Source: Onthophagus taurus
Taxonomy: Eukaryota > Arthropoda > Insecta > Coleoptera > Scarabaeidae
NCBI RefSeq assembly: GCF_036711975.1
Contig: NC_091968.1
Location: forward strand, 15,996,001 to 16,060,000
Direction: 5' to 3'
DNA: 64,000 bases
Shown here: positions 1 through 64,000 of the stretch, piece after piece
Numbering within the stretch: position 1 is the stretch's first letter
Layout of the letters: the number at the start of each line of letters is the position of its first letter
The notes under the pieces: generated by a model
What the model was told of the DNA's origin: nothing
Seen by the model: the letters and a program-made list of their open reading frames with translations, nothing else
Databases searched by the model: none
Program-made: the position numbers and the translations under genes

Positions 1-1
1 G

Positions 2-85
2 GGAAATTCATTAATAACTGATTTACCTCCTGTCATCATCCAACTAGCGGAAGACTCAGATTCTTCCAGTAATTCTGATTTTTAA
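2..85 (+). CDS. C-terminal tail of an unidentified protein, cut by window edge
   Basis: An open frame enters from the left edge and ends at TAA 83-85. Its last residues form a Ser/Asp-rich acidic tail (AEDSDSSSNSDF). Such tails are common at the ends of insect proteins and of several transposases. Nothing else is visible, so the family cannot be told and the frame may be chance. Confidence 0.2.
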   Translation, partial: GNSLITDLPPVIIQLAEDSDSSSNSDF

Positions 86-1007
86 ACAATATTCAAATTT
101 TAATTATAGCACTTAATTATGTTATCTTAATATATTGCTCACGAGTTTTAATTTCAAAACGTAGATATTAGCCAAGTGACGAGAGATTAATGGCTTCGTC
201 TTTAAAGTGACAATTAGTGACAACTTCGTTTAGAATATACACAACCTTACTTATTATTTACTGGAAAATATTATAAAGCGTGGTCATAGAACATGGTATC
301 TAGTGTGGTACAGACCGTTTTTTTATAAAAATTTGGCAATGACAATTGATTTAAATAAAAAACAAATTTTACTTAGTATTATTTATCTTGAAAACGAGTG
401 AGTGGTCGTAGACCATTTTATAAGCAGAATATTTTTTATGTATTTTTTTCCGTAGATTCTAATTTTGAGGTTAAAATAGTGAAAAGATCAAAACAAAAAA
501 AATATGGGAAATTGCGCCCCCTATCCCTTATTCCGCTATTTCCCTATTTCCGCAATTGCACATTCCTTCTAATTTTTCATTCGATTATCGTATTCGCCCC
601 GTAAAAATAGCTAAATATGCCAAATTTCGTGTGTTTCTAACCCTAGTAGTTTTTGAAATAATGAGAAATAACCACATATTGAACGCCTTCTTCAAAGTGC
701 TCTACCTCCCTTAGGTAGCATTTTAGGACACACCTTTATATGAACTTTTCTTCATGATTTTTTATGTAGAATTACCCCTTCAAATATATGAACGCAATTT
801 CTGGACACGCTGTATAAGATTGGTACAAGGGATAGCATATTGGACAAATTATACTGCAGGTGAATACTCATACATACAAGGCCAGCCATACACAGGTAAC
901 ATTAAGTCTGCTATAAGCAATGACTGCATGGCGAACCTCGGATATACTACTCCAGTCGCCCGTGTATGATCGGCTTAAGTAGACGTAAATATGTATGGCC
1001 GTGAGTT
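86..1007. other. AT-rich stretch with no recognised gene
   Basis: Short open frames occur at 398-604 and 754-969 but show no domain, repeat or splice context that I can recognise. I see no terminal repeats either. This may be decayed upstream sequence of the KRBA2-like fragment that follows. Confidence 0.4.
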
Positions 1008-1049
1008 GTGAAAAATGCGTTTATTTTTATGATTTTCTTCTTTTTCTTT

Positions 1050-1280
1050 AATAGGTCAGAATTTGATGGCTGTAGCGAAAAATTCATCCGTCGTGATGAA
1101 GTGCCAAACGTTACAATTACTTTAAGAACTGCTGCCAGGAAAGCTTCTATAGGAACAGGGCAAGGTTATGCAAGATGTGTTTGTTTTAAAGGTTGTACCA
1201 ATAATAAATGTTTATGTAAGAAAAAAGGACTATTATATAATTCTAAGTGCCATAATAGTTTAAGTTGCGCAAATAAATAG
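1050..1280 (+). pseudogene. C-terminal fragment of a KRBA2-like / Ginger transposon protein
   Basis: The frame ending at TAG 1278-1280 holds a cysteine-rich tail: ARCVCFKGC, then NNKCLCKKKG, then NSKCHNSLSC. This C-x-C / KCxCxK / KCH spacing is the C-terminal signature I associate with insect 'KRAB-A domain-containing protein 2-like' proteins, which descend from Ginger-type DNA transposons with a retroviral-like integrase. The preceding residues (VPNVTITLRTAA and GTGQGY) also fit that family. No integrase core lies upstream in this frame, so it is a 3' fragment. A separate KRBA2-like integrase on the other strand at 27.7-29.2 kb may come from a related element. Confidence 0.55.
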
Positions 1281-1454
1281 TTTAGTTTAGATGCCTGCAT
1301 ACAAAAAAAACATTAAAAAAACAGATGGTTTTTCTTCCTTTCCTGTTGCTCACACCAGTCTATCTCTCACCTACTAATGCTTCTGCTCTCCCCCTCTCGT
1401 CTCCTCTGACCAAAAAAGAGTTTTGCCTAGCAATTACTGATGAATATACTTTTG

Positions 1455-1610
1455 ACTAACGTTCTCAGTCAAAACCCTTTTTGACCGGTATTTTTCAGAT
1501 AAAAATAGTATTGTCAGTCAAAACGTATTTTAATCGTAGACTGCTGTCAAAACTAGTTATAACTGAATTTTGTGGTCTAGTTTTGACCGAAAACGCGTTT
1601 TAACTGTCAC
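1455..1610. repeat. Cluster of GTCAAAAC / GTTTTGAC imperfect palindromes
   Basis: At least four short units of the form (A/C)GTCAAAAC followed by a TTTTGAC or TTTTAAC partner lie within about 150 bp, just downstream of the KRBA2-like tail. They could be terminal or subterminal binding sites of that transposon. No clean terminal repeat partner was found in the window. Confidence 0.4.
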
Positions 1611-1639
1611 ATATACATATATTAAGTTTGATAATAAAG

Positions 1640-3060
1640 TTTATTGGAACTTAAAGCAAGATTTTGTTGTTAACCAGCGCCTACCAGTTAAAAATTAATA
1701 ATCTGTATTCGTTAAAAACATTGTAACTCATAGCTATTTCCGATATTACCAATATAATAGATATATCAAATTACCCCTAGAAAGTAGATCCTGTTTATCT
1801 ACATCTGTATTCCAACTATATTTTTTATTACTTTACCAACTGCAACTTTATCGTAGTTTTAATAATTATGGCTATTTAGATTTTGGATTCGTCCCACTAT
1901 GGGGCACCAATACAACGTCGTGTCACTGAGCGCAGATGAAAATGTAACGTAAAGGGGAATGTGATACTGCTTTGGACTATAAAATTTTCTCGGAAGAAGA
2001 AAAAGACTCAAGCATGATATTCCTAACATTCAAAACATTGGGTTTAATAAGTTCAATTGAACATGATAATCCATACGCCACTGTAGAAAATGTAAAACTC
2101 ATATTATTAATATTTGGGATCTTGGTTTTAATAATTTTATAATTAAGGCTTATAGAAATGTTTGAATGACTTAGAATAAATAGTGACAAAGAGACCTGGA
2201 CAAAATAATTGTGTACACAGGTAGATAATAGTCCAGTACACACAAAAATAAGCAAACTTATAAGGAAGGCACTTTGGGAATTTTAACAAAATAAACTGCC
2301 AAAAAAGCAGATCCCAAAACGTACAGGTTGCACATACACATGCGTTTCACAAAGAATTATTCAAGTTCTCTCAAGCAATTATTCTTGGTAGAACGCTTGC
2401 GTACTAATCCATAGCACAGCCACAAAAGACTGATTCCTAACTACATATCACGAATATGAAATCTTTGAGATATCTCAGCAGCTTATTGTAGAAATAATAC
2501 ACAAATTTATGTACATTGTTGGTCTGATAATATTATCAATATCATCATCAATTCAGCATTAACATCTCATCCGAATTTTTTTGAAATTAATTTGATAGAT
2601 CTACTGAAGAAAGTTCCATTGAATATCAGACAAAATATTCTGGTCATTTTAGTTACATAATGATTAACCATATTAAATCCGTGCAATTCGCACACAAGCT
2701 GCAACAAAAAGAAAAACATGTAATAAAGGGGTTACGAATTTCATCCCCTTACAGGGCGCTAGGGAAGCTTAAGGTATACTTGAAAATAAGGTCTTAACCA
2801 GACTAATTTTAAAATTCTACGGTTTACTTATAGCCGATATAAAAAATAAAATGTAAATTTTTGACGGCTCATAGTTCAAAAACAAAAGAAAATTGCGACC
2901 CTATGTTTATATAAAAAAACTTGTGTTATTTTGGCAAGTACTACGTCCTAGTAAAGTTTCCCTATTAAAATCTGGATCAGCCTGTATATCTCGATAAATA
3001 TCGACTTTATAAAAAAACTTTTTCTATAAAAATTGTTTAACATTTTATTTTCCATAATAA
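1640..3060. other. AT-rich stretch with no recognised gene
   Basis: I see no protein family, terminal repeat or tandem array. A short sequence near 3005-3060 is matched in inverted orientation near 5515-5580, outside the arms of the mariner-type relic, so both may be older flanking repeats. Confidence 0.35.
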
Positions 3061-3064
3061 TCCT

Positions 3065-5125
3065 TTTCAAGCTTTTCAGCGGCTGTATCTCAACAACGGT
3101 AAGGCCTAGAGGTTTGGGAAAAAAATCCTTATAAGCAAAGTGGGCAAGAGAAAAAGCTGGAAATTATTTTGAAGTTCGTAATTCGACCGCTAGGGGGCGC
3201 AACTACCATTGAGAAACATAAAATTCCCGCTATCTCAGAAAGTTAGACGATGAGCTATAACGTTGACAACATCATTTAGTAGCTTGGATAATACCGCATC
3301 GCTTTTGTTTTGCGATATTTCTCATATCTGTCATAATAAGGGAGGGGGAGGCCAATACGTTTTCAAATGTTTACATGTTAATATCTCCTGGACCATTCAA
3401 CCGATTTGAATATTTTTGGTCTTGTTTGAAAGAGCATTTCATGCTCTTTTAAAAGATATTTTCAGTAAGACCGCTTGGTTTAAAACAAATAAGCTAGAGG
3501 GCGTTATCTGCAGCGGTTACATATTTTTGTGATTTTTGAAAAAAAGTTAAATGGAACGGTACTATTTACTTCACAGACCGTTAATCACCATAAAATTTGC
3601 TAAATATTAGTGAAAACCGCATCTCGATATCTCCATCCATTCTCGAATTAGCGTGTTGAAAAGCCAACGGATCAATGAAACATCAACAATGATAATAAAA
3701 CAAAATAAACTAAAACACTTAGAATAACTTAAATTTTTGGCAAAAATAACTCACTAATGTGCGAAATGCCTTCCATAAACCTCGATGCATTTATTTAATC
3801 TAGTTTCGACGAAAAAAAAACGCTGCTTAAGTCTCGGCCCTGGACACGTTTCTACTGGTATTTAGTGTTTTGTCATATTTTCCCGGGTTATTGGTGTTTG
3901 TTGAAAAGTCAGGTCGTTTAGTCTACGAAATAGATAAAGGGGTGAAAGCAATGTGGGTTTTGCTCGAACCAAGAATGCATATTATGCAAGTTTATATCAG
4001 CTTGTGGACAGATGCTTCATGCATCCATAGCATTTGTGATAAAAGGTTTGGATTTGCCCAAATCATATTTAAAAGTCAATGGTAATAGTTCAGTCTGTTA
4101 TCATAATCGGTATCTGTTCAGGCCTGATGTAAAACAACGTGGTGGAGATATTATTTTCTTGAGAACTCTTGTCGACAATTGTTTTCGGAGTTCCCAGATT
4201 ATGTGGGATCACATTGCGCACCAATGTGATTTACGAATTCATAGAGATGTCAAAATGGGCAACACGTTGCCTGTTTTCCGTAATCGCTAAGTCAATCTTA
4301 AACACACTTCTAGAGAAAAATGTCTTTCTTTGTCGTAATTGCATTGCACATTTTTGCCATACAGTTGCATCGTATTCGAAACATTGAAAATAAATCATCA
4401 TACGCTTCTGCTTTAGTAAATGACATGTTTACAGTTACCATGGTTATGTGATTTGTTTTTCTCAATGAGGTAACTGGATCCGATTGATGGCACTCGAGTT
4501 TTTAACATTTTCTTCTATAACTCGAGAACGGGTGGCGATATCGAGATGCGGTTTTCACTAAAATTTAGCAAATTTTAAGGTGACTAAGGGTCTGTAAAGT
4601 AAATAGTATCGTTCCATTTAACTTTTCTTCAAAAATCACAAAAATATGTAATCGCTGCAGATAACGTCCTCTAGCTGATTTGTTTTAAAGCAGACGGTCT
4701 TACTGAACATATCTGTAAAAAGAGCATAAAATGCTCTTTCAAACAACACCGAAAATATTCAAATCGGTTGAATGGTCTAGGAGATATTAAAATGTAAACA
4801 TATGAAAACGCATTGGCTTCAACCTCCCTTATGAAAGATATGAGAAATATCGCAAAACAAAAGCGATGCGGTATTATCCAAGCTATTAAATGATGTTGTC
4901 AAAGTTATAGCTCATCGTCTAAGTTTCTGAGATAGCGAGAACTTTATGTTTCTCAATGGCAGTTACGCCCCCTAGCGGTCGAATTACGAACTTCAAAATA
5001 ATTTCCAGCTCTTTCTCTTGGTCACTTTGCTTATAAGGATTTTTTTTCCAAACCTCTAGGCCTTATTACCGTTCTAGAGATACAGCCGCTCCGTACGCTT
5101 AACGGGACACGCTGTATATTGTGAT
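3065..5125 (-). mobile_element. Decayed mariner-type element with ~0.58-kb inverted terminal repeats
   Basis: The left arm (about 3070-3655) is matched in reverse complement by the right arm (about 4505-5100) over nearly 0.6 kb. Shared landmarks include the AGAGCATGAAATGCTCT-like hairpin, AAAGCGATGCGGTATTATCC and CCTCTAGGCC. The minus strand between the arms holds remains of a transposase: a start resembling MSFTKAEAYDDL near 4420, an RLRKTGNV-like helix-turn-helix end near 4290, and CIEVYGRHFAH near 3760. These match the ends of insect mariner-type transposases with a DUF4817-like N-terminus, and the same family is seen at 26.4-27.6 kb. The catalytic middle is deleted. The left outer terminus looks truncated; the right ends near a CTGTATA motif. 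Confidence 0.6.
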
Positions 5126-5584
5126 ATATGCCTTGCAGTTAATGGGAAACATTATGATCACTTATTGTAATGAAATCCATTTTATTGCTAATTTCGTTTT
5201 GTCTTTAAAGTTTAATAAGAGACATACACTAATTTTTACATGACTTGCTTTATTTTCTATGTAGATTTAAGGTTCGGTAATAATTCGAGATACTTAACCA
5301 TCTCGGATATCTTATTGGTGCAATTAACTTAATAAACGGTTACATTTTTATATTTTTTTGAACAAAAATTTTAATATAAGGGTACCAAGATTTTACGTCA
5401 TCCAAACGAGAAAAAAAATCTATCAAATGAGCTTAATGGAAGGGTACATTGCTAATTAAAGAAATTTAAGTGTTATTCGATACTCATTTGATTTCTGAAA
5501 TAAAAACAAGTGAATGCTGTCTTATTATGGAAAATAAAATGTTAAGCAACTTTTTTTTATATGAAGTTTTTTTATAAACCCATA

Positions 5585-7610
5585 CACAGAATGTCCCGAA
5601 ACTCAACGTCAAGCGGGCACAGGGTGAGAGGCCAACCCATACCTGTTCTGGTAAAAATAAGAAAAAAATTCCATGTCTCTTAGCTAAGTGGTAATAGACA
5701 TATTTTTGAAAATGTTAAAAATCGTTCCCGTACATCATATCTTCAGGTACTACATTCAGAAATGTACGCAATTTAATAGTGATTTTTTAATAATGTATTC
5801 CTTATGAACCATGCTACTATAAAAGTCACAAATCAAACAACAAAAGTCGTTAGTTTTGCAAACAAAATATTAGTTTGATTGAGTGAAGGTTGAAAGAATT
5901 TATTGCTTTGTTCGTTGGATCTTCCCTACTCTGCACAACATGGCACTAGTATGACGTCATAGTGCAATTAGGTGTAAGTGCAAGGTTATGTCAACTGAGT
6001 GCAGGTTAGAAAAGTGTAAAGCGTTCCATCTTCATCTCCATCTTCATTTTTTACAAAACACGCTTCCAAATATTCCGCCATTTTAGTTACACTGAATTAC
6101 ACTGCACCTATTGAACTTAATCGAAAGCAGGTGCAACAACATCTGCACAAACTTGCACCGGCTACACGAAATTACACTGCGCATGACCCAACGAACAGTA
6201 TGAGTGCAACTGCACTAAACTACACTATCCCCAACGAACACACAACATCTGCACTAAACTGCTTAGTGCAAGCAGTGCAGTCCTAACGAACAAAGCATAT
6301 ATATGTCTATTAAGTTTGACACACGATTTCAAAAAAATGAGTAGTACCCTTGGAAAGTTATTTTAAAAGATGGCCTGTTTAGTCGAGATTGAAAAATGGT
6401 ATAACACTTGTCATTTTTCTTTTCCCAAAAAATATTATTGCTTGTTTTTCTGCAAAAAGTGCGTTATTTAAAAAATATATAGTTCCGTATGTTATTTGTG
6501 TTTCCTCCAAAATAATTTAACAAGTTTGTTAGAAGATGTGCCACTCAATATCTACAGAGAAATGTGGTTTCAATGAGATGGTTGCCCAACTCATTATGCT
6601 TGTTATGTGCGGGACTGAATACAGAATATCTTTAAAGATGGATTTGGCGTCTTGGTTCGATTAAGTGGCCTCCTCATTCTCTGTCCTTAAATCCCCTACA
6701 TTTTTTTATTAGGATTTTATAAAAGAAATAGTGTATTAAAAACCGATTGAAAATCTTGCCGAACTGCGCCACAATATTTATACAGCAGCAGAAGAAATAA
6801 ATGCAAAGAAATTTGCACAACTAGTAAAAAGATGTTTTCTGCGACGATGCAGAAATGCTTGTCATGACTTGTATTAGTGCCGACAATTTGAGCATTTGCT
6901 TTAGTTTTAAGAAAATAATGCAATAAAATCAATAATTAATTAATAATTCCTTTTGTGTAATTTTGTCTTTAGGTTAATCTTATTCGAACAGTCCTTTTGC
7001 AAAACATAAGGGCAACCATCTTGTTGAAATCACATTTTGTAGTTCGTAGATATTGAGTGGTACATCTTCTAACAAAGTTAAGAGGAAATAAAGAGTAAAT
7101 ACTAATAGTATCTGAAAGTATGATTTTTTTAAATAACGCGTTTTTTTGCAGCAAAGCAGGCAATATTATTTATGAAACGAAAAATGGCAAGTGTTGTACC
7201 ATTTTGGAAACTTGACTAAACAGGCCAACTTTTAAAACTACTTGCCAAGGGTGCTGTACTACTATTTCTTTTAGAAATCGAGTGTCAGCCAAACCGAATA
7301 TGTAGACAAAAACTCTTTTAACTTTAACTCGATCAAGCTAATTTTTTTTTTTTTTGAAAACTAACGACTTTTGTTGCTTGATTTGTTACATCTATTGTAG
7401 CATGGTTCATAAGGAATACATTATTAAAAAATCACTATTAAATTGCAAACATTTCTGACTGTATCACCTAAAGATATGATGTACGTGAACGATTTTTAAC
7501 ATTTTCAAAAATATGTCTATTACCACTTAACTAAGAGACATGGAATTTTTTTCTTATTTTTACCAGAACAGGTATGGGTTGGCATACAAAAAAGCTTTAT
7601 TTCTGTATGA
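5585..7610 (+). mobile_element. Second decayed mariner-type element, nearly a complete palindrome
   Basis: Sequence from about 5630 to 6600 reappears inverted from about 7590 back to 7000, apart from an insert at about 5904-6297. The arms include coding sequence: both contain a piece around GAAGATGTRCCACTCAATAT and its downstream codons. Plus-strand text from 6560 to 6900 retains a worn mariner C-terminus (FQ-DGCPTH, a WPPRSP-like stretch and a closing helix with many stops). The loop is only about 0.4 kb. It is non-functional. Confidence 0.55.
5904..6297. mobile_element. ~0.39-kb MITE inserted in an inverted-repeat arm
   Basis: It interrupts the homology between the arms of the surrounding palindrome, which fixes its limits. 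Its ends are inverted: TGCTTTGTTCGTT on the left and AACGAACAAAGCA on the right, with TAT on both sides as a possible target duplication. It is non-coding and contains many copies of TGCACT/AGTGCA, for example around 5945-6000, 6110-6180 and 6200-6280. Superfamily is not determined. Confidence 0.6.
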
Positions 7611-8800
7611 CTTTTTGACTAACCTGTATACCACACTTATTTATTGCAACTTGTAATTTAAACTTATTGGTGTTCCATTCAATTCTACAACGTTATTCAT
7701 AATTGTTATAGATTATTTTATTCAAAAACAAGACTGGTCACTGCAAAAACTTTTAAATAAAAAAAAAATGGTATAATTATGTCAAAAACCCGAATAATAG
7801 TAAACATCTTCGGACTTTGGTCAGCCTAATTAAAAAAGGAGGTTCATTAATTTATTAAGAAAAGTAGGTATTCACCTTTTTTATGAAATTCCTGGAGGAA
7901 TTGCAGATTGTATTTTATTCTTTGTTTCTAGATTTGAATCTATTAATGTTTCGCCAAACTCCAATCTTCCTCCCATAATATAACAATTAACATAGTATCC
8001 AACAAAAGATAGCTCAAAAATAAAGACCAACAAAAGGTATCCAGAACTAAGGATGCCCCAAATGGAAGATACACGAAACGGAAGGTACCTCAAACCAAAG
8101 ACCTAAAAATAATAGAAAAAGACATAAAAATTAGGAAATTATACAAGAGGGGAAAAATGTTAATTATTATTATGTTGAATTAATTGTAGTAATTTGAATT
8201 TTCTTATAGTCGACATTTTTCTATATCTACTTTTGGGATAAATGACGCTTTTGCTTGAGGAGAAGTGAATCATTAGGATTTATTTTTATTTAAAATACAA
8301 TAAAAAACCTACCTCAGTTGTTTGAGGCCTACCACGTGTGTAACGTAAAATGACTCACAGATATGATATATATCCGTATCAAGCACATGCACTATTTCTT
8401 AAATAATTAGTCGCAATGATTATCCCGATAAATTCGGATAAGTTAAATGGAACACCAAAATTTCCAAAATGTCGGTCTAAATTCGCTTAACAAAACGACT
8501 TCACGCGTACGTCAACGTCGTCGTGTCTCACCAACATAAACTTTATATTTTTCATAAGCGCAGGTCAGTTTTTACTACCTGCGCTTCTCAATTTTAAAGT
8601 TGAAAAAAACTTAAATGATAATTAAATCAAAAGTTAAAAAAAAAGAAGTCTCTTACGTTTTGGTTAAAAAAATTAACTTTGTTAAATTGAACTAATAATA
8701 ATAATCATCAATAAAGAAAGAAATTAACAAAATAAAGAATAAAAAGGTGACATCTACAGATTAGAGGGTAAAGTAAAAGCAAAGAGAGGACCTATAACGA
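7611..8800. other. AT-rich stretch with no recognised gene
   Basis: No recognisable coding domain. A perfect 10-bp stem (AAGCGCAGGT/ACCTGCGCTT, 8556-8586, 11-nt loop) stands out but has no context that gives it a role. Confidence 0.35.
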
Positions 8801-8807
8801 AATATAC

Positions 8808-9125
8808 AGTGTGTCCGTAAAGTAACGGGTATAGGCGATAAAATCATAATAAACGGTTTATGGAAAATCCCTGAAACGGGTATAAAGATTTAAATTTTTT
8901 GCAATTTTGTGGTGTAGATTTCAAAATTTTTTTTAAATGGCAATCCCCAATTTTTATTGCGGAATATGAAAGAGGATTTTTTTCTGAATCTAGTACAGTC
9001 AATATTAATATTGGTTACATAAGAAAATTTTCAAGAAAAATTACTTTAAAGTTTAATTACTTCAAATTTGTATAATGATAAAAATAGCAGTAGCCATGAA
9101 TAACTGTGGTAACCAATTATTCTAA
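8808..9125 (+). repeat. Mariner-like terminus, ~300-bp dispersed repeat (copy 1)
   Basis: It starts TACAGTGTGTCCGTAAAGTAACGG and runs for about 300 bp that are matched in the same orientation at 39205-39520. Shared landmarks are AAACGGTTTATGG, GGAATATGAAAGAGGA and AATAGCAGTAGCCATG. CAGTG...GTAACGG starts resemble Tc1/mariner-type termini. Only one end is present here. Confidence 0.5.
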
Positions 9126-9214
9126 ACAATTCCCTGAGTGTCCAAAACTGATTTAGTAAGTAGTTGATAAAATAAAAACCCAATACATTCGCACAATTCT
9201 GAACAACCATTACA

Positions 9215-10713
9215 AAAAACTTAATTTACTTAACCTTAAGCTTTACAATTGTTACCAATTACTTAATCTTCACCTCCATTACATTGAAGTCGAAGAAATA
9301 ATTAGAGAAGCTAAATTGCATGATAGGATAATTTTAAATGAAATACGAAAGAAAAAACTACAAAAGTTGAGAAACGAGAAGGAGATCAAAGGGAACCAAA
9401 TGCAGAAGCAGGAAACAGTTCATAAATTTTACCCAAAACTAACGAACACCACTTCCATAATCTTTACCGAGAAAGAAGCAGACATACTGAAGAAAGGACT
9501 GAAATATGCCCCTAAGACTGAGACTGATCTCCCTCTGTTGGCGATGGAGGTTCAAGCAGCTATTAGAGGACATGAGAGGGAGAACTTAATCACGAAGGAG
9601 ATCCAGCAAATTCTCATTAAAGAAGAAAGAAACCGGGAACAAATAAAGGAAACAGAGAAGAACTTAGGGTGATAAAGAGTATTAAGCGAAAGATCAAAGA
9701 AAATAACCTAATTATGACCCCAGCAGATAAGAATGCAGGAACAATTATCTTGAGTAAGGAACATTATATTAAAAAAACCGAAGATTTCCTGAATGACAAC
9801 GACTTCAAAACCATAAATAAAAACCCAACAAATAATTTCCACAAAAAGACCAAACAGATTATCAAGGAAAATAACATGATTTTAGAAGAGATCCTGGGCA
9901 ATGTTAGAAATTTATTACCCATGAATCCACAAATTCCTAAACTCTATGCCCTCCCAAAGATTCATAAAACTAACATGTCTGTTCGACCCATTATAAGTTC
10001 CATTCAATCCAGCACATACAGACTTTCCGAATTACTACAAGGATTTGTTAGAAATACTATCAATTTTAAACCAAAACATATAATCACAAACCGTAATCAA
10101 ATACCAACTTTGATTAACAAAATAAAACTACTTGATAAGTTCAAAATGATTTCATTTGATGTCAGTAATTTGTACACCAATATACCCATAGCCGAAACTT
10201 TGAATATATTGAAAGAGAATATTAAGACCGAACTTAGAGACGAAAACAAGACTAATTCCATTTGTAACATCTTTAAGCATTGCTTAGAACAGAACTTTTG
10301 TACATTCAACAATAAATTCTACCAATATGCTGATGGTTTGCCAATGGGTTCCCCACTCAGTGGAATAATGGCCGACTTATTTATGGACAACCTAGAAAAT
10401 AAACTTATTATGAATGACATTAACCCATACAAGAATGAAATTATTACCTAGATTAGATATGTGGATGACATATTGGTTTTCGTCAAGGATGAACAAATAA
10501 TTGATAATCTCCATGAATACATAAACGAATTACATCCAAAAATACATTTCACTTTAGAAACAGAAATAGAAAATAGAATAAACTTTCTTGATTTCACAAT
10601 TCAACGTTTGGGCAACGAAATAAAGTACACAATATTTAGAAAACCTACACAGACCAATGCTATTATCCCTGTCGACTCCTACCATGACAGCACCCATAAG
10701 ATGGCAGCCCTCA
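9215..10713 (+). pseudogene. Penelope-like element reverse transcriptase (broken)
   Basis: Encodes the N-terminal region and reverse transcriptase of a Penelope-like retroelement. Markers in order: MTPADKNAGTIIL (about 9715), PKLYALPKIHKT (about 9936), a VRPIISS block (about 9980), SFDVSNLYTNIP (first catalytic Asp, about 10155), GLPMGSPLSGIMADLF (about 10336) and RYVDDIL with the catalytic YVDD (about 10455). There are two breaks: a one-base frameshift near 9665 and an in-frame TAG at 10450-10452 just before RYVDD, where the family often has a Trp. The open frame extends upstream of 9316 without a clear Met. The GIY-YIG endonuclease end is missing; at about 10713 the sequence switches to an unrelated LINE tail. 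Confidence 0.85.
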
Positions 10714-11178
10714 GAGCTACAGGTGCTTATCGATGAAACAGAGAGCTGGTACCGAAAATTGCGCATTCAAATCAACTCCCCAAAATCGCAATTCTTCATC
10801 CCTTTCCTCTCAGTCCACTCCCCTTCTCCTATAATCACAGTCCAATCAACCTGTAAATACCTAGGCATGACACTCGACAGAACCCTAAAATTCTCCGCCC
10901 ACGCCATCAAATCCATATACAGACCAATTATAGAATATGGATCTATACTTCTAAACGACGCGCTTAGAACATCAAGACGCCATTTAGAAGTAGCAGAAAG
11001 ATCGGCATTGAGGTCCATAACACGAATAAGGAACCCCCAAAATCCTCTTTTCAACCCTAGCAATGATCTCCTTTATAACCTCACTAATATCCCCCCATTA
11101 ACTTCCCTATCAAATTTCCCTAAAACTACCCTCAATTTCCCTACCAATCTTCTAAACCATTATCCTCATTATCCCTAG
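10713..11178 (+). pseudogene. Jockey-like LINE reverse transcriptase, C-terminal fragment
   Basis: From about 10713 the frame LQVLIDETESWYRKLRIQIN, then STCKYLGMTLDRTLKFSAH, then YRPIIEYGS and LEVAERSALRSITRIRNP matches the thumb and C-terminal region of insect Jockey-type non-LTR reverse transcriptases. It ends at TAG 11176-11178 with the 3' untranslated part following. The 5' part of the LINE is absent. The join to the Penelope frame is abrupt and happens to keep a short open frame, which I read as accidental. Confidence 0.65.
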
Positions 11179-12170
11179 AGTAAACCACCCATCTGACCGC
11201 CCACCACTCCTTCAAAAACTGTTGGTGAACAGAGAAGACTGAAGCTGCCGCTAACTAGAACTTGCATGGGTAGAAAGACTCTGATCTATAGCCCTATTTT
11301 TGGCTAAGTTTTAATTTATAACTTTTTTTTTGTGTTTATATACTCCTTTTTTTTAAATTTATTTGTATTTTTTGCATCCAAAACTAAAATTTGTTTTCTC
11401 TGCCTCCATTTTTAATATGTATTAGTTGATAATAAACGAATCCAAAAACAATAAATTAAAAATCAACAAAAAATAAACAAAAAACGACAACACTAACAGG
11501 AATAATAATAAAAAGTACATAAAATAACAAGACAAGTAATAAAAAATACTAAAGGAAATGTTCAAAAACTTAAATTTCTTTTTTTTTGTTATTATTGAAA
11601 TGGGAACCCAACATTTTTGCATTTAACACGAAAACGGTGATTTTTATCAATATTATCTGAGAGTGATAAAAGTTTCTAAATTAAATTTACTATTAGAAAC
11701 TGCAAAAATAAATGTAGGGTTAGGATCAAATAAAAAGTTTTGAGCAAACAAATTTTAGAAACAGCATGTATAACATTGTTTCCGAGGACCGATCCAATTC
11801 ATAAATTGCCTAACGATTTTACGTGACATTATTATACTGTACCAAAGTTCAGCGCTTTACTATAAATAATGTTGAAGATATTTAGAAAAATGTGTTATAA
11901 TTTCTTAACTTTGGTTGTATCTTTGAAATTTGAGGACTTTACTAATTTCTTTTTACATGAATCGTTATCATTTTCATTCTAGTATATGTGGTTAAATTTG
12001 TTCCCCGAGTCACTGAAACACCCTGTATAAACCGTAATTTAATTTTCAAAACTACGGTCATAGCGATTTTACAAACTTTCTACTTTTTTGACAATTTCAA
12101 ATTTAACTCTAACTTTAGCAGCCTTTCTCCAAACAATTTTTTCTTGAAAATTTTATAAACAGGCGTCCTA
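11179..12170. other. AT-rich, mostly unassigned; LINE 3' region then unknown
   Basis: The first 150 bp are probably the 3' untranslated region of the LINE fragment. The rest is AT-rich and non-coding. A CCCTGTATA motif near 12022 resembles a mariner-type terminus but no partner was found. Confidence 0.3.
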
Positions 12171-12175
12171 TATAT

Positions 12176-13390
12176 CAGTGGTGTCCATAACGTCGATCGC
12201 CAAGAAAATCAGGAATCTGAAATGTCTAATATCTGGGCCAAAGAACAAAAAAAAAGGAAGGTTACTTTAAACCCTTCGGTCGATCTTGGCAAGACATTTA
12301 TATAAAAAGTCGATTTTGATCAAAAATTAGTGGACCCTACTGCTCTAAATCGATTAAACGTCAAAATTGTTGATTTTCGAAAATTAACTCAATCATAACT
12401 CAAAAACTAAAAGCGATGGAGAAAAACTTTTTATACATAAAACCTTAGTAATAGACCATAAAGACTAGATCCATAAAAAGATTGAACCCAATTATTACCA
12501 TTTTTTATTTATAAGCTCTAAACCGATTAAACATCAAAATTGTTGATTTTCGAAAATTAACTCAATTATAACTCAAAAACTAAAAGCGATGGGGAAATAT
12601 TTTTTGTACATAAAACCTTAGTAATGGGCGATAAAGACTAGATCCATAACAAGATTGAACCCAATTATTACTATTTTTTATTTATAACCTCTAAATCGAT
12701 TAAACATCAAAATTGTTGATTTTCGAAAATTAACTCAATCATAACTCAAAAACTGAAAGCGATGGAGAAAAACTTTTTATGCATAAAACCTTGGTAATGG
12801 GCGGTAAAGACTAGATCCATAACAAAATTAAACCCAATTATTACCATTTTTTATTTATAAGCTATAAATCGATTAAACATTAAAATTGTTGATTTTCGAA
12901 AATTAACTCAATCATAACTCATAAACTAAAAGCGATGGGGAAATATTTTTTATACATAAAACCTTAGTAATGGACCATAAAGACTAGATCCATAAAAAGA
13001 TTGAACCCAATTATTACCATTTTTTATTTATAAGCTCTCAACCGATTAAACATCAAAATTGTTGATTTTCGACAATTAACTCAATTATAACTCAAAAACT
13101 AAAAGCGATGGGGAAATCTTTTTTATACATAAAACCTTAGTAATGGACCATGAAGACTAGATCCATAAAAAGATTGAACTCAATTATTACTATTTTTTAT
13201 TTATAAGCTCTAAATCAGTGGTGACCATAACGTCGATTGCCAAAAAAATCATCAATCTGAAATATCTATATCTGGGCCTCAGAGCAAAAAAAAAAGGAAG
13301 GTTACTTTAAACCCTTCGGTCGATCTTGGCAAGACATTTATATAAAAAGTCGATCTTGATCAAAAATTAGTGGACAACACTGCTATATAT
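12176..13390 (+). repeat. Five 173-bp tandem units flanked by direct repeats of similar length
   Basis: The phrase CGATTAAAC(A/G)TCAAAATTG recurs at about 12351, 12524, 12697, 12870 and 13043, exactly 173 bp apart. The array is bracketed by two direct copies of a different unit (about 12176-12349 and 13215-13390) that share CCATAACGTCGAT, CCCTTCGGTCGATC and TTGGCAAGACA. The flanking copies are 1039 bp apart, about six periods, so the flanking unit is itself close to 173 bp. Non-coding. Confidence 0.8.
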
Positions 13391-13399
13391 CATATGCCA

Positions 13400-15866
13400 T
13401 CTTAAAATAGAAGCTTTAATCTTCAATTTAAGATATAAATCGTGGTCTAACTGTCAAGAATAAGGTCATAGTGATTTTACAAAATTTCTACTTTTTTCAG
13501 AATTTCTTATTTAGTATTAGCATTGCCATCTAAACACTGTGTAACCAATTGGATACGAATTAAATTGATCAAATGCACTGTTTCTAACGTACATGGCGCC
13601 AGGTGGTTCTTTGAAAAGCAAAATCATATCCATATATGAAATTTTTTTGTTAATTGTCCGATTTTAGTGTGTAATACTTTTTTGGAATTGGTTCGTCCTG
13701 TAGAATTGCCCATCAAACTCCCTTTAATTAATGTTAAGTATGTCATATGTCTAACTTTAGTAGTATATCTGATATTTACAATTTAAAGAAAAATGTGTAA
13801 TAAAAAATGTTTTATATTGCATTCTGTCTATTGTTGCAGTCTTTTTTGTTCTTTCTTTGTCTCTCATTTCTAAATCAGTACTGATTTAACTTCAATTAAA
13901 AAATACTTTAGTTTAACTTTAATTAATACTATTAGCATTTATCAAACAGTAAACCCCAATAAATATCAGGAAAACTACTAAAATTGGACATAGATTAAGA
14001 TTAAATTAGACATAAATGAGAAAAAGAGAACTTGATGGGCAATTTAACTAGCATGTAATATAATAATAACTAGCATACAGGCATTTAAAAAACTTATGGA
14101 AATGCCATTTGAAAAAAATGGTCAAAATTTACTTAGTGCTATATCACATATCTTTGGACACTATCATCTACCTACAGGTTTTGACTATTATCTGACATAG
14201 TTTAAAGACAAATTAAGGCAATAAGATCATGCTACAGGCATATTTTGGAAAAACAATTGAATGTCTAAGGAACTATTAATGCTTTGAGTTGGCAACATAT
14301 ACGGTTGGATAACCAAATGTAGTTGTATTCATAATATAATAAAATATACAGGGGGTTCCATTTAAAAAAATTTACACACTTGCCATCATGCTTAAATGTA
14401 ATATCTTGTATAAATGAAAATAATTTTGTTATAAAAAGTGGTGAATCAAACAACTTTTGTATAAAACATTTTTTCATTCTCAAACAATTTAGTAAGTATC
14501 AACCGCCAGGACACTAATAATGCATCCTGTATAAGTAATGAAATCAATTTATTACTATTATGTTAGAAATTAAAATATTATAAAATCTTAATGTGTTAAA
14601 ACAAAATTAAAGAAAATTCCTCATTTATGTTCAATTGAAGTTGAAGGGAGGGTGAGTAAAGAATAAATTATGAACTATAATTAACTAAATTGTTATAAAT
14701 AACAATTTGTTATCAATGTTTTGAGTAGTAAATTAGATCTTTATAGTTTCAAACTAGATAAAATGTCATTCATATTGTGAGAAATACTTATGAGGGGATA
14801 TTCTAGAAATTTGAATGCAATCTTCTTCTTAATACTCACATTTACTCAGTGCTGCCAAAACGTCACATCACTGCAATGCAAGGCTTATGAGAATCTGTAC
14901 CATTTGTAGTTGGAATTTTCTGAAAATTACCATAACAGATATTTAAGGATTTTACTAATTAAAATCAAAGAATGTTTTTAATTTGTAGAGATAAAAATAA
15001 TTCGAAGGTTCTCTTTTCACTTAATTATTTTGTTTATTAATGAATTAAATCTACTCAATCACAAATTTTTTTTTTAAATAGTTACCTTATCCATACCAAG
15101 AAATTTCTTTTAATCATCTTCGAAATGCAGAATTGAATATCTCACCCAATTTTGTGATTATTCGTGGACAATTGATGGAAGTTTTTACGTAAACAATACA
15201 ACAAAGATTCCATATATAATAGTTAAACATTTCTACAACGGTGTTTTAGGGAACACTGTTAACACCATACAAGAAACTTCTTTGAAACCGAGTTTTCTTT
15301 GCTTCCTTTGCCTGCAAAGCGGAATGGCAGCAAGACGCCATATACGCGCAATGTGCAGCAATGTGAAGTGATGTGAAGCGTGGTGTGGCGTGGTGAGACC
15401 AACGAAAGAGCTCGTAGGTTACTGATGGGACGCCACCAGATGGCAAGTATACTTAGGTTTCCTATTAATAGCTGGCACTATTTAAATTATTCCACATTTT
15501 TAGATACATATTTGATATTTTTATGCATTAAATTATTTGTTATTACCAATATTTCATTCCGGAGATATTTTAGTAAAATACTAAGCATGTAGCTTTCGTA
15601 CAACATGGGTACTGAAGTATTATTGGTACTTACAAGTACATCTATTATAAAGAGATTTTATGAAAATAACAATAAAAAGCAATATGTAAGTACACTGTTT
15701 CGTGATCACATACAAGTGAACTACCCGTTCTCTGAGTAATCGTGGTTTTCTATTTAGCTTAATTGTTAAACCAGTTGAACACAATAATGTATTGAACTAT
15801 TTGACATAACTAATATTTACTAATGTTTTGTTTTGGGTCGCTATGACATTGTTGCTAACGGACGAA
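13400..15866. other. AT-rich stretch with no recognised gene
   Basis: I find no protein domain, tandem array or long inverted repeat. A weak pair, CAGGGGG near 14349 and CATCCTG near 14524, recalls mariner-type MITE ends but the inner bases do not pair. The GC-richer patch 15290-15440 is not coding in any recognisable way. Confidence 0.3.
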
Positions 15867-16019
15867 CGACAAGTTATGTGGCTGAAGTTAGATTCATATT
15901 CGAATCTGTACCAGATTCAGATTCATAAAATTACAGTTGACCAGACAAGTATTGAACATATCAATTGAAAAATCGTTTTCTGAAACTACAGAAGTTGTAG
16001 CAATCTGCGACTACCCTGG

Positions 16020-17030
16020 ATAATTCGAATAGACCCTCTAGTATATTCCCTGTCTACCCTCACCCTCAGATTTGCCGTAGGGGCCGAGGGGTTCCTCGTA
16101 TTCAATAGCAAAGTTAAAAATTATTTTCTCAATAACTAGAGACTGCAGCACCCTGGTACTAGTCTAGATTATTGCATTATGTCCTCTGGTATCCTTGTAG
16201 CCCATGAACACCCCCAGATTTGCCGTACGGGCCGAAGGGTGAATTTTTTAATATTCCTTGTTTTCAATAGCAAATTTAAACATTATTTTCTCAATAACTA
16301 AAGACTGCAGCACCCTGGGACTAGTCTAGATTATTACATTAGGTCCTCTGGTATCCTTGTAGCCTATCCACACCCCCAGATTTGCCGTAGGGGCCGAAGG
16401 GTGAATTTTTTAATTGCCTCGTTTTCAATATCACATTTAAGCATTATTTTCTCAATAACTAGAGACTGCAGCACCCTGAAAGTAGTCTAGGTTATAGCAT
16501 TAGGTCCTCTGGTATCTTTCTAGCCCACCAGTACCCCCAGATTTGCCGTAGAGGACGAAGGGTGAATTTTTTAATATTCCTCGTTTTCATTAGCAAATTT
16601 AAACATTAGTTTCTCAATAACCAGAGACTGCAGCACCCTGGGACTAGTCTAGATTATTGCGTTAGGTCCTCTGGTATCCTTGTAGCCCATTAGCACCCCC
16701 AGATTTGCCGTAGGGGCCAAAGGGTGAATTTTTTAATATTCCTCGTTTTCAATATCAAATTTAAACATTGTTTTCTTAATAACTAGAGACTGCAGCACAC
16801 TGGGACTAGTCTAGATTATTGTATTAGGTCCTCTGGTATCCTTCTAGCCCACCCACACCCCCAGATTCGCCGTAGGGGCCGAAGGGTGAATTTTTTAATT
16901 GCCTCGTTTTCAATATCAAATTTAAACTTTATTTTCTCAATAACTGGAGACTGCAGCACCCTGGGACTAGTCTAGATTATTGCATTAGGTCCCCTGGTAT
17001 CCTTGTAGCCCATCAACACCCCTATAAATA
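16020..17030 (+). repeat. FB1 left arm array, ~162-bp units
   Basis: CAGATTTGCCGTA recurs at about 16067, 16215, 16377, 16538 and 16700, and as CAGATTCGCC at 16862: six units at 148-162 bp spacing. Every unit contains CCGAAGGGTGAATTTTTTAAT or a close variant, TAGTCTAGATTATTGCATTAGGTCC and GACTGCAGCACCCTG. Confidence 0.9.
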
Positions 17031-17119
17031 ATCCAAATAATCCCTATTTTTGAATTAATCTCTTCCATGCACGATGCTGTAACAATCTCTTCCTTTTTGT
17101 CATTTTAAAAAATTTGTCA

Positions 17120-19310
17120 TTGCAAGGTGTTAAAAATGGCCTATAATTTCTGAAATTGTGACGGATTGGAGCTTTGCTTTAATCACAGGTGTTTGTCTCG
17201 CTCTCAATAATATGCCGTTATATGCGTATTTAAAGGTATGTTATAAATATGTGTGCGATCAAGACCAGAGCATACGCGACATCATTATTTTAAGAACATG
17301 TGTCACTTATTTCATGAAGACGATGTCAAATTACCTACATAAAGCAAAAATTAATAAAAACTGCTTAGGTATAATATTGGACATGGTCGGTGTATTAATA
17401 CAAAGTCGAAATCTTCAAGAACTATCTGCCCATTTTAGAAGCTTTTTAATTGTAGTAATTAGTCCTGTAATTAACAGTGAAACAATTCAACATTTGAAAT
17501 TGCTTCCTAATTTAACTGAATATTTACTGAAATTATGTTACAATATCAAGTTGACATAATTAATTACAAGGATGAAGAAGACGTCGATGCTATCACAGCT
17601 TCTTATGCAGATACACCATTTTATAAACATTTTCATCAAATTTATACTGAAGTTGAGAACACATTAGCAAAATGGAATAAAGATAGTGATGAGAAAAATA
17701 GTCTGCAAGGTATTTGCACAATTTTTGCTAAAGAATTATATGCCATTTGTACCTCTTTGGACGTCTGTGATAGACAATATATCGGCAGAAGAAGTTATTA
17801 CATCAAATTCAAATGTTGAATGCTGGTTCAAAATTGTAAAAAAAATATCTTGGTGAATGACACATACTTGAAAGTTGGACGATTCGTAAAAATTTTAAAA
17901 AGAATTATACAAACTAATGTAAAAGAACTTACATTAGATATCAAAAAAATAAAGCAAAAAAGACAAACACAGGACGTTGATAACATTAATAGTCTAACAT
18001 GTAAGGAACAGTGGCGGCAAAAGGTAAACAAACAGCGGACTCATTTCGATAAAAAGAAACTTGCAGCTTTTTTGAATAAACATATCCACCTATTAAATGA
18101 TTACAACAACGATACAATTTATTTTGAAGATCAAGACGATATTGACGATCCACCCAGTTGTCATGATACAGAACATAAACATATCAACCTACAAAACAAT
18201 TCGAACACCAAAATAGCTTGTTATGAAGATGATGTTGATGATCCATCTAGTTTTCATGATATAGAATATAACTCATCATCCTCATTATTTTACAAATCAA
18301 GCACAGTGCCATGTTATATGAACGGACTGATATCTAATAATGAATATTACTTGAAAGCAATATCAAAATTTACAAAACACCCAAAATTTTTTGATTGGAA
18401 TATACAAGCATCGTAACACCAGTATTAAATTAATGAGCGACGATTTTTTACGCCTACATTCAACTAAAAATTCTACAATAGTTAATTCAAAAACATTAAC
18501 AGATAAGTGGTTGTCAGACTACTGCATCGATGCATTTGCGTTTTCATATTTAAAAAACATGACTAACTGTATTTATTACATAGATTCTGTTCCAGTACAA
18601 TTTATGTTTTCCGGAAACGATTGCTTAAATTTAAAAGTATTTGTTGAAAATTTAAATAATTATAAGTACGTATTTGTTCCATATAACTTAAACTCTAGTC
18701 ACTGGATATTAATAGTTTTAAGTATGTCAGAAAAATTAATTTATTTACTCGATCCCGGTCAAACAAATACGGACAATAATATACTTAACAAAATTAAGAA
18801 GTTTTTAAACAGGTGTAATAAAACAAAGAATCGTAATGAACAAACAAATATTAAAGGTTGGAAAATGGCTAAAGACCACAAATATCCTAAACAAACGCAT
18901 AGCACAAATTGTGGAATATTTGTTATATATTTTATGAGCGTTATAGGAGAACGTAATATTAATGATCTTTTTTATATAGATAACAATTGGATACAGAGGA
19001 ATACTGGTTTAGGCTACAATCGTACTTGTTGGCAAATTCTGAAAATATTAAAAAGTACTGCCCTAGGTGTGGTCTCTATAACGAATCGCAATACATTTGT
19101 TGCAATCAGTGTCAACGGTGATATCATTTTAAAAATTGTACCAATATTCCACCAAACATGTCTTTTGAACAAGCGTCCCACGTTACCTTCATATTTACCT
19201 GCAATCTTTGTTCAATTTAAATGCTTTAATGTGTCTCAAAATTTAGAAAAGTGTCGTTCAAGTTTCATTAATAAAGAAGTAAAAGCCATTTGAAAATTAT
19301 ACTTTCAAAT
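17120..19310 (+). pseudogene. FB1 transposase / Ulp1-like protease remnant
   Basis: This is a 5'-deleted, frameshifted relative of the FB3 protein. It begins at the second catalytic Asp: WPIISEIVTDWSF (about 17130-17170) parallels FB3 WPIFNVVVTDWSF. SNSNVECWFKIVK (about 17800-17850) carries the putative catalytic Glu. The acidic linker follows. DYCIDAFAF then opens a C48/Ulp1-type protease with SSHW (His, about 18697), LLDPG (Asp, about 18745) and TNCG (Cys, about 18907). Another frame past 19050 holds a PHD-like finger (CPRCG, CCNQCQR, TCNLC) with a Trp-to-stop change. The first catalytic Asp and N-terminus are gone, so FB1 cannot be autonomous. Confidence 0.8.
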
Positions 19311-19339
19311 CAAACTAAATATTGAATAAATTTTGAATA

Positions 19340-20130
19340 TAATAATCTAGACCAGTCCCAGGGCGCTGTAGTCTTTAGTTCTTCAGAAAATAATTTTTAA
19401 TTTTGCTATTGAACACGAGGAATTTTAAAAAATTCACCCTTCGGCTCCTACGGCAAATCTGGGGATGCGAGTGGACTAGAAGGATACCAGAGGACATAAT
19501 GCAATAATCTAGACTAGTCCCAAGGTGCTGCTGTCTTTAGTTATTGAGAAAATAATGTTTAAATTTGTTATTGAAAACGACGAATATTAAAAAATTCATC
19601 CTTCGGTCCCTACTGCAATTCTGGGGGTGCTGGTGGTCTAGAAGGATACTAGAGGACCTAATGCAATAATCTACACTAGTCCCAGAGTGCTGCAGTCTTT
19701 AGTTATTGAGAAAATAATGTTTAAATTTGATATTGAAAACGAGTAATATTAAAAAATTCACCCTTCGGCCCCTACGGCAAATCTGGGTGTGTTGATGGGC
19801 TACAAGGATACCAGAGGACCTAATGTAATAATCTAGACTAGTCCCAGGGTGCTGCAGTCTTTAGTTATTGAGAAAATAATGTTTAAATATGCTATTGAAA
19901 ACAAGGAATATTAAAAAATTCTAAAAAAATCTGGGGGTGCTGGTGTGCTAGAAGAATACCAGAGGACCTAATGCAATAATCTAGACTAGTCCCAGGGTGC
20001 TGCAGTCTCTAGTTATTAAGAAAATAATTTTTAACTTTGCTATTGAATACGAGGAACCCCTGGGCCCCTACGGCAAATCTGAGGGTGAGGGTAGACAAGG
20101 AACATACTAGAGGGTCTATTCGAATTATCC
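19340..20130 (-). repeat. FB1 right arm array, inverted ~162-bp units
   Basis: About five units of the same 162-bp repeat as the left arm, in reverse complement (CTAGACTAGTCCCA, AAAAAATTCACCCTTCGG, CTACGGCAAATCTGGGG). One unit near 19920 has lost the middle of this sequence. Confidence 0.9.
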
Positions 20131-20583
20131 AGGGTAGTCGCAGATTGCTACAACTTCTGTAGTTTCAGAAAACGATTTTTCAATTGATATGTTCAATACT
20201 TGTCTGGTCAACTGTAAATTTATGAATCTGAATCTGGTACAGATTCGAATATGAATCTAACTGCATCCACATCGACAAGTTACAATTATTTTGCGTTATG
20301 GATTGCAAAATCCTTTCCTTTAAAAATAAAAACTTAAACGTCTCAAATCATCAACATGTGTATATGTCGTGGTCACACGGCGAAATCCGTCAGTTCCCGA
20401 AAATCCTAGGCAGTTCATGAAGCGTCGGCATTTTGTGTAAATGTTAAGGATTTCGTTTTCTGGCGAGGCTGTTCATGAAACGCCCGATCATATTCGGCAA
20501 ATCGCGTACTCCATCTCGGTACACAATCTGCCGCAATAAAGGTATCGAAGGTTCACGAAACGACCGGCACAAAATAGTAGATA

Positions 20584-20864
20584 GACTTTTGATTATATAT
20601 AATATGGATTGAGCTAACTGAATATATCTACTAACAAAAATGTTGCTCAAGGTGAATAGACGCAGATAGAAAGCGATAATGTGAAAGTGTAACAAAGATA
20701 GATATATTATACGTCAGTACGCTTCTATATCTATCTCACTTCTATCAGTACACCCATTATATGGCAGTACGCTTCTATGTCTATCTCTGTTCGATCACCT
20801 TGCGCAAGCTATCTCTCTCGTTGGCTCAATCCATATTATATATAATCAAAGAGTTAGACAGACT
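20584..20864. mobile_element. ~0.28-kb MITE with TTTGATTATATATAAT inverted ends
   Basis: The two ends (20588-20615 and 20822-20853) are inverted copies of a CTTTGATTATATATAATATGGATTGAGC-type sequence, seen as CTTTTGATTATATATAAT on the left and ATTATATATAATCAAAG on the right. The interior is non-coding and holds two GTACGCTTCTAT...TCTATCTC repeats. A related TTTGATTATATATA palindrome occurs at 21052-21078. Confidence 0.6.
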
Positions 20865-21174
20865 GTATTTCAGCAATGTTATTGGGCATTTCGTGAAATT
20901 ATATTCTAAGGGTCGGTTCTATAAAGTTCTATTTATTAACGTAGGATTAACTTCACGAAACGCTAACCCAATCAGAAAGCGAGAATTTTCGGTTAGCGTT
21001 CCATTAATGTGGCGTTAAATTGATAACAGTTTATAAACCCATCCCTAATACCTTTGATTATATATATATATAATCAAAGCTAATACGTATTCTTTTGTAA
21101 GGATCAAGATTACTAGAGACCGGGTAATTCCTAGTTTTTATTGCTTATTGTTTTACAGTGGTTAAATAAAACAA

Positions 21175-22864
21175 TGTAACGAAGTTACATTATTTTTATT
21201 TTTCAAAAACCGAATATCCCGAAAAATTACCGAAAATTAAATATAACCGAGTATACTTCCCACACTACCTCGATGCGTTACAGTTTCCACCCGATTTGTA
21301 GAAATTCCGAAAAAGATATCTTATCTCCTTATCACCGCCCGTTTATGCAACCCAATTCACATTTTATTAATTTTGATAATTTTCTTAATTAGACTTTGAT
21401 TTTCTTCGTTTTCCATTTCGAAACCGTTATGTTAAATTCCAACAACGTTCCCTGGCCGAAACATCAATAAATGAAAGTAATTAATAAAATTGCTGAATCA
21501 TGAAAACATGTGCTTTCCGAAAAATTATTATCAAATAATTAAATGATTCCGAAATTAACAAATTTTCAAACAAGATACGACAAGCCACATGTTTCTATCA
21601 GTCCAGCCGACCGTCCCGTCCCGAGGAAGTTTCAGCAGTCACCGAGCTACCGTCGAGCTACCGTATATCGACTATTTTTTATGATGCGGAATTAGAAATC
21701 GCAGAACGATCAAACCGATTTCAAACATTTACAAATATTATGAAATAACCGTTGAACAATTTTAAAGATGATCCGCTTATTATTAACATAATAATTCACC
21801 GAAAATCCTCCCGCATCATAATTAATTAAATTACTCCGTTCCTGATGGTCATCCGTTGAAAATATTGCCCATGTAGGATTGCCCCGAACATCACCCAACT
21901 GCTGGAATTGTTTTGTGTTAAGGTGCGCGTAAATTAATACCGATTAATTGGTTTTAACGTGAAACACGTGGTCGGGAAAACGTTTGTGAATATAAGTGCC
22001 GTAAACAGTGGCTGGTTTTGTTAAAAATATTTTTGTAATTTTCCGTATAAGTAAGGGTAAGATTTGTGTTATACATCTTTCCGTTAATTATTGTTGATTA
22101 ATTGTTAATTACTCCGCCGTTCCTTAGCCGATTTTATCCGTTCAAAGACTGTAATTATGTAATTTTGAGTCCCGCATCCGTTAGCGCCGTCAGAATTTTG
22201 CTATTTTTGTTAATTAGCGCCGCGCATTATAAATTAGTCTTTGATAACTTGTACTGATACGATCCCCCACGCGGAAAAATCCAGTTTTCGCCCCAAAATG
22301 GTATAAATAGCCGGCCAAAATTCTGATTTTTAACAGTTCTTCATCAGTTCTACGACAGTTTCAACAGTCCGCAACGCCGTCATTAGTTCCGAAGACACCC
22401 GCTAATTTTTCTTAGAAATACCCGTATTTCAAATTTACCGTAAGTCCGATTTATTTTGAAAGACTTTGATTTTATTTTTGTTAATTTTCATTAATTTTTG
22501 TAAATTTTGTCCGAACCTTAATACTCTTGGAAGGTTCTTCGAGTATTCCGTTCCTTTACACCTTAGGAAGGTTTCCAGGTGTATCCTATACCTCCGCCTC
22601 ATTTTTTTTTGTTTGTTTAATTTAAACTCATTTATTATAAAGTCAAAGTCTTGTCAATTTATTCCCACCGTCCCCATTCTCCGACCGTGGTCAAAAATTA
22701 ATAAACTGCCCTCCTATTTGTTTATTTTATTATTAATAAAGTTTATGGTTATTTGTTTTCCGAATTTTTCTTGTTTTCTTCTTTCCCATACCGAATTCCT
22801 GAATCTCCGACTGTAACCCCCAAAAGTTACCTGGAGGCGAAAGAGTTCCTTAACTCTCTAAACA
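21175..22864 (+). repeat. Putative gypsy-type LTR
   Basis: Starts TGTAACGAAGTTACA and ends CTCTAAACA, giving TGT...ACA ends. It contains a TATA box (GTATAAATAG, 22301-22310), a TCAGT initiator-like motif about 40 bp downstream, and AATAAAG near 22735. A primer-binding-site-like sequence follows directly. The 5' limit is the least certain point; TGTTAAGG near 21917 is an alternative start. No second LTR copy is present in the window. Confidence 0.5.
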
Positions 22865-22869
22865 TAAGG

Positions 22870-22886
22870 TGGCGCCCGAGACCGTT
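22870..22886 (+). promoter_or_regulatory. tRNA primer-binding site of the LTR element
   Basis: TGGCGCCCGAGACCG begins a few bases after the LTR end. TGG start and GGCGCC core match tRNA 3' complements used as primer sites in gypsy-type elements. The tRNA identity was not determined. Confidence 0.55.
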
Positions 22887-23855
22887 AACATCCCGAACAT
22901 ATAAAAGGGCACCAAGACCCCTTTCCTAGGACCGAACCAAGGAAGGACGTCGCAACAAAAAACCAGTTCGTGTATCGTGTAGATCTAGCTTTATACAAGC
23001 ATATGTTGTTTCTTTTAAGAAGAAAACCTTTCGGAAGAAGAACGCATCCCTGGAAGAGCTAGAGGTCGAGCTAGAGAGATAAAGATAAATAAATAAATAA
23101 ACAAACAAAGATAAAATTATTCTTAATTTTTAAAATGTTATTTTCTTTGAAAAAAGTTAATGTCTTTTTTATGTATGACTCAACGAGGCCTGCATTTTTG
23201 TCTCCCATGGTAACAATACGATTTTCTATTTTAATTTTATGTTTCAGATTTTTAATGATGCGAAGAATTAATTTAGTATGGAAAGATTTTATGCTGACGT
23301 TCTTATTCCCATTCGTTTTCCCTCACTCTTTCACCTTTATCATCTGGCGAACGTTCCTTATGACCTTCAGTCCAATTTCATCCCTCATCATGTTGACTCA
23401 AGTTATTTAATTTTAAAGGAAATTTTAACGTGTTAATTGTAAGTTTAAAAATTTTCTTTCTTTTTTGATTTCTTATATTTAGTTATTATGGTTCTTTCTC
23501 TACAGGTTTGGTAATTTGTTTTGTCGTTAATTTTTAACATTTATTTTTAAACACTTTGAAAAACGAGATTTACGATGAATAGAAAAACGCCATTTTAATT
23601 TTTTAGATTTTTCAATTTACTCTTCAAGTTTTTTATATTTGAATTTTTCGTAAACGGAATCTTTTTGAAGAAATACTCTGAAACAATACTCTCTTCACTC
23701 TCGATGCTCCTACACCGACGGTAATTATATATATTTTTTATCTGTGTTTTTGTTATATCTGAATGTTCCTTAGTCCTGCCTGAAGAAGAACGATAATCGT
23801 TCGAAATCTTCGAAGATAGCACCGAAATAAAATATTTTCATCGTTTATACGACTT
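22887..23855. other. LTR-element leader and unassigned AT-rich sequence
   Basis: No gag or pol frame follows the primer-binding site, so the element is internally deleted or this is only its leader. 23100-23850 is AT-rich and unassigned. The text CTGAAGAAGAACGATAATCGTTCGAAA near 23780 resembles 3' or leader sequence of Penelope-like elements. Confidence 0.35.
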
Positions 23856-23859
23856 TTAA

Positions 23860-24035
23860 TTTTTGTTAGCAGCAAAAAACCATACAACTTACCTGGAAAA
23901 AAACTACCAAATCGATAATAGAGGCATCTCTAATAGGCCCCGAGATCAAGAAAACCTTAATCCCTCGGGAAAAATCAAGCAGGTGCCCCAAACTCTATGG
24001 TCTGCCCAAAATCCCCTCCCTCAGGAAGGCTGCTC
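23860..24035 (+). pseudogene. Penelope-like element fragment (RT N-terminal part)
   Basis: One plus-strand frame reads IIEASLIGPEIKKTLIPREK, then CPKLYGLPKIPSLRKAAPD, the block just before the Penelope RT core (compare PKLYALPKIHK in the element at 9.9 kb). It stops abruptly at about 24030 where an oppositely oriented Penelope fragment begins. Confidence 0.65.
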
Positions 24036-24185
24036 CGGATCGGGGACGGTGTAGGACCGTTTTCCAAGTGGCTGACAAGTGCAGGGCGTCATCTCTCTTG
24101 TTGAAGGTACCGTTCTTCTCTATTTCGATGGACTCGCGGATGAGTCTGGTGCTCCAATGTGGAACGTTGGCTATTTCCATATCTG
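24015..24185 (-). pseudogene. Penelope-like element fragment (GIY-YIG C-terminal part), inverted
   Basis: The minus strand reads HWSTRLIRESIEIEKNGTFN, then DALHLSATWKTVLHR, the conserved end of Penelope GIY-YIG endonuclease domains (RExIEI...N...D...LS.TWK). It abuts, head to head, a plus-strand RT fragment of the same kind of element. Confidence 0.65.
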
Positions 24186-24720
24186 AAGCTGCTAGTTTTC
24201 CATATATACATATACATAGAATAATCATGCAAAATAATTTGATATTAAAATAGTATTATTTAAGTGTTTGCCTAACCTATCCTTTGATATGGACTCCCTC
24301 AGCTGATAGAATGAGAGTCATTCGGCTTGCGCATACTACATATCATTCCTATTATTCCACGTGGAAAATAACCATGATGCTCTGATCTCAATGAGAGTTA
24401 GTACTTTCATGGAGGCATTGTCGTTAGCGAGGCTTACAAACCCTCCAGCATGTCTATGAAGTGGGTATATTAGCATCATGGTTATTTTCCACGTGGAATA
24501 ATAGGATTGATATGCTGTATGCCCAAGCCGAATGACTCTCATTCTGTCAGCGGAAGGAGTCGATATCAAAGGATAGGTTCGGCAAACACTTAAATAATAC
24601 TATTTTAATATTCAATTATTTTGCACGAATTTTCTATTTATATGTACATATGGTACACTGGCTCAAGATATAGAAGTATTCAATATATTTTCCACGAGGA
24701 ATTATAATAAAAATTGCATA
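24175..24720. mobile_element. Palindromic MITE, copy 1
   Basis: A long imperfect palindrome: GTATTATTTAAGTGTTTGCC, GAATGAGAGTCATTCGGCTTG and TATTATTCCACGTGGAAAAT on the left reappear inverted on the right (about 24460-24620). The spacer is about 0.1 kb. Another near copy lies at 24965-25500. Confidence 0.75.
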
Positions 24721-24964
24721 TATACGTATAACTAAAATATTCGTGCAAAATAATTTGATATTAAAATACTATTATTTAAGTGTTTGCCTAATCTACCATT
24801 TAAACGACTTCACGTATCTACCGACTGGAAGTCTGGCCCCTAGTTAGAAAAAAAATAATGTTGATTAAATTCGCTATAACTAAAGAACGGTTTGACCGAT
24901 TTCAATGTTCTATATCTCAAACGAAAGCTTGCGTCTGGCTGAATAATTATGTGTAAAGCATATT

Positions 24965-25500
24965 GAACACTTCCATATCTGAATCTGCTAGTTTTCCATA
25001 TGAATATGTAAATAGAATAATCAGGCAAAATAATTTGATATTAAAATAGTATTATTTAAGTGTATGCCTAACCTATCCTTTGGTATGGACTCCCTCTGCT
25101 GATAGAATGAGAGTCATTCGGCTTGCGCATACTATATATCAATCCTATTATTCCACGTGAAAAATAACCATAATGCTCTGATCTCAATGAGAGGTAGTAC
25201 TTTCATGGAGGCATTGTCGTTAGCGAGGCTTACAAACCCTCCAGCATGCCTATGAAGTGGGTATATCTGCATCATGATTATTTTCCACGTGGAATAATAG
25301 GATTGATATGTAGTATGCGCAAGCCGAATGACTCTCATTCTGTCAGCGGAAGGAGTCGATATCAAAGGATAAGTTCGGCAAACACTTAAATAATACTATT
25401 TTAATATTAAATAATTTTGCACGAATGTTTTATTCATATGTACATATGGTACACTAGCTCAAGATATGGAAGTATTCAATATATTTTCCACAAGCAATAA
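24965..25500. mobile_element. Palindromic MITE, copy 2
   Basis: A direct repeat of copy 1 with a few percent difference, including the same outer sequence TTCCATATCTGAA and CTAGTTTTCCATAT. Between the two copies lies an extra half-arm (about 24740-24800) and unrelated sequence near 24800-24960. Confidence 0.75.
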
Positions 25501-26430
25501 TATTTTTAATATTTTAATAATGATATTTTATTTCTCTATTTTACAAAAAAGCATAGAGTGCGTCAATTTAACAATAATTACATTGTGATATAATACAAAT
25601 TGAATTCAAACATTAAATTGGAAAAACATGTCAATGGTATATATCGGATTTTCCGTGACAATAGCTTTCAGTCTCCTCCGGAATCTTGGAACTGGCAGAT
25701 TCTTTAAACATGATTCTTCTCTCGTTTGTGCCCATAGTTTAAGCTAGATTTACGCTAAGTTTTCTTTATTTATTCTCGTTTTCCTCACCATTACCGCTAA
25801 TAAGAATTTTTTATTTTTATTTTAGTACCTAAATTAGTTTATGTAAGTAGTCGTTATTAGAGTATATGCGATAAGATAATTTATAATAATTAGTATTGTA
25901 GCATCTATGTTCGAATATATGCCTTAAATATTGTATTTTTTCTTTAATTTATTTAAATAGATTATATTTATTTATTTCTTTCATAATTTGTTTCAATAGT
26001 TGATCCCACGGTTAGGCACGGAAGCCCTAGCGTTTGCTTTACATAACTTTTATTTAATTTAATTTTTTTTTCTTTAATAGATGCGTGCGCCAATTTACGC
26101 CATCAAATCACTAAAGAAGATACACTAAAAGACATTTCCACATTTAAAGATTGTTATTATTTCATTCAGTAAAATGTTTATTAGTCCTACTTCATTTTGG
26201 TGCGTTTTTAAGATTCTTTCTAAGGAGAATTTTAAATAGCAACGATTGTATCTAAGTAACACCAATGAACTTTATGTATTAATTGTTAGCTATCGACCCT
26301 TAAACATTAAACCCGCAAAGTGCAAGCAAAGTGAAAGCATTTTATTCCTCGGATAATGAGAGAGATGAAGAAAACTTTTTCAGATGCTATTTCTTTGATG
26401 TCATTTAGATACAGTGTATATATATATATA
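25501..26430. other. AT-rich stretch with no recognised gene
   Basis: No coding domain found. It should contain the remaining 3' part of the surrounding Ginger element, but I could not find the expected cysteine-rich tail on the minus strand. Confidence 0.3.
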
Positions 26431-26432
26431 TA

Positions 26433-27575
26433 CAGGGTGATTCATTAGCTCTATGACAAACTTTGGCAGATGAAAGGTGATGCGATTCTAAGGAAAAAAT
26501 GTTATATGAATATGGGTCCGATTCATTTTGGTTAAAGAGTTACAAGCCTTTGAAAATTTTACACAGTTTAATAGGCAAATGAAAATGTAACAAAAAATAA
26601 GTTTAAAAATTTTTTACAAAAATTGTTCGAAATGTCCGCCTTCAGCTTGAATTCACGCTTCACATCGACGAAGTAAAGATTTGCAACAATCCCAACAATA
26701 ATTATGAAACACAAATACAGAGTTGGCTGTGATAACAAAACTGAGTTCTTTATGTCAAACATTTCAATTTACTCTATTCTGTGTGTTTCAAAGTTTATAA
26801 TTGTCAGAGTTTTGATCGAAAACGAAAATGCATGTATTTACGACTGAAGAATATGCAGATATTATTTTTGTATACGGGCTTTGTAATGGAAACGCTCGGC
26901 AAGTAGCAAGAGAATACCTTCGTAGGTTTCCAAATAGACATCAACCTGCCCATACAGTGTTTAGTGCATCATTTCGCAGACTGAGAGAAACAGGTAACCC
27001 CGCTCCACTACATTCCGTTCGTCCCCATGATGTGAATGTACAAAATGAAGAACGTGTTATTGATTTAGTACTTGACGACCCTTCAATTAGTACTCGGCGT
27101 ATAGCGAGCATGTTACAAATATCCCAAAGTTTTGTATGGCGTGTATTGAATCGAGAAATGTTACATCCGTTTCATCAGATCTAAATCCGCTGGATTATTA
27201 TTTCTGGGGACACATGAAGCAGCTTGTGTACCATGTAGATATTACTACCCATCAGCAACTACTGGACAGAATTCAAGATGCAGCTAATAGCATACGGAAT
27301 GATCCAAATATCATACGTCGTGTGATAGAATCTTTACTTCGTCGATGTGAGGCGTGCATTCAAGCTGAAGACGGACATTTCGAACAATTTTTGTAATTTT
27401 TAAATTTATTTTTTATGTTACATTTTCATTTGCCTATTAAACTGTGTAAAATTTTCAAAGGCTTGTAACTCTTTAACCAAAATGAATCGGACCCATATTC
27501 ATATAACATTTTTTCCTTAGAATCGCATCACCTTTCATCTGCCAAAGTTTGTCATAGAGCTAATGAATCACCCTG
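26433..27575 (+). mobile_element. Mariner-type transposon, internally deleted, TA target duplication
   Basis: Perfectly bounded: CAGGGTGATTCATTAGC at 26433 and its inverse at 27559-27575, flanked by TA on both sides. The inverted repeats run about 150 bp, ending near AGTTTAATAGGCAAATG / CATTTGCCTATTAAACT. It carries the two ends of a transposase gene but lacks the middle. Confidence 0.9.
26828..27396 (+). pseudogene. Mariner-type transposase with catalytic core deleted
   Basis: The first frame (ATG 26828) encodes about 110 residues with a DUF4817-like helix-turn-helix pair: FTTEEYADIIFVYG, FRRLRETGNPAPLH, then DPSISTRRIASMLQISQ. The second, in another frame to TAA 27394-27396, encodes the C-terminus: SDLNPLDYYFWGHMKQLVY and RRCEACIQAEDGHFEQFL. 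In this family LNPLDYFLWG follows the last catalytic Asp. The two join at about 27160-27180, so roughly 150 residues including the first catalytic residues are gone, and the frame shifts at the junction. Confidence 0.8.
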
Positions 27576-27722
27576 TATATACATATATAGGTGACGTCCT
27601 TTGAGGTCGGGGCTAATTGATCGTCTCTTTTCTTATTATGACTCTATCTCACTTATCTACATTTATTCTCTTTTTGAGAATAAACAGTGCGTGATGCAAC
27701 CCAACATATACAGTTGCCGACT

Positions 27723-29210
27723 TTATACATATGGTTGGTTAGCAATCTGGAGTAGTATAATCAATGGTAAAACACAGTCTCCCACATCTTTATCAGGTAA
27801 CCACTTCTTGGAAGTTGACGCCATATCTTCTGCCTGACGTTTCTGGCCTTCATAACGTTTTTCCCGTTGTAACTGTATTAGTTGTTCTGTAGTGCATAAA
27901 TTGCACAATTTGTCATCAGTAGCACATGATATATGTATGAGAACTTTACATTTTTCACATATCTGACATGGGTCAATATCTGCACTCTGACACACCGGAC
28001 AAATTACTACATCGTCTTTTGTCGCCATCTGTAGCTCAACAACTCCACAGTCCATATTATCACTTGATATGGAGTCTACGTTTTGGATCTTTACGTTAGT
28101 ATCCAGTTCATTCGGTTCTAGTTCGATACCTAGCTCTTTCGTTGCTTCTGTGACCGGTTCTTCACACCGCTGTTCGTGTTCTTCTTCTCTAAAAACTCCC
28201 ATTTCTTTCTCCTGATTTTCTAGCTCTTCTTCTGTAGTTATATTTGAAAGAATGGTGGGCGGAAGATTTGTTGACTTCAGGCCAAATTTTATCACTCTGT
28301 GCAACAAATTATTTTTCTGCCATTGCGTAAAATAACACCCAACTGACCACCTGGTAGATATCCACGACCGTAAGATGTTCTCGACATCTTGATTTGAACG
28401 CTCAACGCTGCCCTGGCTTTGAGGATGGCGAGATCTTCCATGAACAATTAATAACTGTGGCCACAAGATTTTCAACTCTTCTACTATCTTGTTCGCAAAT
28501 TCAGGCGCATTGTCCCTTTGCAAAATCGATGGCACACCAAATTGAAGAAAAATCTTCAAAAGTTCTTCCGCAACGTTTACAGCGTGTTTTGAACGTAAAG
28601 GCCTCAGACATACGTACTTGGTGGAATGGTCTTGATAATTCAATAGCCATTTATACTCACTGTCGCGTATAGATTGAAAATCGATTAAATCTACTTGACC
28701 TCTGGTCATAAAATCTTTAGAAGTAATCGGTTTTACAACAATTTTTGATACAATTTTATTCTTTTTTGTTTAACAATATTTACATGCCTTCAAGAACATT
28801 TCTACGCAAGGCCTCGGAATAAAATATTTTTGTTGAACTATATTGATCATTTTATCTCTGGACCCATGGGCACAACTAATATGAATATCTAATAACCTTT
28901 CAAATAGTTCTTCTTCCGGGATGACATAAATTAAAGGATCGTTTTTTCCTTAACTTTTTTATGACATGTTGTTGATCGCCTACTTTCATAACATCATACA
29001 TTTGCAGTAAATAATACTCTCTTCTGCTTTTCTTGCTATTCTTTTGTTTTGCTTGAGTAATTTCCAGCGCCATCTATTAATTCTCTATTTTATAACCTCA
29101 AAACAACAAAAAACATCAATACTTACTTCTTTTAGTTGATCGACCGTGTACCGCTTATTAGGTTTTTCTTTGTAGTAACGACAGTAGTGTTCTTCAAACA
29201 GCTCCTCATC
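27723..29210 (-). pseudogene. KRBA2-like / Ginger integrase-type transposase (broken)
   Basis: The longest piece (28709 to 27723) begins MTRGQVDLIDFQSIRDSEYKW, an integrase catalytic core: the first Asp in VDLIDF, the second in LQRDNAPEF, and the Glu in SQGSVERSNQD. A Cys-rich finger follows (CPVCQSAD, CQICEKC, HISC, CNLC). Upstream minus-strand sequence to about 29210 holds the N-terminal region with stops and frameshifts: EELFEEHYCRYYKE near 29190, QQHVIKKLRKK near 28960 and a zinc-binding segment near 28780. The C-terminus beyond DKDVGDCV is disrupted and a mariner sits just downstream. It is the presumed transposase of the 9.1-kb element around it. Confidence 0.75.
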
Positions 29211-29559
29211 ACTTCTTCCAGAATGATTTTCCATGCTTGCTAATTTAGTTAGTGCTGGTCGTTTCATGAACCTTCGATACCTTTATTGCGGCAGATTGTG
29301 TACCGAGATGGAGTACGCGATTTGCCGAATATGATCGGGCGTTTCATGAACAGCCTCGTCAGAAAACGAAATCCTTAACATTTACACAAAATGCCGACGC
29401 TTCATGAACTGCCTAGGATTTTCGGGAACTGACGGATGTCGCCATGTGACCACGACATATACACATTTCTACCCGCTTTGTTACTGTTTAGTCAACAATT
29501 TCTTTCACCGTGCTCCACACGAAGAAATCCATCCACAAGCCTTGGAAATGTTCTCAAAT

Positions 29560-29985
29560 CAGGTGTGACTCAAATGTGACAAATTTGGTTTGCACAAGTC
29601 GACAAAATACAACATCTTATTAAGTAATTTACTCGCGGAAAGAATTATAACAGTAATAGATTACATACAAAACCCTCCATACGAAGCCCTTACTCTTCAC
29701 TGAAGAAATTGATAATAGGACGGTTATCTTCCAGCGAAGAGAAGCGTCTAGATGATTTATTATTCGATACCCAAATTGGAGATCAACGACCGTCCGATTT
29801 CTACCGATCGTTATTAAACACGGTCAGAGGATCACAAGTCGTGACTCTCAATTTGTTACTTAAACTGTGGAATAGAAAGTTACCTCAGGATATATCGGTG
29901 GCCCTCCTATCCTCGTGAAAAGACGATGTTACCAATCTCCTTTCAATCGCCGACAAAGTTTGGGACGCCATAATTCATTTACACT
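29560..29985 (+). pseudogene. Gypsy-type Gag fragment
   Basis: The frame LIIGRLSSSEEKRLDDLLFD, then GDQRPSDFYRSLLNTVRG, then LLKLWNRKLPQDISVALLSS followed by KDDVTNLLSIADKVWD matches the capsid region of Gag from insect Ty3/gypsy elements (ESEExRLxxLL...GDxxPSxFxxxL...LWxxRLPxxxxxxL). A stop at 29916-29918 and upstream frameshifts show decay. It ends close to the FB2 insertion. Confidence 0.6.
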
Positions 29986-30399
29986 CCTTCCATTTCTTCT
30001 CAAATTCCTCTCCAACCAAGACCAATAAGAACCCAACAGCCGCAAAACCGAACTAATTTTGACATACTACTAACAACAATGAATGATTTGAACTGGTGTG
30101 AAGTTATCCATAAATCCCAGCAATAAACTTAAAACATTAATAATTCCGTAACCATTACGATTTGGGTAACCAAATTTCACACACAGGTCACTCTTACCCT
30201 CAAGAACAGCTAACCACCCCCATTTGGTAAAAAAAAAATTTTTCAACCCTCACCCCCGAAAAAGGGATGTTTTCGCCCTGATGGGCACCTTCGAATTAAA
30301 CGAAATTCTACCACATAATAGAACACACTTCTAAGTATTTTTATCAATTTTCAAAACACCGTAAGCCCTAACGGTTTTCGAGAAAAAAAATCAGTATTA

Positions 30400-33300
30400 T
30401 AAACCGCGGATGGGACTTTAGGGGTGAATTTGACCCCGTTGGGCACCTCCAAAATTGACGAAATTTTAGGATGATTTAGAGGATGCCTTTAGCGATTGAA
30501 ATCAACCATCCAAACACCGTAATGTATTACGGTTTCGGAGAAAAAAAATGTGTTATTAGACACTATAGGTATACAGCGCGGCGCGGACTTTGGGGGTGAA
30601 TTTGACCCCGTTGGGCACCTCCAAAATTGACGAAATTTTAGGATGATTTAGAGGATGCCTTTAGCGATTGAAATCAACCATCCAAACACCGTAATGTATT
30701 ACGGTTTCGGAGAAAAAAAATGTGTCATTAGACACTATAGGTATACAGCGCGGCGCGGACTTTGGGGGTGAATTTGACCCAGTTGGGCACCTCCAAAATT
30801 GACGAAATTTTAGGATGATTTAGAGGATGCCTTTAGCGATTGAAATCAACCATCCAAACACCGTAATGTATTACGGTTTCCGAGAAAAAAAATCTGTTAT
30901 TAGACACTATCGGTATACAGCGCGGCGCGGACTTTGGGGGTGAATTTGACCCCGTTGGGCACCTCCAAAATTGACGAAATTTTAGGATGATTTAGAGGAT
31001 GCCTTTAGCGATTGAAATCAACCATCCAAACACCGTAATGTATTACGGTTTCGGAGAAAAAAAATGTGTTATTAGACACTATAGGTATACAGCGCGGCGC
31101 GGACTTTGGGGGTGAATTTGACCCCGTTGGGCACCTCCAAAATTGACGAAATTTTAGGATGATTTAGAGGATGCCTTTAGCGATTGAAATCAACCATCCA
31201 AACACCGTAATGTATTACTGTTTCCGAGAAAAAAAATGTGTTATTAGACACAATAGGTATACAGCGGGGCGCGGACTTTGGGGGTGAATTTGACCCCGTT
31301 GGGCACCTCCAAAATTGACGAAATTTTAGGATGATTTAGAGGATGCCTTTAGCGATTGAAATCAACCATCCAAACACCGTAATGTATTACGGTTTCGGAG
31401 AAAAAAAATGTGTTATTAGACACTATAGGTATACAGCGCGGCGCGGACTTTGGGGGTGAATTTGACCCCGTTGGGCACCTCCAAAATTGACGAAATTTTA
31501 GGATGATTTAGAGGATGCCTTTAGCGATTGAAATCAACCATCCAAACACCGTAATGTATTACGGTTTCGGAGAAAAAAAATGTGTTATTAGACACAATAG
31601 GTATACAGCGGGGCGCGGACTTTGGGGGTGAATTTGACCCCGTTGGGCACCTCCAAAATTGACGAAATTTTAGGATGATTTAGAGGATGCCTTTAGCGAT
31701 TGAAATCAACCATCCAAACACCGTAATGTATTACGGTTTCGGAGAAAAAAAATGTGTTATTAGACACTATAGGTATACAGCGCGGCGCGGACTTTGGGGG
31801 TGAATTTGACCCCGTTGGGCACCTCCAAAATTGATGAAATTTTAGGATGATTTAGAGGATGCCTTTAGCGATTGAAATCAACCATCCAAACACCGTAATG
31901 TATTACGGTTTCGGAGAAAAAAAATGTGTTATTAGACACTATAGGTATACAGCGCGGCGCGGACTTTGGGGGTGAATTTGACCCCGTTGGGCACCCCCAA
32001 AATTGACGAAATTTTAGGATGATTTAGAGGATGCCTTTAGCGATTGAAATCAACCATCCAAACACCGTAATGTATTACGGTTTCCGAGAAAAAAAATCTG
32101 TTATTAGACACTATCGGTATACAGCGCGGCGCGGACTTTGGGGGTGAATTTGACCCCGTTGGGCACCTCCAAAATTGACGAAATTTTAGGATGATTTAGA
32201 GGATGCCTTTAGCGATTGAAATCAACCATCCAAACACCGTAATGTATTACGGTTTCGGAGAAAAAAAATGTGTTATTAGACACTATAGGTATACAGCGCG
32301 GCGCGGACTTTGGGGGTGAATTTGACCCCGTTGGGCACCTCCAAAATTGACGAAATTTTAGGATGATTTAGAGGATGCCTTTAGCGATTGAAATCAACCA
32401 TCCAAACACCGTAATGTATTACGGTTTCGGAGAAAAAAAATGTGTTATTAGACACAATAGGTATACAGCGGGGCGCGGACTTTGGGGGTGAATTTGACCC
32501 CGTTGGGCACCTCCAAAATTGACGAAATTTTAGGATGATTTAGAGGATGCCTTTAGCGATTGAAATCAACCATCCAAACACCGTAATGTATTACGGTTTC
32601 GGAGAAAAAAAATGTGTTATTAGACACTATAGGTATACAGCGCGGCGCGGACTTTGGGGGTGAATTTGACCCCGTTGGGCACCTCCAAAATTGATGAAAT
32701 TTTAGGATGATTTAGAGGATGCCTTTAGCGATTGAAATCAACCATCCAAACACCGTAATGTATTACGGTTTCGGAGAAAAAAAATGTGTTATTAGACACT
32801 ATAGGTATACAGCGCGGCGCGGACTTTGGGGGTGAATTTGACCCCGTTGGGCACCCCCAAAATTGACGAAATTTTAGGATGATTTAGAGGATGCCTTTAG
32901 CGATTGAAATCAACCATCCAAACACCGTAATGTATTACGGTTTCCAAGAAAAAAAATCTGTTATTAGACACTATCGGTATACAGCGCGGCGCGGACTTTG
33001 GGGGTGAATTTGACCCCGTTGGGCACCTCCAAAATTGACGAAATTTTAGGATGATTTAGAGGATGCCTTTAGCGATTGAAATCAACCATCCAAACACCGT
33101 AATGTATTACGGTTTCGGAGAAAAAAAATGTGTCATTAGCACTATAGGTATACAGCGCGGCGCGGTCTTTGGGGGTGAATTTGACCCCGTTGGGCACCTC
33201 CAAAATTGACGAAATTTTAGGATGATTTAGAGGATGCCTTTAGCGATTGAAATCAACCATCCAAACACCGTAATGTATTACGGTTTCCGAGATTGTCTGA
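30400..33300 (+). repeat. FB2 left arm array, 172-bp units (~17)
   Basis: GGGGTGAATTTGACCCC starts at 30421, 30593, 30765, 30937, 31109 and onward to 33172, nearly always 172 bp apart. Each unit also has GGATGATTTAGAGGATGCC, CACCGTAATGTATTACGG and GTATACAGCGCGGCGCGGAC. Marked variants recur together at multiples of 172 bp (for example the CTATCGGT variant near 30911, 32113 and 32973), which indicates higher-order blocks. Confidence 0.95.
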
Positions 33301-33364
33301 AATTTTAGGATGATTTGGAGAGTGGATTTTTGATAGAAAAAAAAACTTTTGATAAAGAATGAAA

Positions 33365-33370
33365 TTTATT
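33365..33370 (-). terminator. Polyadenylation signal of the FB2 hydrolase gene
   Basis: AATAAA on the minus strand lies three bases after the TAA stop and before the tandem array begins, so the transcript can end inside the element interior. Confidence 0.6.
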
Positions 33371-33373
33371 ATA

Positions 33374-34125
33374 TTAATGGTCTGTTTTACTTATAATTAA
33401 ATTGTGTAATGGATTGAGAATATTATTATAATTAGTTGCTACCGCGTTCCAAACCGCTTCCAATCCTTGTTCATTTAAGTGAATGCCATCCCTGTGTAGA
33501 AATTTGTATTAAACACATAAGAAAAGAAAAATTTTCACGTTGTGTTACCCTTCCATCATGTTTCTGTTAACAATTGCTTCAATGTCGGTACAATTGATTT
33601 GCTTTTCAGCACAAAACCGTCGAATGTAATGATTGATTTCCTATAAAGGCATAGAGAGTATTTATTTATAGCATGACATAGAAATTATAATATCTTACGT
33701 TCACAGACTCGAAGTTTTTGCAGGGAGGAATTGTGCAAATTTGTATTCCTTTAGGATTTAAGGAAAGAAGGAAGCGGAAGAGGTGAGAATATTGGGACTT
33801 TAGTTGGGATGGTGATGTTTTGTGGAGTATATCGTTAGTTCCTATCATTATAACGATATGTCGTTCAACAATATCTCCACAAAACCAAGGGGAACATGTT
33901 TTTGGAATACACTTTGCGCGCCGCAAAAGTTTTAGTATTGTTTGACCGCCTACTGCTAAGTCGAGGAAATATTTTCCGTTGCTTGTCCGTTTTGATTGTC
34001 GTCCTAAAAATATATACCATTAGTAGGAATTAACTTCATATCTGTTAAAACAAATACTTACTTTGTATAGTACGTAGCATTCGGCAAAAATTACTATCGC
34101 CCAAAAACAGTAATTTCGTCGGCAT
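33374..34125 (-). CDS. SGNH/GDSL-type hydrolase, four exons, carried inside FB2
   Basis: Exons (minus): 34125-34062, 34003-33699, 33640-33549 and 33491-33374, 579 nt in total, 192 residues and TAA. All three introns have GT...AG borders and the phases fit without any stop. SGNH signatures are present in order: LFLGDSN with nucleophile Ser11 (block I), AVGG with Gly41 (block II), MIGTND with Asn78 (block III), and DGIH with Asp155 and His158 (block V). The family hydrolyses esters or related bonds; the substrate here is unknown. There is no signal peptide or membrane segment, so it is probably intracellular. Start chosen: first ATG downstream of a TATA/initiator pair. AATAAA lies just after the stop. 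It is the only intact gene in FB2 and looks like cargo. Some retroelements carry esterase domains of this class, but I know of no foldback example. Confidence 0.82.
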
Positions 34126-34164
34126 CTTCGCTGGTCACTGGTTTTAACAAGAGATAAGCAGAAC

Positions 34165-34200
34165 AACTGATCTCTGCAATAGCTGAGGAACCTTTATATA
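34165..34200 (-). promoter_or_regulatory. TATA box and initiator of the FB2 hydrolase gene
   Basis: On the minus strand TATATAAAGG (34200-34191) is followed by TCAGTT (34170-34165). The initiator A is 32 bases from the first T of the TATA box, the canonical arthropod spacing. The ATG is about 43 bases further on. Confidence 0.7.
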
Positions 34201-34204
34201 TTAT

Positions 34205-34965
34205 TAAGTTCTTACCTGTGTTACAGTAATATCGATGGCTATGATTGGTCAAAGCCGGTGTAAGTGTACTTACAATGCACTAACTCGTAAGCCACGTACC
34301 TGCTTAAGTGACCTTTTTACTGAAAAGAAGTTAAAAAGGAATTCCCTGTACATTTATTAACATCAAAAATAAGTTTCTGAATATCACTATTTCTTTATTA
34401 ACTTCGCGCTTCTAAATGAAGACGTCGTTACCTCGCCAAATATTAATATATATATATATTATATATTTAATTAAATATAACTATATTTGTAATTTATAAT
34501 TTATATTATATATAAATATAATAACTTATTTATACACAATATATTATATACACAAAAATATTAACGAAAATATCGAAGCAGATTGATTCTAAAAAGAACC
34601 GATAAAATATCCATAAAGCGCGAACTACAGCAAAATATATCAACTAGTGATCTCCGTCCCCAATAGAATAGTTTAAGCACATTTATAAGTTTACTCCTCA
34701 CCCTTCTGGCAAAATCTAAAAAAAAACAAAGGCGCTCTAAAACAACGCCGAATAAGTCGGCAACTATTTTCCCGGAATGCACTTATAATGCAAAAAATAT
34801 GGACATATTTTTTCCTTAATACCTGCGCCTTTTGTAACTGCACGTGGCGGAGTTCTTACCCTTTGTCAGTAACGACTAAAAGCACATAAAACTACAAAAT
34901 GCCTTTCTTAACAAAATTTATTTTTTCCATGAAATATTAAGAGTTTCGCAGTTTTCATAATCTAT
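34205..34965. other. FB2 interior upstream of the hydrolase, AT-rich, no recognised gene
   Basis: Contains a TA-rich tract at 34440-34560 and a 73-codon minus-strand frame (34561-34782) without recognisable family, promoter or splice context. It probably acts as upstream spacer. Confidence 0.4.
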
Positions 34966-34969
34966 TAAA

Positions 34970-36200
34970 ATCGCTAAAGGCACCTGCTATCTGGTCTACA
35001 TACGTGTACAATTTAATAACAAATTTTTTTCTCTGAAGCCGTTAAGGGTTACGGTGTCTTGACGGTCGATTTAAATCGCTAAAGGCATCCTCTAAATCAT
35101 CCTAAAATTTCATCAATTTTGGAGGTGCCCAACGGGGTCAAATTCACCCCCAAAGTCCGCGCCGCGCTGTATACCTATAGTGTCTAATAACACATTTTTT
35201 TTCTCGGAAACCGTAATACATTACGGTGTTTGGATGGTTGATTTCAATCGCTAAAGGCATCCTCTAAATCATCCTAAAATTTCGTCAATTTTGGAGGTGC
35301 CCAACGGGGTCAAATTCACCCCCAAAGTCCGCGCCGCGCTGTATACCTATAGTGTCTAATAACAGATTTTTTTTCTCGGAAACCGTAATACATTACGGTG
35401 TTTGGATGGTTGATTTCAATCGCTAAAGGCATCCTCTAAATCATCTTAAAATTTCGTCAATTTTGGAGGTGCCCAACGGGGTCAAATTCACCCCCAAAGT
35501 CCGCGCCGCGCTGTATACCTATAGTGTCTAATAACAGATTTTTTTTCTCGGAAACCGTAATACATTACGGTGTTTGGATGGTTGATTTCAATCGCTAAAG
35601 GCATCCTCTAAATCATCCTAAAATTTCGTCAATTTTGGAGGTGCCCAACGGGGTCAAATTCACCCCCAAAGTCCGCGCCGCGCTGTATACCTATAGTGTC
35701 TAATAACAATTTTTTTTTCTCGGAAACCGTTATACCTTACGGTGTTTGGATGGTCGATTTAAATCGCTAAAGGCATCCTTTAAATCATCCTAAAATTTCA
35801 TCAATTTTGGAGGTGCCCAACGGGGTCAAATTCACCCCCAAAGTCCGCGCCGCGCTGTATACCTATAGTGTCTAATAACAATTTTTTTTTCTCGGAAACC
35901 GTTATACCTTACGGTGTTTGGATGGTCGATTTAAATCGCTAAAGGCATCCTCTAAATCATCCTAAAATTTCATCAATTTTGGAGGTGCCCAACGGGGTCA
36001 AATTCACCCCCAAAGTCCGCGCCGCGCTGTATACCTATAGTGTCTAATAACAATTTTTTTTTCTCGGAAACCGTTATACCTTACGGTGTTTGGATGGTCG
36101 ATTTAAATCGCTAAAGGCATCCTCTAAATCATCCTAAAATTTCATCAATTTTGGAGGTGCCCAACGGGGTCAAATTCACCCCTAAAGTCCCATCCGCGGT
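34970..36200 (-). repeat. FB2 right arm array, inverted 172-bp units (~7)
   Basis: AACGGGGTCAAATTCACCCC begins at 35131, 35303, 35475, 35647, 35819, 35991 and 36163, each 172 bp apart, in reverse orientation to the left arm. The innermost unit (about 34970-35100) is more diverged. Confidence 0.95.
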
Positions 36201-36639
36201 TTATAAGAATGATTTTTTTTCTCGAAAACCGTTAGGGCTTACGGTGTTTTGAAAATTGATAAAAATACTTAGAACTGTGTTCTATTATGTGGTAGAATTT
36301 GGTTTAATTCGAAGGTGCCCATCAGGGCGAAAACATCCCTTTTTCGGGGGTGGGGGTTGAAACAAATTTTTTTTACCAAATGGGGGTGGTAAGCTGTTCT
36401 TGAGGGTAAGAGTGACCTCTGTGTGAAATTTGGTTACCCAAATCGTATTAGTTACGGAATTATTAATGTTTTAAGTTTATTGCTGGGATTTATGGATAAC
36501 TTCACACCAGTATGATTTGACACTAAAATGTCAAACATTGCTAAAAACCATAGAAAACCAACAACAAACAAGAGTCGATAAATATAAACCATATTGATGT
36601 TTAATTAAGTAAAACTCAAGTAAAACTGAGAAAACATTT

Positions 36640-39110
36640 TCATGTAACAATTTTATTTTCGGTTAACATATCTGCTAGTTGATTTTTGCTATTTATATGT
36701 TCTATATTAATTAATCCCTCATTTAGATAATTTAATATAAAATTATATTTTAAATCAATGTGTTTGACTCTTCTATTATTTTCTGGATTTTTATTAAATG
36801 TATACAACCCTGATTATCTTCGAACAGTTTAATATATTTAATATTTGACGTTTAGGTCTATTAAAATTTTTTTATACCATAAACATTCCTGTACTGCCGA
36901 ACATAATGCAACTAATTCCGCTTCGGTGCTAGATAAAGCTACACAATTTTGTTTTTTAGTAACCCACGGCACTGTATTCCCATAAATTTTAATTAAATAA
37001 CCACTAATTGATTTTCTGTCATGATAATTTCTACCCCAGTCCGAATGAATATAGCAAACAAATGGTAAAGCATTATTATCTCTTTTATAAACCAATTCTA
37101 AATCTATTGTACACTTCAAATATCTCATCAATTTTTTTAAATGTTTCCACACTTCCTCGTAATTTCTATCTTGAAACCTGCTGAAATAATTTATTGGAAA
37201 ACTTATATCTGGTCTTGTTCCAAGCATTAGGTACATTAAATAGCCTATAAATTCTTTTATTGGTTTTTTATTATCTTCATCTTTCATTATTTCTAATTTT
37301 AATTTTGGATCGATAGGTATTGATGAAGAATTACAATTTTCCATATTAAAACGTTTTCATATTTTTGTTAAATATGATTTCTGATTAATTTTCAAGGTTC
37401 CTATTTCTCTGTTATAATTTATTTCTAGTACTAAAAAATTCTTCAAATCACCCTTGTCTTTTAAAGCAAATTTATTCATTAAGTCCTTCTTGCATTTATC
37501 AATGTTATTCGCATTAGAGCCTGCCAATATTATATCGTCAACATATATAATACAGTAAACTATATTATCATAAAATTTTTTATAGTACAAACAATAATCA
37601 TTCTCAGACCTTCTATATCCTGTTTTCACTAAAAAATTATTAATTCCTGCATTCCAACATTTAGCCGCTTGTTTAAGTCCGTAAAGATATATCTACGCAA
37701 TTTTAAAATATTTCCATCTTTGCATTTTAACCCCGCTGGAGGATATATATACACATCTACTTTCAGGTATCCATTTAAAAAAGTTGTTTTGATATCCAGT
37801 TGTTTAAATACAAATTTGTGTTGATTTCCTATTGATAATAGAGTTCGAATTGTTGTCATTTTCGCAACTGGTGAGTAAATTTCGTCATAATCAAAAGAAC
37901 TTTGTTGACAACATCCTCGTACCACTAATCTAGCTTTATGTTTTCCTCTATCTTTTCTTCTAAAGGTTTTCTAGCAAATACCCATTTTGTATTTAAAATT
38001 TCTCCATTTTTTGGCATTGGAACTTCATTCCATGTATTATTTTTATTAATTGCATCTAATTCTCTCTGCATTGCTTTTCCCAAAAAGACTCCATAATCTA
38101 TATCCAGTAGTTGTGTATCCTATCATTATACATTTTTCAGATGTTGGATCAAATTTCTGTCTCAGTTTCTTAGGAATATGTAGTTACTCCAAAAATTCTT
38201 AAATTTTCAACATATCGTTTTCTTTCCTACCATAATTCTGCTGCTGTCACATTATTTATATTTGATGCTGTAGGACTCCTGTTATATAAGTATGCAGCAA
38301 CTCGTATAGCTTCATTTCAAAAACTTCTTGGCATTTTTGCATCTTCAACCGTTACTCTTGCCTTTTCGATTAATGTTCTATTGAATCGTTCCGATTTTCC
38401 ATTTTGTTCGGGTGTATATCCTACAGTACAGTATAATCGATTAAAGTTCCATTATTTCTACAAAAAGATCTAATTTCCTTTGAAATATATTCTCTGCCAT
38501 TATCACATCTTATAGTTGCTTGCTATTTTGAGATTAAATTTTGACTGATTGTGAGCCATATTTACATATTCTTTAAAACATTCGAATACTTCACTTTTAC
38601 TTTTCATTATATAAACATAAACAAAATTTGAATAATCATTAATAAATGTAATAAAGTATTTTCCATCATCATGTGATAAAGGAGTTATTGGTCCTGTAAT
38701 ATATGTATGTACGATTTCTAATAACCGTTTGTTTTTGTTCTTGTTCCAACTTCATTCTATTTAATTTACTTCTAAGACAAGACTCGTTTAATCGTTTTTA
38801 AATTTTTAATTCCATTTACTAAATTATTTTTGATTATTTTTTCTAAATTTGCTTGACATAAATGACCGTATCTTTTGCCATAATTTTGATTGTGTGGTTT
38901 CTTTTTCAACATTAATGCATTCCTTGTTTTTAATTTGAAATGAAATGTTATATACATTATTTAAATGCCCTATACCTACTAAGTCTTCTCTGCTATATAG
39001 TTTAACCATACTATTACTAAAAACAATTTTTATATTTGCAGCATCTAATCTCTTAACTGATAAAAGGTTTCTTCGAGCCATTGAAACATAAAATACATTC
39101 TTAATTGTAC
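36640..39110 (-). pseudogene. Ty1/copia retrotransposon pol remnant
   Basis: Minus-strand order: a pre-integrase domain (MARRNLLSVKRL, about 39080), a zinc-binding segment (KRYGHLCQANLEKII, about 38870), an integrase core (FINDYSNFVYVYIM, about 38640, and AAYLYNRSP, about 38290), reverse transcriptase (FKQLDIKTTFLNGYL, about 37800, and YVDDIILAG, about 37540), then RNase H (VALSSTEAELVALCSA, about 36950, and KLFEDNQGCIHLI, HIDLKYNFI to about 36650). The order IN-RT-RH is diagnostic of copia. Many frameshifts and stops separate the pieces, so it is dead. No flanking LTR pair was identified. Confidence 0.85.
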
Positions 39111-39204
39111 GACCAATGTTTTTACCTTTGATTTTAGTAAATACCTTAATTTTAATCTTATATTAAATTTATATCTTATAATTTTAATCGTCTAATCTTC
39201 GTTT

Positions 39205-39614
39205 TTGTATACAGTGCTTGCCAAAAGTAACGGATAAATTCGTTAAAACAATTAAAAACCGTTTATGGAAAAATCATATTTGCAATTTTTTGGTATAGAT
39301 TTTAAATTTTTTCCGTCATTTTTAAACAAGTTATGATGAATCCTCCATTTTTATTACGGAATATGAAAGAGGACTTTTTTCTGAATTTGATACAGTCAAA
39401 ATTAATATTAGCTACATAGGAAAGTTTTCGAGAAAAATTACCTTAAAGTTTCATAATTTTCCATTCATTTGAGTTAGAAGAATAGCAATAGTAGCCATGC
39501 ATAATCATTGCAACCAACTGTTTCAGATATCAAGAATTAATCATTATCTCAATAAAATATATAAAACAATTGTTTATGCATAGCTACTGCTATTTTTCTA
39601 TCTCAAATAAATGG
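39205..39614 (+). repeat. Mariner-like terminus, ~300-bp dispersed repeat (copy 2)
   Basis: It begins TACAGTGCTTGCCAAAAGTAACGG and is homologous in the same orientation to 8808-9125. A short inverted partner (about 39456-39510 against 39565-39614, around AGCAATAGTAGCCATGCATAA and TTATGCATAGCTACTGCT) shows the start of the opposite arm, cut off where a gypsy fragment begins. Confidence 0.55.
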
Positions 39615-40015
39615 AAAATTGACTCATCGCGGAATACGTCTCACCATTCATGCAATCGAAACAAGGTTCTTTTGGCCACACATATCAAAGCAAATTCATG
39701 TTTGGACCAAAGCCTGCTTAAAATATCAACAAGCAAAGATCAAAAACCATACAAAATCACCAATCATTAACATCAAAATTCCTAAAATTAGATTTAATCA
39801 TATACATATTAACTTGATTGGACCACTCACTCCGTCCCTAGGTTGTATTTATGTACTTACAGTCATCGAATGCATCACTTGATGGCCAAAAGATTTTCGG
39901 CTAAAAGATATCACATCTTCTACTATAGCGAACACACTTTTCCGGCATTATTTTAGTCGATTTGGTATACCTACCACAATTACACATGAACAGGGACGGT
40001 AATTCGAATTAAACC
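39615..40015 (+). pseudogene. Gypsy-type integrase fragment
   Basis: The frame reads LTHRGIRLTIHAIETRFFWP, an HHCC-type zinc region ending KACLKYQ (a worn CxxCQ), then INLIGPLTPSLGCIYVLTVIE and, past a TGA, SRFGIPTTITHEQG. In intact integrases these are D-x-x-GPLP and DxGxQFxS. Here the first catalytic Asp reads Asn and the second Glu, and stops interrupt the frame. Confidence 0.7.
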
Positions 40016-40031
40016 TTTTTTTTTAATTTAA

Positions 40032-40341
40032 CACATTACGGTTCGTTCACACACATACTGTTTACAGGACCGTTTTTTGCGGATCCGATTTTATTTCTGC
40101 GAAGACGTATATATTTAAATACATGACAGTATACCGGATCCAGTAAAAAATACTGAACCGTCAAAATGTGTCGTTCCGTTTTGCCAACAAAAACTGGACG
40201 TCGAAACAGTAAAAATACGAATCGGCGCACAATATATTGGCGCCTTCACCTTTTTTTTGTGTAATGACAGACGATAGTACTAAAATAATACAAGAACATC
40301 AATTCTACGCGACTTTCGGTCGAATAACCGTAACGGTACCG
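40032..40341. repeat. Possible third Harbinger-type terminus
   Basis: TTACGGTTCGTTCACACACATACTG, preceded by TTA, resembles PIF/Harbinger ends. The segment ends where element H1 begins. A short open frame starting MTDDSTKIIQEHQF near 40263 could be the start of a MADF-type protein. No partner terminus was found. Confidence 0.35.
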
Positions 40342-40671
40342 TAAGGCCTGTTTCACACACAACGATTTTCGCCGTACGGCAAATAACCGTACGGGTTTAA
40401 ACCGTGAACGGTTAGTGGTAAACTAATAATGTAAATACACCCCTTCACACTGGACGGCACACGTTTATTTTTCGTACGGTCGAGTCGAAGCAGCCGTCTC
40501 AACGACTGAACGGGACGGCGCCGTACGGCGCTGGTACGGCTCTTTTTTTGCGGTGGTGTATGCAATTTTATGCAAGCTTTCACACGTTACGATTTTAGTC
40601 GTGTTGTGTAACCCATGTTTGGCAGTTTTATATTAAAAGTGAGGTTAATTTGTAAGGTTAAAATTATTACC

Positions 40672-42418
40672 ATGGATGTTGATACAGACCTGCTGATTAC
40701 CCTTATAGAAGCCAGACCCGTATTGTGGGACAAGAGTGAAGAAAATTATAAAAATAAAAATGGAACAGCGAATGCTTGGGAGGAAGTATTTAATGCGTTA
40801 AATGCAGATTACCAAAAGATGCAGGAAAAAGAAAAAAAATATTCTGTGAGTATTTATTGTTAATGTTTTTCACTCATTATATAGAATTTTGAGTGTTAAT
40901 TAAAAAAAGGTGGGAATGCAATTATTCACAGACACCTGTTTTATACTTTGTTTATTAACCATGGAACTGATCCAATTCCTACAAAATAGTTACATAAGTG
41001 TTGCCTTATATTGTTAGCTAATAAACCTCCGCGTGATGTTTGCTCTTTTAATACGTCTTCCAAGCCAGTAATTGTTATAGTATCTTCAAAATTTATTCCA
41101 TCCCTTTCTCGCACAAAATTATGTAGTACAATGCTTGCCTTTGTAATATCCACAGCAAAATCTGGCTCTATATTAATCGGTCGGTAGAAGATTCTCCATT
41201 TATTGCTTAGAATTCCAAATGCGCATTCGACGTATCTACGAGCTCTAGTGAGACGGTAGTTAAAAATTCTTTTCTCAAGAGATAGGTTTGATCCGCCAAA
41301 AGGACGTAAAAGGTGCCTGTGAAGTGCAAAGGCTTCATCACCAACGAAAAAATAAGGAACTTTGGTGTTCTCTGTTCCTGGCAAATATTTGTCCTCTGGT
41401 AGCTGGTGCGTTCCTCCTACAATTGATTCCCACAACCGACTTCTTTTAAAAATTGCAGAATCACAATCCTTTCCATAACTTCCTATGTTAACATAAATGA
41501 ATCGATAATTTGAATCAGCAATTGCCATTAAAACGATTGAATGGTAATGTTTATAATTAAAATACATCGAGCCACCCCCACGTGGACAAATTAACTGAAT
41601 GTGTTTCCCGTCGACGGCTCCTATGCAATGGGGAAAATTTGCGTTTTTTTCAAAATCCATTGCAATTTTTTCCCATTGGTCTTTTGAAGGCATTGGAAGA
41701 GTTTCAGCTTACAGTACCACCCAAATCGCTTTACATACTTCTTTTACTATTAAGCTAGCTGTGGAAATTCCAATTCTGAAGGTGTAATGAAGATCAGTGA
41801 AGGTGCACCCACTGCCAAGATACCTGAAAAAGAAACAAAACCGTTATGTTTTATTTTGTTAATTCTTATAAAAAATCATATTTTGTTTCGGTTAAGAGTT
41901 AACATACGTATACTTATTCATTGTTACAGCAAGAGAAGTCACGAAACGATGGACAAACGTACGGGATTCATTTGCAAAGAGTTGTAAAAAAGAAAAAACA
42001 AAAAAGAAAAGTGGTGCAGGGATATCAACAAGCAAGCAATATATGTATATATAGCAAACAATTAGAGTTTTTAAAAAAATTGTATGTTAGTAGAGAAGTT
42101 GATGATAATTTCGAACCAACAAGGGACGATTCTTTGCAAGATGATGCAATTATGCATTTTGATGTTGAAACATCTATTGAACCGAGTCCATCAACCTCAT
42201 CAACAGCCACTACATCTACGCGGCATAGTAAACGGCGCGGGCGTAAAATGGATGAGTTTGATGAAAGAATTTTGAAAGTCATAGAAGCTGAAAGCCCAAA
42301 TCACCATATTTCTTTCTTTAACGGTATTGTACCTGCGTTAGAAGAATTTAATGAGGGTGAAATTTTACAATTTCAAATGGGGGTGTTGCAACTGATTGCA
42401 AATATCAATCAGCAGTGA
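40672..42418 (+). pseudogene. H1 MADF-type DNA-binding protein, two exons, frameshifted
   Basis: Exon 1 (40672-40845) encodes a MADF start: LITLIEARPVLWDKSEENYK, with donor GTGAGT. Exon 2 (about 41930-42418) continues EVTKRWTNVRDSFAKSCKK, then switches frame in a TA repeat near 42045-42055, and then reads YSKQLEFLKKLYV through a BESS-like tail (HHISFFNGIVPALEEF and LQFQMGVLQLI). A base also seems missing at the exon 1 donor, judged by comparison with H2. Such MADF/Myb-like proteins act with the Harbinger transposase, bringing it to the nucleus and to the element ends (family knowledge). The gene is interleaved with the antisense transposase. Confidence 0.75.
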
Positions 42419-43037
42419 AGAACCTCCCACACTCAGGTTTCTGCTCAATATTCACCGCAACAGTACAATCAGTATTCTGCAACTACTGAGACTCCTCCAG
42501 CCCAGTCCACCAATCACAATTTCTTCAGCTTATAAATTACTTAGTTACCCATAGTATTTTGTTTTGTTATTTTTAAAAGTATTTTTATTTTTGTTTGTTT
42601 GTTTACAAAAGGATGTTGTTTTTGTTGTTTATATTGAAATACATTTTTATTAAAATGTTGATCGTTGTTTGCATTGGGTTGGGGCCCTGAGTTCTGCTCT
42701 TAAACTGTGTAGTGTATTTTGACAAAAAAATAAGTTTGACTTACCTTAAAGCCACAGCTAGCATTTCTATTGGCTGGATACAGTTTCTCATCTTGGTATT
42801 TTGCCGCTGAAGAGTGTCTTTAAGTCGGTTGTGAAGCTCATCAAATGAGGCCACGGACATTCGAAAATAATTGAAAAACTTGGATTCATCTTCCCGTAGT
42901 TCTTCAAAAAGTGATACGACTGTGCCAACTTCATCCCTTCTTTTGTTGATAGGATGCACCCAGTACCGACGATGTTTTCTTCGATTTCGACTACGATGGC
43001 GTAACAACCACAGTGCTGCTATTTGCTTTCGATTCAT
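40941..43037 (-). pseudogene. H1 Harbinger transposase (HARBI1-like), two exons, one nonsense codon
   Basis: Exon 1 43037-42745 (start MNRKQIAALW, end AVAL-R), donor GTAAGT. Exon 2 41823-40941 begins YLGSGCTFTDLHYTFRIGI. The DDE_Tnp_4 catalytic residues are visible: Asp in GAVDGKHIQL, Asp in FVGDEAFALH and Glu in RRYVECAFGILSNKWR. The joined frame would be about 391 residues, the normal size for HARBI1-like nucleases. One TAA (41711-41709) falls in WVVL-stop-AE, where H2 has Arg. The MADF second exon lies antisense within the intron. Confidence 0.82.
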
Positions 43038-43439
43038 ATTAAATTGCAAAGGTAGAACACGTATGAAAGGTCGCACAAAACTACTCAACTTACGAAGACG
43101 GTATGGTGAGATACCGTCGCATGTGAAAGCAAACCGTTCACGGAAAAAACCGTATGGTTATTTATGTCGTTGAAGTTAGCAACGGATTCAGAAACGAAAT
43201 TCACATTTTTACAGCGGACCAAACAAATTCTGTACTCTATCTATAATTTCGTATTTATTAGTGATAACAACCAAAAAAACATCAAAATTAGCATTAAAGA
43301 GAGTAAAATAGATAACCCCTCTAAAACTTTCAAGTAAAATTCATTATTATTAAATAAAAATCACCCTTTCATTATGTGAAAAACTCCAATTTGCATTGAA
43401 AAAGCTTGATGATCCATTAAGTCAACCCCAAATATCAAA

Positions 43440-46425
43440 ATCACTATTTCGAATAACATATCTAGGCACCACCCGGAAATTCAGGGGATAAAGGGTCGAA
43501 ATCACCCCCGAAATACGTAAAAAATTCATAACTTTCTTGAAAAATTTTGTGACACCACCAAACTCAGTCCAAAGATCGAAAATAAGGTTTCGAATAACAT
43601 ATCCCCGAGATTCGCGGAAATTCAGGGGATAAGGGATCGAAATCACCCCCGAAATACGTAAAAAATTCATAACTTTCTTGAAAAATTTTGTGACACCACC
43701 AAACTCAGTCCAAAGATCGAAAATAAGGTTTCGAATAACATATCCGCGAGAATCGCGGAAATTCAGGGGATAAGGGGTCGAAATCACCCCCGAAATACGT
43801 AAAAAATTCATAACTTTCTTGACAAATTTTGTGACACCACCAAACTCAGTCCAAAGATCGAAAATAAGGTTTCGAATAACATATCCGCGAGATTCGCGGA
43901 AATTCAGGGGATAAGGGGTCGAAATCACCCCCGAAATACGTAAAAAATTCATAACTTTCTTGAAAAATTTTGTGACACCACCAAACTCAGTCCAAAGATC
44001 GAAAATAAGGTTTCGAATAACATATCCGCGAGATTCGCCGAAATTCAGGGGATAAGGGGTCGAAATCACCCCCGAAATACGTAAAAAATTCATAACTTTC
44101 TTGACAAATTTTGTGACACCACCAAACTCAGTCCAAAGATCGAAAATAAGGTTTCGAATAACATATCCGCGAGATTCGCGGAAATTCAGGGGATAAGGGG
44201 TCGAAATCACCCCCGAAATACGTAAAAAATTCATAACTTTCTTGACAAATTTTGTGACACCACCAAACTCAGTCCAAAGATCGAAAATAAGGTTTCGAAT
44301 AACATATCCGCGAGATTCGCGGAAATTCAGGGGATAAGGGGTCGAAATCACCCCCGAAATACGTAAAAAATTCATAACTTTCTTGAAAAATTTTGTGACA
44401 CCACCAAACTCAGTCCAAAGATCGAAAATAAGGTTTCGAATAACATATCCGCGAGATTCGCCGAAATTCAGGGGATAAGGGGTCGAAATCACCCCCGAAA
44501 TACGTAAAAAATTCATAACTTTCTTGACAAATTTTGTGACACCACCAAACTCAGTCCAAAGATCGAAAATAAGGTTTCGAATAACATATCCGCGAGATTC
44601 GCGGAAATTCAGGGGATAAGGGGTCGAAATCACCCCCGAAATACGTAAAAAATTCATAACTTTCTTGAAAAATTTTGTGACACCACCAAACTCAGTCCAA
44701 AGATCGAAAATAAGGTTTCGAATAACATATCCGCGAGATTCGCGGAAATTCAGGGGATAAGGGGTCGAAATCACCCCCGAAATACGTAAAAAATTCATAA
44801 CTTTCTTGAAAAATTTTGTGACACCACCAAACTCAGTCCAAAGATCGAAAATAAGGTTTCGAATAACATATCCGCGAGATTCGCCGAAATTCAGGGGATA
44901 AGGGGTCGAAATCACCCCCGAAATACGTAAAAAATTCATAACTTTCTTGACAAATTTTGTGACACCACCAAACTCAGTCCAAAGATCGAAAATAAGGTTT
45001 CGAATAACATATCCGCGAGATTCGCGGAAATTCAGGGGATAAGGGGTCGAAATCACCCCCGAAATACGTAAAAAATTCATAACTTTCTTGAAAAATTTTG
45101 TGACACCACCAAACTCAGTCCAAAGATCGAAAATAAGGTTTCGAATAACATATCCGCGAGATTCGCCGAAATTCAGGGGATAAGGGGTCGAAATCACCCC
45201 CGAAATACGTAAAAAATTCATAACTTTCTTGAAAAATTTTGTGACACCACCAAACTCAGTCCAAAGATCGAAAATAAGGTTTCGAATAACATATCCGCGA
45301 GATTCGCGGAAATTCAGGGGATAAGGGGTCGAAATCACCCCCGAAATACGTAAAAAATTCATAACTTTCCTTAAAAATTTTGTGACACCACCAAACTCAG
45401 TCCAAAGATCGAAAATAAGGTTTCGAATAACATATCCGCGAGATTCGCCGAAATTCAGGGGATAAGGGGTCGAAATCACCCCCGAAATACGTAAAAAATT
45501 CATAACTTTCTTGAAAAATTTTGTGACACCACCAAACTCAGTCCAAAGATCGAAAATAAGGTTTCGAATAACATATCCGCGAGATTCGCCGAAATTCAGG
45601 GGATAAGGGGTCGAAATCACCCCCGAAATACGTAAAAAATTCATAACTTTCTTGAAAAATTTTGTGACACCACCAAACTCAGTCCAAAGATCGAAAATAA
45701 GGTTTCGAATAACATATCCGCGAGATTCGCCGAAATTCAGGGGATAAGGGGTCGAAATCACCCCCGAAATACGTAAAAAATTCATAACTTTCTTGAAAAA
45801 TTTTGTGACACCACCAAACTCAGTCCAAAGATCGAAAATAAGGTTTCGAATAACATATCCGCGAGATTCGCCGAAATTCAGGGGATAAGGGGTCGAAATC
45901 ACCCCCGAAATACGTAAAAAATTCATAACTTTCTTGAAAAATTTTGTGACACCACCAAACTCAGTCCAAAGATCGAAAATAAGGTTTCGAATAACATATC
46001 CGCGAGATTCGCCGAAATTCAGGGGATAAGGGGTCGAAATCACCCCCGAAATACGTAAAAAATTCATAACTTTCTTGACAAATTTTGTGACACCACCAAA
46101 CTCAGTCCAAAGATCGAAAATAAGGTTTCGAATAACATATCCGCGAGATTCGCGGAAATTCAGGGGATAAGGGGTCGAAATCACCCCCGAAATACGTAAA
46201 AAATTCATAACTTTCTTGAAAAATTTTGTGACACCACCAAACTCAGTCCAAAGATCGAAAATAAGGTTTCGAATAACATATCCGCGAGATTCGCCGAAAT
46301 TCAGGGGATAAGGGGTCGAAATCACCCCCGAAATACGTAAAAAATTCATAACTTTCTTGACAAATTTTGTGACACCACCAAACTCAGCCCAGAGATCGAA
46401 TTCCAATAACATATATTATCTATGA
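43440..46425 (-). repeat. FB3 left arm array, 141-bp units (~21)
   Basis: CGAATAACAT recurs at 43591, 43732 and onward at 141-bp steps. Each unit has TCGAAATCACCCCCGAAATA, CATAACTTTCTTGA and CAAACTCAGTCCAAAGATCG. Variation is confined mostly to GAAA/GACA before AATTTTGTGACACC and CGCGG/CGCCG before AAATTC. The variants alternate in blocks, indicating recent homogenisation by unequal exchange. Confidence 0.95.
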
Positions 46426-46491
46426 GACGCGCGGAAATTATGTTGATAAAGGGTGTATAATAATAATTGTATATATAAATAATTATTGTAC

Positions 46492-49400
46492 TTAAAACTG
46501 AATTTGGTCTAATGTGTAGTGATCTGGATAAACATGATCCCTATCCGTAATATCATAAAGCGTTTTATATTGCTCAAAGAAGCTTGCTTCATCGTTCATT
46601 CCGTAATATTTACGTATAATTTTTAAATTCAGAAATCCCAGAAGAACATATTTTACAAATGTCTTGTCTGGTATATTGGTTGTTGACATTATCTTTCTAC
46701 ATATATAGACTGCCGCACTAAATGATATAAACGGAGTTGACATATCCCATTTCAAATGGTACTCTGGTTTATTAACAGAGCGGTACCGCTCACAAAAATC
46801 GTTTGTGTCCCTCGTATTGTATATTTCTTGTAATTCGTTTTTGTAATGAATCACAAAATATTTTAGAGACATATTATCCAACGGAACATTTTTAATTGTA
46901 CTTGATGTGTTGAATAAACCTGGTTTATAGTGTTGACATAATGGGCAACTATAAACAAAGTTGCGAAGTTTAATGGTATCTATAGAAATTAGATTAGATA
47001 TGTTCGAGCAACGATCTATATGTAACCATCTGTTACATAAGTTGCAGCCTACATAGTTTTCCTGTGATCCTATACCACATTTAAAACATTTATCATACAT
47101 AACGTCAGATGACAGTAATAAAACATTTTGTAAAGAAATTCTGAAAAGGTCAGGATTAAAATTACTTTGTAATAATGATGTTGACAAATATTGCAGTGTT
47201 TCATTTTTTTGCAAAACCATCATATACCATATAACATAGACTCCACAATTGATTGAATCTTCAGTCTCTTGGGTAGGATATGCTATTGTTGTTAGTTTCC
47301 ACTTCCTAGCATTTAGTTTGTCTTCGTGTAGGTATAGACGGTCTCTAGTGGAAAATAGTCTTTTAACCTTTTTTACAATTTCCTCGTGTGATATACGATA
47401 ATATTTACCAGGATTCAAAATACAAATAGAGTTAGTAGTCAAATCTAATATAATTAATATCCAGTGATTGTTGTTACAATTGTGGGGCAACAGAATAAAA
47501 CGGACTCCTTTAAGTGATTTTGTAAAAGGTAAAAATTTAGACAGATTCTTTATCTGATCTGAAAGCAAAATTTGGACGGATATTGTGTCGATGTAATAAA
47601 TGTCTTCGCGGTCTTTAAAAAAAGTAAATGCCAGAGAATCTATGCAATAATCTGCAACCCATGAACCCATGGGTTGCAGATTATTGCAACCCCCGTTTTC
47701 GGTTGATATTAACGTTCTAAAGTCAGAGCTACTTAATGAAATCGTTTGTCGTTTGAAATTATATGAATATTGTCCCAAGATAAAATCAGTTTGGAAAGCT
47801 GCGGACATATAAAAATCATGATCAAAGAACAGACCATTTGAAAGGGCTCGTTGATCTGGCTGATCAAGGATACCGTTCAAAGAACAATACTGTATATCTC
47901 CCTCATCAACTTGTTCTGGTTGTGGTTGGTTTGACTTTAACCCCCTCTCATAACATTTTTCTGGTTGGGTTGGCTGGGTCCCCCTTATGATCTCCTCTTC
48001 AACCTTTTCTGGTTGGACGACTAAATTCATTTCCACTTCATCATCTATTTTGTTATTTTCATCATTTACATTAATTTTGTCCGTTAAGTAAACATTATGA
48101 AAATACCGTTTTCGTTTTTTTGATTTTGTCCACGTTTCTTGAGCATCCGGGTTATCAATTTCATGTCGTGCATCTGATTTTGTTGAGGTTATTTTTTTCC
48201 TCTTCGGCTTTTTACCAATTTCTAAATCTATAGCTTTTATGTTACTTATAATTCGTGAATTAAGCAGGTTTACAAATCGCCCTACTTTCAAATTGGTTTT
48301 GTTTTCTAGTATTTCTTGCTTGACAATTTTAAACCATGTTTCCACAAGTGAATTACTGTAACGATCACTTTCAGGTATGTTGGACCACATTGGAGCGAAA
48401 GGCATTACATAATTCAATAAATACGTAAAAAATTCCTCGTGTTTGTAAGGGTTGCGTTCCGTTGCTGAGCTTACACTTTCATCTAACTCTTTTAAAACCT
48501 TGTCATAAACTCTAAAAAAACAAATAAAAAAAGGAGAGCTAGTATATTCTCCTCTCACAACTTCTTCATCTATGTCGACGTCCAATTCACATGAAATATC
48601 TTGCCTTGTAGATAACAAATGATTGTAGGTTTCATAGTCACTAGACGATAGGTGTGCTATTGCATTTTTGACGTTGTTATTATATGACGATGTTAATAAG
48701 AGAAAAGCGACATTTTCAAATCGAATAATTAACTCTTCCAAGGATCTACATTGAACTAATACTGCTATTGCATTAACAATTCCATCCCTTATATTCGGTT
48801 TTTTCTTAGTACGAGAAAGTCTGTTGCAAATCATTTTAACGAAATGTCCACAACATAGTTTTAATTTTATTAAACTAAAAAATCGATGGTCGTCCTTATT
48901 TGTAACATATTTATAACAAATTTGGAGGTAAGTATATAAAGTGACATCGTTTAACCCTTGACAAATAGCCATCATAAGCGAAAAACTCCAATCTGTTACA
49001 ACAACGTTAAAGATCGGCCATGTTTTCTTGCATTTCGTACGTATAAAATGTTTAAAATGCAAAATAAAAGCCATTATTGTTGCCGAATCATGATGTGAAG
49101 ATATTAATTTAGCGATAGGTACCACAATGTCGTTTACTTTCACAACCAACGCATAGTATAGAACCCTGCGACCCCTATCATACACAGTCGGTCTAACGAC
49201 GGAGCCTGTCGCATCAAAGTACCCTATCATTTTTTTACCTTTCTTAATTAAGGTTTTAATGTTCTCTTTGGAATATAAATACACCAACGTTTTTCCGCTA
49301 GGAAATTGAACGTATGTACTGTCATCATCCTGAGTTAGTGACATTAGTAGTATATCTAGTAAAGGATCCGAATGAAAGTCCTGTTCGCCCATTGCCTCCG

Positions 49401-50634
49401 ACCTAGCTTTTTGGTAAACGGAAAGCGAGCGCAAGCCTTGCCAATTACCTTCATAAATTAAATCTCTATCAACCTTTTTTATTTCTTCGCTGCGATAGGT
49501 GTTGGGCAAACTAAAAAGCAGTTCTTTCTTTACCTCCGCCCTTTCTCTACCTTTCAGTTGATAAGCATGCTCTTCGTGGTGATTTTCCACGTGAGGACCT
49601 TTGTAGCATATTCTTACATCTATCAAATCCTCTAAAATATTGTATATAAATTTAAATTCTCTACAAGATGTATGTTTACAAATTGCATACTCGACTATCT
49701 GACAAGCCGTTTGCTGCTTTTTTTTGTTTATACGACTTCCTTTGAAAATTAGAAGACAAGAAATGCCATATAGACTTATTTGCTGTCGCCAATACTGATG
49801 TCTAACTTCGGACTTATAGGATATGTCGTGGTTATCTACATAGCGGTTAATTTTAAATGTTTTAAAAAAGTTAAATTTTAACTTATTGATTGGACTCGAT
49901 ATAGTCTGGGGCATTTCTATCTTTTCTTGTGCATGTTGCAATGCTTCATGTACTACTGTGTTTGCATTATCTACCAAGTGGTCATCAACAGCATCAACCT
50001 CAAGGGAATCATCGACGTAAGTAGAGGAATTGATGTATTTTTCAATTTCATCAGTATCTCTTTTGGATATACTCTGGGATATTTCTATTTTTTCTCGTGC
50101 ATGTTGCATTGCTTCATGTACTGCTGTGTTTGCATTATCTATCAAGTGGCCATCAACAGCATCAACCTCAAGGGAATTATCGACGTCAGTAGAGGAATTG
50201 ATGTATTTTTCAATTTCATCAGTATCTCTTTTGGATATACTCTGGGATATTTCTATTTTTTCTCGTGCATGTTGCATTGCTTCATGTACTGCTGTGTTTG
50301 CATTATCTATCAAGTGGCCATCAACAGCATCAACCTCAAGGGAATTATCGACGTCAGTAGAGGAATTGATGTACTTTTCAATTTCATCAGCATCTCTTTT
50401 GATGTTCATTAGCAACATCTTTCTATTTTTTAAATTATCTTTAATATCAACATATACACAGAGATCTGATAGATGTGATATTTCTGATCGAACAGAGCAT
50501 TCTCTTAAAACAGTCGTATCAATATTATATTTACTAAGAAAATTTGCAATCTTCTGTAACCTTAACTGCTTACTTTGTTTAACTGGCCTTCCTGGACCGT
50601 CCATATTAATATTATAAAGGTAACGAATTGTCAA
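46492..50634 (-). CDS. FB3 transposase: MULE-like DDE core fused to Ulp1/C48-type protease and PHD-like finger
   Basis: Intronless, 1380 residues counted from the ATG at 50634; MDGPGRPVKQ eleven codons later (50604) is an equally good start. Residues about 80-245: three 56-residue acidic repeats (DEIEKYINSSTDVD...). A Cys/His-containing region follows to about 370. The transposase core has Asp474 (GYFDATG), Asp548 (VVVTDWSF) and Glu765 (SLVETWFKIVK), a MULE-like DDE reading supported by FB1 keeping the last two. After an acidic, Glu-rich linker, a C48-type protease has His1057 (NNHW), Asn1074 where FB1 has Asp (LNPG), and Cys1130 (INCGVYV). A PHD-like finger lies at about 1180-1225 (CFKCG, GCNLCNRWLH, CPLC). 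Likely role: binds FB ends and excises or inserts the element. The protease role is unknown; SUMO or ubiquitin-like processing is a guess. Confidence 0.85.
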   Translation of the reverse strand: MTIRYLYNINMDGPGRPVKQSKQLRLQKIANFLSKYNIDTTVLRECSVRSEISHLSDLCVYVDIKDNLKNRKMLLMNIKRDADEIEKYINSSTDVDNSLEVDAVDGHLIDNANTAVHEAMQHAREKIEISQSISKRDTDEIEKYINSSTDVDNSLEVDAVDGHLIDNANTAVHEAMQHAREKIEISQSISKRDTDEIEKYINSSTYVDDSLEVDAVDDHLVDNANTVVHEALQHAQEKIEMPQTISSPINKLKFNFFKTFKINRYVDNHDISYKSEVRHQYWRQQISLYGISCLLIFKGSRINKKKQQTACQIVEYAICKHTSCREFKFIYNILEDLIDVRICYKGPHVENHHEEHAYQLKGRERAEVKKELLFSLPNTYRSEEIKKVDRDLIYEGNWQGLRSLSVYQKARSEAMGEQDFHSDPLLDILLMSLTQDDDSTYVQFPSGKTLVYLYSKENIKTLIKKGKKMIGYFDATGSVVRPTVYDRGRRVLYYALVVKVNDIVVPIAKLISSHHDSATIMAFILHFKHFIRTKCKKTWPIFNVVVTDWSFSLMMAICQGLNDVTLYTYLQICYKYVTNKDDHRFFSLIKLKLCCGHFVKMICNRLSRTKKKPNIRDGIVNAIAVLVQCRSLEELIIRFENVAFLLLTSSYNNNVKNAIAHLSSSDYETYNHLLSTRQDISCELDVDIDEEVVRGEYTSSPFFICFFRVYDKVLKELDESVSSATERNPYKHEEFFTYLLNYVMPFAPMWSNIPESDRYSNSLVETWFKIVKQEILENKTNLKVGRFVNLLNSRIISNIKAIDLEIGKKPKRKKITSTKSDARHEIDNPDAQETWTKSKKRKRYFHNVYLTDKINVNDENNKIDDEVEMNLVVQPEKVEEEIIRGTQPTQPEKCYERGLKSNQPQPEQVDEGDIQYCSLNGILDQPDQRALSNGLFFDHDFYMSAAFQTDFILGQYSYNFKRQTISLSSSDFRTLISTENGGCNNLQPMGSWVADYCIDSLAFTFFKDREDIYYIDTISVQILLSDQIKNLSKFLPFTKSLKGVRFILLPHNCNNNHWILIILDLTTNSICILNPGKYYRISHEEIVKKVKRLFSTRDRLYLHEDKLNARKWKLTTIAYPTQETEDSINCGVYVIWYMMVLQKNETLQYLSTSLLQSNFNPDLFRISLQNVLLLSSDVMYDKCFKCGIGSQENYVGCNLCNRWLHIDRCSNISNLISIDTIKLRNFVYSCPLCQHYKPGLFNTSSTIKNVPLDNMSLKYFVIHYKNELQEIYNTRDTNDFCERYRSVNKPEYHLKWDMSTPFISFSAAVYICRKIMSTTNIPDKTFVKYVLLGFLNLKIIRKYYGMNDEASFFEQYKTLYDITDRDHVYPDHYTLDQIQF

Positions 50635-50639
50635 AGAAA

Positions 50640-51705
50640 CTTATTTATTGCCTTCTCCTAGCAGGAAGTATTTAAAATAAGGAATGAAAACAAACAAAGA
50701 TAAACTACTATAATTGTCACTTAAAATGATATAAAAAAAATAAAAGTTTATTTTATTTTTCCTACTGAAGTCACAACGAAAATCTATGCAGCAATATTAC
50801 AATGAAATAAAACAGTCGCAAAACTCCCAAAGAAAACAGGAAAGTAAAATGAAAAAGAAAATAAATCGAACACTTAAACTAACAATAAAAAGGGAAGAAT
50901 AAAATGAAAACAAAACAAACCGAACACTTAAACTAGCAACAAAGTCAGAAAAACAAAGAGCAAAACAAGCAAAAATAATAAATTACAGAATTACTATAAC
51001 GCAACAACCACCAAATTATACCTTCCGAGGAAAAAAATAAAAATAAACCTTATTCAAATGATTATAATGATTATAATAATACAAACTAAAGACGAAATGA
51101 TTATAAATATACAAACACCTAAACAACCCAAACTTCTGAATGCAAGACAATATTAATTAATATTATTAATTAATAATAATATTAAAAAACAAAGAAAAAA
51201 CAGCTCAAGAAATATCAAGGAAATCGAACTAGCTCAAAAATAAAACGATCTAGCGAAACAACTTCTACCAGTGATTGCAGTCGACTAAACGTGAATAAAC
51301 TAAAAAACAACGAAAAGACATTTGGGCAGTTACGTCGACGTCGCCACTGCAACAGCCGACCGACGCCTGTCGCGTCGCGTTAGCGTCACCGTCTACGACA
51401 ACGGACCGTACCGTGGAGGTGTTAAAAGTATAAGCGAGACAAAAATACGTGCTTTTACATAAAATTCATTTTCAATTGATGTTTCCCTTGAAGATATGGT
51501 TTAGTGATTGTTTGGTTATACTTTCGTCAACTGTTCTCATATTGTTTAAAAACAATTTTTTTTTAATTATTATCGTAGTATTTTCGCTGGAAAGAGCGGA
51601 AAATTTCCTATAGGGTTCATATGGTCCCAGAGTTATCTCCATATTATATAAGAAAGTTATGAGGCCGTAAATATTTAAATGCGGCCATTATACGGGATTT
51701 TTGTA
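50640..51705. other. FB3 interior upstream of the transposase, A-rich on the plus strand
   Basis: No coding domain. It probably holds the minus-strand promoter and 5' leader. A GC-richer patch at 51335-51420 with many CG pairs stands out from the surrounding A-rich sequence. No clear TATA/initiator pair was recognised. Confidence 0.4.
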
Positions 51706-51709
51706 GAAA

Positions 51710-53400
51710 AAAAATTTTGTGGTGTCACAAAATTTGTCAAGAAAGTTATGAATTTTTTACGTATTTCGGGGGTGATTTCGACCCCTTATCCCCTGAATTT
51801 CGGCGAATCTCGCGGATATGTTATTCGAAACCTTATTTTCGATCTTTGGACTGAGTTTGGTGGTGTCACAAAATTTTTCAAGAAAGTTATGAATTTTTTA
51901 CGTATTTCTGGGGTGATTTCGACCCCTTATCCCCTGAATTTCCGCGAATCTCGCGGATATGTTATTCGAAACCTTATTTTCGATCTTTGGACTGAGTTTG
52001 GTGGTGTCACAAAATTTTTCAAGAAAGTTATGAATTTTTTACGTATTTCGGGGGTGATTTCGACCCCTTATCCCCTGAATTTCCGCGAATCTCGCGGATA
52101 TGTTATTCGAAACCTTATTTTCGATCTTTGGACTGAGTTTGGTGGTGTCACAAAATTTTTCAAGAAAGTTATGAATTTTTTACGTATTTCGGGGGTGATT
52201 TCGACCCCTTATCCCCTGAATTTCCGCGAATCTCGCGGATATGTTATTCGAAACCTTATTTTCGATCTTTGGACTGAGTTTGGTGGTGTCACAAAATTTG
52301 TCAAGAAAGTTATGAATTTTTTACGTATTTCGGGGGTGATTTCGACCCCTTATCCCCTGAATTTCCGCGAATCTCGCGGATATGTTATTCGAAACCTTAT
52401 TTTCGATCTTTGGACTGAGTTTGGTGGTGTCACAAAATTTGTCAAGAAAGTTATGAATTTTTTACGTATTTCGGGGGTGATTTCGACCCCTTATCCCCTG
52501 AATTTCCGCGAATCTCGCGGATATGTTATTCGAAACCTTATTTTCGATCTTTGGACTGAGTTTGGTGGTGTCACAAAATTTTTAAGGAAAGTTATGAATT
52601 TTTTACGTATTTCGGGGGTGATTTCGACCCCTTATCCCCTGAATTTCCGCGAATCTCGCGGATATGTTATTCGAAACCTTATTTTCGATCTTTGGACTGA
52701 GTTTGGTGGTGTCACAAAATTTTTCAAGAAAGTTATGAATTTTTTACGTATTTCGGGGGTGATTTCGACCCCTTATCCCCTGAATTTCGGCGAATCTCGC
52801 GGATATGTTATTCGAAACCTTATTTTCGATCTTTGGACTGAGTTTGGTGGTGTCACAAAATTTTTCAAGAAAGTTATGAATTTTTTACGTATTTCGGGGG
52901 TGATTTCGACCCCTTATCCCCTGAATTTCGGCGAATCTCGCGGATATGTTATTCGAAACCTTATTTTCGATCTTTGGACTGAGTTTGGTGGTGTCACAAA
53001 ATTTTTCAAGAAAGTTATGAATTTTTTACGTATTTCGGGGGTGATTTCGACCCCTTATCCCCTGAATTTCCGCGAATCTCGCGGATATGTTATTCGAAAC
53101 CTTATTTTCGATCTTTGGACTGAGTTTGGTGGTGTCACAAAATTTGTCAAGAAAGTTATGAATTTTTTACGTATTTCGGGGGTGATTTCGACCCCTTATC
53201 CCCTGAATTTCCGCGATTCTCGCGGATATGTTATTCGAAACCTTATTTTCGATCTTTGGACTGAGTTTGGTGGTGTCACAAAATTTTTCAAGAAAATTAT
53301 GAATTTTTTACGTATTTCGGGGGTGATTTCGACCCTTTATCCCCTGAATTTCCGGGTGGTGCCTAGATATGTTATTCGAAATAGTGATTTTGATATTTGG
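51710..53400 (+). repeat. FB3 right arm array, inverted 141-bp units (~12)
   Basis: Same 141-bp unit as the left arm in reverse orientation (TTTCGGGGGTGATTTCGACC, GAATTTCCGCGAATCTCGCGG). The innermost unit near 51680-51720 is partial and follows unique sequence. Confidence 0.95.
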
Positions 53401-54331
53401 GGTTGACTTAATGGATCATCAAGCTTTTTCAATGCAAATTGGAGTTTTTCACATAATGAAAGGGTGATTTTTATTTAATAATAATGAATTTTACTTGAAA
53501 GTTTTAGAGGGGTTATCTATTTTACTCTCTTTAATGCTAATTTTGATGTTTTTTTGGTTGTTATCACTAATAAATACGAAATTATAGATAGAGTACACTA
53601 TTTGTTTGGTCCGCTGTAAAAATGTGAATTTCGTTTCTGAATCCGTTGCTAACTTCAACGACATTGGTTATTTGCCGTACGGCGAAAATAGTTGTGTGTG
53701 AAACAGGCCTAAGAGTAGCTTTACACGTGCCTGATGATGCGTCCGGTGCCGGACCGGCGCCGGTTTATAACCCTTTACACCTAGCCGATTTTCTACCGAT
53801 CCGGTCGTGTTCTTTAATTGCTCAGTTCAGCTCAGTCTCGAAAACAGGGATTATGAATCGCAAATGTGTTATTGCTATGTTGCTTCTTTACCGAAGACGT
53901 CGTCGTCGTCGACTTCAGAAGGAAAGGAAAAGACTATATTAGGTGCACCCTATAGTTCAAAAAAGACTCCTTGTGGGGGCATTTTATACTTTATTCCAAG
54001 AATTATTACAACATGACCAAAAATTCTTCAACTATTTTCGCATGTCCATCGCTTCGTTCCATGAGTTAAACCACAAATTAAAGGACGTTTTACAACGCCA
54101 GGATACAGTTATGAGGGATTGCATTGAACCTATGCAGATGTTAGCAGTAGCAATAAGGTAGGTAAAAATTTTTTAACTTAAAACTTTTAATATAAACTTA
54201 AAACATTTACATAATTATATATGTATAATCATTAAAAAAGAAAAGTATGGCGGCTGAGTGAGGAGTGCTTTGTTTCGCTCCGCCGTATTTTGTTTGTGAC
54301 GGGGAAGTTATTATTGTTTATTATTTACACG

Positions 54332-55007
54332 ATGGCTGATAAGACTAGGGCAGCGCAGGAGAAAAAAGATTTCGTGAAATCTTGTGTGATCGAAATTATT
54401 AGACGTTGATTTCTTAAATATTCTACGAGATATTATTTCTAAGGAAGTGGAACGGGTTTTTTCCGAAAAAATCAGGTTCCTTGAAGACCGTGTTGAGCAG
54501 TTGAACCATGAAAACAGTGAGTTGACCTTAAAATGCGATGATTTAGAGCAATATTCGCGGCGATCTAATGTTCGTATAAAGGGATTAAAAAAGTGCCAGT
54601 CTAGTGAAGTCGAAGATAAAGTTCTTGAGCTGATTAACGGCAGTTTGAATATCAACATGGCGCGTAATTTGATTGATCGGTGTCATGCAGTTGGTCAACC
54701 TACGAAACACGGTACGCAAACCATCCTCGTTAAATTTGTGAGCTATCGAGAACGAAGAATGGTCATGCACAACAGGAAACTGCTTAAAGGTAAAAATATC
54801 TCAATTGTAGAAGATCTGACGAAGGTGCGCCATCGGTTGTATCAAGAAGCGGTGAAAAAATTTAATTACAGAGCTGTTTGGTCCTTGGATGGGAACATCT
54901 TTGTGAACAAGAATGGCATTAAATTTAAAATTAAGTCGCTCGCTGATTTGGATAAATTAGGGTGCTCTGAGTTGATTGAGGAAGGGAAGAAAAATAAAAT
55001 GAAATAA
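54332..55007 (+). pseudogene. LINE ORF1 (coiled coil plus RRM-like RNA-binding protein), frameshifted
   Basis: Starts MADKTRAAQEKKDFVKSC; a one-base shift near 54405 precedes the main frame. Heptad-like KIRFLEDRVEQLNHENSEL is a coiled coil. YSRRSNVRIKGL, then QTILVKFVSYRERRMVM and LLKGKNISIVEDLT match the RRM-like and C-terminal domains of L1-type ORF1 proteins found in CR1-group insect LINEs. It binds LINE RNA to form the particle (family knowledge). Confidence 0.7.
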
Positions 55008-55166
55008 ATTAAAATAAATAAATGAATAAACTTCTTAAATGTAGCTGTATGTGGTTACGGCGGAGAGGAGACTAGTTACTTTGTGCCTCTCTTTGTTCTT
55101 TATTTTGTTTTTTTTTCTTTTTGTTAATTTTGTCTGTATATAGAATAACTTTAGTTTATTATTTGT

Positions 55167-57914
55167 ATGCATTTGATACGCCTTGCACATCTGAATGTCA
55201 GATCGCTTTTGCCTAAATTAGTAGATGTTAAAACTATATTATGTGATAATCATTTTGATGTTTTGGTTTTGACCGAAACGTGGTTGAATCCAAATACTGA
55301 GTACGATTTTGGATTTGATGGTTATAGAATTGTCAGATTTGATAGGACTGATCGTGGTGGGGGTGTTGCGATAGTCTTCCGTGATTACTTTGACTATAAA
55401 CCTATTGCGGTTGGTGGTGATATTGAGCAGGTCTGGCTTCAATTTTTCTTTCCTAAGTCCTCTATTTTTGTCGGTGGGATATACAGACCGCCTCACATTA
55501 ATTGTAGAGACTTGACTTGACTTTGAGTAGTGTGGAGGAAGTATACACTACTTGTGTTGCTGAATCCGAAAACATTTTTTGTTTGGGTGACCTGAACATC
55601 GATCTTCTGAACGTGAATGGTCCATTCATTAATCTGTTTCATGAATTCTTGGATGTATGCTCGGCTGTGCAACTAATAGGTGATCCGACTCGTGTGACCA
55701 ATGCTGTTATGACATTGTTGGATGTCATCGTCACATCTTGCTGTCGATTGGTGAGTATTAGTGGTGTATTGCCGTGTGATTTGTCTGATCATGATTTGAT
55801 TTTTTGAGAAATAGATTTGAAAGTACCTAAGATTCCTCCTCGGTTATTAACCGTGCGTATGCTGCGTGGTGTCGATGAGTGTGCTTTCAATAGCGATCTG
55901 CAATCGGTGCCTTTTCACAAAATATTTTTCATGGATAACATTAATTGTAAAGTTCAAAACTTTAATAACTTGTTGCTGGCTTTATTTGACAGACATGCCC
56001 CTTTAACCGTAAGGAGGTTTACCAAAAAGGTCGTACCTTGGTTAACACCAAATATTAAATTGCTTATGGACGAACGTGATAGGGCAAAGAATAAATACAA
56101 GCGTACTCGTTCAGGTGCTGATTGGGTTGCTTATAAGGAGCTGAGGAATTTTACTACAACCTGCATTAGAAGAGAAAGAAAATCGTATTTGTGGTACGAA
56201 ATATTCACAGCAAATCCCTGCTCACTTGAATCGACCAGATGAGGTTAACGATTTCTTTATTGATTCAGTCCCTTCTTTGAACCTTGCAACGCGTTTCAGT
56301 TTTAATGACTTACCGCCTTTAAATTTGATTCAAACTAATTTTAAGTTTGTCTTTGTATCCGAAGCTGATGTAATAAAAGCTATTTCCTCAATTTCTTCTA
56401 GAGCTGCCGGTGCTGATAATATCAGTATGAGTATGTTGAATATGTGTCTTCCATTTATATTACCCTACTTGACACATTTACTCAATGTTTGCATTGAAAC
56501 TTCGGATGTACCTGACTGTTGGAAGTTGTCAATTGTGGTTCCTATCCCGAAAAAACGTGACCCATCTGAGCCTAAAGATCTGCGGCCGATTAGCATATTG
56601 CCAATTTTATCTAAAGTTCTGGAAAGAATTATGTTTAATCAGTTGCATCAATTTGTTCAAATTAATAATATTTTACCGAAGCATCAATCTGGTTTTCGTA
56701 GAAACCATAGCTGCGGTACTGCTCTTCTCAAGGTAACTAATGATATTTTACAGGCTCGAGATAAAGGATTATGTACGTTGGTAGTCTTGTTGGATTTTAG
56801 TAGAGCTTTTGATAGTGTTTGTCATGACTTGCTTGTGAAATTGTTAAAGTATATTGGCTTCAGTGAATCCGCTTTAAACTTAATTGAAAATTATTTAAGT
56901 AATAGGCATCAGTCGGTTAGAATCGGTGATGCTTTGTCTGAATTTCGCTGTTTGAGCAAGGGTGTACCACAAGGTACTATTTTAGGGCCTATTCTATTTT
57001 CTTTATATACATCTCAAATCGTTAGGGGGTTAAATCATTGTGAGTACCATATGTATGCGGATGACTTGCAGATGTATGTTTCCTTTGATCCACGCGACTT
57101 CGCGTTGGGTATTACGAATATGCAAAAAGACCTTGATTACATTCATAAAGTGGCTCGGGAATACGGTCTACATCTTAATCCGAGTAAATCCAATGCTATA
57201 CTTTTTGGAAATTCCGCTATATGTAATGGTTTTCGGGAAAGTATTGATTTGCAAATTGATGGTTGTAACATTCCTTTGGTTAGTGAGGTAAAGAATTTGG
57301 GTATGATTATGGACAACAGTTTTCGCTATAAGAAGCATGTCTCCAACTGTATATCCAGGGCTTATTATCATCTGAGGATGTTGTTTCCTCATCGACACTA
57401 CCTTGGTATTCATCTGAAAAAGGTGTTGTGCGAAGCCTCTGTGTTGTCTCAATTCACTTATTGTGCTGAGGTCTACCATCCGTGCATTGACGTTAGCGAT
57501 GTAACACGTATTCAACGAGTGCAAAATTCGTGTCTTCGGTATATATATGGAATTAGAAAATATAACAGAATATCTTATAAACTGAAGGATGCGGGATGGC
57601 TAAATATGTATCATCGTAGGAAAGTGCAGTGTTTGTGCCTATACCATAAAATTATAAACTACAAGGAACCACAGTATCTCTACCAACTGATAACTTTCCG
57701 AAATGATGTCTACCGAATAAATACGCGATTTCGCGGAAGACTGTCGCCACCCTTCTATCGTTTGTCTTTGTTTCAGAGATCATACTTATTTCAAATAACT
57801 TCGAAATATAATGAGGTGGACGATAATTGCAAGGGGTTCTCACTACGAAGGTTTAAATTTACACAGAAATATTCGTGTTTTCTTGAACAATGTCTACATG
57901 GGGGCAAACGCTGA
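55167..57914 (+). pseudogene. LINE ORF2 (AP endonuclease and reverse transcriptase), broken
   Basis: The endonuclease starts LAHLNVRSLLPKL with VLTETWL (metal-binding Glu) and FDRTDRGGGVAI. GDLNIDLL and LSDHDLI follow after a frameshift near 55516. Reverse transcriptase: RPISILPILSKVLERI, HQSGFRRNHSCGTAL, LLDFSRAFDSVCH (catalytic Asp), SKGVPQGTILGPILFSLY and MYADDLQMY (YADD). There are three lesions: frameshifts near 55516 and 56230 and an in-frame TGA at 55805-55807. The FSRAFDSV and YADD style fits CR1-group elements; the exact clade is uncertain. Confidence 0.85.
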
Positions 57915-58115
57915 TCTGACATGTTTTGCAATCTTGTTGTATCTAGCTGTTGCTTTGTAATTTTTGGCCGAGTCATGTTTTTCTTTTTTTGTTTCTTAGG
58001 TTAGTTAGAGCAGCTGTACTAACTAGTACAAGCTGGAACTCGCCTATTTTCTTTTGTATGTTTTTTTTTGTACAATTAAGCTTATTTTCTAATAAAGGCA
58101 TTTATTATTATAATT

Positions 58116-60095
58116 TTAACGTGAATCACTGCCGAAATCAATCGAGGATACGGACGATTTCTCGGACAACATTCCGTCAGGAGAAAAGCATTGTTGCCCA
58201 TATGATGAATAATACTGGCGTGCAGAAGTCGTTTGCAATTCCGACTGAGTACACCGTCCATCGGCTCTTGATGCTACCTGTAATGTGTGAAATTGGCTGT
58301 CAGTTCCAGTTTCTAATTGTTGTAGTTTCTGTGTAAACTGTCGACGAACCTCAGAGGCTGGTGATCCTTTTAACATACGATATTGGCTACCAGTTACAGT
58401 TGTATATTGCGTCTCTGGATATCCCTGTGATGCATCATAATGGGATTCAGTTGGTGAATGTGATGTGAATTCATGTGATTTATCGTTTCCTGTCATGGAC
58501 TTCGTAGTTGCTGATAATTTCTCTTTTTTAATAGTCGAAATAAGTTGAAGAACGCCCATTTGAAGTCGTATAACGTCATCATCATCGAAAGAACTCAGAG
58601 AGGGGATAATACATTTGAAGAATGATAAATGTCGATTTTCTTCTTCACTATGGCCCAGTATCTGTAGCATTTTCTCTTCAACGGGATCAATTTTAGTCTT
58701 TTTTATGATTTTAGAACGATTATCATATCCTGGTATTTTGAAAGGGGGCTCAGTTTCTTCATTTTGCTCAGATGAATCCTTCTCGTGCGGAAGACTGTTT
58801 TCAGTTGAGCGCTCTTCACTAACCTTGTCTAAAAATTTTAGCTGATCATTATAGACATACTTTTTTAAGTGTAATGCGCCAGCGCCAGATTTTGTGGCAT
58901 CTTTAAGTTTTTTTTTCGATTTCATGTACGAGTCGCGAATATTCGACCATCTCTTCAGAACATCTTTACCTGAAACAATTTTTTTTATTTCAGATATCTG
59001 GCGAGTGGCTGTACCTTCACTGACCTACATTATACCTATAGACTAGGCCTAACAACAATAAGTAATATTGTCAGAGATATGTGTTTAGCTATATGGAATG
59101 TGCTAAGATTAGAATGTCTACCTGAACCGACAAAGCAAAAATGGGAAGGTATCGCTTCCACTTTTGAAAAAAGAGCAAATTTTCCTAATTGCTTAGGCGC
59201 AGTTGATGGAAAACATGTTAGGATAGTAAACCCAGTTGGATCTATGTATTATAATTACAAAGGGTATTCATCTGTGGTGTTAATGGCTGTTGCGGATTCC
59301 GATTACCGATTTATTTATGTCAACGTAGGAAGTTACGGCAAAGATTGCGACTCCTCAATATTTAAGAACTGCTCACTATGGAAATCAATTTTAAATGGCG
59401 AACAAGAACTGCCCGAAGCAAAATTCCTTCCAGGTATGACGAATAAAGAAGTCCCATATTGTTTTGTCGGTGACGAAGCATTTGCCCTACACCAGCACTT
59501 TCTTCGACCCTTCGGTGGACATAATCTTACCATAACCAAAAGGATTTTTAATTACCGCTTAAGCCGAGCCAGACTTTATGTAGAATGCATATTTGGTATT
59601 TTGTCCAACAAGTGGAGAATATTTCATCGAGCAATAAATTTAAAACCAGATTTTGCAGTGAATATAGTGAAAGCCTGCGTTGTTCTACACAATTTTGTTC
59701 GGGAAAGAGGTGGTTACAAAATTGAAGATACGTTTACTGTGACTGGACTGGCAGAATTACCTGAAGCAACTGTAGTACGTGGAGGAACCGCAGCTAATGA
59801 TATTAGAAACATAATATATATGCAGATTATTTTATGTCAGAAGTCGGATCAGTCAGTTGGCAAATGTCAAATATTTAACAAAATAATAAAAAAATATGAT
59901 TTATAAGTACTTACCAAATTTGTTTTTTTCATTATCATTCATATCGTTAAATGTTGAATCAAGCGCGCAGCACACGCCTTTCCACGCATTTTTCGTCAAA
60001 ACTTTATTTTTGTATTTTTCTATAGTTTTGTCCCACAACACCGTCTGAGCTTCCACCAAGCTAATCAACACTTCAATGTCTATTTCTTGCGACAT
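58116..60095 (-). CDS. H2 MADF-BESS-like DNA-binding protein, two exons, intact
   Basis: Exon 1 60095-59915, exon 2 58969-58116, 1035 nt, 344 residues with no internal stop. The MADF domain spans the junction: VLISLVEAQTVLWDKTIEKY, DVLKRWSNIRDSYMKSKKK, then YNDQLKFLDKV. A BESS-like motif follows (NRHLSFFKCIIPSLSSF and VIRLQMGVLQLISTI), then a Ser/Gln/Tyr-rich tail. Family knowledge: the partner of Harbinger transposase for DNA binding and nuclear import. Transposase exon 2 lies antisense in its intron. The donor is GGTAAGT and the acceptor TTTCAG. It is the only H2 gene without a lesion. Confidence 0.85.
58970..58993. promoter_or_regulatory. Back-to-back splice acceptors of two antisense genes
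   Basis: The 24 bases between MADF exon 2 (minus) and transposase exon 2 (plus) read CTGAAACA...TTTCAG on either strand. The plus strand ends ...TATTTCAG and the minus strand ends ...TTGTTTCAG, so one short near-palindrome serves both introns. Confidence 0.7.
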
Positions 60096-60382
60096 TGTAA
60101 TTACTACTAGAAAATTTAAAAAATCGCAATACCGGCTATCCATATGGACTACCGACACGGCACATATGAACGCTATAATACAAATACTCATACTACTGCG
60201 AACCATCCGGTACCCGGCACCGAGTGCTCCAGTTGGCATAGCCGGCGACAAGGCGGTTGCCAGCGGTCGGGCCGGCGCCGGGTAGGTTCGTCCGGTACGT
60301 CGGAAATGGTGCACACTAGCTTATACAACACCAGTTCGATCACCCGGCGCCGGAACGGCACCGGACGCATCTATCAGGCGTA

Positions 60383-62076
60383 CCATTAGCGCCGGCCGTC
60401 CCCATTTGAGGACGGATGCAAGAGCAGGCATATTCACGTTTCTATCACGTATTTATGAGTGTTTTCCGTTATAACACCTCCTAAACAAACAAATTAAACG
60501 ATTTGTATCCTTATTTCGTAGCAGTTGCAATTTTATAGTATTTTACAGCCTTTTGAGTAACACAGTTCTCGGAGTGCTCGTTGTGTGTTTATAATTATTT
60601 TAAAAACTTATTTCCTACAAACATTATTATTTTATTTTTTGCATATTGTGTTAGACAACATATTGTTTTAAAAGTAAGTATAAAAATAATTGCTATTTTT
60701 ATATATTGTTGTCTTCGTTTGAGGCCGATAAGCGGAACCGTATATAATTTGAGTTTTTTATTATAAAGGCTGTAACGATAGTGAAGTTATGGATCCAAAA
60801 ATGTTTTATGGATGTAAAACTTTTGAACGTTTGGAGCAAGCCGTAGATGATATTGTGCTGCAAGATGATTCTTCGGAAATTGAATTATGTGTGCTTCCTC
60901 AACCTTGCATAATCTTACGGATGTCGAATATTGCGATGATGATGTCATGGCTGATACAAATTTTACCCCGAAAGATATTCCTGGTACCGTTGAAATCACC
61001 AATGAAATCAATGCAGATGACCAAGTTGAAGAACCTGTAGGTCATTTAGCAAAAAAGTATGCTGAATTTCAAAGACCGAAATGGGTAAAGTCCCACCCAA
61101 GTTACACAAATATAAATATTTCTAGCGACGACATTATCAATGAAAACTTGCGGAAAGTACAAACTGATTTAAAAAATTTATTGCCTCGCCAGATTTTTGA
61201 AAAAATTTCTAACGAACGAAATTATTACGTATATATGTGAACAGACAGTTACATATGCCAGACAAAAGAATGACCACACATTTGTCATACAACCGCATGA
61301 AAAGCGAACTTTTATAGCAATTTTGCTATTCACAGGTTATCACAAATTACCTCAAGAGCGGTGTTATTGATCAAAAGATGAAGATTTGGGAGTCTCCTTT
61401 GTGTATAACGCTATGTCCAGAGACAGATAACTTCAAATAAAAAAATGTTTACATTTAGCAGACAATGCCCAAATAGGAAGCTCCCAAGATCGTATGTACA
61501 AAATTCGACCATTCATGAATAAAATTATTGAAAATTTTTGCAAGTGGGGTTGCTGTCATAAGCAGATATCAATAGATGAATCTATGGTCAAATATTTTCG
61601 CCACAATTCTGCAAAACAATTTATAACAGGTAAACCAGTTAGATTTGGATATAAAAACTGGATGATAAGTAGTTCTTCTGGGTATTGCTATGGGTTTGAT
61701 GTATATTGTGGCAAAAACCATAGTGAAATCAAAGATTTCAAGGGAATACCACTTGGAGCGAAAGTGGTTCTAAACCTTATGAAATACATTCCTAACCCAA
61801 GAAACCACGAATTTGTTTTTCGATAATTATTTTACTTCGTATCCCCTTATGGTGTACTTGGAAAGAAAAGGTATAAGAGCCACCGGAACAGTACGAGAAA
61901 ATAGAACACAAAAATGCCCAACGATGGACTCAAAAACCATGAAAAAAATGAACAAAGGATCATCAGATTACAGGTTTGACCAACAAAATCAAGTTTTGTG
62001 TGTCAAATGGAAAGACAACAATGTTGATTTGCTATGTTGATTTTTATTCGGCAATCTTTCTTTAGGCGTTAATGGG
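60383..62076 (+). mobile_element. piggyBac-type transposon, decayed
   Basis: The right end GGCGTTAATGGG is followed by TTAA (62077-62080), the piggyBac target. The left end CCATTAGCGCC (60383) is its imperfect inverse but lacks an intact TTAA. The interior encodes a frameshifted transposase. It abuts H2 on the left and interrupts or abuts a Penelope fragment on the right. Confidence 0.65.
60789..62040 (+). pseudogene. piggyBac transposase (DDE_Tnp_1_7), frameshifted
   Basis: Pieces in order: MDPKMFYGCKTFERLEQAVD, an acidic N-terminus continuing in another frame to FQRPKWVKSH, a worn middle (61240-61490) with stops, then ISIDESMVKYFRHNSAKQFI with the first catalytic Asp, SSGYCYGFDVYCGK, FDNYFTSYPLM with the second Asp, GIRATGTVRENR and VKWKDNNVDLLC with the third. 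At least three frame changes (near 60890, 61240 and 61815) and loss of the C-terminal cysteine-rich domain make it dead. Confidence 0.85.
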
Positions 62077-62082
62077 TTAAAA

Positions 62083-62448
62083 GGAGTGGGAGTCTATCGA
62101 CTATCGTGTAGTTGTGGGAAGGTTTACGTTGGCCAAACTGAACGTAACGTCCAGTGCCACATCCAGGAACTTGAAAGGGATGTAAGGTTGAAGAAGATCC
62201 AGCAGTCGGCGGTTGCGAAACATTGCCATGCAGAGGGACACCGAATAGACTTCGAACAAACAAAGGTGCTGGCTAGGGACAACAGATATTACCAGAAACT
62301 GACAAAAGAAGCCATAGAAATCCATCGACATAGAAATAATGTCAACAGAGAGGATAGCTGGGAGCTTAGCAGAACATGGAAGATAGTGGTAAACACGAAG
62401 ACCTCCTCCCGCCTCACACCGGATGCCACGCAATTAGTTAATAATTAG
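62083..62448 (+). pseudogene. Penelope-like GIY-YIG endonuclease fragment
   Basis: GVYRLSCSCGKVYVGQTERN has the GIY and YVG halves of the GIY-YIG signature with a CxC; AVAKHCHAEGHRIDFEQTKV, then LTKEAIEIHRHRNNVNREDS and LSRTWKIVV follow. This is the C-terminal nuclease of a Penelope-like element. The frame is open for 120 codons to TAG 62446-62448, but its reverse transcriptase is absent upstream, where piggyBac ends. Confidence 0.75.
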
Positions 62449-62960
62449 CTTGTAATTAGCTTTAATTGATTATTAATTAGTTTTCCGACTTATATATTGT
62501 TCCCGATTTTCGATTTCGCCACTTTGAACCAGTTTCTGAAGAATGGCATCCGAAATGTCAAACCTTTTCTTAGAAGACGCACGGCAAAACCCGAAAGTTT
62601 TAATGTTAGTTCTAGTTTTAGTTCAATGTGGATTAAATGTTTGAAAATAATTAAAATATGTTTTCAATATCTATTGAAAAATTTGAGAAAGAAGTTAAAT
62701 TTAAAACATCTTATTTTATTTTGTTATAAATTAAGAAACGGTAAAAAAAATTTTGAATGTTATAAGAAATTGTTATTAAATGTAATTTCAAAATGTATTT
62801 AAAAAAATTGTATTTGTTATATTTTTGTAAAAAGTATATCAACGATTTTCATAATTACATTACCTCTCTACACAATAACATATGTAAAATTTACTATTGT
62901 AATACAAAAAGATAAACAATAAAATCTTTTGCATTGTACCCTTATTAATTGTAGTAACAA
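62449..62960. other. Penelope 3' region and unassigned AT-rich sequence
   Basis: GAAGAATGGCATCCGAAATGTCAAACC near 62540 resembles conserved 3' sequence following Penelope endonuclease frames. The rest is AT-rich with no gene. Confidence 0.4.
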
Positions 62961-62964
62961 TATA

Positions 62965-63181
62965 CAGGGTGATTCAAAAAACCGCTGACAGACTTCTAGG
63001 GCAGATAATACATCAAAAATTAAGATGAAAAGTTTTAATATACATGGGGTCACAAATGCCTCCTTAACGAGATATAGCGGGTCAAAGTTTCTTTAAAATT
63101 AAACATTATCTGCAATAACAAGCCCTTACACTAGAAGCCCAGTACTCTAGAAGTCTGTCAGCGGTTTTTTGAATCATCCTG
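62965..63181. mobile_element. 217-bp mariner-type MITE with TA target duplication
   Basis: CAGGGTGATTCAAAAAACCGC and its inverse GCGGTTTTTTGAATCATCCTG bound the element, with TA on both sides (62963-62964 and 63182-63183). Inverted repeats are about 35 bp with one mismatch at the tip. The interior is non-coding. Confidence 0.85.
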
Positions 63182-63279
63182 TAGAATTTAAAATTTATAG
63201 GAAACGAACACAAACTTTTGCTATATTCAGTCAAACATCTTTTCATCATAATTCACACCTTTATTCACACCTTTTCACG

Positions 63280-63735
63280 CCTTTAGAGCCTACATCTATA
63301 AAAGTTTAAACACACCTTTATCTGATGAAAATAAATCTAATGAAGTTCAAATTATTAAAACTACAGCTATCAACAACGGTTTTTTAACACACAAACAAAT
63401 TCATTAATCAATAGATTACAATTAAAACACAATCTCAATAAGTCAACCTCCTTGCAAAATTTAACACAAAAAGAAAATAATAAAATTTATAGATCTATCT
63501 ATTTTGCTGGCAACACAGCTTACAACACAAAAAGAATTTTTAATAAATATAGCATTAATGTCTCATTTGAGAACAACAATAAAATTCAGAAACAACAATT
63601 GTGGTACACCAAAGTGGAGCTGCAGTGTAATATGTAATGCATGTAATGCCATCATTAAAAACTAGAATCAGAGAGCAACAACATAATGACAATTCCAACT
63701 TCGGCAGACACATATTAACCTATAGTAATACCAAT
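63280..63735 (+). pseudogene. Penelope-like fragment (linker and start of GIY-YIG domain)
   Basis: Broken frames read TAINNGFLTHKQIH, NKIYRSIYFAGNTAYNTKRIF, WYTKVELQCNMCNAC-like text and TRIREHNNNDNSNFGRHIL. This is the stretch between reverse transcriptase and GIY-YIG nuclease plus part of the nuclease. AT-rich codon use resembles the Penelope copy at 9.2-10.7 kb, and it could be the same family. Confidence 0.6.
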
Positions 63736-64000
63736 TAAACCTTTTAGTACAATATAAGATAAAAAAATTTAAAAATAGTAACCCTCAATTGGAGTGCCTT
63801 AACGATCTGAATGGCACGTTTTTTTTTTAAACACAAAGAAACTTTGAATTTATCTAATTGCAACTTAGACGTAACCCACAAATAAAGTGAATAGCTGTAA
63901 TAAAGAATTTATCCAATTAACATATTAATATTATACATATATTGGTAAATTTTAATTATTTTAATCATCAGCGTTATCTGATGGATACTCATCCACGATT
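63736..64000. other. AT-rich window end, no recognised gene
   Basis: Nothing recognisable. A minus-strand frame entering at the right edge would end at 63961 after about 12 codons, too short to judge. Confidence 0.3.

Follow-up and report, generated by a model that had tools for sequence, protein, structure and literature searches.

FB2 and its hydrolase gene

The window is the whole stretch of DNA that was analysed, 64,000 nucleotides of the Onthophagus taurus genome (C3:15996001–16060000 of a 290.8-Mb assembly with 33 contigs). It contains a foldback element, FB2, with a gene on the minus strand between its arms. The parts of the element were as follows (window positions).

30092–36511: FB2 as a whole (6420 bp), delimited by inverted-repeat comparison, a 9-bp target-site duplication and identical ends in other copies
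30083–30091: left target-site duplication ATGATTTGA, 9 bp
36512–36520: right target-site duplication ATGATTTGA, 9 bp
30092–30393, plus strand: left non-tandem terminal repeat, 96.7% identical to the right one
36206–36511, minus strand: right non-tandem terminal repeat (306 bp), from inverted-repeat comparison
30413–33292: left arm, a tandem array of ~16.8 copies of a 172-bp unit
35014–36190: right arm, a tandem array of ~6.8 inverted copies of the 172-bp unit

The non-tandem terminal repeats (~300 bp) start with ACTGGTGTGAAG at 30092 and at 36511. FB2 has the long inverted repeats of variable tandem-unit number that define a foldback, and the left and right counts vary between copies. Its target-site duplication falls in the 9–10 bp of Foldback/MULE elements, and, as in Pack-MULEs and Pack-TIRs, a non-transposon gene (the spliced SGNH gene) lies between the terminal inverted repeats. 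The sequence-only reading of this DNA had described inverted tandem-repeat arms without a transposase, and this was borne out: the arms consist of 172-bp units, and no transposase was seen among the FB2 ORFs of at least 100 aa. The sole stop-to-stop ORF of that size inside the element is exon 2 of the hydrolase. The features of the gene are listed below.

34191–34200, minus strand: TATA-box-like TATATAAAGG, from motif reading
34165–34170, minus strand: initiator-like TCAGTT, from motif reading
34062–34125, minus strand: exon 1 (64 bp), starting with MPTKLLFLGDSN, with the predicted catalytic Ser11
33699–34003, minus strand: exon 2 (305 bp), with AVGG and GTND (Asn78)
33549–33640, minus strand: exon 3 (92 bp)
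33374–33491, minus strand: exon 4 (118 bp including the stop codon), with DGIH (His158)
33365–33370, minus strand: polyadenylation-like AATAAA, from motif reading

Minus strand 34125–33374 is predicted to be a complete four-exon SGNH/GDSL hydrolase gene. Spliced at the proposed sites, it has introns of 58, 58 and 57 bp, all three with GT-AG, and the product of 192 aa is encoded in a frame unbroken over the four exons. The four SGNH blocks with their Ser, Gly, Asn and His were all found: GDSN (S11), AVGG (38–41), GTND (N78) and DGIH (H158). Pfam Lipase_GDSL_2 matched residues 21–163 (E 2.9e-12; 47.9 bits, cut-off 32.9), and Lipase_GDSL was also above its cut-off (E 1.6e-8). Block I (GDSN) lies in exon 1, beyond the Pfam alignment, and was recognised by eye. 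The OSK domain of Oskar scored 25.2 bits in the hydrolase, below the Pfam cut-off of 27.

A gene model in nr, P0001 (O. taurus LOC111429034), begins at exon 2. Its junctions between exons 2 and 3 and between exons 3 and 4 are identical to those proposed here, so two of the three introns are supported. The first 107 residues of P0001 are 100% identical to the genome copies L029 and L030. The gene is not a product of chance, because 17 of the 20 best-scoring other copies keep the frame, all 20 keep the GT-AG signals and the junctions of P0001 agree. Hence, the earlier description of a four-exon GT-AG gene in phase with all four SGNH blocks held, as did the view that an intron-containing gene of this kind is not a retrocopy. 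The TATA box, initiator and AATAAA of the same reading are present as well (at 34200, 34170 and 33370, respectively); with such promoter-like and polyadenylation-like signals, the gene may well be transcribed.

Copies in the genome

The search with exon 2 gave 122 candidates, all of which were scored. Of these, 112 had an E value up to 1e-3 and represented 101 loci (1.5-kb clustering), or 106 loci with the ten weaker ones. The loci grade from 100% identity down to short fragments near 58%. For comparison, L009–L028, the 20 other copies with the best scores, were fetched. In 16 of them, the interior was 99.5–99.9% identical to that of the window FB2 over essentially the whole length. The interior of L014 is in the same range apart from a nested insertion, and that of three older copies (L026–L028) is 98% identical. 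Arm lengths differ among the 20 copies. The sequence-only reading had suggested that the element is maintained or very recent; the second of these is supported.

Both ends were readable in 15 of 21 copies (the 20 and the window FB2), and 13 of these have perfect 9-bp duplications; in the other two, the duplication is 8 bp long. With a B element, an arms-only element (see the following subsection) and two deletion derivatives included, both ends were read in 19: 15 perfect 9-bp duplications (that of L016 sits in a TA repeat), 2 duplications of 8 bp and 2 with one mismatch. As 15 of these 19 copies and derivatives show perfect 9-bp duplications, the hydrolase gene moves with the element. The loci are found on nine numbered contigs, with differing flanks and duplications of their own. 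FB2 has spread by transposition and not by segmental duplication; the foldback is real and young, has been actively spread and carries the spliced hydrolase gene in intact form.

Broken, truncated and empty forms

We distinguished three subfamilies, the letters A, B and C being names coined in this analysis. The three frameshifted copies among the 20 best-scoring ones of subfamily A are L024, L025 and L027. Subfamily B has an 8-nt insertion in exon 1, GTND changed to RTKD and DGIH changed to DGIY; the main B type also has a 4-nt loss deleting the first donor. Exact patterns, which miss diverged copies, gave the exon-1 lesion at 42 loci, RTKD at 47 and DGIY at 40 over the genome, with at least one B mark at 52 loci and all three at 30. 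Exact GTND was found at 28 loci, some of them truncated or frameshifted, and one GTND locus adjoins a B mark. Reversed-pattern controls gave 0 matches genome-wide. The changes of Asn78 and His158 in B are derived, since L038 of subfamily C keeps both ancestral residues. Subfamily B is without ~470 bp upstream of the gene; its ends and arms are nonetheless the same, and its duplication is perfect (L039).

Subfamily C comprises L038, L048 and L040, with no exon-1 match in the fetched stretch. Exon 3 is absent too, in a gap that begins with intron 2 and ends within intron 3. L038 and L048 keep GTND and the block IV histidine. These two also belong to a series of four hydrolase remnants ~12–13 kb apart (C7:30796915, 30809444, 30821658 and 30835059), which is probably a local tandem duplication. 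Finally, L043 consists of arms only, with no interior and the perfect duplication TCTTTAATC on both sides.

Broken forms of the hydrolase gene are no less widespread than the intact one. Because dead-gene copies and the arms-only L043 also moved, movement does not require the hydrolase in cis. The sequence-only reading had held that broken copies elsewhere would tell against a working gene; this is the state of subfamilies B and C, and not of A.

What moves FB2

Two further foldbacks were found in the window.

15876–20272: FB1, with arms of a 162-bp unit and target-site duplication CGACAAGTT
17134–19293: decayed C48 ORF region of FB1
43164–53664: FB3, with arms of a 141-bp unit and target-site duplication TGGTTATTT; candidate helper family
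46495–50640, minus strand: intact FB3 ORF of 1382 aa with a C48 (Ulp1) domain

Each of the three foldbacks has a 9-bp duplication, and TGAAGTTA is found in register at positions 8–15 of all three left ends. At the right ends, the motif is in register in FB2 and FB3, and FB1 has TGCAGTTA. Past the 8-base motif, the ends of FB1 and FB3 are unlike those of FB2, and there was no BLAST similarity of FB1 or FB3 to parts of FB2 at E 0.01. In the FB3 ORF, C48 was found and the Pfam MULE domain was not; no MULE-type transposase was seen in FB2. MULE-NOF transposases carry C48 domains, and we take FB1 and FB3 to be MULE-NOF-like foldbacks. The 1382-aa protein of FB3 has 99% identical relatives in the same genome and a relative in the weevil Ceutorhynchus (49% over 58% of the length). 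An FB3-type C48 foldback is a plausible helper in trans for FB2.

The 141-bp unit of FB3 is a multiple of three, and one frame stays open through its arms at 43422–46415 (minus strand) and 51679–53406 (plus strand), with 997 aa and 575 aa from stop to stop. The C48 ORF itself contains, at 49898–50401, three copies of a 168-bp repeat that match at 96%. Elsewhere in the window, ORFs judged by eye as transposon-like were seen at 36838–39162, 54390–57914, 40941–41708, 58974–59906 and 61431–61826; they comprise copia-type polyprotein pieces, a LINE, two PIF/Harbinger-like nucleases and a piggyBac fragment. Outside the three foldbacks, a 173-bp unit is repeated five times in tandem at 12342–13216.

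The search for an autonomous FB2 covered 34 of 203 and 40 of 197 candidates for the transposase and 40 of 257 for the terminal repeat; at this coverage, such an element could exist. Among the matches listed, the two C48 proteins had no match inside a known FB2 (exon-2 loci at E up to 1e-3 and the 40 terminal-repeat places), and the only C48 matches within 20 kb of an FB2 were FB1 and FB3 of the window and one pair on C11. Three candidates were rejected. The C11 pair (C11:12.81–12.83 Mb) is two separate elements: a remnant of FB2, 1 kb long, and next to it a foldback that has 162-bp arms and contains an ORF of 1143 aa. This foldback (L041:1664–5092; C11:12822064–12825492) has an intact C48 ORF whose product is 34% identical to the FB3 protein. 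The FB2 at C8:17757279 is 15.2 kb long, and its size is explained by a nested insertion that is LTR-retrotransposon-like by eye. In L044, only one FB2 end was seen, and its ORFs are retroelement-like by eye.

We consider it likely that FB2 is a non-autonomous MULE/FB-type (Pack-MULE-like) foldback that is moved in trans and has the spliced SGNH gene as a passenger. A transposase supplied in trans would act on the terminal repeats, and its source would most likely be a MULE-NOF-like foldback such as FB3. The gene would ride along, dispensable in cis for movement. Its intactness in A, the youngest wave, would mainly reflect the youth of that wave, and in B and C it would have decayed.

Selection on the hydrolase

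Codons with gaps were removed before counting, and codons with stops were removed too in the subfamily C and exon-wise counts. The dN/dS ratio was 0.36–2.42 among three A copies (on 7–10 changes), 0.40–1.21 between A and B-type copies and 0.36–0.56 (pooled) against subfamily C copies. In the diverged intact A copies, replacements made up 7 of 9 changes (L026) and 4 of 7 changes (L028) with respect to the window. For exon 2 alone, constraint did not reach significance in a single one of the six old copies (p 0.15–1). For exon 4 against subfamily C, nonsynonymous change was 0.10–0.18 and synonymous change 0.38–0.46 per site (p 0.001–0.07). The ratio of ~0.24–0.44 was nominally significant in five of six comparisons, which are in effect several tests of one lineage. 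This deficit is weak evidence of past constraint on the gene and gives a hint that it may once have mattered.

Two apparent signals were discarded. Purifying selection from the pooled comparison with L038 (dN/dS 0.39, p 0.0035) was confined to exon 4 and to one truncated lineage. A noncoding comparison (p 1.9e-5) was dropped, as alignment of L038 across its deletion had given 15 of 50 intron differences; without this alignment, 5 of 50 noncoding positions differed. The earlier suggestion that the gene is maintained was not supported: lesions were found at 52 loci and GTND at 28, an arms-only element moved and the ratios in subfamily A scatter widely.

It is unlikely that the hydrolase is instead a genuine element gene, selected on a master lineage and acting in trans, with B, C and the arms-only elements living off A. 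Its action might then be on lipids or membranes, as proposed for LINE esterases. The constraint suggested by exon 4 would fit such a gene, as would the four catalytic blocks, intact in A though old degraded relatives show long residence, and the two catalytic residues kept in L038 and L048. SGNH esterases also recur in unrelated transposons (PMC3905857, PMC5408684, PMC4021074). However, exon 2 shows no significant constraint, the ratios between A and B-type copies reach 1.21 and the changes in L026 and L028 are mostly replacements. Moreover, we know of no role for a hydrolase in cut-and-paste transposition. That FB2 carries a long-resident, selected lipolytic accessory acting in trans, on which dead B, truncated C and empty derivatives live, is distinctly unlikely.

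Origin of the gene

Relatives of the hydrolase were looked for in this genome and, as to other insects, in protein-database entries. A single-sequence query of nr gave P0001 as the one match, and an alignment query (E up to 10) returned P0001 again together with the weak P0002 (E = 3), which is LINE-like by eye; when profiles were compared pairwise, it matched the hydrolase at 36% along 58 residues. There were no relatives among viral contigs and nothing convincing in NCBIfam. In PHROGs, phrog_14008 matched (E 4.3e-9). The PDB matches by sequence had E values of 0.4–0.6 at best, with a GDSL lipolytic protein at 0.4 and unrelated myosin chains at the same level. We read phrog_14008 and the weak wider matches as a probable sign of generic SGNH similarity.

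A recent capture of a host gene by an empty foldback, as for Ssk-FB4, with the parent still elsewhere in the genome, is very improbable. Introns and promoter-like sequence did come along, and there is a precedent for the capture of an almost entire gene by a foldback (PMC8277862). Yet no intact unlinked donor was found among the exon-2 matches, which pass gradually into fragments of this same family; the one match that looked unrelated had 25% at E 1.2, and the genome-wide Pfam search adds one weak match (C5:4047683, 25.8 bits). Degraded copies and dead subfamilies also show that capture was not recent. The genome searches, made exon by exon and blind to genes that are diverged or finely split, gave no host SGNH paralogue or donor. 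A donor may have been lost, may be absent from the assembly, or may have exons too short or a sequence too diverged for these searches. We therefore call the passenger-bearing FB2 Pack-MULE-like and not a proven Pack-MULE, since no parental gene was found outside the element.

That the copies arose by segmental duplication or assembly error, the gene itself not having transposed, has a negligible probability: foldback arms are hard to assemble and there is a four-copy local array at C7:30.80–30.84 Mb, but the spread over nine contigs, with different flanks and own duplications, largely refutes it.

Comparison with known systems

The sequence-only reading knew of no foldback or MULE-NOF element with such cargo. 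Ssk-FB4 of Drosophila melanogaster, as described in PMC8277862, is a direct precedent. It is a Pack-MULE-type foldback with a nearly complete intron-containing gene, for which transcripts, peptides and signs of positive selection are reported, and it is termed there the first potentially functional coding Pack-TIR. Like FB2, it has long repetitive TIRs, distinct 9–10-bp duplications, several transposed copies and a spliced protein gene, and it would depend on a transposase in trans. Ssk-FB4 has four copies, which are polymorphic, and a known donor, whereas FB2 has ~100 related loci and dead subfamilies, its cargo is different and its donor was not found. Full-length gene capture is described as exceptionally rare for Pack-MULEs and Helitrons (PMC6431247).

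Texim genes of fish are SGNH-hydrolase genes associated with Helitrons (PMC4021074). As in FB2, an exon-bearing SGNH gene is found with a DNA transposon, which mobilised it according to the authors. Unlike FB2, the element is a Helitron and not a foldback, the Helitron coding region lies beside the gene, and texim-like genes are found in other animals without Helitrons. SGNH/GDSL esterase domains were also described in LINE ORF1 (PMC3905857) and in bdelloid LTR ORF3 (PMC5408684), as an accessory function within transposons. These esterases differ from that of FB2 in being retroelement parts, with no demonstrable sequence relation to it. FB1 and FB3 resemble FB2 in their inverted tandem-repeat arms, 9-bp duplications and left-end TGAAGTTA, and differ in their C48-domain ORFs and arm units (162 and 141 bp).

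Among the open-licence PMC papers listed, none showed a foldback or MULE element with an SGNH gene, and whole spliced protein genes on animal cut-and-paste elements are rare there. What is new in FB2 is the pairing of foldback and SGNH gene, its scale, a donor that escaped detection and dead derivatives that have spread as well. FB2 is also another case of an SGNH hydrolase paired with a transposon. Its roughly one hundred loci in one assembly include intact, dead, truncated and empty classes, and it can therefore be measured whether such cargo is ever kept by selection.
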